Of a stretch of DNA of 64,000 nt, positions 1 to 64,000 are shown one piece after another (position 1 is the stretch's first letter; every line of letters starts with the position of its first letter). Source of the stretch: Microbacterium invictum. Its GTDB lineage: Bacteria; Actinomycetota; Actinomycetes; Actinomycetales; Microbacteriaceae. Both the position numbers and the translations under genes were made by a program. The notes under the pieces are model-generated. The model ran no database searches. It had not been told where the DNA came from and saw only the letters and a list, made by a program, of their open reading frames with translations. Location of the stretch: the NCBI RefSeq assembly GCF_014197265.1, contig NZ_JACIFH010000001.1, forward strand, positions 1,922,001 through 1,986,000. Direction: 5' to 3'.

Positions 1-636
1 TCCGACCGCACGCTCGCCGTCGTGCCGTTCACCGAGGCGTTCGGCGCGTCGCTGCTGCACACGCACCTGCGCATCGGCGCCGCCCTCGTCCGCCACCAGT
101 CCACGACGATCCCCGAGACGATCGTCGGCTCGCTCGAGCGGTTCAACTGCACCGGATTCGCCGGGGCGCCGACGGTCTACAGTGCGCTCGTGCGCAACAG
201 CTCCTTCACGCTGCGCCGCCTGCCCCAGCTGCGCATGCTGCAGCAGGCGGGCAGGTCGCTCGCTCCGGTGATCGACGAAGAGGTCGCCCGGGCGCACCCG
301 TCGGCACGCCTGTTCGTCATGTACGGCCAGACCGAGGCCACCGCGACCCTGTCGCATCTTCCGGTCGAGGAACGTGGCCGGCGAGCAGCCTCCATCGGCC
401 GGGGCATTCCCGGTGTCCGGCTGCGGGTGGTGGATGCCGGGGGCGCCGACGTCCGCACCGGCGACGTCGGCGAGATCTGGGCGACGGGCGGCAACATCTC
501 GCCCGGTTACCTCCACGACGACATCGCGACCGCCCGCACCATGCAGGGCGGCGTACTTCGCACCGGAGACCTCGCGACGGTCGACGACGACGGCTACATC
601 TACCTCGTCGATCGCCCGGCGCTGCACCCGCGGTGA
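1..636 (+). CDS. AMP-forming acyl-CoA/aryl ligase, 5' end outside window, C-terminal lobe missing
   Basis: The open frame is already running at base 1 (frame 1), so the N-terminus lies outside the window. The visible 211 residues match the second half of the large domain of the ANL (adenylate-forming) superfamily. They include the YGQTEATA block that contacts the adenylate and the TGDLATVDDDGYIYLVDR block that precedes the hinge. The frame stops nine codons after that block (ALHPR then TGA). The roughly 100-residue mobile C-terminal lobe, with the catalytic lysine needed for adenylation, is therefore absent. glmS ends only 22 bp away on the other strand, so no room is left for it. The gene is either a decayed fragment or an unusual single-lobe ligase; a fragment seems more likely. 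The substrate cannot be read from what is visible. Confidence 0.7.
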   Translation, partial: SDRTLAVVPFTEAFGASLLHTHLRIGAALVRHQSTTIPETIVGSLERFNCTGFAGAPTVYSALVRNSSFTLRRLPQLRMLQQAGRSLAPVIDEEVARAHPSARLFVMYGQTEATATLSHLPVEERGRRAASIGRGIPGVRLRVVDAGGADVRTGDVGEIWATGGNISPGYLHDDIATARTMQGGVLRTGDLATVDDDGYIYLVDRPALHPR

Positions 637-658
637 CCCGGGCCACCCCGGCCGCACC

Positions 659-2509
<1,851 letters not shown>

Positions 2510-2574
2510 GGGGTCAATCGTACGGGCGGGTATTTGCGCGGAAGCCTCACAAATGCGCGCCCCGGGCCCGGCGA

Positions 2575-2600
2575 ATGGATGCCGGTGCTCCGGCATCCAT
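2575..2600. repeat. perfect 11-bp inverted repeat built on GGATGCCGG
   Basis: ATGGATGCCGG and CCGGCATCCAT are separated by TGCT, just upstream of glmS. The arm contains GGATGCCGG, which recurs throughout the window. The hairpin has no T-run, so it is not a typical terminator, and it lies on the promoter side of glmS. Confidence 0.7.
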
Positions 2601-2631
2601 ACCCGAAACAGAGGCGGGCCCTCTAGAGGAG

Positions 2632-3043
2632 CCGTTGGGGACGGTCGACTCGAGAGGGCCCTATCCACGCACCCTCGGAGGACCGTTGGGGACGGCTGAG
2701 CTCCGAACGCCACTTTGGGGGGCAGCTGGGACAACGCGCGGACTCGGCCATTTTACCTGTACCGACAGGGTTTCAGGTCACAGCAACGCGCCGAGAACTC
2801 GGCACGGCGCGACCTCACGACACGTGGCAGGGTTGCTCTTCCGTTCGCTCGCGGGCTATGCAATACTCAAGCCAAGTCAGCCGCCGCGAGGTGGCGGGAT
2901 CGCCGAGGGGTCGGTGGTCCTGAACATGATCCGACCGATGTGGGAATCGGCCTGGAGGGTTCGGACCGTTGGGGAGCGGGGTTCACCCGCTTTTGGGGAT
3001 TGCGAGCTTGGGGCTCGCCTTTGGGGATATTGGGGACACGTTC
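2632..3043 (+). promoter_or_regulatory. upstream region of the priming transferase with an array of TTGGGGA repeats
   Basis: The gap between glmS and the next gene exceeds 600 bp and holds no convincing gene apart from a possible short leader ORF at its end. CCGTTGGGGACGG occurs exactly at 2632-2644 and 2683-2695, with a close relative CCGTTGGGGAGCGG at 2966-2979. Further TTGGGGA copies follow near 2992, 3021 and 3030. A small hairpin, GCGAGC-TTGGG-GCTCGC, sits at 3002-3018 with the same G-run in its loop. The array looks like a repeated operator or a structured G-rich leader. The binding factor is unknown. Confidence 0.5.
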
Positions 3044-3151
3044 ATGGGGGGACGCTTCTTTGCGACCGTGCGCTCGCGCGCCGTCGCAGATTCGACCGTG
3101 GCAACGCCGGCCGTCATCGGTGTATCGCTGCGCATCGAGGTGCGCCGATGA
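3044..3151 (+). CDS. possible 35-residue leader ORF overlapping the priming transferase start
   Basis: The ATG at 3044 opens a short frame (MGGRFFATVRSRAVADST..., 35 residues). Its TGA overlaps the ATG of the next gene as ATGA, the layout of translational coupling. GGGGA lies 7 nt before the ATG. The start ATGGGGGGAC resembles the starts of the 5,062, 45,358 and 49,965 genes. It has no recognisable domain and could be chance in GC-rich DNA. Confidence 0.3.
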   Translation: MGGRFFATVRSRAVADSTVATPAVIGVSLRIEVRR

Positions 3152-4647
3152 GCACCTCGATGCTGCCCGTCGATGAGCTGGTCGGCGCCCTCGCGGCGCC
3201 GCGCGTCATGCCGGTGCTCGAGAAGCGACTGAGCCAGGTGCGCAGGCACCGCGCGGGCACAACGGTCGCCGACACCGTCATCATCGCTCTCGCCGCCGCG
3301 GTGACCGCCACGGGGCAGATGATCACCGCCGAGACGTCGGTGATCACTGCGCACCGTCCCGCATTGACGGCCGTGATCGCTGCGGCGGTCGTAGCACTCG
3401 CGTGGGCGGCGTCGCTTGTGTGGCTTCGCGCCGGCGCCTATCGTCGCGGCGTGGGTGAGAGGCTCGCCCTCCTGCCGATCCTGCACTCCGCCGTCATCGG
3501 CTTGGCCGCACTGGCGATCGTCGAGGGCGTGTCGGGGTCGGTCGTGCTCCCCGCGCATGTTGCCGTGACGCTGCCCGTGGGTGTGGCCGCGCTCGTCGCT
3601 GCGCACGCCGTGCGGCGCACATGGATGACGCAGCATCGGACCACGCACTCGATGGCCACCCGGACGCTCGTCGTGGGCGACCGCACGAGCGTGGAGCATG
3701 TGATCCGCTCGTTGACCGCTGACTCGCGCTTCTCGCACAACGTCGTCGGAACGGTCGTCCAGGGCGCCGACAGCGGCACGGTAGACGTCGACGGTGCCGC
3801 CTACACGGTGGTCGCCGCGCCAGACGGGGTCGCCGAACTCGCCCGCAGCCTCTGCATCGAGACGGTCATCGTCGCGGGCGGCAGTGACGATCCCGACTAC
3901 GTCCGTCGCCTCAGCTGGAGCCTCGAAGGCGCAGCCACCAACCTCATCCTCGCAACTCGCCTGGCGGATGTCGCCCGGTCCCGGATCGCTTTCGAGCGGA
4001 CGAATGGGCTGGCCCTCACGCACGTGAGCATTCCCAGGTTCGACCAGCCGACCATGCGCACCAAGCGCATGCTCGACGTGGTCGTGGCGCTCGTCGCGCT
4101 CGTTCCGATCGCGGTGATCACTCCGATCATCGCCCTGCTCATCAGAATGGACACACCGGGGGGCGTGTTCTTCAAGCAGCAGCGGATCGGGCGCGACGGG
4201 CGCGAATTCAGCATCCTCAAGTTCCGCACGATGACGGCCACCGCCGAGAAGGACCGTGCTGCGCTCGAGGAGCAGAACGAAGGCGCTGGACCGCTCTTCA
4301 AGATGAAAGACGACCCGCGCGTGACGCGGGTGGGCGCCGTCCTTCGCAAGTACTCGCTCGACGAGCTGCCGCAGTTCTGGAACGTGCTGCGCGGCGACAT
4401 GAGCGTCGTCGGGCCGCGGCCGCCGCTGCCCAGCGAGGTCCGCGACTACAACGGTCAGGTGTTCCGCCGGCTGTATGTGCAGCCCGGCATCACCGGCCTG
4501 TGGCAGATCAGCGGCCGCAGCGACCTGTCGTGGGAGCAGAGCGTGCGGCTCGACCTGCACTATGTGGAGAACTGGTCGCTCGCGACCGACCTGAGGATCA
4601 TCCTGCGCACTGCAGCGGTGATGGTTCGCCCGAACGGCGCATACTGA
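3148..4647 (+). CDS. polyprenyl glycosyl-phosphotransferase (initiating sugar transferase)
   Basis: Predicted to move a sugar-1-phosphate from an NDP-sugar to undecaprenyl phosphate at the membrane, starting each polysaccharide repeat. The 499-residue protein has the WbaP/CpsE layout: four N-terminal membrane segments within about residues 38-150, a nucleotide-fold middle domain, another hydrophobic segment from about 305, and the C-terminal bacterial sugar transferase domain. That domain carries FKQQRIGRDGREF, KFRTM, DELPQFWNVLRGDMSVVGPR and PGITGLWQISGRS. I chose ATG 3148 because membrane segments start soon after it and GAGGTG lies upstream; the frame is open further 5' but that part looks non-coding. 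It is the likely entry enzyme for the whole locus. The sugar specificity cannot be read from sequence. Confidence 0.9.
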   Translation: MSTSMLPVDELVGALAAPRVMPVLEKRLSQVRRHRAGTTVADTVIIALAAAVTATGQMITAETSVITAHRPALTAVIAAAVVALAWAASLVWLRAGAYRRGVGERLALLPILHSAVIGLAALAIVEGVSGSVVLPAHVAVTLPVGVAALVAAHAVRRTWMTQHRTTHSMATRTLVVGDRTSVEHVIRSLTADSRFSHNVVGTVVQGADSGTVDVDGAAYTVVAAPDGVAELARSLCIETVIVAGGSDDPDYVRRLSWSLEGAATNLILATRLADVARSRIAFERTNGLALTHVSIPRFDQPTMRTKRMLDVVVALVALVPIAVITPIIALLIRMDTPGGVFFKQQRIGRDGREFSILKFRTMTATAEKDRAALEEQNEGAGPLFKMKDDPRVTRVGAVLRKYSLDELPQFWNVLRGDMSVVGPRPPLPSEVRDYNGQVFRRLYVQPGITGLWQISGRSDLSWEQSVRLDLHYVENWSLATDLRIILRTAAVMVRPNGAY

Positions 4648-5061
4648 TGCGGCGTTCGGACACGACGACTGTCGCCGACAGCCGTCATCGATCGCGTGTT
4701 CGCCACTCGGCGACGCGCACAAGATGTGGCGGCTCATGCTCGAGTCTGCGCGACACCCGCGACACACCATCGCGGAACGCCGGTTTGCCCGACTGGCGAA
4801 CGTCGCACTCCTCCCCCAGAGGGCATGAGCCGTCCACGGGCCGACGTGCCCGCCTCACTCCCACACGAGGCGGGCACGTTGATCACCACCGAACGGGCAC
4901 AGTGGCGACGGTTCCCAACGGGAGCCTGCCCGAGTAGAGTCAGGCGATAGGAGTCCCGCAGACACGGGTCGTCACTGGGGAGTGACAGACGATCCGAGCC
5001 AGGCGGGACGTGTGGGGAGGCCCGGGTTCACCCGGACGAACAATGTGTGGGGACACGTGTA
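4648..5061. other. intergenic region with hairpins and TGGGGA leader
   Basis: About 410 bp without a convincing gene. It holds a 13-bp stem hairpin (4844-4879), a 16-nt inverted repeat GTCACT-GGGG-AGTGAC (4971-4986) and an imperfect palindrome around CCGGGTTCACCCGG near 5020. It ends with two TGGGGACACG copies that run into the next start. It probably combines the end of the preceding transcript with the promoter and leader of the 5,062-9,633 operon. Confidence 0.4.
4844..4879. terminator. candidate terminator hairpin
   Basis: ACGTGCCCGCCTC pairs perfectly with GAGGCGGGCACGT across a 10-nt loop, about 200 bp after the priming transferase stop. There is no T-run, so it could equally be a regulatory hairpin. 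Confidence 0.4.
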
Positions 5062-5775
5062 ATGGGGACACGAACGGGTACGTCGACGCGCACCGCGGAC
5101 GACAGGCAACTCACTGCCGGAATGCGGTGGGCGATCATCGGAGTGGCCGCGGTGGTGCTGGCCGGACTGACAGTGGCCGCATGGTTGCTGCTGGCATCGC
5201 CTGGCGCGCCGGGTGCAGGCATGCCGGCCACCGCACCATCGAGCGGGGCATCGGCCGGCACCCCTTCGGACGACGACGACGCTCCACCCGCATCCGATGA
5301 CGGCTCATCGACCGAGACCACACCCAATGCGGGGCCCTCGCCCGACTCGGCACCTGTCGACGGCAGCGAAGTGCTGCCACCCGCTGACAGCGCCGCACCG
5401 TCAAACCGCCTGCCACCGCTGCCGCAACCCACGCCTCTGGTAGAGGCGCCGTTACCCGAGAATGCGTCCGCGCGCGGGAAACTGGTCGACGGCTTCCCCG
5501 CGGTAGTGGCCGGTCCGGCACCCGGCGACGACGTGCTGGAGAGTTCGATCACCTCGGACGGCACCACGATGCAGGCGGCCCTGACGGCGCGCACAGACGA
5601 CAGCCCAGACGCCGTGGCCGAACACTATCGAGCGACATGGTCGACCCTGGGACTGGCGCCGACCGCCGGCGAGACGGTCTCGGCTACCGATCCCTTCACG
5701 TCCGTCACCCTTGCGATCACCGAATCGGGCACCGGCACCGTGTACACGGTCTTCGCGACGCTGCGGACGGAGTGA
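5062..5775 (+). CDS. single-pass membrane protein with Pro/Ser/Asp-rich linker, unknown function
   Basis: I do not recognise the family. The 237-residue protein has a short basic cytoplasmic N-terminus, one membrane segment at about residues 22-45 (AIIGVAAVVLAGLTVAAWLL), then about 80 residues of low-complexity Pro/Ser/Thr/Asp. A folded C-terminal domain of about 110 residues (from ASARGKLVDGFP) would lie outside the membrane. ATG 5062 has GGGGA 8 nt upstream. An in-frame GTG at 5047 would add MGTRV, making the N-terminus a tandem MGTR repeat. It is the first gene of a plus-strand run (MFS transporter, beta-propeller-like protein, GT2, deacetylase) with gaps of a few bases or overlaps, so it probably acts with them at the surface. 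Confidence 0.7.
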   Translation: MGTRTGTSTRTADDRQLTAGMRWAIIGVAAVVLAGLTVAAWLLLASPGAPGAGMPATAPSSGASAGTPSDDDDAPPASDDGSSTETTPNAGPSPDSAPVDGSEVLPPADSAAPSNRLPPLPQPTPLVEAPLPENASARGKLVDGFPAVVAGPAPGDDVLESSITSDGTTMQAALTARTDDSPDAVAEHYRATWSTLGLAPTAGETVSATDPFTSVTLAITESGTGTVYTVFATLRTE

Positions 5776-5778
5776 CGC

Positions 5779-7089
5779 GTGTACATCTCCTTCACGAACT
5801 CACCGGTCGGCAACGAGAGCAGCGACAGTAACGCACCCACCGACGGCACGCGGCCCACTCGCCCGGCACGCGGCATCCGTACCGTCTCATCGACCGTGGT
5901 GACGCTCGGCATCGTCTCTATGTTGACCGACATCTCATCGGAATCGGTGTCGGCGATCCTGCCCCTCTATATAACGGGCTTCCTAGGACTCTCCACGATC
6001 GCGTTCGGCGTCCTCGACGGGATGTACCAGGGCGTCAGCTCGGTGGTCCGCATCGCCGGCGGCTACGCTTCGGACCGGATCGACCAGCCCAAATGGGTCG
6101 CCTTCGTCGGGTACGCGCTGGCGGCTGTCGCCCGCGTCGGCCTGCTCTTCTGGACCGGGTTCGCCGCGCTCAGCGCCGTCATCACCGCCGATCGACTCGG
6201 CAAGGGCATCCGCACCGCGCCCCGTGATGCGCTGATCACCGCCACCTCCGACCCGCAACGCCTCGCCGCGTCGTTCGGGGTGCACCGCATGCTCGACAAC
6301 ATCGGCGCGGCGATCGGACCATTCCTCGCCTTCGTGATTCTGCTCGTCGTGCCCGACGGCTTCCACATCGTCTTCATCGCCTCACTGGTCTTCGCCACGA
6401 TCGGTGTGCTCGTGCTCGGACTGATCGTGCCGAACGTGCGGAGCCGCAAGACGCGAGTGGATGCCGGAGAGCCGAAGGTCCGCGTCAACTGGCGCAGTAT
6501 CGTGCGTGGCCCGATGCGCCGCGTGCTGGCTGCCGCCGGCATCCTCGGTCTCGTCACGATCGGCGACGGGTTCGTCTACCTCGTCCTGCAGGCGCGCAGC
6601 GACTTCGCGGCGCAGTGGTTCCCCCTTCTCTATGTGGGCACCAACGTGGCGTTCCTCGCGTTCGCCATCCCGCTGGGTCGCCTTGCGGACCGGGTCGGGC
6701 GCGCTCGGGTGTTCGTGTGGGGGCACGCCGGACTGCTCGCCGCGTACGTCATCGCCGTGATCCCGATGGCCGACGTCGCAGCCACGTTGCTCTGTCTCGT
6801 GTTCCTCGGAGTGTTCTACGCCGCCACGGACGGCGTGCTGTCGGCTCTCATGTCACAGCTGTCGACGCCCGACAGCCGCGGCACCGCGATCGCCACCGCC
6901 CAGACCGTCATCGCGGTGACCCGGTTCGTCTCCGCCGCCGGTTTCGGCCTGCTCTGGTATGCGGCCGGGCGTGAGCCGGCGATGATCATCGTCGCGATCG
7001 TGCTCGCCGTGGCGATCCCGCTGGTCGCGATCCTGCTGCGGCCACTACTCCGGTCGGAGCGCACCCCGTCAGAGCAGGCGGCGGCATGA
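5779..7089 (+). CDS. MFS transporter
   Basis: A 436-residue major facilitator with about 12 hydrophobic segments. The first begins after a 35-residue polar N-terminus at the conserved LTDISSESVSAILPLY. The loop after helix 2 carries a GYASDRIDQPKW motif, the usual MFS loop between helices 2 and 3, with a counterpart GRLADRVGRARV in the second half. The start is GTG 5779, three bases after the previous stop, and the stop overlaps the next ATG (ATGA), so this is one operon. The neighbours are surface-glycan genes, which suggests export or uptake of a small molecule linked to glycan modification; the substrate cannot be inferred. Glycan polymer export by an MFS protein would be unusual. Confidence 0.85.
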   Translation: MYISFTNSPVGNESSDSNAPTDGTRPTRPARGIRTVSSTVVTLGIVSMLTDISSESVSAILPLYITGFLGLSTIAFGVLDGMYQGVSSVVRIAGGYASDRIDQPKWVAFVGYALAAVARVGLLFWTGFAALSAVITADRLGKGIRTAPRDALITATSDPQRLAASFGVHRMLDNIGAAIGPFLAFVILLVVPDGFHIVFIASLVFATIGVLVLGLIVPNVRSRKTRVDAGEPKVRVNWRSIVRGPMRRVLAAAGILGLVTIGDGFVYLVLQARSDFAAQWFPLLYVGTNVAFLAFAIPLGRLADRVGRARVFVWGHAGLLAAYVIAVIPMADVAATLLCLVFLGVFYAATDGVLSALMSQLSTPDSRGTAIATAQTVIAVTRFVSAAGFGLLWYAAGREPAMIIVAIVLAVAIPLVAILLRPLLRSERTPSEQAAA

Positions 7090-8114
7090 GTCTGCGCGCG
7101 CGCTGGATTCTCATCGCGGTCCTCTCCATCGCCGCGCTTGGCGCGACCACTGTCGTCGGCGTCGTCGCCTGGGCGCGATTCCAGGCGCAGCAGTCCGCGC
7201 CGAGCGCGGTCGCCACATCCGATGTCGTGCCGACCGGCGACCGCATCGTGTTCCGGAACACGGCATCGGGCGACGGCTATGGGCACGTGGCATCCGTCCC
7301 CCTCGACGATCCCACAGGCGCGCGCACCGTCAGCGACATCGCCTGCGATCGGGTGGACGCCACGACCGACCTGGTCTCATGCCTGCGAATAGTGCGCGGC
7401 ATCGCCCCTACTTATACGGCGACGCTGTACTCGGCCGGTGGCGAGCAACGCAGCCAGTGGCCGCTCTCCGGCATCCCGAGCCGCACCCGCATCTCCGGTG
7501 ACGGTGACCTCATCGCGACCACCGCGTTCGTCACCGGGCACTCCTACGCAACAATCGGGTTCTCGACCGAGACCAAGATCCACACGCCCGACGGCGATGA
7601 CTTCGGAAACCTCGAGGAGTGGACGCTCATCGTGGATGGCGAGGAGAGCGCTCCCGTCGACCGCAATTACTGGGGCGTCACGTTCATCGACGACGACACC
7701 TTCTATGCCACGGCCGGCATGACCACGATGGGGAAGACGTATCTGGTGCGCGGCGAGATCTCGACCCGCACGCTCACGACGCTCGCGGACAACGTGGAGT
7801 GCCCGTCGTTGTCGCCGGACGGCACCCGCATCGCGTTCAAGCGCGTGACGGCGGGGTCCGGACCGACCGTGCACTGGACCCCGGCCATCTACGACATCGC
7901 CAGCGGCGACATCGCGGTGCTTCCGGAGAAGCGCAGCATCGACGACCAGGTCGAGTGGCTGGACGACGAGACGGTCCTGTACGGGATGCCGCGGGAGGGC
8001 GTCGCCGGCGACACCGACGTGTGGGCACTGGCGGCCGACGGGTCGACCGAACCGAAGGTCTTCATCGAGCATGCATGGTCGCCGTCTGTCGTGCACACCA
8101 CGGGGGCACAGTGA
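7086..8114 (+). CDS. membrane-anchored TolB/PD40-like beta-propeller protein
   Basis: A 342-residue protein with one N-terminal membrane anchor or uncleaved signal at about residues 6-30 (WILIAVLSIAALGATTVVGVV). The extracytoplasmic domain carries PD40/TolB-type repeats such as CPSLSPDGTRIAFKR and RTRISGDGDLIATT, each typical of a propeller blade. These folds usually bind proteins or glycans and need not be catalytic. The gene is coupled to the MFS gene upstream and the GT2 downstream by short overlaps. A sensor or scaffold in the glycan machinery is possible; the sequence shows no enzymatic signature. Confidence 0.65.
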   Translation: MSLRARWILIAVLSIAALGATTVVGVVAWARFQAQQSAPSAVATSDVVPTGDRIVFRNTASGDGYGHVASVPLDDPTGARTVSDIACDRVDATTDLVSCLRIVRGIAPTYTATLYSAGGEQRSQWPLSGIPSRTRISGDGDLIATTAFVTGHSYATIGFSTETKIHTPDGDDFGNLEEWTLIVDGEESAPVDRNYWGVTFIDDDTFYATAGMTTMGKTYLVRGEISTRTLTTLADNVECPSLSPDGTRIAFKRVTAGSGPTVHWTPAIYDIASGDIAVLPEKRSIDDQVEWLDDETVLYGMPREGVAGDTDVWALAADGSTEPKVFIEHAWSPSVVHTTGAQ

Positions 8115-8986
8115 TGGTGAGCGTCATCATCGCCGCCCACAATGAGGAGAGCGTCCTCGGTGCCACCCTCGATGCTCTGCTCGCCCAGCCGGGCGTCGAG
8201 GCGGCCAGTGTCGTGGTGAGCGCCAACGGCTGCCGCGACCGGACTGCCGAGGTGGCGGCCGAGCGAGGCGTCACGGTCATCGACCGGATCGAGCCGGGCA
8301 AGGCGGGCGCATTGAATGCCGCCGACGATGTCGCGCAGGACTACCCTCGCATCTACCTCGACGCCGACATCACGGTTCCCCCAGGGGCGATCAGCCGACT
8401 CGTGGCTCATTTCGATGAGACCTCGCGACCGCTTGCCGTCGTCCCTCGCCGCCGCATCGACACCAGCGCCTCGTCGTGGCCGGTGAAGGCCTACTTCGCG
8501 ATCAACGAGCGTCTGCCGGTATTCCGGACGGGTCTCTTCGGCCGCGGGCTGATCGTCCTGTCAGAAGACGGGCGGGCGCGGTTCGGCGCGTTCCCCGCGA
8601 TGATCGCCGACGACCTGTACGTTGACTCGCAGTTCTCCGAGGCGGAACGCGTCGAGGCTGCTGACGTCGAGATCGTCGTCGACGCACCGCTCACCACCAC
8701 GAACCTCATCGACCGCCTGGTCCGGGTGCGGCGCGGGAACGCGCAGATGCGTGCGGCCGCAGCTGACGGTGCGATCGAAGCCACGGTGCGCCGGTCGGAC
8801 AAATGGTCGTGGCTCCGCGACGTCGTCCTCCCTGATCCCCGGCTCGCGTTCGCCGCGGTGCCCTACGTCTTCATCACGCTGAAAGCCTCACAGCGCGGGC
8901 GACGAGCTACCAATGGACTCGACTGGGGCCAGGATCGGAGTACTCGAGACACTCCATCGGCGAACATGGAGAGGCCTGCCTCATGA
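8114..8986 (+). CDS. glycosyltransferase family 2
   Basis: Inverting GT-A glycosyltransferase of 290 residues. It begins MVSVIIAAHNEESVLGATLD, the GT2 signature. VVVSANGCRDRT follows, then a metal/nucleotide site IYLDADITVPPGAI (DAD). No strong membrane helices are evident, so it is probably cytosolic or peripheral. I used ATG 8114, which overlaps the TGA of the previous gene; a GTG three bases upstream is an alternative. The stop overlaps the deacetylase start as ATGA. GT2 plus deacetylase in one operon is a common pair in beta-linked aminoglycan synthesis, but this GT2 lacks the multi-helix synthase tail, so it is more likely to add a single sugar. Confidence 0.85.
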   Translation: MVSVIIAAHNEESVLGATLDALLAQPGVEAASVVVSANGCRDRTAEVAAERGVTVIDRIEPGKAGALNAADDVAQDYPRIYLDADITVPPGAISRLVAHFDETSRPLAVVPRRRIDTSASSWPVKAYFAINERLPVFRTGLFGRGLIVLSEDGRARFGAFPAMIADDLYVDSQFSEAERVEAADVEIVVDAPLTTTNLIDRLVRVRRGNAQMRAAAADGAIEATVRRSDKWSWLRDVVLPDPRLAFAAVPYVFITLKASQRGRRATNGLDWGQDRSTRDTPSANMERPAS

Positions 8987-9633
8987 TCCACATCTGCTTT
9001 CACGGCATCGGCCGCTGCACTCAAGAGCGCGAGCCGGGCGAGGCGCGGTACTGGATGGCGGAGGATGTCTTCCTCGGGGTGCTCGATGCGCTGGCCGACG
9101 AGCCCGGCGTGCGTCTCAGCTTCGACGACGGCAACCGCTCCGACGCCGAGATCGCACTGCCCGCCCTCCAGGAGCGCGGCATGACCGCCACCTTCTTCGT
9201 GCTTGCCGGCCGACTCGACGATCCCGCCAGCCTGAGCCCGGCCGATCTGCGGGAGCTCCGTGCTGCAGGCATGGGGATCGGAAGCCATGGCTGGGAGCAC
9301 ATCCCTTGGCGGGGCCTGGACGACACCCAGTCGCATCGGGAGTTCGTGGTGGCGCGCGAGGCGCTCGAAGAGGCCAGCGGCTCACCGATCACCGAGGCCG
9401 CCCTGCCGCTCGGCCGTTACGACCGGACTGTGCTCCGCAGACTGCGCGAGGCGCGATACCGCGCGATATACACAAGCGATCGCTTTCCGGCGCGCGCCGG
9501 CGGCTGGCTCCGGGCCCGGTACAGCGTCACCGCCGAGGACACCGTGGCGACAGTGCGCGGCTTCTCGAACAGCCGTCCCGGCATCGGCGAGGCTCGCAAC
9601 CTCGTTGCGAGCGCGGTCAAACGGCTCAGGTAG
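8983..9633 (+). CDS. polysaccharide deacetylase (NodB-type, CE4)
   Basis: A 216-residue protein with the NodB homology fold. LSFDDGNRSD (about residues 45-54) gives the catalytic and metal Asp residues. GSHGWEHIPW (about 98-107) supplies the H-x3-H metal pair. Later, EAALPLGRYDR corresponds to the third motif. Known members remove N- or O-acetyl groups from glycans using a divalent metal. There is no signal peptide, so it may act on a cytosolic precursor or be exported another way. It is the last gene of the 5,062-9,633 operon, coupled to the GT2 by ATGA. It converges with the VanZ-like gene; the two 3' ends overlap by 8 bp. Confidence 0.85.
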   Translation: MIHICFHGIGRCTQEREPGEARYWMAEDVFLGVLDALADEPGVRLSFDDGNRSDAEIALPALQERGMTATFFVLAGRLDDPASLSPADLRELRAAGMGIGSHGWEHIPWRGLDDTQSHREFVVAREALEEASGSPITEAALPLGRYDRTVLRRLREARYRAIYTSDRFPARAGGWLRARYSVTAEDTVATVRGFSNSRPGIGEARNLVASAVKRLR

Positions 9634-10093
9634 AAGAAGTAGTTCGCTCGCGCCGCCCGTCGCGCCTCAGCACCACCAACCAGGCGAGTGCGCCACCGAT
9701 GGCAGCACCGAGGCCATTGGCGAGGATGTCGCGCAGACTCGGTTCGCGTGAGGGGATCACGACCTGCACCACCTCGGCGGCAACTGACAGCATGATCGCG
9801 AGGACGATCCCCCACCAGTGGTGTCGCAGCAGCAGCGTCAAGAGGAACCCGAGCGGCACGAACATCACGATGTTCGCGGTGAACTCGACCCACCCCGATC
9901 CGAATCCGCCGATCCCGATGTCAGCCAGCGTGTCCCCGATCGCGTGGACGATGCCGCTGTAGCTGACTGGAAGCACCAGAATCAGCCCCACAGCCACCAG
10001 ATACCCGATCAGTCCACCGATGACCCAGCGCCGCCGGATCATCGCGCGATCGCCTCTTGCGCCGGTCGCGCCCCTAGGTGAGGCTTCTCTCAT
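9626..10093 (-). CDS. VanZ-like family membrane protein
   Basis: A small membrane protein of 155 residues with four hydrophobic segments and the VanZ-family core: FTANIVMFVPLGFLLTLL, then AAEVVQVVIPSREPSLRDILANGLGAAIGG. The conserved polar residues (N, PLGF, E, R.....D....N..G) match the family. VanZ proteins contribute to low-level teicoplanin resistance in enterococci, but most homologues have no known role and often sit in glycan loci. ATG 10093 is preceded by GGGGGA; ATG 10042 (MIRRRW) is an alternative start much closer to the first helix. It is divergent from the secreted beta-helix gene. Confidence 0.75.
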   Translation of the reverse strand: MREASPRGATGARGDRAMIRRRWVIGGLIGYLVAVGLILVLPVSYSGIVHAIGDTLADIGIGGFGSGWVEFTANIVMFVPLGFLLTLLLRHHWWGIVLAIMLSVAAEVVQVVIPSREPSLRDILANGLGAAIGGALAWLVVLRRDGRRERTTSST

Positions 10094-10167
10094 CTCGTAT
10101 TCCCCCGTTCCCCGGTGGGAGATACTCGCAATGGCCCGAATCTGCCGACCCCCCGATCGGAACATAC

Positions 10168-11811
10168 ATGACCACCCCCACCACGCCCGCGCGGACACGA
10201 CTTCGCGCGCACCCTCGCCGCATCCGCCTCCTCCTCGCCGCCGGCATCGTCGCCCTCCTCGCAACCGCAGGACTCGTGGCAGCCCCCGCCATCGCGGCTC
10301 CAATGACAACAGGCATCTTCTCAGACAGCCTGAAGCCGCGTATCGCTGTCGACAGCGACCGAACCGCCGTCGAATTGGGTATCCGCTTCAGCCCAGATAA
10401 GTCCGGCACCGTCACTGCGCTGCAGTATTACCAGGGCCAGAAGGCCACCGGCGTGACCAGTGCCACGCTGTGGTCCTCGTCGGGCAAGGTCCTCGCGAAG
10501 GCCTCGTTTGCCAAGACCAATAAGGTCGGATGGCGCACCGTGTCGCTCAACGAGCCGGTCAAGCTCACTGCAGGAACCTCCTACATCGCGTCGTACAACG
10601 CCCCGCGCGGCGGCTATCCGGTCACCGAGAACGACCTCACCAAGGTGAAGAAGCAGAACGGCTTCACCCTGAAGGCCGGTGCCGGCGTATACCGCTACGG
10701 CAAGACCGGGAAGGCGCCGAACCTCTCGTACAAGGGCTCGAACTATCTGGTGGACGTCGTCTACGCGCCGACGGGCGCCACTGCCGGCAAGCCGACTCCG
10801 AAGCCGACCGCGACGGCCAAGCCGACGCCGAAGCCGACGCCGACCACCGCCCCGACGCCGACGCCGACGCCCACGCCGACGGCGACGACCGCGCCCAAGC
10901 CGACGCCGACACCGACTGCGACGACCGCTCCCAAGCCGACGCCGACGCCGACGCCGACCACGGCACCCAAGCCGACGCCGCCGGCCACCGGTGGATTCAC
11001 CGTACTCGGCCGTTCGTTCCCCTCATCTGCGACCACAGGAGTGCCCGCCGGAACCGCACTGACGAAGTACACCGGTCCCTGCACGATCCAGACGGCCGGC
11101 GTCGTGATCAATGCAATGGAAGTCAACTGCTACCTGCGCATCCTCGCCAAGAACGTCAAGATCACGAACTCGGTGATCAACGGCGGAGTGTATGCGGACT
11201 TCAACGACAACGTCGGGTCATTCACCATCACTGACAGCGAGGTCCGCGGTGGCAATAGCCCCGGGACCGGTATCGGCGACGCGTACTTCACGGCGACTCG
11301 CGTCGAGGTCACCGGCGGAACCCGGTCGATCAACTGTTATGCGCACTGCACGGTCAAGGATTCGTACGTCCACGGTCAGATGAACGACCGGTCTGGCGTG
11401 CACCACGAGTCCGGCATCCGGTTCAACACCAACAGCACCCTTGTCGGGAACACCATCGCCTGCGACGCCAATGACTATCCGCCGGATGCCGGATGCTCGG
11501 CTGCCATCACCGGGTACCCCGACTTCGATCCAGTTCAGAACGTCACAGTCGATGGAAATCTCATCATCGCGGGCTCGGGCGGGTACTGCAGCTACGGCGG
11601 TGCGACCACCGGCAAACCGTTCTCAGGCCAGACCAAGAACGTGAAGTTCACCAACAACATCTATGAGCGTGGAACAGAGATGGGCGACGGCGGCCGCGGG
11701 TACGTGTGCGGCTTCTGGGGCCCGATCACATCGTTCGATAGCAATGCTCCCGGTGCCGCCTGGACGAACAACCTCTTCGACGACGGAACGGTCGTCAGAG
11801 CAGCCAACTGA
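10168..11811 (+). CDS. secreted DUF4082 / Pro-Thr linker / parallel beta-helix protein
   Basis: A 547-residue exported protein. Its signal peptide (about residues 1-42) has basic residues, a hydrophobic stretch (LLLAAGIVALLATAGLVAA) and a likely cleavage at AIAA. Residues about 45-205 form a DUF4082 domain (SDSLKPRIAVDSDRTAVELG... ATLWSSSGKVLAK...). A Pro-Thr/Lys linker encoded at about 10,790-10,985 follows. The C-terminal 270 residues look like a right-handed beta-helix: repeated short strands, NVKITNSVING, and several Cys pairs. Beta-helix proteins often bind or cleave polysaccharides; no lyase signature was found. The start was chosen to place the signal peptide at the N-terminus; no strong ribosome site is seen. 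The same DUF4082 domain occurs five times in the giant protein at 39.6-45.4 kb. Confidence 0.85.
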   Translation: MTTPTTPARTRLRAHPRRIRLLLAAGIVALLATAGLVAAPAIAAPMTTGIFSDSLKPRIAVDSDRTAVELGIRFSPDKSGTVTALQYYQGQKATGVTSATLWSSSGKVLAKASFAKTNKVGWRTVSLNEPVKLTAGTSYIASYNAPRGGYPVTENDLTKVKKQNGFTLKAGAGVYRYGKTGKAPNLSYKGSNYLVDVVYAPTGATAGKPTPKPTATAKPTPKPTPTTAPTPTPTPTPTATTAPKPTPTPTATTAPKPTPTPTPTTAPKPTPPATGGFTVLGRSFPSSATTGVPAGTALTKYTGPCTIQTAGVVINAMEVNCYLRILAKNVKITNSVINGGVYADFNDNVGSFTITDSEVRGGNSPGTGIGDAYFTATRVEVTGGTRSINCYAHCTVKDSYVHGQMNDRSGVHHESGIRFNTNSTLVGNTIACDANDYPPDAGCSAAITGYPDFDPVQNVTVDGNLIIAGSGGYCSYGGATTGKPFSGQTKNVKFTNNIYERGTEMGDGGRGYVCGFWGPITSFDSNAPGAAWTNNLFDDGTVVRAAN

Positions 11812-11815
11812 TCGA

Positions 11816-11857
11816 AACTGACCCTGCTCGGGTGCTACCACTCGAGCAGGGTCAGTT
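11816..11857. terminator. bidirectional terminator hairpin
   Basis: A perfect 15-bp stem (AACTGACCCTGCTCG with CGAGCAGGGTCAGTT) around a 12-nt loop, placed exactly between the convergent beta-helix gene (stop 11811) and the acyltransferase gene, whose stop codon lies in the loop. Suitable to end transcripts from both sides. Confidence 0.75.
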
Positions 11858-12716
11858 CGCTGTAGAGGTAGTCGACTTCCGACGCCGACACGCCCACCCC
11901 CTTGAACATCTTCGGGCGCGGTTGCGCGACGTGACGCCCCCATCCCGCGGGAGAGAAGCCGAGCACTCGCCGTTCTGCAATCGTTGCGATCATCCCCCGC
12001 CGGAGCAGATGCGCTCCCACCAGCGCCCAATTGGATTCCAGCAGGGAGGGATCACCCCCCACATACAACGGTGACGCGAAGCTTCGCACCCGCTTGCGTG
12101 TGTCACGGCGATAAATCATGTACGCGTATTCGTCTCCCGACGTCACGACAAGATGGCGCGCTGCCGGAGCCGCCAGGTGGTCGCGGTAAACCTCCTCATC
12201 ACGCCCCGATACGGCCGACGCCACGGATTCCGGCTCGGCGGTGACACGCGCGGCCCCGCCGAACGCAGGACGATTCAGCACCACGCGAGCACCGGTGTCG
12301 AGGTGGGCGAATCCGAGTCGCTCGTTCATCGCGGGAACGTTGCCGCTGGGCGACAGGTCAGTGAACAGCATCCCCTTCTGGCCCAGGACCGCGCGCACCA
12401 AGCGCAGGGAGTGGGAACGAAAACTCTCCAAGACGCAGAACGCACCCAGGTTGCAGACGACCAGGTCGACGCCGTCGCGCGAGCGCCGGGAGTAGATCGC
12501 GACGTAGACGCCGACCAGTTCGCCGTCGACACGCAACTGGAAGCCACTGTTCATCTCCGGCGGGTGCCACGGTGGCGCAAGCAACGCGCGCCAGGCGGCA
12601 TGCGACACCCGCGGGTTGAGATGGTCCACGAGAAAGTCAGCCACGACACTGTCGTCGGCACGGTGTATCGGTGAGACGACTGGTCGCGGTGGCGCTATGC
12701 CGATCACCCGTATCAC
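11835..12716 (-). CDS. GNAT-like N-acyltransferase, unknown substrate
   Basis: A 293-residue soluble protein with the look of the acyl-CoA N-acyltransferase (GNAT) fold, probably doubled. PRVSHAAWRALLAPPW and MNSGFQLRVDGELVGVYVAIYS resemble the first-half strands, and LFTDLSPSGNVPAMNERLGF resembles the GNAT C-terminal N..A...Y/F-E-K-x-GF motif. Such genes are common in actinobacterial exopolysaccharide clusters, where they may acylate an aminosugar. The start ATG overlaps the stop of the Wzz-like gene (ATGA), so the two are co-transcribed. It could be a receiver for the carrier-bound acyl group made by the ligase/decarboxylase/ACP genes at 24.8-27.9 kb; this is a guess. Confidence 0.55.
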   Translation of the reverse strand: MIRVIGIAPPRPVVSPIHRADDSVVADFLVDHLNPRVSHAAWRALLAPPWHPPEMNSGFQLRVDGELVGVYVAIYSRRSRDGVDLVVCNLGAFCVLESFRSHSLRLVRAVLGQKGMLFTDLSPSGNVPAMNERLGFAHLDTGARVVLNRPAFGGAARVTAEPESVASAVSGRDEEVYRDHLAAPAARHLVVTSGDEYAYMIYRRDTRKRVRSFASPLYVGGDPSLLESNWALVGAHLLRRGMIATIAERRVLGFSPAGWGRHVAQPRPKMFKGVGVSASEVDYLYSELTLLEW

Positions 12717-13405
12717 TCCACCAGAGCCGGCGCGGCGCGCGTCACCGCATTGCTTCCGACAGACGCAGTCGCCACGGCGCGTCGCCGCCGGTACTCGAGG
12801 AGTATGACCGCTGCGACTGTGGCGCCACCGCCGAGCACAGCCGTCATCCCGAGCGCGCGCTGACGACTGCTGCCCACATGGAAGATGATGGTCGTCTCTG
12901 GCGCAACGATCGCCGTAATGTCGTTGATGGGATCGACGCTCTGTTCGCGATGCAACGCGTATAGCTCGTCATCAATCCTTTGCGTCAGTTGGTCCTGTTG
13001 CCGTTTGACGGCGGCCTCTGTCGGCCCGACGATGTCCAGGATCAGACGTTGCGTCGCAAAGTTCGAAGCCCATTGCCCGCCGGTGTCGGGTAGGCGAATC
13101 ATCCACCCGTCGCGTACCCCGAGCCCGATCAGCGTCACATCCGGGGACGCGAACTTAGTCACATTGTCGGCACCCATCATGCGTTTGGCGACCAATCCGG
13201 CTGTCATGATGACGTCATCCGATTGGGTGCGCAGTGCATTCGGATTCTCGGAGCTTGTCGGTGCAAGGAACACGACTTCTGTGCGCGTGAAGTACACACC
13301 CTTGTCGGCGACCACTCCCCACGCTGCGGCAGCGGTCACCACCGCGCCGACTAGCACCACTGGCCATCGACGCACGATTGTGCGCAAGAGTTCCCAAAAC
13401 GTCAT
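12713..13405 (-). CDS. Wzz-like chain-length/polymerisation protein (minus copy)
   Basis: A 230-residue protein with two membrane segments, at about residues 15-36 (VVLVGAVVTAAAAWGVVAD) and 193-213 (ALGMTAVLGGGATVAAVILL), with an extracytoplasmic region between them. This is the Wzz / YveK topology. Such proteins set polymer length together with a Wzy polymerase. The start ATG 13405 has GGGGAAG closely upstream; the open frame extends further but that part is Arg-rich and non-coding. No tyrosine-kinase partner (Wzc) is fused or adjacent. It is divergent from a second Wzz-like gene at 13486 across 80 bp. Confidence 0.7.
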   Translation of the reverse strand: MTFWELLRTIVRRWPVVLVGAVVTAAAAWGVVADKGVYFTRTEVVFLAPTSSENPNALRTQSDDVIMTAGLVAKRMMGADNVTKFASPDVTLIGLGVRDGWMIRLPDTGGQWASNFATQRLILDIVGPTEAAVKRQQDQLTQRIDDELYALHREQSVDPINDITAIVAPETTIIFHVGSSRQRALGMTAVLGGGATVAAVILLEYRRRRAVATASVGSNAVTRAAPALVE

Positions 13406-13485
13406 GTCTTCCCCGATAATGAGACTAGTGCCATTCCGGTAGCCTCGCGCGGCCGGATGGGGAGGGCACTTGGGGGGGGATTGCT
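13406..13485. promoter_or_regulatory. divergent promoter region between two Wzz-like genes
   Basis: Eighty bases separate two divergent Wzz-like genes, so both promoters must lie here or overlap the coding starts. A G-rich run just before the GTG at 13486 supplies the ribosome site for the plus-strand operon. No clear -35/-10 pair could be assigned by eye. Confidence 0.5.
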
Positions 13486-14301
13486 GTGATTTTGGACGTA
13501 TTACGGGCACTGGGACGACGGTGGTACGTCGTCGTCGTCGGTCTCGCGTTGACAGTCGGGCTAGGCTACGGCGCGACCGAGATGAGTCCGCCCGAGTACA
13601 ACGCTCGCGCGCTCGTTCTCTTGCTGCCCGGTGAAAATGCGCTCGGCGACGGCGGTAACCCACTCCTGGCGCTGGGAGGCCTGGAACAACCGGGCAGCAT
13701 TGTGGTGGCGTATTTCGCGAGTGCCGCTGCGAAGGAAGAAGTGGCGGCAGTGTCGGACACCGCCAACTTCATCGTTGCGCTCGACGCGACCACTCGTGGC
13801 CCCGTCATCGGAATCGACGTCACCGACCAGTCGGCGGAGTCGACTACCGCTGCCCTTGACTTCCTGCTGCAGCGGGTGCCAACCGAGCTCGAACGACTAC
13901 AGGTGGCAGTGGATGCCCCGCGTGAGTCGATCATCACCTCGATGCCCCTCGTAGCCGACAGTGAGCCACAGCTGGACTCGTCTGGCACGGTACGCCTCGG
14001 GATCGCCGCGATTGCCGTTGGGCTCGGCGCGACTGGGTTGGCTGCATTTGCACTTGACGGAATGATTCTGCGTCGACGCGCCCGACGCGCGGCGCCCACG
14101 GAGGATCCACGGCCGTCGAGCAAGCACGCTGGGCGAACGCGCCACGGAGGTCGCGACGAACCGGATCACCAGGACGATGCCCCTGCCCGTCGGGATCTCC
14201 ACGACGAACCGCCGGCGGTCGCCTCCTCGCTCGACGGTTTCGACGAAGAGTTCACGCTCGACAGATATCCTCTGCCCGTCCGGGCAGGGCATACGAACTG
14301 A
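13486..14301 (+). CDS. Wzz-like chain-length protein with charged cytoplasmic tail (plus copy)
   Basis: A 271-residue protein with two membrane segments, at about residues 13-32 (YVVVVGLALTVGLGYGATE) and 168-190 (LGIAAIAVGLGATGLAAFAL), enclosing an extracytoplasmic domain: the Wzz/YveK plan. After the second helix comes an unusual tail of about 75 residues rich in Arg, His, Asp and Glu. The tail has no Walker motifs, so it is not a BY-kinase. The start is GTG 13486 behind GGGGGGGA. It begins the plus-strand run Wzz-Wzy-GT2-GT4; the next gene starts two bases after its stop. Having two Wzz-like genes back to back suggests they form a hetero-pair or act on different chain lengths. Confidence 0.7.
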   Translation: MILDVLRALGRRWYVVVVGLALTVGLGYGATEMSPPEYNARALVLLLPGENALGDGGNPLLALGGLEQPGSIVVAYFASAAAKEEVAAVSDTANFIVALDATTRGPVIGIDVTDQSAESTTAALDFLLQRVPTELERLQVAVDAPRESIITSMPLVADSEPQLDSSGTVRLGIAAIAVGLGATGLAAFALDGMILRRRARRAAPTEDPRPSSKHAGRTRHGGRDEPDHQDDAPARRDLHDEPPAVASSLDGFDEEFTLDRYPLPVRAGHTN

Positions 14302-14303
14302 AA

Positions 14304-15605
14304 GTGTCAATCCAGCAAGCGGTCGCAACGAAGAGCCGCGCGGACGGGGTGGGGTGGCTCACCCTCTACCTGGTGTTGCTGCTATTCGTTCCGTCGCGAC
14401 TAGTGTTCGGTCCGCTCGGTTCGGCGGGGGCTCCGTCGATGCTTTTCGGTCTTGGGAGCATGGCACTATGGATCTTCGTCTATCTCGGAGCGCCGCGGCG
14501 CATCGTCCACGAGTCCCAGCCGATCCGCATTGCGCTGGGCGTATTCCTCTTCTGCGTCGGCGTGAGCTATGCGCTCGCGATGACACATCCAATCAGCGGC
14601 GACGAAGTCAGCCCAGCTGATGTCGCAGTCCTCGCACTCATTTCATGGGTAGGGACACTTCTCCTGGCCCATGACGCGATCTCCGACCGTGGCAGGCTTG
14701 ACACAATGCTGTGGCGCTTCGTGCTGTGCGGCGGGATCATCGCTGCGCTCGGACTCATCCAAGTCGTCACTCGACAACTGTGGGTTGATCAATTGACGAT
14801 TCCCGGCCTAGTCAGCTCGGGCGGCTACGACTTGAGCACTCGAGGAGGGTACCCTCGGCCCGCCGGCACCGCCATCCATCCCATCGAGTACGGCGTCATT
14901 CTGGCAATGCTTCTGCCTCTGGCGCTGCACGTCGGTTTCTATCAGACACAACGCCCTGCGCTGGTGCGGTGGTTTCCTGCAGCCGCGCTGACCGCCATCA
15001 TCCCACTGACGTCCTCACGATCTGCCTATCTGGGCGCTGCAATCGGGTTGATCGTGTGCTTGTTCGGATGGTCCCGGACCCGCCGGTTGAGGGTCCTTGG
15101 GGTGATCGTCGCAGGCGCTCTGATCATGGCGGTGATAGCCCCGAACTTCGTCACGTCCGTCGCCGGACTGTTCACGGGTGCGGGCGACGACCCGAGCGTC
15201 GAGTCGCGCACTGACAGCGTTCCGCTTGCGATGGAGTTCTTGGCACAGAATCCCTGGTTTGGGCGCGGGCTCGGGACATTCCTGCCCAAGTATCGGATCT
15301 TCGACAATCAATACTTGCTGCTCCTGGTCACAATCGGCATTGTCGGCACACTCGCATTCCTCGCGCTGGGCATCACCGCCGCGCTCACCTCGCTACGGCT
15401 CGGCTTTACTGTGCGCGACGAGGGTACGCGGGACCTGGCGATTGCGCTGTGCGCTGCCATCCTGGTCGGCTTCGTCTGTCTGTTCATGTTCGACGCCTTC
15501 GCATTTCCGATGACGATGGGCACCCTGTTTCTCACGATGGGCCTAGCAGGAGCACTCAGACGCGTCGAACACACTCGGTCCGAATTGGGGGCACTACTGC
15601 GATGA
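14304..15605 (+). CDS. O-antigen ligase/polymerase-like membrane protein (Wzy/WaaL family)
   Basis: A 433-residue protein with about 11 hydrophobic segments and the O-antigen-ligase domain. A central extracytoplasmic region (LVSSGGYDLSTRGGYPRPAGTAIHPIEYGV) holds the Arg and His residues usual in WaaL/Wzy. It is followed by IIPLTSSRSAYLGAAIGL and the PWFGRGLGTFLPKYRIFDNQYLLLL block. Next to two Wzz-like genes and with a Wzx on the other strand, it is best read as the Wzy polymerase of this locus, joining lipid-linked repeat units outside the membrane. A ligase role cannot be excluded. The start is GTG 14304. The stop overlaps the next ATG (ATGA). Confidence 0.85.
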   Translation: MSIQQAVATKSRADGVGWLTLYLVLLLFVPSRLVFGPLGSAGAPSMLFGLGSMALWIFVYLGAPRRIVHESQPIRIALGVFLFCVGVSYALAMTHPISGDEVSPADVAVLALISWVGTLLLAHDAISDRGRLDTMLWRFVLCGGIIAALGLIQVVTRQLWVDQLTIPGLVSSGGYDLSTRGGYPRPAGTAIHPIEYGVILAMLLPLALHVGFYQTQRPALVRWFPAAALTAIIPLTSSRSAYLGAAIGLIVCLFGWSRTRRLRVLGVIVAGALIMAVIAPNFVTSVAGLFTGAGDDPSVESRTDSVPLAMEFLAQNPWFGRGLGTFLPKYRIFDNQYLLLLVTIGIVGTLAFLALGITAALTSLRLGFTVRDEGTRDLAIALCAAILVGFVCLFMFDAFAFPMTMGTLFLTMGLAGALRRVEHTRSELGALLR

Positions 15606-16510
15606 GAGACGTGAGTGTGGACATAGCCGCAGTGGTGGTCACGTACAACAGCGAGGCTCATATCGTTGATCTCCTCGACAGCATCCCCGCCGCGATGGGA
15701 GATCTCAACTACTCGGTGGTCGTCGTTGACAACGGCTCGAGCGATGGCACTCTGGGCGTTCTCGATTCGCGTGACGATTGCACAGTTGTGCGCTCGATCA
15801 ACAGTGGCTATGCAGCGGGGATGAATCGGGCAGTGGCGGCATCGCCGGCTGCAGAGGCGATTCTCATCCTCAATCCAGACGCGACACTGGATGCGCACAT
15901 GACGCCCATCATGCTGGACGTTTTGCGGAGGCCCGGGATCGGAGTCGTTGCCCCCCGTACACGTGAGGCCGATGGCAGATTGTCCCCCACCCTCCGCCGC
16001 GGGCCCACCTTGGGACGGGTAGGGGGACTGAGCTTCACCGGTTGGCCCGTGTTCACGGAACGGATCGAACAGCGACAAGCGTATGCCGCAGAACGCCCCG
16101 TCGACTGGGCAACCGGGGCGGTCCTTCTTGTGAGCGCGCGTTGTTACGCGCAGCTCGACGGTATGGATGAAAGCTACTTCCTCTACTCGGAGGAGACGGA
16201 TTTCAGCCTGCGCGCGAAGGATGCGGGCTGGCTCACCGTCTACACACCTGACGCCGGAGCGATGCACGTCGGGGGCGGGTCGGGTGAGAGCGCTACCACT
16301 CACACGATGAAGAGTCTCAACCGCATCCGCCTCTATCGTCGTCGAACAGGAACGTTCCGCGCATCGGTCTACTACGGATTGACCGTCCTGATTGAGCTGC
16401 GACGCGCGGTCCTCGGGCACGACAAGTCCTGGCCCACTTTGAGGGCGCTGCTGCGCCCGTCATTGCGTCCGCCGCTGCTAAAGGCGGGCGAAAGCATCCT
16501 TCCGCGCTGA
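15602..16510 (+). CDS. glycosyltransferase family 2 (rhamnosyltransferase-like)
   Basis: A 302-residue GT-A enzyme. It begins DIAAVVVTYNSEAHIVDLLD and carries DNGSSDGT, NSGYAAGMNRA, LILNPDATLD (the metal/nucleotide region) and YFLYSEETDFSLRAKDAG. This block order is typical of WbbL/GumC-type rhamnosyl- or galactofuranosyl-transferases. ATG 15602 overlaps the preceding stop by 4 bp, and the GT4 begins 14 bp after its stop, so it belongs to the 13,486-17,733 operon. It probably adds one sugar of the repeat unit to a lipid-linked acceptor on the cytosolic face. The donor sugar is not determinable. Confidence 0.88.
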   Translation: MRDVSVDIAAVVVTYNSEAHIVDLLDSIPAAMGDLNYSVVVVDNGSSDGTLGVLDSRDDCTVVRSINSGYAAGMNRAVAASPAAEAILILNPDATLDAHMTPIMLDVLRRPGIGVVAPRTREADGRLSPTLRRGPTLGRVGGLSFTGWPVFTERIEQRQAYAAERPVDWATGAVLLVSARCYAQLDGMDESYFLYSEETDFSLRAKDAGWLTVYTPDAGAMHVGGGSGESATTHTMKSLNRIRLYRRRTGTFRASVYYGLTVLIELRRAVLGHDKSWPTLRALLRPSLRPPLLKAGESILPR

Positions 16511-16524
16511 CACCAGGAGCATCG

Positions 16525-17733
16525 ATGAAGAAACTTCTAATGATCGCGCCCGCGTGCGACGGCGAAGACATCGGTGAGGCGTGGGTCGCGTTCCAGTGGG
16601 CGAAGCGTCTGTCCACGCGTTACGAGGTGACGTTGCTGACGACCTACAAGCGTGGCCACACCCCGATGACGCGGCAGCTCCCGAACGTTCGAGTCATCGA
16701 GTGGCAGGAGCCGCCGGGTATCGGGCGCTTCGAGCGCCTGAACAGCCTTTTGCAACCCGGGTACCTTCCCTTCTATGTTCGCGCACGACGCTGGATCCGC
16801 CGCCAGCTCGCGGCAGGCGAGCTGTTTGACCTCACTCACCAAGTGGTGCCGGTGGCGATGCGGTACCCGTCGCCAGCGGCTGGTCTCGGCATCCCGTTCG
16901 TGATCGGGCCGGTCGGCGGTAGCCTCGACTCCCCGCCGGCCTTTGCGGCCGAGGAAGGCGCCACTCCCTGGTACCAGCGATTACGAGGCCTCGATCGTTG
17001 GCGCATGCGGTCCGATCCGCTCTTGAGACGGACATACGAGTCGGCGGACTGCGTCGTCGGCGTCGCCGACTATGTGCGCGAGTTCCTCTCAGACCTGCGC
17101 ATTCGCCGGTTCGAGATCCTCAGCGAAACAGCCGTCGAGAAGGTGCATGATCCCGTCGATCGTTCGGGCCGCGTCGGACCCGTTCGGCTGCTGCATGTCG
17201 GACGGACCGTACGCACCAAGGGCCTCCGCGATGTCATCCGCGCGATCAGCTCGGCGCGCGACCTCGACGTCGTCCTCGACGTCCTGGGAGACGGCAACGA
17301 TCGCGGTGCGTGCGAGGAACTCATTGCGGAACTGGGCCTCGGCGACCGCATCACACTCCACGGCTCCGTGCCGCGCGAGGTGGTCGACGAGTTCTACCGT
17401 CGCGCCGATGTCTTCGTCTTCCCGAGCTACCGCGAACCGGGCGGAAACGTGGCGTTGGAGGCGATGTCGTGGGGGCTGCCGACGATCCTGTGCCGCAGGG
17501 GCGGTCCCGGGGCGAACGTCGACGCGTCCTGCGCGCTCCTCCTGGAGGCAGAGTCCCCGGAGCAACTCGCCGCGGACTGCGCTGTGGCCCTACGGAAGCT
17601 TGTTGGGGACCCCGACCTTCGCAACACAATGGGCGAGGCGGGCCGCCAGCGCGCACTCGCCACCCATTTATGGGAGCACCGGCTTACCAGAATGGATGAT
17701 CTGTATGGCGAGCTCGCAGCTTCCAGCCCCTGA
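16525..17733 (+). CDS. glycosyltransferase family 4
   Basis: A 402-residue GT-B glycosyltransferase. The N-terminal acceptor half includes FVIGPVGGSLDSPPAF. The donor half has VRLLHVGRTVRTKGLRDVI, DVLGDGNDRGACEELIAELGL and the E-x7-E-like FPSYREPGGNVALEAMSWGLP. ATG 16525 has AGGAG at good spacing. It is the last gene of the Wzz-Wzy-GT2-GT4 operon and converges with the asparagine-synthase-like gene, 29 bp away. It is a retaining transferase by family. Sugar and linkage are unknown. Confidence 0.88.
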   Translation: MKKLLMIAPACDGEDIGEAWVAFQWAKRLSTRYEVTLLTTYKRGHTPMTRQLPNVRVIEWQEPPGIGRFERLNSLLQPGYLPFYVRARRWIRRQLAAGELFDLTHQVVPVAMRYPSPAAGLGIPFVIGPVGGSLDSPPAFAAEEGATPWYQRLRGLDRWRMRSDPLLRRTYESADCVVGVADYVREFLSDLRIRRFEILSETAVEKVHDPVDRSGRVGPVRLLHVGRTVRTKGLRDVIRAISSARDLDVVLDVLGDGNDRGACEELIAELGLGDRITLHGSVPREVVDEFYRRADVFVFPSYREPGGNVALEAMSWGLPTILCRRGGPGANVDASCALLLEAESPEQLAADCAVALRKLVGDPDLRNTMGEAGRQRALATHLWEHRLTRMDDLYGELAASSP

Positions 17734-17762
17734 CTGACCGCACCGCGCGGGCGTCTGATGCT

Positions 17763-19484
17763 CTACATGTCCGAGGTCGCGACGGCCAGGTTGGTGAGGA
17801 AGGCCACAGAGCTTGGACGCGGTTCAACATCCCCGGCGAGCATTGCACCCATCCATTCGCGTTCGATGAAGTCCAGCGACGCGAGCGTGGACAGGAGATC
17901 CGGATTCGCGCGCCAGTGAGTGACGACCTTTGCCGCGAGGATGTCCCCTCCCGCAGGTGGTCGGTTACCACGGCGCACGCGCTGAAGTGACTTTCGCACG
18001 AAGCGCTTGCCTGTGCTCAGCGTCTGTGCGACAGGCTGCCATGGCGACGGGTCTGCATAGGCTGCCGGCGCAGGCCTACCGTCGAGCGGCATGGCACCGA
18101 GTTCAGGGTCGAGTGCCATCTGCAACGACGCGAGGAAACGCGAACCTGCTTTGTCCTGCGGACTCAGCCGCGCCGCGATCTCAAGGAAACCGCGATCGAG
18201 CATGGGATTGATCACGATCCGTTGTGCGCTAACGGCTGTGTCAGTGGCTCCCGCCCAGCGCTGCATCCGGTGACGCAGATACAGCTCATCGGTCGCGCGG
18301 AACCACTCGTCGCCACCCGCCTGCAGCGCTTCGAATACTTCCCCTTCGGCTGCGTCGCGCGCCCATGCGGAGAACTCGTCGGTCAGCAGTCCAGGCTCGA
18401 CGGACTCGTTCACGAACATCCGCCATGACGCGAGGCGTGACGCGTCCTTTCTCGTGTACGAACGGTCCACGACCCTTCCGACGTAGTAAAAGCCACGCGC
18501 AACCTCGCCACCTAGCCCCGAGATGCGCACACCCTGCGCGAATGATCGCTCTCCGATACCTAGTGCGGCGAGCGCGACCGGATCCGACATCGCGTCAAGC
18601 CGTATAGAAGCCTCGACGCAGAGGCGCCAGGCATCGGCAGGGCTCACGCCGTCAACGCTCGCCAGGTCTCGCACGTCATGCTCGAGCCCATACCGCGCGG
18701 AGATCTTCGCGGCGATCGAGACGTCGCCGCTCCCCGGAACGCCAAGCGTCATCGCGCGCAGCCCGCGCCGTCGTGACGGGGGGATCGCGCTGAGCAGGAG
18801 TCGAGAATCGAGGCCTCCGGTCAGTTGCAGGACGGCGTCAGGGTGATCGTCTAGGAGAGCCGCCAGAGATGTCCGTAGCAGCGTCGCTGCCTCCGCCACC
18901 GCATGTTCGACCCCCAAGGGATCATGGCTATGGCGTGCACCGTCTTCGACCGCGACCGGGCCACTATCGAGGCGGGCGACGGCCCCCGGGACGAGCTTCT
19001 CGACATCCTCGAAAAGCGTCCGTCGCCCGAGCTGCCAACCCAGTAGCGATTGGTTCCCGACCGCGACCTTGTCCAGCCCTGTCCCCCGCGCACGTCCGGC
19101 AGCCAGTGCCGAACTCGACAGAGCAGCGTTGCCGCCCGCCCCGGGTGCAGTGTGGAAGAGCTGCCGGAACCCCATCGAGTCGGCGACCATCGTTGTGCCG
19201 TGTTGATCATGGTGCATCGCTGCGAACGGAGGAAGAAGTCGTGTCAGGTTCACCGGTCCAGTGCGCATCTGGTCAGCGACAGCCATCAGTTCCACTGCCC
19301 CGCTCGACGTGCGAACGACGGGTGACAAGACGAGGACTTCAGAGAACCCGGCCGGGCTGCCCCAGCACCCTACGGCGAACTGGGTGCCCGCGACACGCGC
19401 GATCGGTGACCCGAAGTGCGAATCAGGCAGAGGCGCCGTCGAGGCGATGAAGCCCGGAAGCTCCGGGGAGTCCACGTGAGTCAC
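17763..19484 (-). CDS. asparagine synthase-like protein
   Basis: A protein of about 573 residues with the two-domain plan of glutamine-dependent asparagine synthetases, but diverged. The PP-loop ATP-pyrophosphatase motif is clear (VLQLTGGLDSRLLLSAI, SGGxDS type). The N-terminal half resembles an Ntn amidohydrolase domain but lacks the N-terminal Cys expected for glutamine hydrolysis. Proteins of this type are common in exopolysaccharide clusters and might amidate a uronic acid or amino acid decoration. The start is uncertain: GTG 19484 has CAGGAG 11 nt upstream, while GTG 19475 and GTG 19625 are also in frame. It is divergent from the GMC oxidoreductase. Confidence 0.75.
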   Translation of the reverse strand: MTHVDSPELPGFIASTAPLPDSHFGSPIARVAGTQFAVGCWGSPAGFSEVLVLSPVVRTSSGAVELMAVADQMRTGPVNLTRLLPPFAAMHHDQHGTTMVADSMGFRQLFHTAPGAGGNAALSSSALAAGRARGTGLDKVAVGNQSLLGWQLGRRTLFEDVEKLVPGAVARLDSGPVAVEDGARHSHDPLGVEHAVAEAATLLRTSLAALLDDHPDAVLQLTGGLDSRLLLSAIPPSRRRGLRAMTLGVPGSGDVSIAAKISARYGLEHDVRDLASVDGVSPADAWRLCVEASIRLDAMSDPVALAALGIGERSFAQGVRISGLGGEVARGFYYVGRVVDRSYTRKDASRLASWRMFVNESVEPGLLTDEFSAWARDAAEGEVFEALQAGGDEWFRATDELYLRHRMQRWAGATDTAVSAQRIVINPMLDRGFLEIAARLSPQDKAGSRFLASLQMALDPELGAMPLDGRPAPAAYADPSPWQPVAQTLSTGKRFVRKSLQRVRRGNRPPAGGDILAAKVVTHWRANPDLLSTLASLDFIEREWMGAMLAGDVEPRPSSVAFLTNLAVATSDM

Positions 19485-19677
19485 AGCTGGCGGTGCTCCT
19501 GACCAAGGATGCGCGGGATGGGCTCGGAGGCCTGCGGGATGGTGTCTGACTATCAGTACTATATGGCCAGGGAAGCTCGCCGTGGCATTCGAGTGTTCGG
19601 TACCCGACGCGACGTGACAGACCACTTCGGACGTGCGCTCACGGGTATCGAGATGATCGCAAAAGAGGAGCGCAGAA
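19485..19677. promoter_or_regulatory. divergent promoter region (asparagine-synthase-like / GMC oxidoreductase)
   Basis: About 190 bp between divergent starts, noticeably richer in A/T around 19,545-19,570 (tactatatgg) than the flanking genes, as expected for promoters. The minus gene could start at 19625 and occupy part of it. No specific operator was found. Confidence 0.4.
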
Positions 19678-21358
19678 GTGATTATTGACGCTCGCCGCAG
19701 GTTTCCGTCTACGCTCCCGCACTCCGACGTCTGCATTGTCGGAGGCGGACCGGCGGGCATCTCACTCGCGCTTCAACTCGAAGAGCGCGGGCATACCGTC
19801 CTATTGATCGAGTCGGGCGGAGTACGTGAGACGGAACGATCGCGGGACTTCAACAGAGGCAGTGCCGACCCGGTCGACAGCCATGAACCCCTAGACGAAA
19901 ATCGGCGTCGGCAGTGGGGCGGGGGCCTCCGCTGTTTGGGGCGGCCGCTGCATCCCCTTCGATGCTGTGGATTTCGAAGAACGCCCCTGGGTGCCATTGA
20001 GCGGATGGCCTTTTCCACGAGAACATCTGACCCGCTACCTCAAAGTGGCCATGACCCTGTGCGAGGCGGGTACGTACTCCTTCGACGCGAGGATGGCGCG
20101 CTCTGCCACGCCAGAGCTCTTCCCCGGGCTTGATGGCGACGGCATCGTGACCTATCCGCTTGAGAGGTGGAGTCCCCCCACGCATTTTGGTAAACGCTAC
20201 CGTCGCCGCATGGCGTCGTCGAGTTCGATCAGTGTGCTGCTCAACGCGACGTGCACACACATTCAACTGGCGGCGAGCGGCCAATCTGTTGATCACATCG
20301 TGGTCAACAGGACCATGGACGATAGCCGGGCGGTGTACGCTCGCCGATTTGTACTCGCCGCCGGCGGATTAGAGAATGCACGCCTCCTGCTTTCGGCCGA
20401 CGACGTCGCACCGACCGGCGTCGGAAACACCACCGATTGTGTCGACCGCTTTTACCAAACGCATGTATTCGGCTGCTTTGCCTCTGTCCAGCTCAATCCC
20501 GGCTCTCCGCGTGCGCACGTCGCGTTCGACCGAGACGCTCAGGGTGTCTATTTCAGACGGCGAATCTGGTTCACGCCGGACGCTCAGGAGCAGCATCAAG
20601 TGTTGAATACTGTCTTCTTCCCCGTCCGGCCGCCCACCGGCGCGACGGGACACCGAAGCGCGCTTTTCTCGGGCGTCTATCTCGTCAAGATGTTGCTCGC
20701 TGCGGCACGCCGTCCCACAAAAGCAGCCTCGTTGCTCCGTGACGAAAAGGAGTCGGTCAAGAGTCACGCGGCGGTGTTCTTTCGCCATCTCCCCAGCGCC
20801 GTGCCCGAGCTCTACCGCGCTTTCAGCGGGCGGTACATTGGTACCCGACGTCTTCCCGCGGTTCTTCCTGCAGATGGGCTCTCTTCCTATCACCTGCAGT
20901 TTCAAGCCGAACAAGTGCCGAACGCCGATGCTCGAGTGACGCTTGGGCAACGCCTCGATGACCTAGGCATGCGACGACTTGTAGTCTCACCGTCATCAAC
21001 TGCACTCGACATCGAGAGCGTTGTTCGGACGCACAAACTGCTCGACGTGCGTCTGCGGTCGTCCGGTCTTGGCAAGCTGGTGTTCGACGAAGATGAGCTC
21101 AGACGATCGATCGAAGACGCCATGGTTCATGTCAATTCAGGCGCCCATCACATCGGCACCACTCGGATGTCTGACGACCCGACTCGGGGTGTCGTTGATC
21201 GCAACTGCAAGGTTCACAACATCGACAACCTCTACCTGACAGGAGCGTCGGTCATGCCGACGTCCGGGCATGCCAACCCCACATTGACGATCGTGGCGCT
21301 GGCGATCAGGCTGGGAGAGCATCTGGCCGAGTCCACCCACGGCGCTTCAACCCGCTAG
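19678..21358 (+). pseudogene. GMC-family oxidoreductase, interrupted by a 1-nt frameshift
   Basis: FAD-dependent glucose-methanol-choline oxidoreductase. The N-terminal Rossmann motif is SDVCIVGGGPAGISLALQLE with IESGG at the end of strand 2. The C-terminal FAD and active-site part is HHIGTTRMSDDP...NLYLTGASVMPTSGHANPTLT. The N-terminal frame (from 19678) and the C-terminal frame (open to 21358) differ by one base. Removing one T from the TTT at 19935-19937 restores a family-typical RCWGGRCIPFDAVDFEERPW and joins everything into one frame of 559 residues. As written, translation from 19678 stops at 20133. A true mutation or an assembly error are both possible. The gene converges with the aldo/keto reductase; their 3' ends overlap by 12 bp. 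Enzymes of this type in glycan loci may oxidise a sugar hydroxyl; the substrate is unknown. Confidence 0.88.
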
Positions 21359-21553
21359 ATCCCGTCGCGCCACGGGGGCATCGAATGCGGATGCGTTCAC
21401 TCGAAGGTGTTCCGGGTTCGACGTTCCAGTGAGCACCACGCGCACCCCAGGGATGGCTGCTGCGAGACGCAAACGACGCTGATGCAAGGAATACTTTGGC
21501 TCTGGTGCGCGGCCGGTCTCTGCGCCCGCAACCGTTCCCATCAAACCCATGAC
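21347..21553 (-). pseudogene. aldo/keto reductase, C-terminal fragment cut off by the IS element
   Basis: The last 66 codons or so of the reductase whose N-terminal part lies at 24,146-24,793. PGVRVVLTGTSNPEHLRVNASAF is the usual C-terminal AKR motif that closes the NADP site. Deleting the IS element plus one CATGAC copy joins ANHVM to GLMGTVAGAETG in frame. The complete enzyme would have 282 residues and end at 21347. The fragment has no promoter or start of its own except a chance ATG inside the IS end. Confidence 0.9.
21548..21553. repeat. target-site duplication, left copy (CATGAC)
   Basis: CATGAC directly abuts the left IS end TGAGTATT and is repeated at 24146-24151 after the right end. 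Six bases fits the 4-8 bp duplications made by IS21-family elements. Confidence 0.85.
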
Positions 21554-21670
21554 TGAGTATTCGCTCCTCTGAGGGCCACTGATATTGCGGTTCAGGGCCA
21601 CTCGCTCATCGACGCGATCGTGTCGGTGAGGGCCACCGAATATTGGGGTTGAGGGCCACCGTTCCTAGGC
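21554..21670. repeat. left end of IS: inverted repeat with internal transposase-site repeats
   Basis: After TGAGTATTCG, the motif GGCCAC with GATATTG/GAATATTG and GGTTSAG occurs several times (around 21,570, 21,595, 21,633 and 21,650). IS21-type ends carry multiple such repeats, thought to bind IstA. Confidence 0.75.
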
Positions 21671-21715
21671 TCCTTCTGCCGCGTGGCCAATCACACGGCA
21701 GAAGGAGTGATTCGG

Positions 21716-23278
21716 ATGGTACGCAAGATCAAGGCGAAGCTGGTGCTTCGGCTTCGCGCGGAGGGGTTCACGGGGAGGCAGATCGCCGCGCAGGGCATGT
21801 CCCGGACGAGTGTGGCGGCGGTCATCGACGCCGCCGACCGGGAAGGGATCGGTTGGGACGACGTCGCCAAGCTCGAGGAAGCGGACGTGTATGCGCGGCT
21901 GTTTCCTGGTCGTGGTGAACATGACAGCGTTCACGCGCAGCCGGACTGGGACAGGGTGCACCGGGAGCTCGCGCGGGTCGGGGTGACGCTGAAGCTGCTG
22001 CATGGCGAGTATGTCGACGCCTGCCGGGCGGCGGGATCGACGGCGATGGGATACGACAGGTTCTGCAAGGCCTACCAGCAGCACGTCCTCATCTCCGGGG
22101 CGGCGTCGCGGGTGGGGCACAAGGCGGGGCAGACGGTCGAGGTCGACTGGTCGGGCAAGACGATGCAGCTGACCGACCCGGTCACCGGGCAGCAGACGCG
22201 GGTCTACTTGTTCGTTGCGACGCTGCCGTTCTCCCGCTACTCGTTCGTGGAGCCGACGCTGGACATGCAGCAGGACGCCTGGTTGCGCGCGCACGTGTCG
22301 ATGTTCGACTGGTTCGGCGGGAGTGTCCCGCGTGTCGTCCCGGACAACCTCAAGACCGGGGTGCTGAAGCACCCGGCGGAAGGTGAGGTGGTGCTCAACG
22401 ATGCGTATCGGGAACTCGCGGCGCACTACTCCGCGGCGGTGCTCCCGGGGCGGGTGAAGAAGCCGAAAGACAAGGCCAGTGTCGAGAACACGGTCGGGAA
22501 CGTCGCGACCTGGGTGATCGCATCCCTCCGCGACCGAAGCTTCGCGAGCTTGGCGGAGTTGCGGGCGGTCGTCTACGAACGCGTGGCCGCTTACAACGCG
22601 GAGCCGTTCCAAAAGCGCGCCGGGTCAAGGCTGAGCGTGTTCGACTCGGAGGAGAAGCCGCTGCTGCGGCCGCTTCCGGTGGTCCCGTTTGAGATCTCGA
22701 GGTGGTTCTACCGGCGCCGGGTTCAGAAGAACGGGCACGTCGTGTTCGAGCGCAACTTCTACTCCGTGCCCTACCCGAACATCGGTCGGAGTGTTGATCT
22801 GCGGGTCACCGACACCACGGTCGAGATCTTCGCCGGGCAGGAGCGGCTGACGAGCCACCTGCTCGCTCCGGTCGGGATGGTGAACGAGTATCGCACCCAC
22901 GACAGCGATCTGCCCGACGGTCCCCGCTACCGGCAATGGGACGCCGAACGTGTTCGCGAGTGGGCGGGCCGGATCGGGGAGGACACCACGATCGTGGTGA
23001 ATCGGATCTTCGAGTCCGTGCCCGTCGACGAGCAGGGCCTGGACGCGGCTTTGGCGGTGTTGCGGCTCACCCGCCGCTACTCCGCCGCTCGGGTCGAAGC
23101 CGCCGCCGGGATCGCCCTCGCGTCCCGGGTGAGATCTCCGCGCTACGCGCATCTGCGGCCCATCCTCGAGACGAACCAGGACCAACCCGACGGGAGGAGC
23201 CCATGGGCTGAACCCGCGACTACGGGGCCGACCGGATACGTCCGCGGCGCGGACTACTACGCCGGTGACATCCGATGA
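21716..23278 (+). CDS. istA: IS21 family transposase IstA
   Basis: Catalyses cleavage and strand transfer of the element together with IstB. The 520-residue protein has an N-terminal helix-turn-helix region (LRAEGFTGRQIAAQGMSRTSV). A DDE integrase core follows, with Asp at about 144 (VEVDWSGKT), Asp at about 210 (VVPDNLKTGV) and Glu at about 256 (KDKASVENTV). A C-terminal beta domain contains the NFYSVPY motif typical of IstA. ATG 21716 has AAGGAG 8 nt upstream; an in-frame GTG at 21683 is less likely. The frame is intact and the stop overlaps istB by ATGA. Confidence 0.95.
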   Translation: MVRKIKAKLVLRLRAEGFTGRQIAAQGMSRTSVAAVIDAADREGIGWDDVAKLEEADVYARLFPGRGEHDSVHAQPDWDRVHRELARVGVTLKLLHGEYVDACRAAGSTAMGYDRFCKAYQQHVLISGAASRVGHKAGQTVEVDWSGKTMQLTDPVTGQQTRVYLFVATLPFSRYSFVEPTLDMQQDAWLRAHVSMFDWFGGSVPRVVPDNLKTGVLKHPAEGEVVLNDAYRELAAHYSAAVLPGRVKKPKDKASVENTVGNVATWVIASLRDRSFASLAELRAVVYERVAAYNAEPFQKRAGSRLSVFDSEEKPLLRPLPVVPFEISRWFYRRRVQKNGHVVFERNFYSVPYPNIGRSVDLRVTDTTVEIFAGQERLTSHLLAPVGMVNEYRTHDSDLPDGPRYRQWDAERVREWAGRIGEDTTIVVNRIFESVPVDEQGLDAALAVLRLTRRYSAARVEAAAGIALASRVRSPRYAHLRPILETNQDQPDGRSPWAEPATTGPTGYVRGADYYAGDIR

Positions 23279-24021
23279 GCCGGCTCGACTCGGAGACGAA
23301 GCGGAAGCTGCGTGAGATGGGGGTGACGTCGCTGGTCGACGCGTTCGAGGTCCAGGACGACAGCCTCACGTTGGGAATGGCGTTCGAAGAACGCGTCAAG
23401 CTCGCCGTCGACGACGCCCACGCCACCTTCACCCACGCCAAGGTCGAAGGCCTCATCCGGCGGGCCGGTCTCCGCTACCCGAACGCGGACCTGCGGCGAG
23501 TCGACCTGCTCGAGCAGCGGGGTCTTGACCGCGGGGTGATCGCGCAACTCGGCACCTGCCAGTTCATCACCCGGCAGCAGAACGTCGTCTTCCAAGGCTT
23601 CACCGGGTCCGGGAAGAGCTACCTCGGATCGGCGTTGGCGAAGCAGGCCTGTCAGCACCGCTACCGGGCGCACTACATCCGCATGCCCGACCTCGAAGAA
23701 TCCTGGGCCACCGCCCGCGACCGGCCCGCGGGGAAGGAGAAGTGGCTCCGCAAATACGCGGCGTTCACGCTCCTCGTGATCGACGAATGGCTCCTCGACA
23801 ACCCCGATGACAGCGTTCGCGGCATGCTGCTCGAGCTGCTCGAGCGCCGCTACGACGCCACCTCGACGGTGTTCTGCACCCAGTACGCGAAGAAGGACTG
23901 GCACCAACGCCTCGGCGGCGGAGTCCACGCCGACGCGATCATGGACCGCATCGTCCACAACACCATCTGGATCGAGACCGGCAGCACCAACATGCGCGAA
24001 CACACCGCCAGGACGGCCTGA
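23275..24021 (+). CDS. istB: IS21 family ATPase helper IstB
   Basis: AAA+ ATPase, related to DnaC, that selects the target and activates IstA. In the 248-residue protein, Walker A is FTGSGKSYLG (about residue 108) and Walker B is LLVIDEWLLD (about 165). These are followed by the LLELLERRYD and TVFCTQYAKKDWH blocks typical of IstB. The ATG overlaps the istA stop, so expression is coupled. It is full length compared with the family. Confidence 0.95.
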   Translation: MSRLDSETKRKLREMGVTSLVDAFEVQDDSLTLGMAFEERVKLAVDDAHATFTHAKVEGLIRRAGLRYPNADLRRVDLLEQRGLDRGVIAQLGTCQFITRQQNVVFQGFTGSGKSYLGSALAKQACQHRYRAHYIRMPDLEESWATARDRPAGKEKWLRKYAAFTLLVIDEWLLDNPDDSVRGMLLELLERRYDATSTVFCTQYAKKDWHQRLGGGVHADAIMDRIVHNTIWIETGSTNMREHTARTA

Positions 24022-24026
24022 CCGGC

Positions 24027-24065
24027 GCCGGTGAGCGTTGCCATCACCGGGTGGCGCTCACCGGC
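24027..24065. terminator. hairpin after istB, candidate terminator
   Basis: GCCGGTGAGCG pairs with CGCTCACCGGC (11 bp) across a 17-nt loop, just after the istB stop. There is no T-run. It may end the IS transcript or block read-in from outside. Confidence 0.4.
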
Positions 24066-24145
24066 AATACCGGGCGGCCCTGAATCGCAATATCGAGTGG
24101 CACTGAACCCCAATATCGACTGGCCCTCAACCCTTCAAATACTCA
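24066..24145. repeat. right end of IS: inverted repeat with internal repeats
   Basis: Read on the minus strand from 24145: TGAGTATTTG, then TGAGGGCCAGTCGATATTG, GGTTCAGTGCCACTCGATATTG, and a third GGGCCGCC unit. It mirrors the left end with a few mismatches. Confidence 0.75.
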
Positions 24146-24793
24146 CATGACATGGTTAGCGATCACCTCGAAATCGACCAGCGCACCCGGGGTCTTACCA
24201 GCCGCACTCGACGGGTTCACTGCAGTTTCGACGCATGTGCTCCCCCACGCGCCGTGGACGCCCCGGATGAGGTTCAGATCGTCGCTCGATACGCCGAATT
24301 CCGCTATGAGTCCGCTCTTCTGCGCGCTTTGAAGCGCCTCCCATGTCTCCTTCTCGTTCACAATCGTCGAGGGCGGCAGATGGAGAAGAAATATTTCTAT
24401 GCGCTCTCTGCGGAGTCGGTTCAAGCTCCGTTCGATCCTCCGCCGTAGACGTTTGGGGTCCAGGACATATTCGTTGCGCAACGCCTGTTTCAACTTCTTC
24501 GCCGGTTGGTTGACAACGCGAAACGGGCCCGGCAGATCGACTGTGGGCAATCCGGTCTTCGTCGTGACTATCCATCGGTGGGTGTCTTGAGCCGTAAGTT
24601 CGCCTGTCCAGCGTTCAGCAGCGGTCGACCCATATGTATCCGCGGTGTCCAAAAAGTTGATCCCGCAGTCGCGGGCGACGTTGAACAACCGTTGAGCATC
24701 GGCCCTGCTACGACCTGCACCCATCGACGCGAGCCGCGATGTCCCCAGCCCCAGTATCGCCGCCTCGAACCCAGCTATGGTCCGTCGTTCCAT
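24143..24793 (-). pseudogene. aldo/keto reductase, N-terminal fragment truncated by the IS element
   Basis: NAD(P)H-dependent reductase of the AKR superfamily. The catalytic tetrad is present: Asp49 and Tyr54 (FLDTADTYG), Lys79 (TTKTG) and His138 (LLHLPP). The frame reads into the IS element, whose first bases TGA make an immediate stop after residue 216. The last 66 residues, which close over the cofactor, are lost (they lie at 21,347-21,553). ATG 24793 has GGAGGAG upstream. It is the last gene of the long minus-strand operon, 31 bp after the ACP gene. In the intact locus it may have reduced a sugar or acyl intermediate. As found it is probably inactive. Confidence 0.92.
24146..24151. repeat. 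target-site duplication, right copy (CATGAC)
   Basis: Second copy of the 6-bp direct repeat, immediately outside the right IS end. Confidence 0.85.
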
Positions 24794-24824
24794 CGCGCCA
24801 CTCCTCCCGTGCGCTCAGGCGCCG

Positions 24825-25085
24825 TCAGGCGAGCTTGGCGTCCACGAAGCTGCGCAGCGAGCCGACCGTCTCGAACAGCTCGGCGCCGAACTCGTCATCG
24901 TCGATCGTGATGTCGAAGCGGTCTTCGATTGCGCCGACGAGGGCAACGACGCCGAACGAGTCCAACTCGGGCAGCGCACCGAACAGGGCAGTGTCGGGTT
25001 GCAGCTCTTCGGGGCGCTGCGACAGCTCGAGGGCTTCGATCAGCACGGCGCGCACAGCGCCGAGGGTATCGGTATCGGTGGTCAT
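24825..25085 (-). CDS. acyl carrier protein (stand-alone)
   Basis: An 86-residue acidic helical carrier protein. The phosphopantetheine site is Ser43 in ALPELDSFGVVAL (the usual DSL has become DSF), followed by IEDRFDITIDDDEF, the helix III region of ACPs. It carries an acyl or aminoacyl group as a thioester. It sits 15 bp after the PLP decarboxylase gene, which itself overlaps the AMP-ligase gene, so the three are clearly one functional unit and not fatty-acid synthesis. The same trio occurs in exosortase-associated glycan loci of other bacteria. It needs a phosphopantetheinyl transferase encoded elsewhere. Confidence 0.88.
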   Translation of the reverse strand: MTTDTDTLGAVRAVLIEALELSQRPEELQPDTALFGALPELDSFGVVALVGAIEDRFDITIDDDEFGAELFETVGSLRSFVDAKLA

Positions 25086-25100
25086 CGATTCTCCTTTGTG

Positions 25101-26324
25101 TCAGACGAGGACTTCGGCCGGCGCGGGGTGGCCGAGGAACGCGGTGGGGCTGGCGGTGAGCCCGTAGGCCCCCTGCTGGAAGATGACGATGAGGTCGTCG
25201 ATGTCGGCATCGGGCAGTTCGATGTCGTCGCCGAGCAGATCGAGCGGCGTGCACAGGCAGCCGACGACGGTGACGGCGTCGGCGCCGACCAGCGCGGCAC
25301 GGTTGCCCACGGCGACGGGATAGTTGCGCCGGATGGCCTGACCGAAGTTTCCGGATGCCGCGAGCTGATGATGCATGCCGCCGTCGACCACGAGGAACGT
25401 CTTGCCGCGCGAGACCTTACGGTCGACGACACGCGTGACGTAGACGCCGCATTCGCCGACGAGGAATCGCCCGAGCTCGATGACCGGGCTCGCCTCGGGA
25501 AAGCGTTCGGCGATCGGACCGTCGACGAGGTCGTGAAGGTTCGCGGCGACGGTCTCGAGGTCGAGCGGCTGGTCCTTCTCGGTGTACGGGATGCCAAATC
25601 CGCCGCCGAGGTTCAGGTAGCGCAGGGGGCCCGGCAGGTGGGCGGCGAGTTCGGTGACGAGGTCGACGGTGCGGCGCTGCGCTTCGGCGATGATCTCGGC
25701 GGTGAGGTTCTGCGAGCCGGCGAAGACGTGGAAGCCGATAACATCGACCGATCCGGCGAACTCCATGAGTGCAGCCGGAACTTGCTCGGCGTCGATGCCG
25801 AACTGCTGGGGTCCCCCGCCCATGCGCATGCCCGAGCCCTTGACCGCGAAGTCCGGGTTCACCCGAACGGCGATCTGCGGCTGCAGGCCCAGCTCCTCCC
25901 CCGCGGCCACGACGCGGCGCAGCTCGGTCGGCGACTCCACCTCGACGATGATCCCCGCCGCGACCGCCTGACGGATTTCAGCGGGCGTCTTGCCCGGCCC
26001 CGCGAAGCTCACCCGGTCGGGCCGGATCGTCGAGTCGAGCGCGTGCTGCATCTCGCCCGCCGAGGCGACGTCGATGCGGTCGACCCGGCCGGCGAGGTGT
26101 TGCACGATCGCCGGCATCGGGTTGGCCTTCATGGCGTAACTCAGTTCGACGCGGGCCGGAAGCAGCCGGCGCAGCAGGTCGACGCGAGCGTCGAGCAGCC
26201 CCCGGTCGTAGGCGAAGAAGGGGGTCGTGCCCACCCGCGCGGCCACTCTGCTGACCGGCATTCCGCCGAGGCGGAGTTCGCCGTCGACGGTGCCGAATGA
26301 GGCGACGTGTTCGTGGGGTTTCAT
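25101..26324 (-). CDS. PLP-dependent decarboxylase, fold type III (DAP/ornithine decarboxylase-like)
   Basis: A 407-residue alanine-racemase-fold decarboxylase. The PLP lysine is Lys66 in LSYAMKANPMP. The glycine loop is LNLGGGFGIPY, and ELGRFLVGECGVYVTRV matches the conserved EPGR-type segment. The C-terminal VVGCLCTPLDLLGDD supplies the Cys and Asp of the other subunit's site. It is not the core diaminopimelate enzyme: it resembles the decarboxylases found next to an AMP ligase and an ACP in exosortase-type glycan clusters, and the BtrK type that decarboxylates an amino acid held on an ACP (butirosin pathway). The substrate is probably an aminoacyl-S-ACP. It overlaps the ligase gene by 4 bp. 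Confidence 0.87.
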   Translation of the reverse strand: MKPHEHVASFGTVDGELRLGGMPVSRVAARVGTTPFFAYDRGLLDARVDLLRRLLPARVELSYAMKANPMPAIVQHLAGRVDRIDVASAGEMQHALDSTIRPDRVSFAGPGKTPAEIRQAVAAGIIVEVESPTELRRVVAAGEELGLQPQIAVRVNPDFAVKGSGMRMGGGPQQFGIDAEQVPAALMEFAGSVDVIGFHVFAGSQNLTAEIIAEAQRRTVDLVTELAAHLPGPLRYLNLGGGFGIPYTEKDQPLDLETVAANLHDLVDGPIAERFPEASPVIELGRFLVGECGVYVTRVVDRKVSRGKTFLVVDGGMHHQLAASGNFGQAIRRNYPVAVGNRAALVGADAVTVVGCLCTPLDLLGDDIELPDADIDDLIVIFQQGAYGLTASPTAFLGHPAPAEVLV

Positions 26325-27883
26325 GCCGATACCTCTGATGCTATGCGTGGACGGTCGAACTTGCCGTTGGGCGACCGGGGCAGATCGTCGCGGATGTCGA
26401 CCCGCGCCGGCAGCATGTACGCCGGCAACAGGGGACGCAGCGCAGCGATCACGGCACCCTCGTCCAGACCCTGACCCGCCGACGTCACCACCAGCACGAT
26501 GCGCTGGCCGAGCGCCGGGTCATCGACGCCGATCGCGACGACGTCGCGGACGAGGCCGGTGCTATACGCCGCCTCCTCCACCTCGGTCGGGCTCACGCGG
26601 TAGCCCGAGGTCTTGATCATGTCGTCGGCGCGTCCGACGAAGGAGAGGAACCCGTCGTCGTCGGCCACGACGGTGTCACCGGACCAGACCGCCAGTTCGG
26701 GAGCGCGCCAGTCCTGCCCGGGGTGATGCACCGGGCGGAACCGCTCGGCGGTGCGCTGCGGGTCGTTCCAGTAGCCGAGTGCGACGAGGGCGCCCCGGTG
26801 CACGAGCTCGCCGTGCTCACCGGGCGCGCACGGCGTGCCATCGGGGCGCAGCACGAGGACCTCCGCGTTCGGGATCGCCTTGCCGATCGACCCGGGGCGG
26901 CGGTCGACCTCGGCGGGATCGAGATAGGTCGAGCGGAATGCCTCGGTCAGTCCGTACATCAGATACGGGGCGGCCTCGGTGAAGATGCCACGGAGGGCGT
27001 CGAGGGTCGGCCGCGGCATCCGCCCGCCGGTGTTCGCCCAGTAGCGCAGCCGACCGGCGGTCTCTTCGGGCCACGGAACCGCGGCCAGCTGCAGCCACAG
27101 CGGGGGCACGCAGGTGAGTCCCGTGACCGCGTGCCGCTCGCACAGCTTCACGACGTCGCGGGGCAGCAGGTAGTTCATGAGCACGCAGTGCGCGCCGACG
27201 GCGAGCGCGGTGGTGACCTGGCTGAGGCCGGCGTCGAAGCTCAGTGGCAGGACGCTCAGAATGACATCAGCACTGGTGTTGTGCAGGTAGGTGCTGACAC
27301 TCTCGGCGCCGACGATCAGGTTGCGGTGGCTCAGCACGACTCCCTTGGGTTTGCCGGTGCTTCCGGAGGTGTAGAGGATGGCCGCCGGGTCCATGTCGAT
27401 CGCCGCCGACGGGGACGGTGTCCCGGCAGCGGTCTGCCCGTCGTTCCACCCGTGCACGCCGTGGTCTCCGGATGCCGGGGGCACGGCGTCGCCGACGATG
27501 ACGACCTGCGCGATCTCGGTGCCGGCCAGCACGGTCGCAAGCTGCGCCAGCCGGTCGGTGGAGGTGATGAGGATGCGGGCGCCGCTGTCAGAGAGGATGT
27601 GGCCGACCTGGGCGGGCTTGAGCACGTGGTTGATCGGCACGAATACGCCACCTGCCGCCGACGTCGCGAAGATCGCGGCGACGGTCTCAAGTCGCTTCTC
27701 GAGGTAGATCGCGACGCGGTCGCCACGGCCCAGCCCGATCGCCTGCAGCTGTGCGGCCGCCGCCGACGCCGCCTGCCAGGCCTGGGCATACGTCTGGGTC
27801 ACCGCTTGGTAGGTCAGCGCCGGGTCGTCGGGATGCGACGCGGCACGCTGTGCGAGCAGGTCGTGGACGTGCGTCCGGGTCAT
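26321..27883 (-). CDS. AMP-forming acyl/aminoacyl ligase (ACP-loading)
   Basis: A complete 520-residue ANL ligase. It carries LYTSGSTGKPKGVVLSH (phosphate loop), YLMYGLTEAFRSTYL (adenylate site), WSGDTVVADDDGFLSFVGR and ADDMIKTSGYRVSPTEVEE (hinge). LPRSPNGKFDRP holds the catalytic lysine of the C-terminal lobe. It activates a carboxylic acid with ATP and probably loads the ACP encoded two genes downstream. It resembles the acyl-CoA ligases tied to exosortase-A-type systems, yet no exosortase or PEP-CTERM protein is seen here. It overlaps the GT4 gene upstream and the decarboxylase downstream by 4 bp each. The true substrate (amino acid or diacid) is unknown. Confidence 0.9.
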   Translation of the reverse strand: MTRTHVHDLLAQRAASHPDDPALTYQAVTQTYAQAWQAASAAAAQLQAIGLGRGDRVAIYLEKRLETVAAIFATSAAGGVFVPINHVLKPAQVGHILSDSGARILITSTDRLAQLATVLAGTEIAQVVIVGDAVPPASGDHGVHGWNDGQTAAGTPSPSAAIDMDPAAILYTSGSTGKPKGVVLSHRNLIVGAESVSTYLHNTSADVILSVLPLSFDAGLSQVTTALAVGAHCVLMNYLLPRDVVKLCERHAVTGLTCVPPLWLQLAAVPWPEETAGRLRYWANTGGRMPRPTLDALRGIFTEAAPYLMYGLTEAFRSTYLDPAEVDRRPGSIGKAIPNAEVLVLRPDGTPCAPGEHGELVHRGALVALGYWNDPQRTAERFRPVHHPGQDWRAPELAVWSGDTVVADDDGFLSFVGRADDMIKTSGYRVSPTEVEEAAYSTGLVRDVVAIGVDDPALGQRIVLVVTSAGQGLDEGAVIAALRPLLPAYMLPARVDIRDDLPRSPNGKFDRPRIASEVSA

Positions 27884-29208
27884 GGAGCCCTCCGCTCTCG
27901 AAGGTAGCGGCCGAACTCAATGTCGTCACCGAGCGGAACGTATCGTCGCCCCTCCGCGTCGGCGTCTCTGACCTGATCGACGGCCGGGACTGCCGGACCC
28001 GACTGCGAGTACCCCGACAACTGGTCGAAGACGGCGACATAGGCCTCGGCCTGCGGCCGCCAATCGAGCACGCTTGCCACCCGCTCACGCGCCCGACGGC
28101 CGATCTCAGCACGGCGACCCGGGTCGTCAGCCAGCGACTCCACCGCGTCGGCGAACGCCGCGATGTCGCCCGAGGGGACGTACTGCACGCAGTCGTCGCC
28201 CGACACCCGCGTCTCGGTGAGATCGAACGACACCGATGGAAGTCCGTAGGCCATGTACTCCATCGTCTTGTTCATGGTCGACACATTGTTGAGCGGCGTA
28301 TTCAGATCGGGGCTCAGCCCGATGTCTGCAGCGCTGAAGTGCTCGGCGAGAACCACCCGATCGACGCGCCCGGTGAAGGTGACGTGTGCGTCGAGGTCGA
28401 GCTTGGTCGACTGCGACTTGAGATCTTCCAGGCAGTCACCGAACCCGAGCAGCTTCACCCTGATATCGGTGCGACCGCGTTTGTGGACGAGCTCGTCCAT
28501 CACGAGCAGGATCTGATCGACGTCGTCTTGCGGACCCATGATGCCGACGTAGGCGAGGTTGATGGTGCCCTCCGGATGCGGGTGCTGAGGGTAGATGGGA
28601 CGCATCTGCTCAGTGTCCGGGCCACTGCGCACTACGGTCACGTGGCCGGGCCGACGGTCACCGCGACGAACAGCAATGGCTTTGTACGACTCGTTCGTGG
28701 AGATGATGCGATCGGCAGCGCGGAAGGTGCGACGCTCGAGCCACACCAGCCCGCGATACTCCAGGTTCTTGAGGACACCGTTGGGTTGACCGAACCGCGA
28801 GATGAACAACTCGGGGTTGAGATCGTGGTGGTCGAACACGAACCGCACCCCGAACGGCCGCCACAGCAGGGCGAGCAGCCAATAGGTGTCGGGCGGGTTG
28901 CACGCCTGGATGATGTCGAAGCGTGCGCGGCGGCGTGCCGCGAGTGTGAGCCATGCGGTGCGCACCCAGCTGTATGCGAACTCCCAGACGAAACCGAGAA
29001 GACCTCGCGCCTCGGGTGCGGGCCGGTACTTGTATATGTCGACACCGTCGATGTGCTGACGTGCTGGATCGCCAGGCCCCTTCGGACAGATGACGCTGAC
29101 CCGATACCCCCGCGCGATGAGCGCCTGGCATTCGAGCCAAACGCGCCGGTCGAGTGGGACTGGCAGGTTCTGCACGATGATCAGGATGTGTGGCGCGAGC
29201 TTCGTCAT
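27880..29208 (-). CDS. glycosyltransferase family 4
   Basis: A 442-residue GT-B glycosyltransferase. It begins MTKLAPHILIIVQNLPVPLDRRVWLE, and its N-terminal half carries VFDHHDLNPELFISRFG, typical of the actinobacterial GT4 type near sugar-nucleotide genes. The donor half has LAYVGIMGPQDDVDQIL and NTPLNNVSTMNKTMEYMAYG with a conserved Glu. ATG 29208 overlaps the upstream gene's stop; the open frame extends further but that part is antisense to coding sequence and Arg-rich. The acidic C-terminal 40 residues are unusual. The sugar is unknown. Confidence 0.88.
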   Translation of the reverse strand: MTKLAPHILIIVQNLPVPLDRRVWLECQALIARGYRVSVICPKGPGDPARQHIDGVDIYKYRPAPEARGLLGFVWEFAYSWVRTAWLTLAARRRARFDIIQACNPPDTYWLLALLWRPFGVRFVFDHHDLNPELFISRFGQPNGVLKNLEYRGLVWLERRTFRAADRIISTNESYKAIAVRRGDRRPGHVTVVRSGPDTEQMRPIYPQHPHPEGTINLAYVGIMGPQDDVDQILLVMDELVHKRGRTDIRVKLLGFGDCLEDLKSQSTKLDLDAHVTFTGRVDRVVLAEHFSAADIGLSPDLNTPLNNVSTMNKTMEYMAYGLPSVSFDLTETRVSGDDCVQYVPSGDIAAFADAVESLADDPGRRAEIGRRARERVASVLDWRPQAEAYVAVFDQLSGYSQSGPAVPAVDQVRDADAEGRRYVPLGDDIEFGRYLRERRAP

Positions 29209-30416
29209 ACCCCGTACACCTCTTCCTCGATGATTCGGACGACCGCTTCCTGAGTGGGTACCCATGAGCGGCCGACCACCGATGCTGCGGCTTCGTGAGC
29301 CCTCTCGTCGACATCGGCGGCGGACACCGCTTGACCCAATTGACTGGCGAGTGCTTCCCCCGTCGGGTCTGCCCAACGCACATGTGGATTCGCGAGCACG
29401 AGGTGGGCCGCCGCCAGATCGTTTACGACCGGGATATTGCCGGCCGCGAGCATCTCTTCCGCCACCAGTGTGATGTTTGTGAACGACATGGCCAGACCAG
29501 CAACGGTCCGGCCGTACAGCGAATTGAGCTCCGCGGTCGTCAATCGGCCATGGAAAGTGTGGGGCACGTCGAGGCCGCGTGGGGCGGCGCCGTAGACGTG
29601 TATCTCCTGGTCGGGGTGCGACTGGTGAAAAAGCCTCAAGGCGACGGCAGCGATCTGATAGCCGCGCCGAGCGAAATCCGGGCGCGAGAAGAACACGATC
29701 CCACTTCTGCGGGTTCCTGCAGGAGGCGGACCGTATACGGATGAGTCACAGCCAAACGGCACCAGATCGGTGGTGACGCCGGTCTGGTCACGGATCATGT
29801 GGTCCAGCATCTCCCCCAAAGCAATCCGTCGGAAGGGCAGGCGATACGTCATCGCCGCGAGCTCATACTCGGCACCGTGGCCATAGAAGAATGGTTCATA
29901 GTCTTGGATGAAATACAGCCGTCGCACTGGTCCTGCCGCATAACGCGCCACAAGGTGGACAGTTTCCCAGCCCGAGGCGACGATCGCATCGATCTTGCCG
30001 GCCCCGTGCGTGATGTCCCGCACCTCCGCTCGCAGGCGAGGCCAGTGTTCCCGGACGACGTCGGCGCAGGCGTTGACGTTCAGCCCATGCTTGTCATACA
30101 GGTAGAGCACGCAGCGGTGGCCGCGCTGTTCGAGCGCTTCGACCATGCGAAACAGCGTGGTATGTCCACCGGAGCCCGGTGCCGGCGGGGTGCAGACCCA
30201 GGCGATCGTCAGGATCGCTCCGTTCTCCGGTCGTTCTTCAGGCACGGGAAGCGAGTCAGGGACGGCGGTGAGGATGTCCTCGAAGGAGAGGTTGAACGAA
30301 AGTTCCGCGGCACCCGTCTTCAGATACAACCGTTGCGCCAATCGCTGAGCGATGCCGGTCAGTCCGACCTTTCGTGCTCGCTTCACCTTGGCAGAAAATC
30401 CGGTCAGCGCGCTCAT
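29205..30416 (-). CDS. glycosyltransferase, WsaF-like (rhamnosyltransferase family)
   Basis: A 403-residue GT-B protein with the features of WsaF-type rhamnosyltransferases. It has VCTPPAPGSGGHTTLFRMVEAL, YFIQDYEPFFYGHGAEYELA, LVPFGCDSSVY and a donor half with VFFSRPDFARRGYQI and MSFTNITLVAEEMLAAGNIPVVND. WsaF from Geobacillus adds beta-L-rhamnose to S-layer glycans. Family membership suggests rhamnose here, but specificity varies. The start is ATG 30416. It overlaps its neighbours by 4 bp on both sides, in mid-operon. Confidence 0.85.
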   Translation of the reverse strand: MSALTGFSAKVKRARKVGLTGIAQRLAQRLYLKTGAAELSFNLSFEDILTAVPDSLPVPEERPENGAILTIAWVCTPPAPGSGGHTTLFRMVEALEQRGHRCVLYLYDKHGLNVNACADVVREHWPRLRAEVRDITHGAGKIDAIVASGWETVHLVARYAAGPVRRLYFIQDYEPFFYGHGAEYELAAMTYRLPFRRIALGEMLDHMIRDQTGVTTDLVPFGCDSSVYGPPPAGTRRSGIVFFSRPDFARRGYQIAAVALRLFHQSHPDQEIHVYGAAPRGLDVPHTFHGRLTTAELNSLYGRTVAGLAMSFTNITLVAEEMLAAGNIPVVNDLAAAHLVLANPHVRWADPTGEALASQLGQAVSAADVDERAHEAAASVVGRSWVPTQEAVVRIIEEEVYGV

Positions 30417-31810
30417 GAGGTCTCCTTCTCGCTTAGATCCTGAGCCGTAGCCCCATCCATCGAGACAGCGACCTCGCGGAGCAACGCGGCGTGACCCTCT
30501 GTCATCTCATGCATGAGCGCGTGAATCGGCTGTGTTGGTGGCCGGTCTCCGTTGCGGACGCGCGCGGCTACAGCTGTGATTGCCGCACCGAGTTCGTTGG
30601 CATTCGCTTGCCGCCTACTACGCCGTCGCGCCCTCGCGACCACGGCATCGGAAACATCTTCGGCGGAACCGCATGCGTTAGCGACCAGCACGGAGTGCGC
30701 GGGGTCTCGCGCCACGAGTTCGCGAGCACCACCGAAGTCTGCGAGAACCAGGGGAAGTCCCATCGCGGACGCTTCAGTGGCTGCCACGGGCCAGCCCTCG
30801 AAGAAGGAATCGAGCACAAATCCGTCGGCTGCCGATAGCAATGAACGCGCATCAGAGGATGCCAGCAGGCTGACGCGTCCGGCATGACGACTGCAGCGAC
30901 GGATCGCATCAGCTCGACGGACCTCCGCCCAATCTGATGGCTCGCCTGCCACGACGAGGCGGATGCTCCGATCCTCGACCGACGACAGGAACGACGCGAC
31001 AAGGCCCGCCAGGTTCTTCTGCGAATCAAACCGGGCCAAACACACGAAGACGACGTCATCACCCAGGTCTGTTCTCAGAACTTCGGCAAGTCGAGCCCTG
31101 GCCGTCTCTCGCTGCTCGCGACTCGGGGTAACCGCCCCCGCCGGAATCGCATTGCCTACGACGCGAATGCGGTCGCCGAGCGACGGTGGCAACTGCTTGT
31201 AGTGATAGGCGCGAACCGTCTCGCTCACCGCGATGGCGGCGGGGGCCGCCGCAAGCAGTCGGGCAAGACGCCGCCATCGCGCCCGTGAGTGGTGGATCTC
31301 CATGTTGTGCAAGACAGGAATGAACGGGATCCCTGAGGCGATCGCGGCTTCCTCAAGGCTCTCGGGCGCGCCATGCAATTGGATGACCGACGGCGCGAGG
31401 TCACGAAGCACTTGGCGGGCGTCGAGGTCGGTGCCGACGACGACGACCTTCAATCCGAGCCCGCGCAGACGATCCGCTCGTGTTCCGGAGTGCGTTGTGA
31501 CGATCACCGGACGGAGACCGGCCGATGACAGGGCCGCCGCGAGGATCTCCACTACCGAGCCGATGCCCCCCACGTCCATCGAACCGGTAAGGAGCGCGCA
31601 ACTCACTGGCGCCTCGCCTGCTCCGATGGCTGGCATGCGTGGTTCGGAGAGCCTCACGACGCTCGGGAGGAAATCGAGCGGTCGCGCGAGAAATCGCCGC
31701 GTGATGCGGTGCACATACCCGTAGCGGATGCGTGGCGGGAGAAAGTCGCTGCATGTGACGACGGCACCGAAGAGCGCCGCCGCCGCGTGAACCCGCGCTT
31801 TAGCGATCAA
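30413..31810 (-). CDS. glycosyltransferase family 4 (TTG start)
   Basis: A 465-residue GT-B transferase. SCALLTGSMDVGGIGSVVE opens the acceptor half. The donor half has VFVCLARFDSQKNLAGLV, VVAGEPSDWAEVR and LDSFFEGWPVAATEASAMGLP with the E-x7-E pattern. The frame is open for a further 560 codons upstream, but that stretch is antisense or out-of-frame to the Wzx gene. TTG 31810 overlaps the Wzx stop as TTGA and has GGAGG 6 nt upstream, which decides the start. It is coupled on both sides and builds the repeat unit. Sugar unknown. Confidence 0.85.
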   Translation of the reverse strand: MIAKARVHAAAALFGAVVTCSDFLPPRIRYGYVHRITRRFLARPLDFLPSVVRLSEPRMPAIGAGEAPVSCALLTGSMDVGGIGSVVEILAAALSSAGLRPVIVTTHSGTRADRLRGLGLKVVVVGTDLDARQVLRDLAPSVIQLHGAPESLEEAAIASGIPFIPVLHNMEIHHSRARWRRLARLLAAAPAAIAVSETVRAYHYKQLPPSLGDRIRVVGNAIPAGAVTPSREQRETARARLAEVLRTDLGDDVVFVCLARFDSQKNLAGLVASFLSSVEDRSIRLVVAGEPSDWAEVRRADAIRRCSRHAGRVSLLASSDARSLLSAADGFVLDSFFEGWPVAATEASAMGLPLVLADFGGARELVARDPAHSVLVANACGSAEDVSDAVVARARRRSRRQANANELGAAITAVAARVRNGDRPPTQPIHALMHEMTEGHAALLREVAVSMDGATAQDLSEKETS

Positions 31811-33390
31811 TGCTGACCTCCGATTCGCGCTATCAGCGGCAGCCTCGCTCCTAGACGAGTGCGCGCGACCATCGAAATCGCGTCGACGAGCACGGGCCGG
31901 GCTGTGAGCAGACTCACCGCCAGATGCACGATGGTGACGGTCAGGCCAACGAGCACCAGGGCAAGAACTCCTGGGAGCTGGGCGGTAAGCATCATGGTTC
32001 CCCAGCCGGCTCCGCCGGCAATCGCGACGACCGAGATGAGGAAGAGGAAGGGTCGCAACAGCACCTTGGGTCGCACCGACAATGCTCGGCCGACAAGAAA
32101 CCATCGCGCGACCGTGGCAACCGTCGCCACCCCGAGAAACCCTGTCGCGATCGCGACGAGGCCCCACCGTGCCGTCACCATCGTGGTCGCCAGCGTCACG
32201 GCATCGGTCACGAGAGCATAGACAAACCACGTACCCGGCTTCCCGATGCCGTAGAACAATCCGTGGTCGAGCCAAGCCGCCACCGAAAGCGTACCGGCGA
32301 GCGCAAGCACCTGGGCAACGGGGATGCTCTGGCTCCAGCCCGCACCGAACAAGATCGGGACGATCAGCGGCGCCGCGACTGCGACCAAAGTCAATGGGAG
32401 GGAGAGCACCAGGTAGACGAGCCTGAGAGCACGCAGATACGAACTGCGCAGTCTCTCCGCGGATTCCCTCACCTTCGCGAACGCGACGTTCGTGACGGGG
32501 ACGATCGCACTGCCGGTGAGATCCTGCACGATCTGCACGAGTCGCTGCGCCACGCTCATGAACCCGAGCGCCGCCGCTCCCAGCACGGCGGAGGTTATCG
32601 CCGCCTCGCCCCAAGCGCGCGTCATTGCGACGAACTCGACGCCAAGCACCTTCCCACCGAAAGTCGACAGTCGGCCGAACTCTGTGCCGGCAAACGACCA
32701 CCGCGGCCGCCATCCGGCGGTGACCCAGATGAGAATCGTCGATACCGCCGCTCCCACGAGGGTCTGTGCCACGAGGGCCCAGACCCCAAACCCGGTGAAT
32801 GCCAAGATCAGCGCGACGATCTGGGCGATGACCGCCGCGGCGGCGCCTTGTGCTGCTATGACGGCAAAACGCATCTGCCGGCGGACGATCGCCGTGGGCA
32901 CCGAGCCGACCGCCGTGATGACGACCCAAATCGAGAGTGCCTGCAGCACGGGTGCCACTGTCTCGTTGCCGAAGACCTGGCCCATCAGCGGTGCCCCGAG
33001 CCAGAGCAGACCGCACAATACAATGCCCGCAACGAGCGAGAACCAGAAGGCCGTGCTCAACATCCGCTCTGTCGTCTTTGCAACCTGCACAATGTACGCG
33101 GCAAAGCCGAGGTCCGCGAGGAGATAAAAGAACGGAAGGACCGTCGAAGCCGCAGCGAGGGTGCCGAAGTCCTCCGGTGCCAGCAAGCGGGTCAGGATTG
33201 CGATCGTGACAAAGCTGAAGAGACGGACCACCCATTTCTGAGCTGTAAGCCAGAGCACCCCGCCGGTTGCGGCACGACCGACGTCCGTTTGCGGACGCAC
33301 AGTCGCGTCGGTGTCGATCGATGCGACGATCGCAGTCTCGACGGCCCATGACTCCGCTGTCGATGGGGCTGTTTCCCGGTCGTCGCTCAC
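31807..33390 (-). CDS. Wzx-type polysaccharide flippase (PST/MOP superfamily)
   Basis: A 527-residue membrane protein with about 13-14 helices after a polar N-terminus of 40 residues. GGVLWLTAQKWVVRLFSFVTIAILTRLLAPEDFG is the classic start of the polysaccharide-transport family. It is predicted to flip the lipid-linked repeat unit across the membrane, supplying the Wzy-like polymerase at 14.3 kb. The start is GTG 33390, whose GTGA overlaps the stop of the GT4 upstream. It is the only flippase candidate in the window apart from the MFS protein, and this supports a Wzx/Wzy-dependent assembly route. Confidence 0.9.
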   Translation of the reverse strand: MSDDRETAPSTAESWAVETAIVASIDTDATVRPQTDVGRAATGGVLWLTAQKWVVRLFSFVTIAILTRLLAPEDFGTLAAASTVLPFFYLLADLGFAAYIVQVAKTTERMLSTAFWFSLVAGIVLCGLLWLGAPLMGQVFGNETVAPVLQALSIWVVITAVGSVPTAIVRRQMRFAVIAAQGAAAAVIAQIVALILAFTGFGVWALVAQTLVGAAVSTILIWVTAGWRPRWSFAGTEFGRLSTFGGKVLGVEFVAMTRAWGEAAITSAVLGAAALGFMSVAQRLVQIVQDLTGSAIVPVTNVAFAKVRESAERLRSSYLRALRLVYLVLSLPLTLVAVAAPLIVPILFGAGWSQSIPVAQVLALAGTLSVAAWLDHGLFYGIGKPGTWFVYALVTDAVTLATTMVTARWGLVAIATGFLGVATVATVARWFLVGRALSVRPKVLLRPFLFLISVVAIAGGAGWGTMMLTAQLPGVLALVLVGLTVTIVHLAVSLLTARPVLVDAISMVARTRLGARLPLIARIGGQH

Positions 33391-34589
33391 GAAGACACCC
33401 CATCGTCATCCGCCACGTGGAGACCCGCTCGACGAGCGACTTTGCGAAGCATGATACCGATTTCCGGCGCCAGGTCTGCAACCCAACGGCGAGCTCCATA
33501 CGACGTGGCGGCGACCCGGTAGAAGTCGGCGAGTCGGTGCGACATTGCCGTCAAGCCGAAGCGTGCGACAGCGAAACGCCTGCCGAAGTCGCCGAGTTCG
33601 CTGCGTCGAGACGGGTCCTCGAGCAGCGGGCGGACGATTCCCACCAGTCGCTCCACCGCCGCTACCACCTCCTCGGCGCTCCAGTAGCTGTTGCGAGCGA
33701 GCGTTTCGGCAGTGGATTCCTCGAAAAGCTGGGACCAGCCTGCTTCGCCTTGCACGACGAGCGGTTTACCCGCGGCGAGTGAACGTGCTGCCGAGCCCCC
33801 CATTCCGAGCATGATGTCGGAAGCGGCATATGCTGGCCGCGGGTCGGCCATAGCACCGATGCAACGAACCGCTGCCCGCCCCACTGATTCATTCACGCGT
33901 GCGGCCATCGCCCGCAGGCGGGGTGCATCGTCACCGGTGCCGACGACGACGAGCGTGGCGACGTCAGCGAGGTCGCGCATCGCTTCGATCGCCACGCCGA
34001 TGGGCAACGACTTCATGCTCGCGTCCAGACGGCTGACGATCACGAGGAGATCGCCCTCCAAGTCGTATTCGGTCCGGAAAACCTCACCCGATGCGACGTC
34101 AGGGCGATCCGCGTCCGTGTCGACCGGCGGGCTGATGAGTATGGTCGGGGCCGGCCGATCGCGCAGATCATCGATGAGATAGCCGGTCCCTACAACCAGC
34201 GGCATATGCCGTTTGATCTTCGGCGACACCTCCATTTCGTAGACCGTCTGAACCCAGGGGCGCCGCCCGATGCACGCGAAACCCCAATACGTCGGACGCG
34301 CCCCTCCACCCCAGGATCCATAGACATGGACAAGTTCCGCACGGTGGCGCTTCGCGATCTCGCGCACTTGTCGGCCGCGTGCGAGGATCGACGTCTTCGG
34401 CTCGTAGGTCTCTATTGCGATCCCTCGGCGCTCTGCGAAGTCCAGCAGGGATGGCCCCGCAGGTACCGTATCCCGCGCGCCGAGGAGAATCGAGTCGACG
34501 CCGAACGCACGCGCCGCAACCGCGAAGTCGACGGCGTTGATCTGGGTGCCGCCGAGTTCGAGGCTGTTCAGGTGGACGAGTACGCGCAT
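33387..34589 (-). CDS. glycosyltransferase family 4
   Basis: A 400-residue GT-B glycosyltransferase. The N-terminus MRVLVHLNSLELGGTQINAVDF carries the GGT acceptor loop. The middle has LVHVYGSWGGGARPTYWGF. The donor half has LLVIVSRLDASMKSLPIGVAIEAM and the MLGMGGSAARSLAAGKPLVVQG region, which replaces the usual E-x7-E and is slightly atypical. It starts the second half of the long minus-strand operon, 11 bp after the DegT aminotransferase, and couples to the Wzx gene through GTGA. Confidence 0.85.
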   Translation of the reverse strand: MRVLVHLNSLELGGTQINAVDFAVAARAFGVDSILLGARDTVPAGPSLLDFAERRGIAIETYEPKTSILARGRQVREIAKRHRAELVHVYGSWGGGARPTYWGFACIGRRPWVQTVYEMEVSPKIKRHMPLVVGTGYLIDDLRDRPAPTILISPPVDTDADRPDVASGEVFRTEYDLEGDLLVIVSRLDASMKSLPIGVAIEAMRDLADVATLVVVGTGDDAPRLRAMAARVNESVGRAAVRCIGAMADPRPAYAASDIMLGMGGSAARSLAAGKPLVVQGEAGWSQLFEESTAETLARNSYWSAEEVVAAVERLVGIVRPLLEDPSRRSELGDFGRRFAVARFGLTAMSHRLADFYRVAATSYGARRWVADLAPEIGIMLRKVARRAGLHVADDDGVSS

Positions 34590-34600
34590 GATGACCGGTC

Positions 34601-35704
34601 TCAGCGGACCGTCGCCCGCAGCGTGTCCACGACGCGCTGCTGCTGCGATTCGGTGAGGTGCGGAAACATCGGCAGCGACAGAATACGGTCGGCGGCGGCT
34701 TCGGCCACGGGGAAGGCGCCGCGCACGACACCGAGCGATGCGTATGCCTCGGTGAAGGGAACGGGAGTCGGGTAGTGGATGCCCACGCCGATGCCGGCCG
34801 CACCGAGCTCGGTCATCACGCGATCACGCTCCGCGACGCGGGTGACGTAGAGGTGCCACACGTCTTCGTTGCCGGGACGCACCGTCGGTACGCGGACGCC
34901 GTCGACGCCGGCAAGCAGTTGCGCATACCGGCCGGCTGCCCCCCGACGCGCGGCGTTCCACCCGTCGAGGCGGCGCAGCTTGGCGCGCAGCACCGCAGCC
35001 TGCACCGCATCCAGACGCGCGTTCACGCCGATGCGGTCGTGCACGTACTTGACCGAACTGCCGTGAGCACCGAGATTGCGGACGATGGCGGCGATGCCGG
35101 CATCGTCGGTCATGACGGCGCCCGCATCTCCGGCGGCCCCGAGGTTCTTCCCCGGATAGAAGCTGGTGGCGGCGACCGTGCCGAGTGCGCCCGCTCGTCC
35201 CGCAGCGCTCACGGCCCCCTGCGACTGCGCGGCATCTTCGACGACAATCAGACCGTGCCGTTCGGCGATGGCGGCGATCTGCGCCATCGGAGCCGTCTGC
35301 CCGAACAGGTGCACTGGGACGATGGCACGGGTGCGCGGTGAGATGGCGGCCTCGATGGCATCGGGATCGATCAGCAGGTACTCGTCGTCCACATCGACGA
35401 ACACCGGGACGGCACCGACCCGCGTTGCCGCCTCGGCCGTCGCGATGAAGGTGTTCGCCGGCATGATGATCTCGTCGCCCCGCTCGATGCCCACCGCGCG
35501 GTACGCGAGTTCGAGCGCGTCCGTGCCGTTTGAGACACCGACCACGTGCTGCACACCGATGTAGTCGGCGTACTCGGCTTCGAACGCGTCGACCTCTGGC
35601 CCGCCGATGAATGCGGCGGACTCGAGCTGTCGCTGCCACACGGGCAGAACTTCATCGGTGATCTCAGCCTGCTGTGCGGCCAGATCGAGAAAAGGTACCG
35701 TCAT
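34601..35704 (-). CDS. DegT/DnrJ/EryC1 (WbpE-like) sugar aminotransferase
   Basis: A 367-residue PLP aminotransferase of nucleotide sugars. VSNGTDALELAYRAVGI, PANTFIATAEAATRVGAVPVFVD and VEDAAQSQGAV are present. The internal aldimine lysine lies in SFYPGKNLGAAGDAG, and GVGIHYPTPVPFTEAY is typical of the 3-aminotransferase group (WbpE/FdtB/QdtB). In the known WbpB-WbpE-WbpD route it would aminate the 3-keto group made by the Gfo/Idh enzyme at 38.5 kb, for acetylation by the WbpD-like enzyme at 45.6 kb. The ATG has TGGGGA 8 nt upstream. Confidence 0.9.
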   Translation of the reverse strand: MTVPFLDLAAQQAEITDEVLPVWQRQLESAAFIGGPEVDAFEAEYADYIGVQHVVGVSNGTDALELAYRAVGIERGDEIIMPANTFIATAEAATRVGAVPVFVDVDDEYLLIDPDAIEAAISPRTRAIVPVHLFGQTAPMAQIAAIAERHGLIVVEDAAQSQGAVSAAGRAGALGTVAATSFYPGKNLGAAGDAGAVMTDDAGIAAIVRNLGAHGSSVKYVHDRIGVNARLDAVQAAVLRAKLRRLDGWNAARRGAAGRYAQLLAGVDGVRVPTVRPGNEDVWHLYVTRVAERDRVMTELGAAGIGVGIHYPTPVPFTEAYASLGVVRGAFPVAEAAADRILSLPMFPHLTESQQQRVVDTLRATVR

Positions 35705-35749
35705 GTGTGCTCCCCAGCACTCGTGCGGACACTGCTGCCCGTTCTTGAT

Positions 35750-36376
35750 TCATTTGTGGTCGTGCAATGCCCGCGCGGGTACACCTGCCCAGGTGTCACC
35801 CGCAGGAACATCGTGGAGCACTGCTGCTCCCATGCCGACGGTGGCGCCGGCGCCGATCACAACCCCCTGCCGGACCGCCGCGTTCATGCCGAGGTACGCG
35901 GCCTCGCCCACCCGGACTCCACCGCCGAGGCAGACGCCCGCAGCGAGGGTCGCGAAGTCCTCGATCACGTCGTCATGTGTGATCGTGCAGTTCGGCATCA
36001 GGACGGTGTGGTCTGCGATGACGGCGTCGGCGGTGACGACGACGCCGTCGAGCACGATGCTGCCGAGTCCCACCTCGCTCGTACGCCCGATCTGCGCAGA
36101 CCGTGCGACGAACCGACCGTAGCGCTCGGGGGCGACGCCCTGCTCCCGCAGCCGCTCGACGATGGCCCGGCGACCCGCGCCCGGGCCGATGCAGATCAAC
36201 AGCTGCTCGTCGCGGTCGGCGGCGTCGTCGACTCCGCCGATGACGGATACCCCGCCGACCTCGGTGCCGCGCAGCGACGGGTCGTCGTCGAGGATCCCGA
36301 CGACGCCCGTGATCCCCGCTGCCAGTACTTCTCTGGCCAGGCCGCTTGCCCCCACAAGCAGCAGCCCGGCACTCAT
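35750..36376 (-). CDS. NeuD/PglD-family sugar O/N-acetyltransferase
   Basis: A 208-residue acyltransferase. The N-terminal Rossmann-like sugar-binding part (LLLVGASGLAREVLAAGI ... ICIGPGAGRRAIVERL) is followed by a left-handed beta-helix of hexapeptide repeats (IVLDGVVVTADAVIADHTVLMPNCTI...). The general-base His lies in the CTITHDDVIEDFATLAAG segment. PglD acetylates the 4-amino group of a UDP-sugar. Its gene overlaps a second DegT aminotransferase, so the pair probably makes an acetamido-4-amino sugar. Acetylation of another position is possible. Confidence 0.85.
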   Translation of the reverse strand: MSAGLLLVGASGLAREVLAAGITGVVGILDDDPSLRGTEVGGVSVIGGVDDAADRDEQLLICIGPGAGRRAIVERLREQGVAPERYGRFVARSAQIGRTSEVGLGSIVLDGVVVTADAVIADHTVLMPNCTITHDDVIEDFATLAAGVCLGGGVRVGEAAYLGMNAAVRQGVVIGAGATVGMGAAVLHDVPAGDTWAGVPARALHDHK

Positions 36377-37521
36377 GCGGGAGCCTCGGGCAGAGGATCT
36401 CGCAGGACGGCGATGACGCGATCCTGATCGGCCTCGGTGAAGGAGTGGTAGACGGGCAGGATCAGGGTGCTGTCGGTGACCCGCTCGGTCGCCGGAAGCG
36501 ACCCGTCCACGGCGAGATCGCGGTACGGCGGCTGGCGATGCGCCGCCATGATGCCGCGCCGCGCCGAGATGTCGGCCCGGGCGAGCGCTTCGAGCAGCCC
36601 GTCGCGATCGGTCGGGTATCCGCGCTCGACCTCGACCCAGAACGACTGCACGTTGCCGGTGCCGTACTCCGGGTCGGCCACCGGCCGCAGCCCGGCGATC
36701 TCGCGGATCGCGGCCCGGTAGCGCGCCGCGATCTCGCGACGCCGACGCACGATCTCGGGCAGCCGCCCCAGCTGCACGAGGCCGACCGCGGCCTGCAGAT
36801 CGGTCATGCGGAAGTTGTAGCCGACCTCCGAGTACTCTTCAGCGGGCGGAAGCACCGAACCGTGGCGGTCGGCCGCCGAGACGGTCATCGCGTGCTCGCG
36901 CAGGCGCCGCGCGCGTTTGGCCCAGTCGCCGCGCGTCGTCGTCAGCATCCCGCCCTCCCCGGTGGTGAGGAGTTTGCGGGGGTGGAACGACCAGGCAGCG
37001 ATCGTCGCGCCCGCCCCCACCGGGCGACCCTTGTACGTCGAACCGGCGCCGCACGCGGCGTCTTCGATGACGACGATCCCGAACATGTCGGTGGCGCTGC
37101 GCACGTCGTCGATGTCGACGGGCACGCCGCCCTGATCGACGGCGATGACCGCCTTCGTCGACGACGTGATGACCAACCGCACCGTCTCGCCGGTGATGTT
37201 GCCGGTGATCGGATCGACATCGGCGAACACCGGACGCGCACCGACGTACCGGACGGCGTTGGTGGTCGCGATGAACGACAGCGACGGCACGACGACATCG
37301 TCGCCGGGACCGACGCCGGCGACGATCAGCGCGAGGTGCAGCGCCGTCGTGCAGCTCGAGGTCGCGACGGCGAACGGCGTCTGCATCGCAGCGGCGAACT
37401 CCTGCTCGAACTGCGCGACACGAGGGCCCTGGGCGACCCAGCCGCTGGCGATGACTTCGGCGACTGCCTCAGCTTCTTCGCGGCCGAGCCAGGGGACCAT
37501 CACATTGATGCGCTCGCTCAC
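36373..37521 (-). CDS. DegT/DnrJ/EryC1 (PglE/PseC-like) sugar aminotransferase
   Basis: A 382-residue PLP-dependent sugar aminotransferase. VMVPWLGREEAEAVAEVI opens it, followed by ATSSCTTALHLALIVAGVG, VIEDAACGAGSTYKG and the PLP lysine in WSFHPRKLLTTGEGG. It also carries YSEVGYNFRMTDLQAAVGL. This set is typical of the 4-keto-sugar aminotransferases paired with PglD-type acetyltransferases. It overlaps the PglD-like gene (ATGA) and the epimerase gene. No clear 4,6-dehydratase of the PglF type is in the window, so the keto-sugar must come from the neighbouring SDR or from elsewhere. Confidence 0.88.
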   Translation of the reverse strand: MSERINVMVPWLGREEAEAVAEVIASGWVAQGPRVAQFEQEFAAAMQTPFAVATSSCTTALHLALIVAGVGPGDDVVVPSLSFIATTNAVRYVGARPVFADVDPITGNITGETVRLVITSSTKAVIAVDQGGVPVDIDDVRSATDMFGIVVIEDAACGAGSTYKGRPVGAGATIAAWSFHPRKLLTTGEGGMLTTTRGDWAKRARRLREHAMTVSAADRHGSVLPPAEEYSEVGYNFRMTDLQAAVGLVQLGRLPEIVRRRREIAARYRAAIREIAGLRPVADPEYGTGNVQSFWVEVERGYPTDRDGLLEALARADISARRGIMAAHRQPPYRDLAVDGSLPATERVTDSTLILPVYHSFTEADQDRVIAVLRDPLPEAPA

Positions 37522-38516
37522 GCGGTCACCGCCACGCGGCCGGCCGCGATCTCCTCACGCAATGGTCGCCACCACTCCACCAGCTGTCGCAGCCCCTCCT
37601 CCACGCCGATGGTGGCCTCGAACCCGAGGTCGCGCTGGGCGGCACGGGTGTCGGCGAGACGCCGCGCAACGCCGTTCACCGCACGCTCGGGGCCGTGCTC
37701 GACGCCGAGGTGCTCGGCGCCCATCACCCGCAGCAGTGCCTCTGCGAGCTCGAGCAGGCTCGTCTCGGTTCCGCTCGCGACGTTGTAGGTGCCCTCGACG
37801 ATGTCGCTGCGGGCGGCCAGCACGTTGGCGCGTGCGATGTCGGGGACGCAGACGAAGTCCATCGTCTGCTGCCCGTCACCGAAGATCAGGGGCGGCTTGC
37901 CGTCGACGATGCGCTCCATCCAGCGCACGAGCACCTCGGTGTACAAGCCGTGCACGTCCATGCGCGGGCCGTACACGTTGAAGTAGCGCAACAGCACGTA
38001 GTCGATACCCTGCATGGCGCGGAAGCTGCGGACGAGTCCCTCGTTGAAGGTCTTGGCGGCACCATAGATGGTGTCGTTGTTCTCGTGGTGGTGCCGCTCG
38101 TCGGTCGGGAAGGTCTCGGCCATGCCGTAGACCGAGGCGCTCGACGCGGCGATGAGCTTGCGCACCTTGTGCCGGGCGGCGGACTCGACCACGTTGAAGG
38201 TGCCGTCGACGAGAACCTCCAGCGCGAGTCGCGGCTCTTCCGCGCACTGCGTGATGCGGATGGCGGCCTGGTGGAACACGACATCCTTGCCAGCGGTGAG
38301 GTCGTCGACGAGCCGCGCGTCGCGGATGTCGCCGTCGATCAGCGACACGCGGCCGCTGGCGATCGCGTCATCGAGGTTGGCGAGGCGACCACGGACGAGG
38401 TTGTCGAGCACATCGACGTGGGCCGCGCCCGCATCGAGGAGCTGATCGACGAGAGTCGATCCGATGGTGCCGGCGCCTCCGGTGACCAGGATCTGTCTGC
38501 CTTCGAGCTGGGTCAT
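37518..38516 (-). CDS. NAD-dependent epimerase/dehydratase (extended SDR)
   Basis: A 332-residue NDP-sugar enzyme. LVTGGAGTIGSTLVDQLL is the NAD-binding loop. AASSASVYGMAETF and YGAAKTFNEGLVR supply the catalytic Ser/Tyr-x3-Lys, and LRYFNVYGPRMD is typical of UDP-glucose/GlcNAc 4-epimerases and 4,6-dehydratases. It probably acts as epimerase (or dehydratase) on a UDP-GlcNAc derivative. The gene overlaps the Gfo/Idh gene and the DegT gene by 4 bp each. Confidence 0.85.
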   Translation of the reverse strand: MTQLEGRQILVTGGAGTIGSTLVDQLLDAGAAHVDVLDNLVRGRLANLDDAIASGRVSLIDGDIRDARLVDDLTAGKDVVFHQAAIRITQCAEEPRLALEVLVDGTFNVVESAARHKVRKLIAASSASVYGMAETFPTDERHHHENNDTIYGAAKTFNEGLVRSFRAMQGIDYVLLRYFNVYGPRMDVHGLYTEVLVRWMERIVDGKPPLIFGDGQQTMDFVCVPDIARANVLAARSDIVEGTYNVASGTETSLLELAEALLRVMGAEHLGVEHGPERAVNGVARRLADTRAAQRDLGFEATIGVEEGLRQLVEWWRPLREEIAAGRVAVTA

Positions 38517-39580
38517 GCTGCTGCCCTCCGGGGCTGGATGTCGAGCGTGAGAGGTGCCGGCGCGCCGCCCGCACCGAGGCTACGCTGCGCGGCGTCGAGC
38601 ACCGAGAGCACTCGCAGCCCGGATTCGCCGTCAGTGCGCGCTGGGCGGCCCTCGCGGATGGCGGCGGCGAACTCGCCGACGACACCGCCGAGCGCCTCGC
38701 GCTCGGGCAGGGCCGGCGACCACGTGTCGCCGAGGCGGTAGGAGATGTTCGCGTCGCGGGTGTCGGCGCTCGCGGACCTCGACACGGTGTCGATGTCGAC
38801 GCCGCGGTCGTAGACGCTGAGACGCTGCTGCGGGTTCAGGTCGTCCCACACAAGGGTGCGCTTGGTGCCCCCGATGACCATCTGGCGGATCTTGGTCGGG
38901 CTCAGCCAGTTGACGTGCACGTGCGCCATGGCGCCGCATGCGAGCGGCATGGCGAGATAGCCGACGCAGGCTTTTCCCGTCCGCAGGGGGTCGGACCCAT
39001 GTGCCGAGACGGATGCCGCAGCGAGGCCGCCGGGCAGCACGAAGTCCATGATCGACAGGTCGTGGGGCGCGAGGTCCCAGAACACATCGACGTCGGGCTG
39101 GATGAGTCCGAGGTTGATGCGGACGCTGTCGACGAACAGGATGTCGCCCAGCGCGCCCTCCGCGATCAACTCCCGGATCTTCAGCACCGCCGGCGTGTAG
39201 CAGTAGGTGTGGTCGGCCATGAGCACGAGTCCCTGCTCGTTCGCGCGATCGACCATCTGGCGCCCGCGCGCCTGGTCATCGGCGAGCGGCTTCTCGACCA
39301 TGACGTGCTTGCCGGCATCCAAAGCCGCCATCACGATCGGGTGATGGGTCCGGGCCGGCGTCGCGATCGCGATCGCATCGACGTTCGGGTCGGCCAGCAC
39401 CTCATCGAGGCTCGGCGTGATCGGCACGCCGCCCACGCTGTCTGACACCTTGCGCGCGCGTTCGAGGTCGAGATCGCAGATGCCTGCGAGCTCCCAGTCC
39501 CCACTTGATCGGAAGTTGCGGGCGAGGTTGGGTCCCCAGTACCCGGCCCCCACCACCACTGCCTTCATCTTGTCTGTCAT
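38513..39580 (-). CDS. Gfo/Idh/MocA-family sugar dehydrogenase (WbpB/WlbA-like)
   Basis: A 355-residue NAD(P)-dependent oxidoreductase. VVVGAGYWGPNLARNF is the Rossmann loop and HVMVEKPLADD the family EKP motif. DVDVFWDLAPHDLSIMDF matches the active-site His region of enzymes oxidising the 3-OH of UDP-GlcNAcA-type sugars. It is the first gene of the minus-strand operon that ends at the ACP and aldo/keto reductase genes. ATG 39580 follows GGGGAGAGG; the frame opens 18 bp earlier, but that would include the ribosome site. With the WbpE- and WbpD-like genes it suggests a 2,3-diacetamido-uronic acid pathway, although no UDP-GlcNAc 6-dehydrogenase is in the window. Confidence 0.82.
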   Translation of the reverse strand: MTDKMKAVVVGAGYWGPNLARNFRSSGDWELAGICDLDLERARKVSDSVGGVPITPSLDEVLADPNVDAIAIATPARTHHPIVMAALDAGKHVMVEKPLADDQARGRQMVDRANEQGLVLMADHTYCYTPAVLKIRELIAEGALGDILFVDSVRINLGLIQPDVDVFWDLAPHDLSIMDFVLPGGLAAASVSAHGSDPLRTGKACVGYLAMPLACGAMAHVHVNWLSPTKIRQMVIGGTKRTLVWDDLNPQQRLSVYDRGVDIDTVSRSASADTRDANISYRLGDTWSPALPEREALGGVVGEFAAAIREGRPARTDGESGLRVLSVLDAAQRSLGAGGAPAPLTLDIQPRRAAA

Positions 39581-39631
39581 GCCTCTCCCCAGTTGCATGT
39601 GGCCGCTACCGGCCTGTTTGATACATCTCGG

Positions 39632-42600
39632 TCATTCGACCGGGACGAAAGTGACGTCCACCCAGTAGTTGTGCGTCGATAGATCTGCCGGGAATCCCGT
39701 GGAGTACGCGTACGCACTGCCCTGCGCGGGAATCGTGAATACTCCGGTGACGGTTTCGGCGGCGAGCGCGTTGAGGTCGACCGCGTAGCGCCCGGTGGTG
39801 CTGTAGAGCCCGACCCGGTACTCGACACCGGGCTCCAGTGCGATGGCCGTGTCGAAGTCGGCGGTCTGCCAGCCGTCCGCGGTCTCGGCCTCGAAGGTCA
39901 CCTCGCTGAGCAGCTCACCCGCACCCGTCCACAGATAGCCGGTGTGATTGCCGATGTTGGCAGCTCCCTTGTAGAACCGCACCCCGGTGGCGTCGCCGGC
40001 GACGTTGACGCTGAACCGCGTCGCGACCTGCACGCTGTCGGGGTCGTTCCACCAGGCGTTCTGCGGCGTCGCGGCGCCGAAGATGGTGGCGGCCGCGACC
40101 ACCGGCGGCTCGGATACCGTCGTGAAGGTCCAGGCTGCTGCCGTCAGGTCCACATCATCGGCCGTCGCCGTCACACTGTACGAGCTTGACCAGGCGAGCG
40201 GTTCGGTCGGCGTAAACGTCACGGTGCGACTGGCCTCGTCGTAGGCGACTGCGCCCGGCACCGCGCCGGTCGGCCCGCCGACCGCGAGCGACGCGCCTAT
40301 GACGGCCCCCTCGAAGGTGGCGGATATGGCTGCGTTCGGGGCGACATCGGTCGCCGCCGCGGCCGGTGTCGTGGTCGTCACGGCGACCACGACTGGCGGT
40401 TCAGGCGTGGGCTCAGGCTCCGGAGTAGGAGTAGGCGTCGGAGTCGGAGTCGGCGTCGGAGTCGGCGTCGGAGTCGGAGTCGGAGTCGGAGTCGGCGTCG
40501 GAGTCGGAGTCGGAGTCGGAGTCGGAGTCGGAGTCGGAGTCGGAGTCGGAGTCGGCTCAGGCGTGGGCTCAGGCTCCGGAGTAGGCGTCGGCTCGGGCGT
40601 CGGCGTCGGCGTCGGTTCCGGAGTGGGCGGGAGCGCCGAGTCGAATGTCACCTCAGCGTCGACGAAGTAAGCGGTGGAGTTCCACGACGAGGTCGGGAAG
40701 CCACCGTCTGCGCCGTAGACGAAACGCCCGTTGTCCACCGCCGGCGCGCTGAGACTGCCGGACACCACCGGCTGAGTGAAGTACGAGCTGGTGTAGGCAT
40801 ATCGTCCCGCCGATGAGAAGTACGAGACCGTGTACGTCGTTCCAGGCGCGACCACCACCGGAGCGATCAATTCGGCCCGCTGCCAGCCCGAAGCCGTTTC
40901 CTGGGTGAACTGCACCTGCGCGAGGGTCTCGCCGCTTGGTCCCCACAACGTACCCCTGTGGGTTCCCGTGTTCGCGACGCCCTTATAGAAACGGATCGCC
41001 GTCACAGTGCCCGCGCGGCTCACCGTGAAGCGGGTGCCGACCTCGACCGGATCGGTGTCGGAAACGGCCTCCACTGCGGGGATGGCGTCACCGAACAGGT
41101 TCTGCACCCCGGCTCCGGTGGTGAAACTCCAGACATCGAGTGTCGCGGAGGCCACCCTCACCGTGACGCTGTAGATCGTCTCAGTTTTGAGCGGAGACTC
41201 TGGTGCGAAGGAAAGGGTCCGAGTCGTGCTCTCGAAGGTGGACGTGCCCGCCACCGGCCCCTCGGGGCCCGCGAGCGACATCGAGACGACGCGATCGCCC
41301 AAGTCGCCTTCGATCACAACGGTAATCGGCGCCGTCCGCGAGATCTCCATGGCGTCGCGCGCCGGGCTCGCCGACGAGACAGCGAGCGGCGCCTCAGTGG
41401 CCGGCACGAACTCCACATCCACGAAGTAGTTCGCGGAGTTCCAGGAGCTGTTCGGCATGACGCCACCGTTGCCGTACCGATAACGGCCGTTGTCGCCGCT
41501 GACGGCAGTCAGCGGCCCGCTCGTCACCGGCGAGGTGAATGCCTGCGTCGTATGGGAATAATTGCCCTGCGGCGCCAGGTACGACACCGTGTACACGAGA
41601 CCGGGGGTGAGAGCGACTGGTGTGCTGAGCACCGCGCGCTGCCAGCCCGTCGCCGTCTCATTCGTGAACGTGACCGACGCAAGCTGCTGTCCGCTGGGTC
41701 CCCACAGCGTGCCGACGTGCGTGCCGCCGTTGCCGGCCGCTTTGTGGAATCGCACAGCACGGACTTCACCGGCCACCGAGGTGGTGAACGAGAGCCCCAA
41801 CTCAACCGATGACGTGTCGGTGTCCACAGCGGCCGGCGCGACGCCCGCGAAGAAACTGATCGGCCGATCAGGGTCCACGGTCGAGAAGGCCCACGAGAAC
41901 GTCGCGTCCGCACCGCCGGCGGCGCCGACCACGCCCGAGAGGGCCACATCGATTTGGGCGGCCGGCGGGAGGTCCGTTGCTGGGGTGAACTGTGCGGTGG
42001 TCGCTGCGGCATCCAGCGTCCAGGTGCCGGCGATCGTCTGCCCAGCCGAACTGACCGAACCGGTGTACCCGGCCTCGATCGGGGAGTCGAAGGTGGCCGA
42101 GATCGTCGAGTCGGCCGCTACGCCGGTCGCGCCGGCAGCGGGCGTGCGCGACACGATGGTCGGCTGCCCCGGGGTCGTCTCGACGACGACATCGACCCCG
42201 TAGCCGGTCGTGGACGTCTCGGTCGGAAAGCCTCCGGAGTAGGTGAACACTGAGCCGTTGGCGGGCACCGAGAGTGGACCCCGCGTGTATGGGCCGCTGA
42301 ACGTGCCCGCCGTGACGGCGTAACCGCCGGTCGGCGCGGTGTAGGACGCCACGTACGTCACGCCGGACTGCATGGTCACCGGGGTGTCCAGCGTCGCGGT
42401 CTGCCAGCCGAGGGCGGATTCGTTCGCGAATGTCGCGCCCGACAGGAGCGTCCCGTCGGCCGCCCACAGCGAGGCACCGTGCGAGCCGCCGTTGAGCGCA
42501 CCCTTGTAGAACTTGATCCCGGTGATCTGACCGGGCAGCGAACTGGTGAACTTCACGCCCAGCGTCACCGAGTCGGGGTCGGCCGTCGACGCGGCATCGG

Positions 42601-45358
42601 GCGTCCAGCTCTCGAGGAAGAGCGAGCACGGGCATACGCCTTCGGGTCGCTCCTCCGCACGCGTGGTGAAGCTCCACGCCGCGGACTCCTCCAGTGCCAC
42701 CCCAGCGACATCGGTCGCCACGGGGGTGACTGTGTAGGTCGTGGTCGGCGCCAGTGGCGCATCGGTGACGAAACGAACCGTGCGGTTCTGGGCGTCGTAG
42801 ACGGCCGAGCCGGCGACGGCCTGGTCGGCCGGTCCGGTCACCGTCATCGACACCGAAGCGGGATCGGCGGGTCGGGTGAATGTCGCCGAGATCGCCGTCG
42901 CGAAGTCGACGCTCGATGCGCCGGCCTGCGGCGTGCGGTTCAGGATCCGCAGCGGTGAGGTATCGGACTTCGTGAACAGCACATCGACGTAGTAGTTCGA
43001 CTCGTGCCAGGTGTCCACCGGGAACCGACCCGCGATCCCGAAGACACCGGCGGCATCTTCGCCCATCCCCGAGACAACGGTGATCGGTGATGATGCCGTC
43101 GCATGGTACGGCCAGTATTCGGACTTCATGGAGTACCCACCGTTAGGCGCCGTGTACGACACGGTGTATGTCTGCCCTGCGATGACCTCGATCGGCACCG
43201 TGAACTGGGCACTCTGCCATCCACTCGCCGTCTCGTTCACGAAGGTGACGGTGCCGAGTCTGTTGCCGGAGGCATCCCACAGCGAGCCGGTGTGGGTTCC
43301 CGTGTTCGCAGTGCCCTTGAAGAAGCGCACGCCCGCGACGAACCCGTCGACGTCGGGTGTGAAACGCAAGCCGAGTTCAACCGCCTGGTCGTCGTCCGCC
43401 GACGCCAGCGCCGGTTCGATTGCTCCGAGCCCTGAGAACGGGCCGTTCACCGTCACTGCGCGGCTGACGCCCGCCGTAGAGAAGTTCGCGCTGTCGTCGA
43501 TGGCGCGCGCCTTGATGGTCACAGATCCGGATCCCTGTTGGACACCCGTGTAGGTCCACGCTGTGGTCCCGGATGCCGGATGCCAGGTGGCACCGCCGTC
43601 GAGCGAGACCTCGACACCGGCCACCACACCGCCGACATCGGCAGCCGTTCCGGTCACTGTCACGAGGTTGCCGTTGGCAATGCTCGCACCTGCAGCCGGG
43701 CTCGTGATCGTCGTTGTTGGTGCAGTCGTGTCGGTGCTCTTCGTCGCCGAAACAAGACCCGGCATCAGGGTGCTGGGGAGAGCGTCCATGTCGGCAAGGA
43801 GATTGACCTGCGCCTGCTGCATTCGCGGGTCTGCGGGGGCACCGTTGCCATCATGCTCCTGGTCGAGCCCCCAAGCCCACTGGATGCTCGCCGCCGAGAA
43901 GACGAGCGCGCCGCTGGCGGCTCGGTAGAGCGTGAGGTGATGCTCGGTGGTACCGGGGACGACGGTATTCCCATAGTCGATGAGGTACTCCGGTGTCGGG
44001 CCCACCGTCGTCGACAGGCGGATCAGACCAGCCGGCCGGTGGCCGTTGTCGATGTCCTCGTTCGACTCATAGCCGACGGTGTGCGGGGCCAGAGCAGCGG
44101 ATGCGCCGGGGGTCAGCGATGCGAGTCCCGTGTTCCGCCATAGCCGGGTCTTGCCTTCCGCAGAGTTCACTGTGACCGGAAGGTCGTCATAGTTGGCGAC
44201 GTACATCGTGCCGGTGAGCGCGTTCTCCGGCAGGTGGCCGCCCTGGTCGGCCCCCGCGAACCTCGGGTCGCGCCAGGTGCCGGTCCATTCCGACGCCGGG
44301 TCGATTTTCGTGTTTGCCCATGTCTCCTTGTACGACGTGAGCGTACGGTACGGCGTCGCCGAGCCGTCTGCCGACGGCTCATAGCGGACGCGCCAGTAGG
44401 CCTCGTTACCCGACAGGAACTGGAGGTTCACGCCCGCGTCGCGCGCCGCCTCGACGTTCGCGCGCTGCTGGCCCGACCAGTACTCGTCGTGTCCGACCGA
44501 TAGGTAGACATTGTGGTTCAGCAGTTCACCGCCGCGGCGATCGGCGTCGACTCCCGCGATGTAGCTGACGTCGTAACCGTTGCGCTCGAGGAACCGCACG
44601 GTCGCGAACTCGGAACTGAAATAGAAGTCGCGCCCCTGTTCCCATTGCCGGGTGGCGAAGGGCCGGTTGTAACTGAGCTTGTATGCACGCCCGGCCGCGC
44701 CGCCCTGATAGAAGCTGGCACCACCGTAGGTGTTGTACGCGTGCCACGTCGTGTCCGCCGTCTGGAAGACGATGTCCGAGGTGTTGCCGTCGTTGCGCAC
44801 AATGAAGATGATGTGGCTCTGACCGCCGTTGTCGCTGCGCCGCAGTGAGGCGATGTAGACACCCGACACGGCCGTCTGTGGAACGTTCCACGTCGCTGAC
44901 ACGTCCCAGGTGCCGCAATCGTACAGCGATGTCGCCTCATCCGATTTGCACTCGTCCTGTACCTGCGGCAGCGTGGCCGACGGCTCGACGGAGTCGATCA
45001 GCCGCGCGCCGAGACCCTGGTACCAGCCGGTGCGATAGATGTCGATGGTGTAGTCGGCGGCATCCGTATCGATCTTGAAGTCGATGCTGTTGCCTACGTT
45101 GACCGAGATGTCCGTCGCGAAGCCCTGGATGGTCGGATCACCTGCGCCGTCGATGTCCCACACATCAGGATCGGTCCCGAGCTCCTGGTTCTCGCACGTG
45201 ATCGCGTTGACATCGGGGCCGCAGGGGCTCGCCGCCTCGACGCGTTGCGGCCCCCCGACCGCGACGAGCGTAGCGGCGAGCACGGCAACGACAGCACTCA
45301 GAGCGAGCGTGCGCGACCGGATCGGCGACGATGCACCGAGTCCCCAACGTGTCCCCAT
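39632..45358 (-). CDS. giant secreted protein: DMF-amidase-like domain, DUF4082 x5, SbsA-type Ig x4
   Basis: About 1,908 residues, exported by a signal peptide ([19 protein letters not shown], cleavage after VEA). Residues about 40-520 resemble the C-terminal domain of N,N-dimethylformamidase beta subunit ([31 protein letters not shown]). Next come an Ig-like domain (about 540-636) and alternating DUF4082 (about 640-790, 916-1056, 1166-1319, 1416-1573, 1756-1908) and SbsA-type Ig domains (about 803-903, 1060-1160, 1321-1413, 1656-1753). A long Pro-Thr/Glu linker lies at 1576-1656. No sortase motif or membrane tail was found, so it is released or held by binding. I chose ATG 45358 because GGGGA lies 6 nt upstream; ATG 45364 is the alternative. 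An adhesin or glycan-binding enzyme is possible; the amidase activity is unproven. Confidence 0.85.
40401..40585. repeat. hexanucleotide tandem repeat in the Pro-Thr linker, flanked by a 29-bp direct repeat
   Basis: GAGTCG/GCGTCG units repeat in tandem from about 40,421 to 40,554, coding for Thr-Pro pairs. The 29-bp sequence starting TCAGGCGTGGGCTCAGGCTC stands at 40401-40429 and again at 40557-40585. The number of units is likely to vary by slippage; unit changes keep the frame. Confidence 0.85.
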
Positions 45359-45573
45359 ATTCATTCCCCAAAACACCTGCCCCGCGAATGACTCGAGACA
45401 GGTCATAAGCCGGTCGCGTCGACGCTTGCGCGTCAGACGATGCGTGCCTCCCAGTGGCACGGCCTTGACCGGACTCCCCGCTCGGCAGTGTAGCCAGACA
45501 ATCGACTCGGGCACAATAGCTTGATGAGGCGTTTCTCATCTGAGCCGTCACCGAGCCTGCTTTGGAGGCACCC
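45359..45573. promoter_or_regulatory. divergent region between giant secreted protein and WbpD-like gene
   Basis: About 210 bp without a gene. The minus side carries TTTTGGGGA just before the start. The plus side has TTGACC at 45465-45470 with weak -10 candidates downstream and GGAGG before ATG 45574. No firm promoter assignment is possible. Confidence 0.35.
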
Positions 45574-46173
45574 ATGACCACCGACGCCCCCGTCGTCCAG
45601 CCGTCCGCCGACATCGACGATGGCGTCGAATTGGGTCCCCGCACGCGGGTCTGGCATCTCGCGCAGGTGCGCAAGGGCGCGGTGCTCGGCGCCGATTGCA
45701 ACATCGGCCGTGGCGCGTACATCGGGCCCGGGGTGACGCTCGGCGACGCGTGCAAAGTGCAGAACTACGCGCTGGTGTACGAGCCGGCCGTCGTCGGCGA
45801 CGGGGTCTTCATCGGCCCGGCGGTCGTGTTCACGAACGACGAGTTCCCGCGGGCGGCGAACCCCGACGGGTCGCTCAAGGGCGGCGACGACTGGGAGGCC
45901 GTCGGCGTCACCGTCGAACGTGGCGCCTCGATCGGTGCGCGGTCGGTGTGCATCGCACCGGTCACGATCGGCGAGTGGGCTCTCGTGGCGGCGGGGGCGG
46001 TCGTGACGAAGGACGTGCTCCCCCACGCACTGGTCGCCGGAGTGCCGGCCAAGCGCATCGGCTGGGTCGGCCGGACCGGCAAGCCGCTGCGCACCGACGG
46101 CGACGGGTGGGTGTGCCCCGACAGCGGCGAGCGCTACGTCGCCGACGGCGACGGCATCCGCCTGGAGGAATGA
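45574..46173 (+). CDS. WbpD/WlbB-like hexapeptide N-acetyltransferase
   Basis: A 199-residue left-handed beta-helix acyltransferase (GADCNIGRGAYIGPGVTLGDACKVQNYALVYE repeats). FIGPAVVFTNDEFPRA is the WbpD/WlbB signature containing the active-site region, followed by GAVVTKDVLPHALVAGVPAKRIG. Known members acetylate the 3-amino group of UDP-GlcNAc3NA. ATG 45574 has GGAGG 5 nt upstream; TTG 45562 is less likely. It is on the opposite strand from the Gfo/Idh and aminotransferase genes it should work with, at the right border of the glycan locus. Confidence 0.88.
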   Translation: MTTDAPVVQPSADIDDGVELGPRTRVWHLAQVRKGAVLGADCNIGRGAYIGPGVTLGDACKVQNYALVYEPAVVGDGVFIGPAVVFTNDEFPRAANPDGSLKGGDDWEAVGVTVERGASIGARSVCIAPVTIGEWALVAAGAVVTKDVLPHALVAGVPAKRIGWVGRTGKPLRTDGDGWVCPDSGERYVADGDGIRLEE

Positions 46174-46246
46174 CCCTGCCCGGACGACCGGCCGCTCGCC
46201 GAGAGTGTCATCGTCCGCATGCGATTCGTCGCTCGCGCAAAAACCT

Positions 46247-47197
46247 CTACAGCTTGCGCAGGCGCACCGACTCCACGGCGTGGTTCTCGCCCTTGTTCAG
46301 TACGAGCGTCGCGCGGTGACGGGTGGGCTCGACGTTCTCGCGCAGGTTGGGCAGGTTGATGTCGTTCCAGAACCCCAGACCGCGCTCGACGGCCTCGCCC
46401 TCCGACAGATCGGCGATCGGCTTGAAGTAGGAGTTCGGGTTGGCGAACGCGCTCTGACGCAGCGCCAAGAAGCGGTCGATGAACCACGACTCGATGTGCC
46501 GCACATCGGCATCCACATAGATCGAGAAGTCGAACAGGTCGCTCACCGCGAGGTCGTTCGGCGTCGGCGGCGGCGCGAGCACGTTGAGTCCCTCGACGAT
46601 CACGACATCCGGCCGCCGGACCGTGACCCGCGCGTCGGGGATGATGTTGTACCGCATGTGCGAGTAGAACGGCGCCTGCACTTCAGGCTCACCCGACTTG
46701 ACCTGGATCAGGAAGTCGACGAGCGCGCGCCGGTCATACGACTCGGGGAAGCCCTTGCGATGCATGATCCCGCGCCGCTCGAGCTCTTCGTTCGGGTACA
46801 GGAACCCATCGGTGGTGACCAGTTCGACCCGCGGTGTTCCCGGCCACCGGCTCATGAGTTCGCGCAGCAGACGAGCAACCGTGGACTTTCCGACCGCGAC
46901 CGATCCGGCCACGGCCACCACGAACGGCGTGGTCGAATCGGGCTCACCCAGGAATTGCGCCGTCTCGGTGCCGAGGCGCTTGGTGTTCTCGGCGTAGGTG
47001 CTCAGCAGCCGGCTGAGCGGCACGTACACCTCGCGCACCTCGGTGAGGTCCAGGCGGTCGCCGAGCCCGCGCAGCTGCACGACCTCGGTCTCGGTCAGCG
47101 GGTTCGCCATGCCACCGGCGAGGCGCGCCCACTCGGCGCGCCCGATCTCGCGATACAGCGAGTCGACGGTGGTGATGGTGGCGTCATCGGTGGGCAT
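46247..47197 (-). CDS. coaA: pantothenate kinase, type I
   Basis: Phosphorylates pantothenate, the first step to coenzyme A; cytosolic. The 316-residue protein has the length of bacterial CoaA. AVAGSVAVGKSTVARLLREL is the P-loop, LVTTDGFLYPNEELERRG carries the conserved DGF, and RPDVVIVEGLNVL and FKPIADLSEGEAV are family blocks. ATG 47197 (MPTDDATITT) and ATG 47206 are both possible. coaA normally lies next to glmM and glmS in actinobacteria; here it marks the right edge of the inserted glycan locus. It is divergent from the Ppx/GppA gene: the starts are less than 90 bp apart. Confidence 0.96.
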   Translation of the reverse strand: MPTDDATITTVDSLYREIGRAEWARLAGGMANPLTETEVVQLRGLGDRLDLTEVREVYVPLSRLLSTYAENTKRLGTETAQFLGEPDSTTPFVVAVAGSVAVGKSTVARLLRELMSRWPGTPRVELVTTDGFLYPNEELERRGIMHRKGFPESYDRRALVDFLIQVKSGEPEVQAPFYSHMRYNIIPDARVTVRRPDVVIVEGLNVLAPPPTPNDLAVSDLFDFSIYVDADVRHIESWFIDRFLALRQSAFANPNSYFKPIADLSEGEAVERGLGFWNDINLPNLRENVEPTRHRATLVLNKGENHAVESVRLRKL

Positions 47198-47284
47198 CGC
47201 GCCCATCGTATCGGTGGTGGGCGCCGCGTCGCGCACACGTTGCACGGCGAGAGCGGGCCAACACCGGAGCGCTAGTCTGAACAC

Positions 47285-48229
47285 GTGCGCCTGGGAGTCC
47301 TCGACATCGGATCGAACACCGTCCATCTGCTCATCGCGGATGTGATCCCCGGTGGCAGGCCTCTCGCGAAGACCAGCAAGCGCACGGTGCTGCGGCTCAT
47401 GCGCTACCTCGAGCCCGACGGCTCGATCAACGACGAGGGCGTGCAGGCGCTGATCAGCGCGGTGACCGAAGCCCGCAACCTCGCCGCGTCAGAGAACGTC
47501 GCCGAGCTGCTCGCCACCGCCACCAGTGCGGTCCGCGACGCGAAGAACGGCAAGCACGTGATCGCGCAGATCGAAGAGGCGCTGGGGCAAGACCTGCAGG
47601 TGCTGGGCGGCGAGACCGAGGCACGCTACACGTTCCTCGCGGTGCGGCGCTGGTTCGGCTGGTCGGCCGGGCAGATCCTGCTGTTCGACATCGGCGGCGG
47701 ATCGCTCGAGCTCGCGGCCGGCGCCGACGAGCTCCCCGAGGCCGCCGCGTCGGTGCCGCTGGGCGCGGGCCGCATGACCATCAAATTCCTGCCCGACGAC
47801 CCTCCCGGCGAAGAAGCCGTCGAGCGCCTCCGCGAACACGCGACGGAAGTGCTGCGCCCCGCCGCAACGGCGCTGGGCTCCATGCCCAAGCCCGACCACA
47901 TCGTGGGGTCGTCGAAGGCGATCCGATCGCTCGCGAAGCTCGCCGGCACCCCGATGCCGTCGTGGCCGGGCAACGAGCGCATGCTGCTGCCCCGCGACGC
48001 GCTCGGCTCGTGGATTCCGCGGCTCGCGAAGCTCCCGGCATCCGCCCGGCAAGAACTGCCCGGAATCACGCCCGACCGGACATTCCAGATCGTCGCGGCC
48101 GCGGTCGTGCTCCACACCGCCATGACCATGATGAAGGCCGAGTCGCTCACCGTCAGCCCGTGGGCGCTGCGCGAGGGCGTGCTGCTGCGCTACATCGAGT
48201 CGCTGTCGTGGAGCGCGCCCGGCGCGTAA
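47285..48229 (+). CDS. Ppx/GppA family exopolyphosphatase / (p)ppGpp phosphatase
   Basis: A 314-residue ASKHA-fold hydrolase. The N-terminus RLGVLDIGSNTVHLLIADV is the phosphate-1 loop. Further on, ATATSAVRDAKNG, GGETEARYTFLAVRRWFGW and LLFDIGGGSLEL (phosphate-2) are family motifs. Short actinobacterial homologues of this size correspond to Ppx1/Ppx2-type enzymes that cleave polyphosphate or bind (p)ppGpp; which one cannot be told. The start is GTG 47285. It converges with the VapC-type gene. Confidence 0.9.
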   Translation: MRLGVLDIGSNTVHLLIADVIPGGRPLAKTSKRTVLRLMRYLEPDGSINDEGVQALISAVTEARNLAASENVAELLATATSAVRDAKNGKHVIAQIEEALGQDLQVLGGETEARYTFLAVRRWFGWSAGQILLFDIGGGSLELAAGADELPEAAASVPLGAGRMTIKFLPDDPPGEEAVERLREHATEVLRPAATALGSMPKPDHIVGSSKAIRSLAKLAGTPMPSWPGNERMLLPRDALGSWIPRLAKLPASARQELPGITPDRTFQIVAAAVVLHTAMTMMKAESLTVSPWALREGVLLRYIESLSWSAPGA

Positions 48230-48307
48230 CCCGAGAAGTGGATGCCGGATGCTTGCGCGTGGACGACTGCTCGTCGGCTGATGGGGGCAGCCCGCACGGT
48301 CAGCTGT

Positions 48308-48733
48308 TCACGGGAGAACCAGCACGATCGCGCGGTCTTCGGGTTCGAGCATTTCGGGGAGCTGGGCGTCGAGCGTGGCAAGCCGTGCGCCAGCACCCGC
48401 CGCGATGTTGACCAGGTGGGCGTCTGTCACGTGAGCCGGGGTCGCCAGTCGTGAGAGGTCGACAGCCGACTCGGCCAGCGAAGAGGTATCGGCGATGAAC
48501 TCATACCCTGGCGTCTGTCGGATCGTCCGGAGCATCGCGAGCGCCTCTGCCGCAGTGACGGTGCGGCCCACCACCGAGCGATTGATCGATAGCCGGATGA
48601 AGGCCGATTCGGTGACGGGCGTCGTCGCCCACTGATCAACGCCCGACCACCACGCCTGGGCGCGGGCATGATGCACATGGTTCGGCCACGCCAGGGCCAC
48701 GAGGACGTTCACGTCCAGGAGGTACCGCGGCAT
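48308..48733 (-). CDS. PIN-domain ribonuclease toxin (VapC-type)
   Basis: A 141-residue PIN nuclease. The acidic metal ligands are Asp in YLLDVNVLVAL, Glu in TPVTESAFIRL, Asp in THVTDAHLVNIA and Asp in RLATLDAQ. ATG 48733 lies one base from the antitoxin stop; the open frame begins slightly earlier, inside the antitoxin gene. VapC toxins cleave tRNA or rRNA. The group with AWPNHVHHARAQAWW is widespread in actinobacteria as chromosomal toxin-antitoxin loci. Confidence 0.9.
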   Translation of the reverse strand: MPRYLLDVNVLVALAWPNHVHHARAQAWWSGVDQWATTPVTESAFIRLSINRSVVGRTVTAAEALAMLRTIRQTPGYEFIADTSSLAESAVDLSRLATPAHVTDAHLVNIAAGAGARLATLDAQLPEMLEPEDRAIVLVLP

Positions 48734-48734
48734 G

Positions 48735-48953
48735 TCAGTCTCGGTGTGCATTCACATCATCGAGGGTCAGTGGCGCCGCATCGATCTCGATCGAGAAGGT
48801 CGGAAAACCGCCGGTGACATCGATCGGCCCCATCCTCGAAAGGCCAAGTTGCGCGAGTTCTGAGACTGCCGCCCCGAGCGAGAGTCCGCGGTCACGGGCG
48901 ATCGCACGCGCAACGCTGAGCACGCGATCATCAAGCTCGAGGGTGGTACGCAT
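48735..48953 (-). CDS. ribbon-helix-helix antitoxin (VapB-type)
   Basis: A 72-residue protein beginning MRTTLELDDRVLSVARAIARDRGLSLGAAVSELAQLGL, a typical ribbon-helix-helix DNA-binding start. A C-terminal arm (PIDVTGGFPTFSIEID) probably occupies the toxin. ATG 48953 has AGGA 7 nt upstream; GTG 48959 is also in frame. It is the first gene of the pair and probably represses its own promoter in the 49-kb gap. Confidence 0.88.
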   Translation of the reverse strand: MRTTLELDDRVLSVARAIARDRGLSLGAAVSELAQLGLSRMGPIDVTGGFPTFSIEIDAAPLTLDDVNAHRD

Positions 48954-49014
48954 ATCCACATCCTAACATCACCGCATCACCGCATCGGGGCATCATCGCC
49001 CCAGAGCACCCCGC

Positions 49015-49965
49015 TCAGTCCGCGAACGCGCAGTGCATGCGCACCGCCGCACTCTCGTCGTACTCCTGGATGAACCCGAAGAACGACTGGCCCTCAGTCG
49101 TCAGCAGCGGCGCCTCACGCAGCGCGAACAGGGCGACGTCTTGCGCGGGGTCGGTGACGACGGGGGCGGATGCCGGTGGTGCGGCCCGTCCGGAGATCCC
49201 GCTCTCCTGCACGCCGTCGAGCCACTCCGTCGGCGGGCACACCCCGCCCCACGCCGCGACCGGCGCAGTCTGTACCGGGTAGAACGCCCCGTCGATCGCT
49301 TCGAGCCGGATCACCCGGCTGAGCTCCCCCGTGCCACCGTCGGCGCACGATCGGGCATCGTCGGTGAACGGCATCCGCAGCACGATGTCGACTTGCAGCC
49401 CGCCGTCGACCGCGGTGACGCCGCGGGTCACGTCGCCGCAGCGCGTGGTCCGTGCGATCGGGTACACGACCTGCTCGGCCACGGCAGCGGCATCCATCCC
49501 GATCCCCCGCCATATGTACCAGAGCTGGTGCACGGCGTTGCCGTCGACCAGGGTGATCGGAATCGCCGCGTCCACGACACCGTCGCCGTCGACGTCGGCC
49601 TCGACCGGGTCGCCGAGTTCGTAGGTGCGCGACAGGTCGTCGGCGCCGACCCCACCGGTCAACGTGACCGGGTACGGCTCGCCGAGGCCATCGGGCGCGA
49701 AGGACCATTCGGCATCGGCGGCCCACGCCGCGATATCGGCCGCGGTGAGGTCGGGAACCGCGGGTTCGGTGACCTCCACCACGGGTGTCTCCGACGTCGC
49801 GGGCGTGTCCTCAGCCGCCGGCACCGACGGCGCGCCCGTCGCGCATCCGGCGAGCAGCAGTACGAGGGATGCCGCGGTCACGACCCCCACGCGCGGAAGC
49901 GCGCTCCCGCGCCCACCCCACCGGGCCGTCGATCGCGCACGACCGGACTCTCGCGTTGTCCCCAT
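49015..49965 (-). CDS. lipoprotein of unknown function
   Basis: A 316-residue exported lipoprotein. The signal peptide ends with VLLLAGC, a good lipobox with the lipidated Cys at about 42. A Thr/Pro/Glu-rich spacer follows, then a globular domain containing VEADVDGDGVVDAAIPI (an EF-hand/FG-GAP-like calcium loop) and several Cys residues. The start codon context is GGGGGGACGAC-ATGGGGAC, the same G-rich start pattern as in the glycan locus. I do not recognise a family. It lies between the VapBC-type pair and a conserved hypothetical, all on the minus strand. Confidence 0.8.
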   Translation of the reverse strand: MGTTRESGRARSTARWGGRGSALPRVGVVTAASLVLLLAGCATGAPSVPAAEDTPATSETPVVEVTEPAVPDLTAADIAAWAADAEWSFAPDGLGEPYPVTLTGGVGADDLSRTYELGDPVEADVDGDGVVDAAIPITLVDGNAVHQLWYIWRGIGMDAAAVAEQVVYPIARTTRCGDVTRGVTAVDGGLQVDIVLRMPFTDDARSCADGGTGELSRVIRLEAIDGAFYPVQTAPVAAWGGVCPPTEWLDGVQESGISGRAAPPASAPVVTDPAQDVALFALREAPLLTTEGQSFFGFIQEYDESAAVRMHCAFAD

Positions 49966-50061
49966 GTCGTCCCCCCAGACGATTCCCCCGCGTCGCGTAC
50001 GCAAGTCGCCCCATCGTAGCGAGTGGATGCCGGGGCGCGTCAACCGACGCCGATCGCGGGA

Positions 50062-51906
50062 TCAGATCGGGAGCATCTGCTCCGCGGTCTCGCGCAGGTC
50101 AGCACCGTCGCGCGCCGCGCGCACGGCGACCGAGGCCGACACCGCCAGCGCGGTGCCGTGCAGCACGGCCTTGCCCGCGTGGGTACCGATCAGTTCACGA
50201 AGCGAGCCGAACGCGTGACCCTTACCTGCTGCCGCGAGGATGTCCCTCGCCGCGGCCTGGCCGGCGGGGTTCCCATCCGCGAGTCGGGCACGCGCGACCC
50301 CGGCGCCGAAGGCGGATGCGCCGTGCCAGCCGTCCAAGAACCCGAGGCCGACCCCGATCACCTGCGCGACCGACGGCCGATCCGCCTCGGGGTCGGACGG
50401 GATCCCCTCGAGCACGACCTGGGCGACGGCGTCGCTGCCCTCTGCCAGCGCCTCGCTGAGCAGTCGCAGCACGATGATGGCACGCTCGCGCGCGGCGCCG
50501 ACCGGCGTGAAGAGCTCGAGGTTATGCCGTTCCTGCGCACGTTCGAGTGCGTCGTTGAACCGGTCGAGGTCGCCCTCTTCGAGGTTGTCGAGGTCGATGC
50601 CGTCCTCGGCGAGCAGCGGCGCCAGCTCTTCGAGCATCTGCTGGGCCATCCCCGGCTTGTGGACGATGCCCAGTCGTGCCATCTCGGCGCGTACTTCGGG
50701 GTCGGCGAACGGGTCGTCGAACTCGTCGTCGTCCTCGTCCTCGAAGTCGGCGGATGCGAACTCGGTCTCGTCGTCGTCATCGTGGGTCAACACCCCCGCC
50801 ATCGTCATCGCCACGGTCAGTCCGTGGGCGACGACCCCGGCCCGCTCTTCGGGAACCGCGAACTCGTGCGGGCGCGTGCTGGTGAGCAGTCCGCGGTCGG
50901 CGAGTTCGACAAGCGGACGCCGCGCGAGAAGGTCGAGAAACTCCTCGTAGCGGTCTTCTGGTGGCGACGGGTCGATCACCCCGTCGAGTGCATCCACCAC
51001 GAGGTCTATGGAGCGGGCGAAGATCTCTTCACCACGTGGACCGTCGCCGGCCCGCAGCACGTTCGTGAGTTTCTCTGAAAGGTAGAGGCCGGCGACCTTC
51101 TCGGCCGATTCCAGCGGCGGTAGGTCATCAGCGAGCCACTCGGCGGCCGCAGGCCCCGGGCGCACGCGCGAGGCGGTGACGTGCACGATCCCGGCGATCT
51201 GCAGGACCTCCCACCATGCGCCGAGCGGGGCGAGTTCCCACATCGTGGAGACCTGCACCGGCGCTGACTCCGTCCACCGTCCAGTGCGTTTGGCGACGCC
51301 GACGGCGTTGAGCCCGATCATGGCTGCGACCGGCTCGATGTCGGCTCGGCGCAGCGCGCCCGTGTCGGTGATCGGCTTGCTCGTGCCCATCCATTCGAGC
51401 AGGCCGCGCACGCCGGCGATGAGCGGCAGGTCGGCCAGGGCCTGTCGTCGTTGTTCGACGGGCAGTGCGGCCGACGCCGTGGCCGCGCGCGCGATCACCT
51501 CCGCGCCACCGAAGCCGCCCATCAGCTCGTCGAGCTCGTCGAGCTCGTCGGCCACGATCCCGTGGGCGGCGTCCCACAGTGCGGTGTCCGTCTCGGTCTC
51601 CAGGCGGAAGTGGATGTACGCGTCGAGCGCCTCGATCAGACCGAGCGGGTCGCCCACATGCGCGTCGTCGCCGATCACCGCGCACATCCGCTCGACGCTT
51701 CGAGGGTCGAGCAGGTCGATCCGGTGCGCACCGGCGAGCGCGACGAGCTCTTCCAGCGTCGTCAGCGCGTCGTCGATGTCGTCGTCGTCGGCGCTGGGGT
51801 CGCTGCGACGCAGCCACGCCTCATAATCACGCAGCACGACGCGTTCGGTGAACGTGCCGGTGCGCTTGGCCGGGTTGACCGAGGGACGTTTCCGCTTCTT
51901 CGACAT
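50062..51906 (-). CDS. large conserved-looking hypothetical protein
   Basis: I do not recognise the family with certainty. The 614-residue soluble protein begins MSKKRKRPSVNPAKRTGTFTERVV and is mostly alpha-helical by composition. An acidic stretch (THDDDDETEFASADFEDEDDDEFDDPF) lies at about residues 385-412, roughly two-thirds along. No signal peptide, membrane segment or catalytic motif is visible. ATG 51906 has GAGGAT upstream. It might be an actinobacterial helical scaffold protein, but no function should be assumed. Confidence 0.75.
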   Translation of the reverse strand: MSKKRKRPSVNPAKRTGTFTERVVLRDYEAWLRRSDPSADDDDIDDALTTLEELVALAGAHRIDLLDPRSVERMCAVIGDDAHVGDPLGLIEALDAYIHFRLETETDTALWDAAHGIVADELDELDELMGGFGGAEVIARAATASAALPVEQRRQALADLPLIAGVRGLLEWMGTSKPITDTGALRRADIEPVAAMIGLNAVGVAKRTGRWTESAPVQVSTMWELAPLGAWWEVLQIAGIVHVTASRVRPGPAAAEWLADDLPPLESAEKVAGLYLSEKLTNVLRAGDGPRGEEIFARSIDLVVDALDGVIDPSPPEDRYEEFLDLLARRPLVELADRGLLTSTRPHEFAVPEERAGVVAHGLTVAMTMAGVLTHDDDDETEFASADFEDEDDDEFDDPFADPEVRAEMARLGIVHKPGMAQQMLEELAPLLAEDGIDLDNLEEGDLDRFNDALERAQERHNLELFTPVGAARERAIIVLRLLSEALAEGSDAVAQVVLEGIPSDPEADRPSVAQVIGVGLGFLDGWHGASAFGAGVARARLADGNPAGQAAARDILAAAGKGHAFGSLRELIGTHAGKAVLHGTALAVSASVAVRAARDGADLRETAEQMLPI

Positions 51907-51972
51907 GTCTTCCATCCTCACAGGCGACCGGGCTGCGATGCCATTCGTGCCGAAGAGAATGGATGCCGGAGC

Positions 51973-52416
51973 TCACGCCTCGGGTCGCGGATCGCCGAAC
52001 ACGCGCTTCGCGACCGCGGCGATGTCGCTGTCGAGGTGGTCGATGCGCTGGTCGAGCGCCTCGAACCGTGCGTTCATCTCACCGCGCAGGCCGTCGATAC
52101 GCCCGTTGACACCCTTGATCTCGCCCCGTAGCTCACCGCTCAGCCCATCGATGCGACTGCTCAGTCCGACGACGAGCCCGTCGATACGGCCGTTCACCCC
52201 TTCGATCTGACCATTCACTCCATCGAAGCGACCGATCACCCCGTCGATCTGACCATTCACTCCATCGAAGCGACCGATCACCCCGTCGATCCGACCGTTG
52301 ACCCCGTCGATGGCGTTCGTCGTGGCACGGTTGATCAGCGTGGTCATGAGGGTCATCCCGCCGACCATGATCGTGGTGAACACGCCGATCAGCACCCACG
52401 TCTGCGGCTCGGTCAT
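51973..52416 (-). CDS. membrane-anchored heptad-repeat (coiled-coil) protein
   Basis: A 147-residue protein. A short N-terminal membrane segment (WVLIGVFTTIMVGGMTLMTTL) is followed by about 14 near-perfect heptads of the form I-D-G-V-N-G-R / F-D-G-V-N-G-Q. The regular Ile/Phe at every seventh position indicates a long parallel coiled coil or beta-trimeric stalk. The C-terminal KRVFGDPRPEA is polar. ATG 52416 has AAGG 10 nt upstream; ATG 52425 is possible. The role is unknown; similar small proteins are scattered in actinobacteria. It precedes glmM by about 150 bp on the same strand. Confidence 0.7.
   Translation of the reverse strand: MTEPQTWVLIGVFTTIMVGGMTLMTTLINRATTNAIDGVNGRIDGVIGRFDGVNGQIDGVIGRFDGVNGQIEGVNGRIDGLVVGLSSRIDGLSGELRGEIKGVNGRIDGLRGEMNARFEALDQRIDHLDSDIAAVAKRVFGDPRPEA
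52207..52290. repeat. two exact tandem copies of a 42-bp unit in the heptad-repeat gene
   Basis: CTGACCATTCACTCCATCGA and the following 22 bases stand at 52207-52248 and are repeated exactly at 52249-52290. Each copy encodes two heptads, so changes in copy number keep the frame. Confidence 0.9.
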
Positions 52417-52571
52417 GATGTCCATGCCTTCATTGTGCGACACATGGCTCTACGGTGCCAGCAGCCTGCAGCGATGCTACTGCCGCAACCCGGATCTGTG
52501 GACAGGTCACGCCAAGGTCCCTGTGGGGAGGAGCCTCTGGCATTCGGATCCGAGTAGTGGATGCCAGACCG

Positions 52572-53915
52572 TCAGCCCCGCACGACCTCCGCGAGCTCGT
52601 CTGCGACGCGCTGCGCCTCATCGTGGGTCGACGCCTCGACCATGACGCGCACCATCTGCTCGGTGCCGGAGGGCCGCAGCAGCACGCGTCCACTGTCGCC
52701 CAGCGCTGCGGTTGCGGCATCCGCTGCGGCGACGACGTCGGCATCCGTCGCCCGCGACCGCTCGACGCCGCGCACGTTGATCAGCACCTGCGGGAACACG
52801 GTCATGACCTGCGCGAGTTCGGCGAGCGTCTTGCCGCTGCGGGCCATCTCGGCGCACAGGTGCAGGCCGGTCAGCACGCCGTCGCCGGTGGTGGCGAACT
52901 CGCTCATGATGACGTGGCCGCTCTGCTCGCCGCCGAGCCCGAAGCGTCCCTGGTTCATGCGCTCGAGCACGTAGCGGTCGCCGACGGCGGTGGTCTCGAC
53001 GGTGATGCCGTGCTCGGTCATCGCGCGGTGCAGGCCGAGGTTGCTCATGACGGTCGTCACCAGCGTGTCGGCCGGCAGGTGTCCGCGGCGCTTCATCGCC
53101 AGCGCGAGTATCGCCATGATCTTGTCGCCGTCGACCACGTTGCCCGAGGCGTCCACCGCGAGGCATCGGTCGGCGTCGCCGTCGTGGGCGATGCCGACGT
53201 CGGCGCCGGTGCGTACGACCTCGGCCGCGAGAACGTCGAGGTGGGTGGAACCGACACCCTCGTTGATGTTGATGCCGTCGGGGTCGGCACCGATCACGGT
53301 CACCCGGGCGCCGGCAGTGCGGAAGACTTCAGGCGACACGCCCGACGCGGCACCGTTGGCGCAATCCAGCACCACGTGGAGGCCGTTGAGACGATTCGGC
53401 AGCGAGGCGAGCAGGTGCAATGCATAGCGGTCTTCGGCGTCGGAGAACCGACTCACCCGGCCTACCGAAGCACCAGTGGGCTGCAGCTTCGGGCCGGCCA
53501 TCGCCTCTTCGATGCGCGCCTCGACCTCGTCGGGCAGCTTGACGCCGCCGCGTGCGAAGATCTTGATCCCGTTGTCGGGGGCGGGGTTGTGTGACGCCGA
53601 GATCATGACGCCGAAGTCGGCGTCGATGTCGGCGATGAGGAAGGCGGCGGCGGGGGTGGGGAGCACACCGGCATCCAGCACATCCACACCAGACGAAGCC
53701 AGACCCGCTTCGACAGCCGCACTGAGGAAGGCCCCCGAGACGCGCGGGTCGCGCGCGATGACGGCGGTGAGCCGCTTGCCGGTGGCGAGTCGCGCCTCGG
53801 CAATACGCCCCTGGCCCAGGACGACAGCGGTCGCCTGGGCCAGGGTGAGTGCGAGGTCAGCGGTGAGGGTGCCGTTGGCGAGGCCACGGACACCGTCGGT
53901 ACCGAACAGCGCCAT
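52572..53915 (-). CDS. glmM: phosphoglucosamine mutase
   Basis: Converts glucosamine-6-phosphate to glucosamine-1-phosphate on the way to UDP-GlcNAc. The 447-residue protein has the expected length and motifs. The phosphorylated Ser is Ser108 in MISASHNP, the metal loop is [13 protein letters not shown], the sugar loop is GLGGEQSGH, and the phosphate-binding loop is [11 protein letters not shown]. It follows rpsI on the same strand by 6 bp, the usual actinobacterial rplM-rpsI-glmM order. Confidence 0.97.
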
Positions 53916-53921
53916 GAATGC

Positions 53922-54410
53922 TTAGCGCTTCGAGTACTGCGGAGCCTTACGGGCCTTCTTGAGACCGGCCTTCTTGCGCTCGATGACGCGGGCGTCACGC
54001 GAGAGGAAGCCGGCCTTCTTCAGGGTGGCGCGGTTGTTCTCGGCGTCGATCTGGTTGAGCGAACGGGCGATGCCCAGGCGCAGCGCGCCGGCCTGGCCGC
54101 TGTCGCCGCCACCCGAGATGCGGGCGATGACGTCGTACGCGCCGGTCAGGTTCAGCACCGTGAACGGGTCGGTGATCAGCTGCTGGTGCAGCTTGTTCGG
54201 GAAGTAGTCCTCGAGCGCACGGCCGTTGACCGTGATTGTGCCCGAACCGGGGATCAGGCGCACGCGGGCGATGGCCTGCTTGCGGCGGCCGACGGCCGCA
54301 CCGGGAACCGAGAGCACCGGGCGGGGCGCTGCGGCCTCGGCCTCGGTGGCCGGGGTCTCGGTGGAGTAATTCTGGGGGGTCTCCTCGATGGAGTCAGCGA
54401 TCTTCGCCAT
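53922..54410 (-). CDS. rpsI: 30S ribosomal protein S9
   Basis: A 162-residue S9. The conserved body begins [17 protein letters not shown] and ends with [12 protein letters not shown], whose C-terminal Lys-Arg tail contacts tRNA in the P site. The first 35 residues ([23 protein letters not shown]) are an acidic extension seen in many actinobacteria. It lies 30 bp after rplM. Confidence 0.98.
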
Positions 54411-54440
54411 CAGATATGTCCTTGGTCTTTTCGGCGGCGC

Positions 54441-54887
54441 TTACTGGGCGACCTGGTCGAGTGTGTACGGGGTGGGCTGCTGTGCAGCGTGGGGGTGCTC
54501 GCCACCGGCGTACACCTTCAGCTTCGAGAGCTGGTCGCGGCCCAGGCTGTTCTTGGGCAGCATGCCGCGGACGGCCTTCTCGACCGCGCGGACGGGGTTC
54601 TTCTCGAGGAGCTCCTCGTACGAGACCGACTTGAGGCCGCCCGGGTAACCCGAGTGGCGGTAGGCCCGCTTCTTCTGGAGCTTCTGACCGGTGAGGGCCA
54701 CCTTCTCGGCGTTGACGATGATGACGAAGTCACCGGTGTCGACGTGGTTCGCGAAGGTGGGCTTGTGCTTGCCACGGAGAAGGGTCGCGGCGTGCGAGGC
54801 CAGGCGGCCGAGGACGACGTCGGTTGCGTCGATGACCAGCCACTCGCGGGTCACTTCACCGACCTTGGGGGTGTACGTGCGCGTCAC
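54441..54887 (-). CDS. rplM: 50S ribosomal protein L13
   Basis: A 148-residue L13. [37 protein letters not shown] and [15 protein letters not shown] are family blocks. The start is GTG 54887 with a weak upstream A/G stretch. It is first in the rplM-rpsI-glmM operon. Confidence 0.98.
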
Positions 54888-55188
54888 AGTAGTGCTGCTT
54901 TCTTGATTCGAACGGAGAGGTTCGTGAATCCCACTCCGGGGTGGTTCTCGCCGAGGAAATCAGCAAGAACGCTGCCAGTGGAGGGCTCACGTTCGTGGTG
55001 CCGGGTCAGCTGAGCCGACACCAAAGCAAGAGTCTACGCCATGGGGATGCCGGTGTCCAAAGCGGCCGGCACGCGGCATCCTGTTCGTCTCGAGCTGCAT
55101 CATCGGCATCGGCGTGTTCTACGACGACCGCGACGGGCGGATATTCTTCATCGTCGATCGGACGACGTTCCGGATGAGGAGAGGAGCA
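54888..55188 (-). promoter_or_regulatory. promoter and leader region of rplM
   Basis: About 300 bp without a convincing gene between the surface-protein terminator and rplM. Ribosomal-protein leaders often carry a regulatory RNA; none could be folded with confidence here. A GGATGCCGG copy is present at 55045-55053. Confidence 0.4.
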
Positions 55189-55223
55189 CGCCGAGACGCC
55201 ACGGGAAGTGTGGCGTCTCGGCG
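55189..55223. terminator. terminator hairpin after the repeat surface protein
   Basis: A perfect 14-bp stem, CGCCGAGACGCCAC with GTGGCGTCTCGGCG, around a 7-nt loop, 33 bp downstream of the surface-protein stop (minus strand). It lacks a strong T-run but is very stable. Confidence 0.65.
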
Positions 55224-55255
55224 CGATCTGGTTCCTCGACCGGGGTCGGATGCGG

Positions 55256-58200
55256 TCAGCTGACCGCGCGGCGGCGGCGTACCACCAGCCAGAGCCCGAG
55301 GCTCAGCAGCACAAGGCCGCCCACGCCCACGCCGATCGGCAGCGTCCCGCCGGTGGCCGGCATCGAGGGCTCCGCATCACCCGAGTCCACCGAGTCGTCC
55401 CCAGCGTCCACGGGTGGGTCGACCGGGTCAGCGCCGGGGTCGACCGGGTCAACGCCGGGGTCGACCGGCTCGACAGTGATCTCGGTGTAGGTGTTGGTCA
55501 CGGTGACCGCGTTGACGCCTTCGACGACCGTGATCTCCTCGGCGGAGATGGTGGTGTCGAGCGTGTACCCGGCGACCGCCGCAGCAGCGGCATCCTCGAC
55601 TACGGTGACAACCGTGCCGACAGGCAGGTCCTGCGGACCATCAACCACAGTGCCATCAGCGGGCAGGTTCACCACGACAGACTCGTCGACGCCGTCGACC
55701 GTCCACGACAGCGTCACCGGGAACTCGTCCGGGCCCTCACCCGACGGCAGACCCGCAACCGTCTTCGACAGCTCGATCGAACCCACCGGCGGCACCGGGA
55801 TCTCCGTGTACGTGTTCGTCACGATGACCGCGTTGACGCCTTCGACGACCGTGATCTCCTCGGCGGAGATGGTGGTGTCCAGCGTGTACCCGGCGACTGC
55901 CGCGGTAGCGGCGTCCTCGACCACGGTGACGACCGTGCCGACGGGCAGGTCCTGCGGACCATCGACCGACGTGCCGTCAGCAGGCAGGTTCACCACGACA
56001 GACTCGTCGACACCGTCGACCGTCCACGACAGCGTCACCGGGAACTCATCCGGCCCGAGATCCGACGGCAGACCCGCAACCGTCTTCGACAGCTCGATCG
56101 AACCCACCGGCGGCACCGGAATCTCCGTGTACGTGTTCGTCACCGTCACCGCGTTGACGCCTTCGACGACCGTCAGGTCGCTCTGCGTGATCGACAGGCC
56201 ATACCCGGCGACCGCCGCAGCCGCCGCGTCCTCCGCCACCGTGACGACCGTGCCGACAGGCAGGTCCTGCGGACCATCGACCACAGTGCCATCAGCAGGC
56301 AGATCGACGATCATCGAGTCAGCGACACCGTCGACCGTCCACGACAGCGTCACCGGGAACTCATCCGGGCCCTCACCCGACGGCAGACCCGCAACCGTCT
56401 TCGAGACCTCGATCGAACCCACCGGCGGCACCGGGATCTCCGTGTACGTGTTCGTCACGGTGACCGCGTTGACGCCTTCGACGACCGTCAGGTCGCTCTG
56501 CGTGATCGACAGGCCATACCCGGCGACCGCCGCAGCCGCCGCGTCCTCCGCCACCGTGACGACCGTGCCGACAGGCAGGTCCTGCGGACCATCGACCACA
56601 GTGCCATCAGCAGGCAGATCGACGATCATCGAGTCAGCGACACCGTCGACCGTCCACGACAGCGTCACCGGGAACTCATCCGGGCCCTCACCCGACGGCA
56701 GACCCGCAACCGTCTTCGAGACCTCGATCGAACCCACCGGCGGCACCGGAATCTCCGTGTACGTGTTCGTCACCGTCACCGCGTTGACGCCTTCGACGAC
56801 CGTCAGGTCGCTCTGCGTGATCGACAGGCCATACCCGGCGACCGCCGCAGCCGCCGCGTCCTCCGCCACCGTGACGACCGTGCCGACAGGCAGGTCCTGC
56901 GGACCATCGACCGACGTGCCGTCAGCAGGCAGGTCCACCACGACAGACTCGTCGACACCGTCGACCGTCCACGACAGCGTCACCGGGAACTCATCCGGCC
57001 CGAGATCCGACGGCAGACCCGCAACCGTCTTCGACAGCTCGATCGAGCCCACCGGGATCTCGGTGTAGGTGTTGGTGACCGTCACCACGTTCGCACCCTC
57101 GACCACCGTGATCTCCGCAGCGGAGATCGTCGTGTCCAGCGTGTACCCGGCAACAGCCGCGGCAGCGGCATCCTCGACCACCGTCACAACCGTGCCCACC
57201 GGCAGATTCTGCGGACCATCGACCACAGTGCCGTCAGCAGGCAGGTCCACGACGACAGACTCGTTGACACCGTCGACCGTCCACGACAGCGTCACCGGGA
57301 ACTCATCCGGCCCGAGATCCGACGGCAGACCCGCAACCGTCTTCGACAGCTCCACCGAACCCACCGGCACCGGCTCGTTGTAGAGACGGACCTCGGCGGA
57401 TTCACCGTCGGCAGCGACCTCGACCGGAGCGCTGGTCGCCTCGGCGACGTAGCCCGCCGGCGCACTGATCTCGTGCACGGTGTACGAACCGGGGGTGCTC
57501 ACGGTCGGCACCTCCGGATCGCCGCTCGAGACGTCGCGCAGTTTGCCGTCGATGGCGACCAGGCCGGACAAGACGACGTCGCCATCGGCGTCGCGCACCT
57601 CGAACACGCCACCATCGAGCAGCGCATCAGCGTCGACCGTGGACAGCTTGCTGATCTCCAGCGGGTACCCGTCGGTCGGGGTGATGGTGGTGCTCGTACC
57701 GCCGATCACGTTGGTGATGCCGACGTTGCGATCCCACTCGGCCAGGCGCACCTTGAAGAACAGCGCGACCGTCGTGCCGATGGTGAGGCGTCCGCGCTCG
57801 ATGGTCACCGTGTTGTCTGCAGCGTCGAATGTGACCTGGAGCGAGGTGCCCGGAATCGTGTACGGACCCGTGCCCGCGGTATTGCCGCTGGGCACGTCAG
57901 CGGGATTGACGAACCCGATGAACTCGAGCCCGGCAGGCAGCACGTCGACGATGTCGGTGACCATGCTGCTGAACGTGCCGTGCGGAATCATCTCGATGCG
58001 ATAGATGAACTCGTCCTCGACGAGTTCGCCGTCAGCGTCGATCTCGGCGCGCAGGTTGCTGGTGTAGCGGTCGTTGGCGCGGTCGTAGGCGCGCTTGCGC
58101 AACTCCATCTCGGTGCCGAACGTCGTCGCCGACGCCGACGAGCTCGACGTGTAGACATACTCGATGTCCGCGCCGCTGTAGGACGCGTTGTTGACGACGG

Positions 58201-60805
58201 TCATCGTCTGCTTCCCCACGAGCGGCTTGGTGGGCAGGGTGATCGTGACGGTGAACTGCCGGTTCGTGGCTGTTTCCGCCGCGAGGGAGTCAATCGCGTC
58301 GGCGAACTTCTCGTTGACGCGCCACTCGAGGTCGCCGTCGCCGTTCAGGGTGAGATCCCAGTACGTCGCGTCGAGGTCGTACGCCGACCCCCAACCCAGT
58401 CGATTCGGCGGGTACCACTCATACGTGACGACGATCCCGTCGGAGATCTCGCTGAGGTTAGCCTCGGTCACGTCGAACACGCTGTGGTCGACGAAGTCGG
58501 TGATGACCGACTTCGTGATGTCGCCGACGCCGTTGCCGACCGTGAACGTGAACGGCACGTCGACGGACTGACCGGACGTCGCCTGGATCGGTCCAGCGGG
58601 CGCGGTCTTGTTGAACGACTGGGCGTGATCGATCTCGGTGCCGGGAGCCTTCGGATCGATCAGTCGGTGCGTCACCGACTGTTCGACCGTGCGTGACGTC
58701 GAATCGGTGTACGTGAACGCGGCGGTGTTGCCCGGTCCACGGTAGATGGCGTCGGCCGTGTACGGGACGTCACCGCCGCTGGTGACGCGGGTGACACCGT
58801 CGAGGGTGGTGATCTCGGCCTTCGCCGTGATCGCCACCGCGGCCCCGGTCGCGTGACCGAGGTTGATGCGCAGCGTCTGCCCGTCCACCAGGTACTGGCC
58901 GGCATAGGCATCACCGGCGAAGGTGGTGGCGTCGACGGCACCCGTCGCCTCGGTCAGTGCGATACCCGAGGCGGAGAGGAACTCCGCATCCTCGGTCACC
59001 CACCGGGTGGTGGCGGGCAGCGTGTCGGTGACGATGACGTTGCTGGTGAGCGCATGGCGGGTGTCGGCGAGGCCGGCGAACGAGGTGAGGTCAGCCGAGA
59101 GGGTGTACGTCAATGGCACGGGAGTGACGAGGTCCCCGTCGTCATTCACATCGATCCGGGTGTTCTCGGGGAGGTTCGTGGTCTTGCCGAAGCTCGGCGT
59201 CGGGGCGGCCTCCCGCAGCTGCGTGGTCGCGGTCGTGCGGTGTCCGTCACCGGTGCCGGTGTACTGGAACCACGCCTCGTTGGTGGGCGAGTAGGTGATC
59301 TGGCTCTGGCTCACACCGGGTGTGATCTGGGCGACCGAGCGGATCGCGGCCTTGACCTGGATGGTCGCGGCGGTCGCGGTGTTCTTGCCCACGTTGACGA
59401 GCAGAGTCTGTCCGTCGACGAGGTACTGGCCCACGTAGTCGTCGCCGGCAAGCTGGGCGGCCGTGGTGCCGGGCGCAGCCGGTGTCAGGGTGATGCCGGT
59501 GGCGGTGATGAATGCGCCGTCGCCGGTCAGCCAGTGCACGCCGCTGGGCAGCACGTCACGGATGACGACATTGCGATCGAGGCTGAAGCGCCCGTCGGCG
59601 AAGGCCGCGAAGCCGGTGAGGTCGGCGGAGAGCGTATAGGTCACGGGTACGGGATCGACGAGAGTGCCGTCCGCGTTCACCTCGACGGTGACCGGGCCGG
59701 GCACGCTGCTGGTCTTGCCGAACAGCTGACCGGGGTTCGGCCGCGGCTCGGCCGGAACGGTCGTACCGATGGTGGTGCTCGTCGTGTGCTCGACGAGGTT
59801 GACGGTGGCGGTGTTGCCCAGCGCGACGTTGACGTTTCCGCCATCACCGGCCGCGATGATGGGCTCGGCCTGGGTCTGCAGCTGCGCACGCAGGGCAGCG
59901 GTGTCGGCGATCTTCGCCTTGTACGTGAACGTGTACTGCGAGTTGGCTTCGGCTTCGAACGTGTAGTCCCAACCGGTTCCGCTGATGTCGGGCAGGCCGC
60001 TGAGGGCGGTCACCTCGGGGTTGAAGTCATTGTCGTCCCGCACGGTCTTGCTGCCGGTCAGCGAACCGGGCACGAGGGTGAGGTGGGCGCCGAGCGCGTC
60101 GGCGATCGTGACGTCGCGCGCCTCCTTGCTGTCGACGGTGATCGTGTAGACGATCTCGGCGGCGGCCAGTGCGGTCTCGTCGATGACGATCTGCCCGGTT
60201 GCCGTGTCGTACGACACCGTTCCTGCGGGCAGGGCGGGCGAGAAGCCGGGGCTGGTCTTGGCCGACCGGGTGGTCGTCGGCTGCGGCTGGTCACCCGGCT
60301 TGGTGACGATGATCTCCTGGGTGGAGCCTTCACCGGCGCCCCAGGTGAGCTCGCGCACGTCGGTGGTGCCGACGATGTCGAGCACGAACTTGAGGTCGAG
60401 CTGACCCTGATTGATGTCGGTGGGGAACGGGTCGGCAAACGTGATGACCAGGTTGCCCTCGTCGTCGAGAGCGAGGCCCGCCACGGCGGTGTTTCCCGGT
60501 GGCACCACGAGCGCCGCGGCGGGGATGGTCACGCCGTCCGGCACCTCGACCACCGAGACCTGGCCGTCGTTCATGCTGCCGTAGCCGATCGCCAGGTCGT
60601 ACTCTGTCCCGCTCTCGAACACGGGCAGCCCGTTGTGCGAGTTTCCGCTTTCGGGTGTGATGACGATCACCGAGCCACCGGCAGCCATCGCCGGCGCGGC
60701 GAGCCCTCCGACGCTCAGGAGCACTGCGAGTACTCCGGCCAGGAACGCGAACAGACGCGGCCGTCGTCGAGGTTCGGAAGATGCGGAAAGTGCGTATGTA
60801 GACAT
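55256..60805 (-). CDS. sortase-type cell-wall surface protein with tandem repeats
   Basis: About 1,849 residues. The signal peptide (LFAFLAGVLAVLLSVGGLAAPAMA) is cleaved near 43. The N-terminal 1,000 residues contain repeated large domains with SFGKTTNLPENTR/LFGKTSSVPGP starts (DUF11-like or isopeptide-type adhesin modules). A SpaA/Cna-B-like prealbumin domain follows at about 1047-1145 (LEISKLSTVDADALLDGG...VHEISAPAGY). Six tandem modules of about 105 residues run over 1148-1778 (ELSKTVAGLPS... VTNTYTEI, DUF5979-like). The C-terminus is SMPATGG, a hydrophobic helix (LPIGVGVGGLVLLSLGLWLV) and VRRRRAVS. The sorting motif is MPATG and not LPxTG. ATG 60805 has GGGAG upstream; ATG 60808 is an alternative. 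Predicted adhesin or pilus-like stalk. Confidence 0.9.
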   Translation of the reverse strand: MSTYALSASSEPRRRPRLFAFLAGVLAVLLSVGGLAAPAMAAGGSVIVITPESGNSHNGLPVFESGTEYDLAIGYGSMNDGQVSVVEVPDGVTIPAAALVVPPGNTAVAGLALDDEGNLVITFADPFPTDINQGQLDLKFVLDIVGTTDVRELTWGAGEGSTQEIIVTKPGDQPQPTTTRSAKTSPGFSPALPAGTVSYDTATGQIVIDETALAAAEIVYTITVDSKEARDVTIADALGAHLTLVPGSLTGSKTVRDDNDFNPEVTALSGLPDISGTGWDYTFEAEANSQYTFTYKAKIADTAALRAQLQTQAEPIIAAGDGGNVNVALGNTATVNLVEHTTSTTIGTTVPAEPRPNPGQLFGKTSSVPGPVTVEVNADGTLVDPVPVTYTLSADLTGFAAFADGRFSLDRNVVIRDVLPSGVHWLTGDGAFITATGITLTPAAPGTTAAQLAGDDYVGQYLVDGQTLLVNVGKNTATAATIQVKAAIRSVAQITPGVSQSQITYSPTNEAWFQYTGTGDGHRTTATTQLREAAPTPSFGKTTNLPENTRIDVNDDGDLVTPVPLTYTLSADLTSFAGLADTRHALTSNVIVTDTLPATTRWVTEDAEFLSASGIALTEATGAVDATTFAGDAYAGQYLVDGQTLRINLGHATGAAVAITAKAEITTLDGVTRVTSGGDVPYTADAIYRGPGNTAAFTYTDSTSRTVEQSVTHRLIDPKAPGTEIDHAQSFNKTAPAGPIQATSGQSVDVPFTFTVGNGVGDITKSVITDFVDHSVFDVTEANLSEISDGIVVTYEWYPPNRLGWGSAYDLDATYWDLTLNGDGDLEWRVNEKFADAIDSLAAETATNRQFTVTITLPTKPLVGKQTMTVVNNASYSGADIEYVYTSSSSASATTFGTEMELRKRAYDRANDRYTSNLRAEIDADGELVEDEFIYRIEMIPHGTFSSMVTDIVDVLPAGLEFIGFVNPADVPSGNTAGTGPYTIPGTSLQVTFDAADNTVTIERGRLTIGTTVALFFKVRLAEWDRNVGITNVIGGTSTTITPTDGYPLEISKLSTVDADALLDGGVFEVRDADGDVVLSGLVAIDGKLRDVSSGDPEVPTVSTPGSYTVHEISAPAGYVAEATSAPVEVAADGESAEVRLYNEPVPVGSVELSKTVAGLPSDLGPDEFPVTLSWTVDGVNESVVVDLPADGTVVDGPQNLPVGTVVTVVEDAAAAAVAGYTLDTTISAAEITVVEGANVVTVTNTYTEIPVGSIELSKTVAGLPSDLGPDEFPVTLSWTVDGVDESVVVDLPADGTSVDGPQDLPVGTVVTVAEDAAAAAVAGYGLSITQSDLTVVEGVNAVTVTNTYTEIPVPPVGSIEVSKTVAGLPSGEGPDEFPVTLSWTVDGVADSMIVDLPADGTVVDGPQDLPVGTVVTVAEDAAAAAVAGYGLSITQSDLTVVEGVNAVTVTNTYTEIPVPPVGSIEVSKTVAGLPSGEGPDEFPVTLSWTVDGVADSMIVDLPADGTVVDGPQDLPVGTVVTVAEDAAAAAVAGYGLSITQSDLTVVEGVNAVTVTNTYTEIPVPPVGSIELSKTVAGLPSDLGPDEFPVTLSWTVDGVDESVVVNLPADGTSVDGPQDLPVGTVVTVVEDAATAAVAGYTLDTTISAEEITVVEGVNAVIVTNTYTEIPVPPVGSIELSKTVAGLPSGEGPDEFPVTLSWTVDGVDESVVVNLPADGTVVDGPQDLPVGTVVTVVEDAAAAAVAGYTLDTTISAEEITVVEGVNAVTVTNTYTEITVEPVDPGVDPVDPGADPVDPPVDAGDDSVDSGDAEPSMPATGGTLPIGVGVGGLVLLSLGLWLVVRRRRAVS
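55470..57370. repeat. six tandem repeats of about 315 bp in the surface-protein gene
   Basis: Units repeat with a period of about 315-321 bp. GTGTACGTGTTCGTCAC recurs near 55806, 56127, 56442 and 56757. Units three and four (56127-56441 and 56442-56756) are almost identical in DNA, pointing to a recent duplication. The other units differ in blocks. Confidence 0.88.
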
Positions 60806-60808
60806 CAT

Positions 60809-61092
60809 TCTCCCAGTGCGTGGATGCCGGGGAGCGCGCCACAGCGACCTTCGGCGCAGCGCATGCCTATCGGCGATGCGTCAGACGACGTCAGGTGGCC
60901 AGACCAAGAACCTTCGGCCCTCCCGGCCGTCGGATACTTCTCCCCCAGTGCGACGAGGGGTGGCCGGGTCGGCGCACGCCTCGTTGATCTGTTCTCACCG
61001 TATCCAGCCGATGACCGCCGTCAGGACCTTTTCCTGTGTAATCGGACGCATTCGAGGCGAATTCACCCCCGAACTCACCCCTCCTCGTTCGG
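60809..61092. promoter_or_regulatory. upstream region of the surface-protein gene
   Basis: About 285 bp with no gene, between the LuxR-type gene and the surface-protein gene (both minus). It carries GGATGCCGG at 60822-60830 and a GGCC-rich inverted repeat near 60,915. It presumably holds the surface-protein promoter; no element could be fixed. Confidence 0.35.
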
Positions 61093-62550
61093 TCAGAGGA
61101 GGCCGCGACGGTGCCCTTCGCGGATTGCATCCGCTTTCGTGTTCACCTCGAACTTGCGGTACAGCGAGCGCTGATGCGACTTGACCGTATTGACCGACAC
61201 GAACAGGCGCTGGGCGATCTCTGTGCGCGTCGCCCCCTGTGCGAGCGCGGCAAGCACCTCGACCTCACGCGCAGACACCGCCACCGTGGGAGCCGGCCAA
61301 CCCTCGACGGTCAGTGCCGCACGCGCAGAGAGCGCCGGGGCAACGCTGTTGAGCAGCGCATAGGCGAACCCGTCGATATGCGGAGCCGCGCGGGTGAGCG
61401 CCTCGTGCGCGGCGGCAGCGTCGCCACGCGCGTCATGCGCGAACGCAGCGACGACCAGCCGCAGATTCTCGGTCTGCGGCAGAACCCACGGTCGGTCGGC
61501 TCCCGCCTCGGCAAGCTCAGCACCGCGGTCGGCGTCACCGGTCACCGTCGCCCACAGTGCGCCCAGCACGCTGACCCGGGTTGCGACGGCGATGTCCTCG
61601 TCGCGCGGCGCTTCGCCGGCCAGGATCGCGTCGATCATCCGGACGGCGGGCAGCGTGACACCGGGAATCCCAGTCCCCTCGGCACCGATGAGACCCATGG
61701 CATCGAACTGATCGATGCGAGCGCGCAGTGCACCGCGCTGGCCCGAGATGACGCCGAGCCGATGGGTCGCGGTGACATAGAAGGGCCAGAGTTCGTGCAT
61801 CGCGGGAATCGGTATCGCGAGCAGTTCGCCGAACGCCTCCTCCGCCTCGATGTCGGGGCGCAGCAGTGCGCACACGAGCCGCTCGTCGACATCGAGCAGG
61901 TCCTCAGCCCAGCTGCTGGTGCGCGGCACGGCCTGCGCCGCTTCGCACCGGGCCTGGGCTTGAGCACGGTCGCCGTGAAGCGCGTGGATGATCGCCGACC
62001 GCAGGTGCGCGTCACGGTTGAAGAATGCCAGCGCGGGCGACGTGGGGTACACCAGCGACTTGTCGAACATCGCGAGGGCGGCAGTGAATTCGCCGGCGAG
62101 CATGGCGGTCACCCCGGCCTGGAGGACAGCGAAGGCACGCAGCCCCCGTGAGGGATCGACCAGGTGGATCGCGGGCGCACGGATCACCTCGAGGTCGCGC
62201 AAGATCTTGAGGGCGCCCACGGGGTCGCCGTTCAGCCGCAGGCCCGCGGCGCGGGCGAACGCGACCATGTCGCGCTGAACCGGATCGCCGGTGTCTGCCG
62301 CATCGACGGGCAACCCGCGGGGCGTCATCATCTGCAGCATGAGCGTGCCCGGGTCGACCCATTCGGGATCGGCCTCGCCACCGTGATCGGCCATCATCTG
62401 CAGCTCCGAGGAGTGCATGCCAAACCACAACTCGAGCGGATGCCGCGACAGCAGCACCGCGAACGCATCCCCATCGCCGCGTCTCATCGCCGCACGCGCC
62501 GTTTCGACGACATCAGTCATATCCGCGACATCGGTCATATCCGACACCAT
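61093..62550 (-). CDS. LuxR-family transcriptional regulator
   Basis: A 485-residue regulator. The C-terminal DNA-binding domain has the LuxR/GerE HTH, SAREVEVLAALAQGATRTEIAQRLFVSVNTVKSHQRSLYRKF (about 425-465). The N-terminal 400 residues are alpha-helical and TPR-like (AGVTAMLAGEFTAALAMFDKSL, IIHALHGDRAQAQARCEAAQ), like LAL/MalT-type regulators but without an N-terminal ATPase P-loop. It lies directly upstream of the surface-protein gene on the same strand, about 285 bp away, so it may control it. The N-terminus MVSDMTDVADMTDVVE repeats MTDV; the start could be one of several nearby Met codons. Confidence 0.85.
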   Translation of the reverse strand: MVSDMTDVADMTDVVETARAAMRRGDGDAFAVLLSRHPLELWFGMHSSELQMMADHGGEADPEWVDPGTLMLQMMTPRGLPVDAADTGDPVQRDMVAFARAAGLRLNGDPVGALKILRDLEVIRAPAIHLVDPSRGLRAFAVLQAGVTAMLAGEFTAALAMFDKSLVYPTSPALAFFNRDAHLRSAIIHALHGDRAQAQARCEAAQAVPRTSSWAEDLLDVDERLVCALLRPDIEAEEAFGELLAIPIPAMHELWPFYVTATHRLGVISGQRGALRARIDQFDAMGLIGAEGTGIPGVTLPAVRMIDAILAGEAPRDEDIAVATRVSVLGALWATVTGDADRGAELAEAGADRPWVLPQTENLRLVVAAFAHDARGDAAAAHEALTRAAPHIDGFAYALLNSVAPALSARAALTVEGWPAPTVAVSAREVEVLAALAQGATRTEIAQRLFVSVNTVKSHQRSLYRKFEVNTKADAIREGHRRGLL

Positions 62551-62851
62551 TGCCCCGCATCCCGTCCTTGCGTCATGGCTCTCCCCGCCACCTCGACGCT
62601 ATCGAAAGTTGCGACAGACGCGGAATCCGCGACGGTGACCCCGCGGGCATTTCCGCCGCGCGCCACGGGGCTTGTGGGCGGGGAGCGCGCGGAGGATGAT
62701 GGGCCGCGCACACGGCATGCGGGGGCAGCGATCGCGGTGACGCGGGGCCTGAGCGCGAGGTATCAGCGGCGCATGCTCACCACTCTTCGGAGTGACCACA
62801 GAGTGCGCGATCTGGGCGCGCTCATCCGGTCCCCATGGCGAAAGGGGCACC
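62551..62851. promoter_or_regulatory. divergent region LuxR-type gene / unknown large gene
   Basis: About 300 bp without a gene. CGCGGA-A-TCCGCG (62619-62631) is a perfect inverted repeat and a possible operator. No -35/-10 pair is clear. Confidence 0.4.
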
Positions 62852-64000
62852 ATGAGCCTCTGGGATTCCCTGTCGGGCGAAGGCGGCGGCGCGGACCGAC
62901 TGCGGCCCCTGCTCGAGCAGCTGACAGACGCGGTCACCACCTCAACCGAGACCGATGAGTTCGGCACGTGGGATGTCGTCTCGGTCACGCAGAGCCTCAC
63001 AGACCTCCCCGGCCTCGACCTCACCACCGGCGGCCTGGGCGGGGCGGGGTCGATCCTCGAGCTGCGCGACCCGAACGTCACAGTCGCCGTCGGCACGCTG
63101 CCGGCCCCGGCATCCGCATGGCGCGTCATCATCACAGCCCCGCTGGCGGCCATCAAGGTGCCGGGACTCGTGGGCGCGAAACTCGATGCGCAGGGCCAGC
63201 TGATCCCCGACCCCGCCTTCCCGGACGTGGTCTTCGTCGTGCCGCAGCTGCGGCTGCGCGTCATGCAGCTCGCGGGCCAGTCGGTCGCGGTCACGCTGCT
63301 GTCGGCGACCACGACGGCCGGCGGCGGCACCGACGACATCTACGAGTTCGTCCGCATGGAACCGCCGTACGCGCTGATCGGCCCCGGCTCTGTCGTCGGG
63401 TTCGCGTACCGCAGCGCCGTGCTCGACCTGTCGGGCAGCGCGGGGCCGTCGGGCGTGCCGGCCGAAGCACGCGTGCAGCCCGACGCCTGGCAGGGACTGT
63501 TCCTGCCCGAAGTGCGGCTGTTCGTCGCCCCCGATGGGCTCGAAGGCATCGCGGTCAGCGCCGGAGTGCGCAACCTCTGGATCGGCGTCGGCGCGCACGC
63601 CGGCGTCACCGGAACCTTCGAAGCCGAAGTCGTCAACCGCGGGGCCTCGCCGCGCATCCACGTGCGCTTCCGCGGCGCGGGCGGGCGCTACATCGCCGAC
63701 CCCGGCCCCGGCACGGCGCTGCTGCCCGAGCACAGCGAGATCGTCGTCGACACCGAGGGCGGCATCGCGCCGGTCGAGGTGTCGATCCGCGTGGGCTCCG
63801 ACCTCGTCGAGGACGACCGCCGGCCCATCGTGACGCCGGCCACCGGCACACTCACCGTCACCGTGACCGTCGACGACGCGGGCCCGTCGCCGGCGACCGT
63901 GCGCACCATCACCGTGCAGCGAGATACGACTCCGGATGCCGGTGGTGCCGGCGGCTCGGCGGGTTCGACCACGCAGGTGCGCCCGACCCAGCGCGGCACC
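62852..64000 (+). CDS. large protein of unknown function, 3' end outside window
   Basis: An open frame of 383 codons runs from ATG 62852 past the right edge without a stop. AAGGGG lies 4 nt before the ATG. The protein begins MSLWDSLSGEGGGADRLRPL and is rich in Gly, Val, Thr and Pro. Many short beta-strand-like stretches (VVFVVPQLRLRVMQL, VEVSIRVGSDLVEDD) alternate with loops, and a Ser/Gly/Thr-rich part comes at the end. There is no signal peptide or membrane segment. Codon usage (G/C in third position, GAC/GTC/CTG preferred) supports coding. I do not recognise the family. It is divergent from the LuxR-type gene, which may regulate it. Confidence 0.8.
   Translation, partial: MSLWDSLSGEGGGADRLRPLLEQLTDAVTTSTETDEFGTWDVVSVTQSLTDLPGLDLTTGGLGGAGSILELRDPNVTVAVGTLPAPASAWRVIITAPLAAIKVPGLVGAKLDAQGQLIPDPAFPDVVFVVPQLRLRVMQLAGQSVAVTLLSATTTAGGGTDDIYEFVRMEPPYALIGPGSVVGFAYRSAVLDLSGSAGPSGVPAEARVQPDAWQGLFLPEVRLFVAPDGLEGIAVSAGVRNLWIGVGAHAGVTGTFEAEVVNRGASPRIHVRFRGAGGRYIADPGPGTALLPEHSEIVVDTEGGIAPVEVSIRVGSDLVEDDRRPIVTPATGTLTVTVTVDDAGPSPATVRTITVQRDTTPDAGGAGGSAGSTTQVRPTQRGT

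Follow-up and report, generated by a model that had tools for sequence, protein, structure and literature searches.

In butirosin biosynthesis, the decarboxylase BtrK, named L-glutamyl-[BtrI acyl-carrier protein] decarboxylase in the PDB, acts with the carrier protein BtrI, which is loaded by another class of ligase than the one described below and whose product is passed to an aminoglycoside, not to a polymer. A ligase family (TIGR03098) and a decarboxylase family (TIGR03099) with a nearby acyl carrier protein (ACP) are associated with exosortase A systems, one Sphingomonas exosortase locus of which contains XrtA, FemAB, and a DUF3473 deacetylase; both families have so far been curated only as hypothetical equivalogs.

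Trios of comparable function have been described (PMC12186527, PMC11284099, PMC11253843). The vicenistatin ligase VinN, of which Arg331 is a key pocket residue, charges the stand-alone carrier VinL with an amino-diacid, which VinO decarboxylates there. In the AFC-BC11 system, AfcQ, AfcK, and AfcP convert L-aspartate into β-alanine on a carrier protein in vitro, and AfcQ acts iteratively by re-using its own product. The AfcQ arginine equivalent to VinN Arg331 was modelled as binding the α-carboxylate of the substrate, so that the side-chain carboxylate is the one activated. The characterized trios found in these papers supply polyketides or a lipopeptide, not glycans, and the open-access literature searched, including PMC12419801, yielded no description of glycans decorated with amines by this trio.

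Trio genes within a glycan locus

We analyzed a window of 64,000 nucleotides of the Microbacterium invictum genome by computation, identifying its genes, following their linkage and co-occurrence in other genomes, predicting a fold, and examining signature residues. An earlier note had placed a ligase, a fold-III pyridoxal phosphate (PLP) decarboxylase, and an ACP inside a glycan operon, and the analysis agrees: the three genes (LIG, DEC, and ACP) are tightly packed, with a 4-bp overlap between LIG and DEC and a 15-bp gap between DEC and ACP, in a locus of the Wzx/Wzy type (Table 1). LIG scored 718.5 bits against TIGR03098 and DEC 557.1 bits against TIGR03099, both above the curated NCBIfam cut-offs (592.35 and 478.45, respectively). 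DEC consists of the domains PF02784 and PF00278, typical of fold III, and the closest solved relative of the ACP is 2lki (65 bits).

Upstream of LIG, and overlapping it by 4 bp, lies a GT4 glycosyltransferase reading frame, which also adjoins LIG in the related loci L035, L036, and L038-L042, but not in L037. A gene for an asparagine-synthase-like protein directly follows the ACP gene in several relatives (L035 and L038-L042). In the window, 12 kb separate the trio from a gene encoding a GNAT-like protein.

Table 1 Features of the locus in the window.
Feature	Coordinates	Strand	Remarks
GT2 glycosyltransferase adjoining the deacetylase	7619..8986	+	PF00535; similarity from about 8114; tblastn match to neighbour cluster c281
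NodB-family polysaccharide deacetylase, candidate for exposing the acceptor amine	8983..9633	+	PF01522
Tandem-GNAT acyltransferase, proposed transferase	11835..12716	-	Start codon uncertain; profile match 11841-12677
Wzy-like polymerase/O-antigen ligase	14304..15605	+	PF04932
Asparagine-synthase-like protein, accessory	17763..19760	-	PF00733, 22.4 bits
Stand-alone ACP	24825..25085	-	86 aa; PF00550; LDSF attachment motif
Fold-III PLP decarboxylase (DEC), BtrK-like	25101..26324	-	407 aa; TIGR03099
Ligase (LIG), amino-acid-adenylating	26321..27883	-	520 aa; TIGR03098
GT4 glycosyltransferase overlapping LIG	27880..29376	-	PF13579, PF13692; true start probably downstream
Wzx-like flippase	31807..33390	-	PF13440, 218 bits
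Amino-sugar cluster	34601..39598	-	DegT aminotransferase, NeuD/PglD-type acetyltransferase, DegT aminotransferase, epimerase, GFO/IDH/MocA oxidoreductase

A GNAT-like protein and a deacetylase travel with the trio

The principal new finding is a larger gene set, in which the trio is accompanied by the GNAT-like protein and a polysaccharide deacetylase. Of 299 Microbacteriaceae genomes, 8 had DEC (over its cut-off) and these same 8 had the GNAT-like protein; the deacetylase occurred in all 8 and, as a weaker match (40% identity), in one more. Among 78 loci containing the GNAT gene, the fetched flank held the whole trio in 63, and LIG, DEC, and ACP were on one strand within 4 kb in 60 of these 63; in 32 of the 63, the GNAT gene shared the strand of LIG and preceded it by less than 400 bp. 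DEC was absent from the fetched flank of 11 loci, and all 10 genomes tested for these had a TIGR03099 protein over the cut-off. A relative of the deacetylase was present in the fetched flank of 73 of the 78 loci (the other 5 gave no match there), compared with none of 20 arbitrary 20-kb regions from four trio genomes. The window deacetylase scored 80.1 bits against PF01522 (gathering score 23.1) and carries the metal-binding motifs SFDDG and HGWEH. The 52 clustered sequences all have HxxxH and 48 of them have motif 1; an R-x-P-aromatic motif is found in only 2.

The GNAT-like protein matched no Pfam or NCBIfam family at E 0.001, GNAT models included, but its AF2 model (pLDDT 94.7) has a tandem GNAT fold, matching those of N-myristoyltransferase and Eis. 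Its gene lies where the earlier note had put it. That this protein is a partner of the trio had been suggested there, and of the proposals in the note this is the one best supported by comparison of loci and genomes. The asparagine-synthase-like protein, proposed there as another user of the ACP product, is indeed encoded in the locus; however, clustering detected it in 17 and tblastn in 18 of the 78 GNAT loci, a minority, and we rejected it as a core partner. The same note had been unaware of any described actinobacterial system of this kind. The system occurs in Actinomycetota but is not restricted to them, being present also in Sinorhizobium, Rhizobium, Mesorhizobium, Bradyrhizobium, Aureimonas, and Devosia.

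The absence of an exosortase, also claimed previously, held as far as PF09721 can detect one: the whole 3.58 Mb genome containing the window gave no match up to E 10, and none of 10 actinobacterial genomes had one over the cut-off. Among 398 sampled Pseudomonadota genomes, 30 encode a TIGR03099 protein over the cut-off, 27 of them along with an exosortase. The GNAT-like protein and exosortase are nearly exclusive, since the former was found in 11 of 12 exosortase-free trio genomes and in 1 of 27 with an exosortase, the search for exosortase covering the window genome and the actinobacterial and sampled Pseudomonadota trio genomes. One of the exosortase-free genomes (G698) had entered the sample through its GNAT, and leaving it out gives 10 of 11. 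The exosortase-free trio genome without a GNAT is G1094. The sole exosortase genome with a homologue (G800; 30-33% identity to two query GNATs) has it about 200 kb from the trio, and the 20-kb stretch around it gave no trio or deacetylase match.

The family names, and a decarboxylase tree in which the exosortase-type sequences do not form one group and some of them adjoin the GNAT branch, could indicate that the locus is what remains of an exosortase A system after loss of the sorting enzyme. We consider such an origin very unlikely, the PF09721 search of the window genome having returned nothing: the GNAT-type decarboxylases form a single branch spanning several actinobacterial and rhizobial families, and their loci have a transferase and a deacetylase of their own, which argues for a stable alternative instead of a recent decay.

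The GNAT-like protein might also use acetyl-CoA or another acyl-CoA on a sugar amine or on the newly made ω-amine, leaving transfer from the ACP to a different protein encoded in the locus, for instance one resembling a glycosyltransferase or asparagine synthase. Its closest fold matches, N-myristoyltransferase and Eis, are acyl-CoA users, 26 of the 27 exosortase-type trio genomes gave no GNAT, and exosortase-type stretches often hold genes for alpha/beta-hydrolase-like and FemAB/GNAT proteins. On the other hand, no other candidate transferase is so constant, the asparagine-synthase-like protein included, and the searches that placed GNAT and DEC in the same 8 genomes were independent. We judge this alternative unlikely and retain the GNAT-like protein as the candidate for transfer from the ACP.

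Predicted loading and decarboxylation

Among solved structures, DEC matches those of BtrK best (249 and 247 bits), the best diaminopimelate decarboxylase reaching 148 bits. DEC has a CTP motif, conserved in all 75 GNAT-type and all 28 exosortase-type sequences, instead of the CES of free-amino-acid decarboxylases. These features support the previous assignment of DEC as a BtrK-type decarboxylase, probably acting on an ACP-tethered substrate. TIGR03099 is related to LysA, and DEC reaches 232.6 bits against TIGR01048 (diaminopimelate decarboxylase), below the cut-off of 297.9; it might thus decarboxylate free diaminopimelate, ornithine, or lysine, with LIG and ACP forming an independent pair. 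Such a function appears highly improbable in view of the BtrK-like best match and the CTP motif, of a separate LysA-like homologue in the same genome (168.7 bits) that has CES at this position, and of the compact one-strand arrangement of the three genes in nearly all whole-trio loci.

VinN (3WV4, 3WV5, and 3WVN) is the top stand-alone enzyme among the PDB matches listed for LIG, beneath multidomain synthetases. LIG possesses the amino-binding Asp (D217), the catalytic Lys (K508), and R317, equated with VinN Arg331 from its distance to the TE motif rather than from a structure; the three residues are present in all 92 aligned ligases, including that of the window. This signature predicts a VinN-type ligase that activates an amino-diacid via its side-chain carboxylate. 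Together with a BtrK-like DEC, the predicted product is β-alanyl- or GABA-S-ACP. The pocket code is A/S/A/T in 75 of 75 GNAT-type ligases, whereas 13 of 17 exosortase-type ligases have Y/(N or S)/T/S and the other 4 have A/S/A/T. At GrsA positions 236 and 301, where bulkier residues are characteristic of the VinN type (F231 and S299 in VinN), all 75 GNAT-type ligases have A and T, and 13 of the 17 exosortase-type ligases have Y and S. These differences from VinN may reflect a different substrate.

An ω-aminoacyl-ACP could also be made for an oligomer, a small molecule, or a lipid, as with AfcQ, AfcK, and AfcP, the glycan locus providing shared export or regulation. The iteration of AfcQ on its own product would fit this, as would a Burkholderia cenocepacia locus (L053) where LIG and DEC relatives exceeding both cut-offs lie amid genes for acyl-CoA dehydrogenases and KASIII, with no glycan gene among the ten neighbours scanned. 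In GNAT-type loci, by contrast, Wzy-like proteins (clustered relatives in 51 of 78), glycosyltransferases, and the deacetylase are frequent, and the ten frequent neighbour clusters scanned included no KAS, condensation, or thioesterase family. We consider a use outside the glycan rather improbable. The L053 locus does not appear to be the afc cluster: its scanned neighbours (acyl-CoA dehydrogenase, KASIII, amidase, and ABC transporter genes) do not match the published account of afc, and Arg324 and Lys515 of its ligase are 191 residues apart, compared with 192 for residues 311 and 503 of AfcQ, although this spacing is not a proof because start codons may shift the L053 numbering.

Proposed pathway and comparison with known systems

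We consider it fairly probable that LIG, DEC, ACP, the deacetylase, and the GNAT-like protein form a five-gene module placing ω-aminoacyl groups on a glycan. LIG would adenylate the side-chain carboxylate of L-glutamate or L-aspartate and load it onto the ACP, and DEC would remove the free α-carboxylate of the tethered residue, generating 4-aminobutanoyl- or β-alanyl-S-ACP. The deacetylase would then take the N-acetyl group off a sugar of the growing unit, and the tandem GNAT would move the ω-aminoacyl group from the ACP to the freed amine. The glycan would gain a flexible primary amine and become zwitterionic if a uronic acid is also present. We infer the first two steps from characterized relatives and analogues, and the last two solely from gene linkage and predicted fold. 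The deacetylase might act on a different sugar of this glycan, and the GNAT could use acetyl-CoA to cap the new amine. The overall reading in the earlier note is partly supported: comparative evidence favours a BtrK-like, probably ACP-tethered decarboxylation, the glycan context, the lack of an exosortase, and the GNAT partner. The note had missed the deacetylase, as a possible supplier of free amines, and the divergence from the exosortase lineage.

A broader reading, for which we see the arguments as evenly balanced, is that of a dedicated glycan ω-aminoacylation system: a horizontally spread, exosortase-free pathway of five genes converting N-acetyl groups of surface glycans into N-(4-aminobutanoyl) or N-(β-alanyl) groups from an ACP-bound donor. 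On this view, the exosortase trio would represent another branch of this chemistry on glycans, mostly using another amino-diacid, and would not take part in protein sorting. In the GNAT branch, the ligase and decarboxylase families stand apart from exosortase and are tied instead to a deacetylase and a proposed transferase. The resulting chemical prediction is specific and testable, and the different pocket codes of the two ligase branches make the question of the substrate directly testable. If confirmed, the pathway could allow genome annotation to flag environmental and plant-associated bacteria whose polysaccharides bear amines and may be zwitterionic, and its enzymes would offer a way of equipping defined glycans with a reactive primary amine.

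Among known systems, butirosin provides the closest solved decarboxylase, BtrK. The vicenistatin (VinN, VinL, and VinO) and fluvirucin (FlvN) systems resemble the locus through the Asp and Arg common to VinN and LIG and differ in that their product is a polyketide starter. AFC-BC11 shares the loading of L-aspartate through its side-chain carboxylate and the decarboxylation on a carrier, reported in vitro, but leads to a lipopeptide, and AfcQ and AfcP serve here only as analogues. The tandem-GNAT N-acyltransferases (N-myristoyltransferase, Eis, and MAB_4324) share a two-lobe GNAT fold over most of the window protein, a likeness of fold, with identities of only 8-18% in the rows shown. The exosortase-A-associated systems contain a ligase and a decarboxylase of the same families as the window proteins, from which the present locus is set apart by a genome without exosortase, by its GNAT-like protein, by a different deacetylase subfamily, and by the pocket of its ligase.

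The trio and its polysaccharide locus

An earlier note had read three genes for an AMP ligase (LIG), a fold-III PLP decarboxylase (DEC) and an ACP as a candidate aminoacyl-decoration system for the glycan. The trio was confirmed at its coordinates, with neighbouring genes overlapping or almost touching and with LIG and DEC exceeding curated TIGR cut-offs. It is surrounded by a polysaccharide locus encoding a Wzy-like protein, a Wzx-like flippase, several glycosyltransferases and an amino-sugar cluster, in a genome consisting of a single contig of 3,580,260 bases. Two DUF4082 proteins flank this locus, and their relatives are present at other loci carrying the module described below.

Features of the locus in the window
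Feature	Position	Strand	Remarks
Polysaccharide deacetylase (NodB family)	8983-9633		motifs SFDDG, HxxxH
DUF4082 protein	10078-11811
Predicted tandem-GNAT acyltransferase (GNAT)	11835-12716	minus
Wzy-like protein	14304-15605
Asparagine-synthase-like protein	17763-19760		conserved LTGGxDSR motif
Aldo/keto reductase, C-terminal part	21356-21508
IS21-type element	about 21.58-24.12 kb		IstA 21683-23278, IstB 23275-24021
Aldo/keto reductase, N-terminal part	24146-24793
ACP	24825-25085	minus
DEC	25101-26324	minus	over curated cut-off of TIGR03099
LIG	26321-27883	minus	over curated cut-off of TIGR03098
Wzx-like flippase	31807-33390
Amino-sugar cluster	34601-39598
DUF4082 protein	39632-45514		larger, five repeats

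The note had suggested the GNAT as a possible transferase or, alternatively, use of the acyl-ACP by the asparagine-synthase-like protein. Between the latter and the ACP, an IS21-type element splits an aldo/keto reductase gene, and because of this insertion the asparagine-synthase-like protein may be uncoupled from the trio in the window. This protein showed no Pfam match to a glutaminase domain and is weakly similar to a macrolactam cyclase family and to TIGR03108. The route through it is the less likely one.

Association with a GNAT and a deacetylase

TIGR03099 was over cut-off in 8 of 299 family genomes, with a ninth (G073) scoring lower. Scoring the best first-look candidates per genome (at most 8 for the GNAT and 10 for the deacetylase), we found the GNAT in the same 8 and the window's deacetylase in these 8 plus G022 (40% identity). 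The 8 genomes bearing the five-gene module (LIG, DEC, ACP, GNAT and deacetylase) represent 8 different genera, and the module is absent from all five same-genus genomes listed; it is thus patchy in the family and probably mobile. One genome (G281) carries two locus copies on different contigs, one with LIG and a GT4 gene split into several frames, and another (G089) has an additional, lower-scoring GNAT match 25 kb away.

Clustering placed a Wzy-like protein in 51 of 78 GNAT loci and a polysaccharide deacetylase likewise in 51, glycosyltransferases being further frequent neighbours. A tblastn search with an E limit of 1e-10 found the deacetylase in 73 of the 78, and in 61 of the 63 with stretches longer than 20 kb; all 73 matches reached at least 219 bits, self-matches excluded. 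The same queries gave no match in 20 arbitrary 20-kb regions of four trio genomes. Among 19 stretches round Pseudomonadota DEC genes (17 from exosortase genomes, one GNAT-type, L177, and one neither, L178), they matched L177, whose genome has a DEC identical to that of a query locus (L087), and weakly L175 (57 bits). In Mycobacterium sp. NAZ190054, GNAT, LIG and ACP lie together without DEC between them (L121, 9986-12800), and this genome carries its DEC over cut-off elsewhere, at G697:C582.

An exosortase accompanied TIGR03099 in 27 of the 30 positive genomes among 398 Pseudomonadota, a sample centred on G698, which was chosen through its GNAT and is counted among the 30; none reached its cut-off in the 9 actinobacterial genomes whose DEC exceeds that of TIGR03099. 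With both sets taken together, the GNAT was present in 11/12 exosortase-free genomes versus 1/27 exosortase genomes (Fisher p = 8e-8), in 10/11 exosortase-free genomes without G698 (p = 2.5e-7), and in 9/10 without G698 and the window's genome (p = 8e-7), relatedness being ignored throughout. The single match in an exosortase genome (G800) is isolated and 30-33% identical, and the DEC of G1094, which has neither exosortase nor GNAT, groups with exosortase-type rows. In a DEC tree of 106 rows, a branch with SH-aLRT 95 (by a quick method) separates the 75 GNAT-type rows from the rest, the Burkholderia row being next to them; most of the GNAT-type rows were found through the GNAT, so GNAT-less members of this branch are under-sampled. 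A 19-kb contig filed as Stenotrophomonas maltophilia P13, with a DEC 85% identical to the window's that groups with Microbacteriaceae rows, is probably contamination.

Further LIG/DEC pairs were also seen. On a Burkholderia cenocepacia replicon, LIG and DEC over both cut-offs (L053, 13340-16155) lie among acyl-CoA dehydrogenases, an ACP and KASIII, in what looks like a small-molecule cluster with the same chemistry. An Actinomycetota family (f18; L013-L034, L193-L195) has a more distant pair with a DEC about 40% identical and below cut-off, adjoined by a short ACP match in L194 and L195; GNAT, FemAB, hydrolase and amidotransferase queries found no match in the three 20-kb f18 stretches examined.

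Predicted chemistry of the trio

Among PDB entries, DEC matches BtrK, whose name there is L-glutamyl-[BtrI acyl-carrier protein] decarboxylase, at 249 bits, whereas no diaminopimelate decarboxylase exceeds 148 bits. Its C-terminal motif CTP is shared with BtrK and 6knh, versus CET in 2p3e and CES in the genome's own LysA-like protein. LIG has an NRPS-like FD motif, and D217, R317 and K508 are invariant across 92 aligned ligases (75 GNAT-type, 17 exosortase-type; window included, duplicates kept). R317 was assigned to Arg331 of VinN by counting, with the loop taken to have one residue fewer than that of GrsA; such a loop is described for VinN, with K330/R331 among its key residues (PMC11253843). 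In a docking model of AfcQ, the equivalent Arg holds the alpha-carboxylate, which leaves the side-chain carboxylate to be adenylated; reconstituted AfcQ/AfcK/AfcP convert L-Asp to beta-alanyl-S-carrier (PMC12186527), and VinN/VinL/VinO carry out an equivalent conversion of 3-methylaspartate (PMC11284099). Given these precedents, the BtrK-like DEC and the invariant ligase residues, the expected product is an omega-aminoacyl-ACP derived from Asp or Glu.

The pocket residues at 236, 239, 299 and 301 are A, S, A and T in 75/75 GNAT-type ligases, whereas exosortase-type ligases have YNTS (10/17), YSTS (3/17) or ASAT (4/17), which suggests, from sequence, that GNAT-type and most exosortase-type ligases use different amino-diacids. 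Where VinN has F231, GNAT-type ligases have a small residue at 236, and we guess that it may favour the longer Glu.

Proposed route and known systems

In the route we propose, the deacetylase would supply a free sugar amine, and the donor made by the trio would be an omega-aminoacyl group bound to the ACP; the GNAT would then catalyze N-acylation, moving this group from the ACP to the deacetylated sugar ahead of polymerisation. The glycan aminoacylation reading is strengthened by independent gene association, while its chemistry is a prediction. The single enzyme types are already known; what is new is their exosortase-free five-gene combination.
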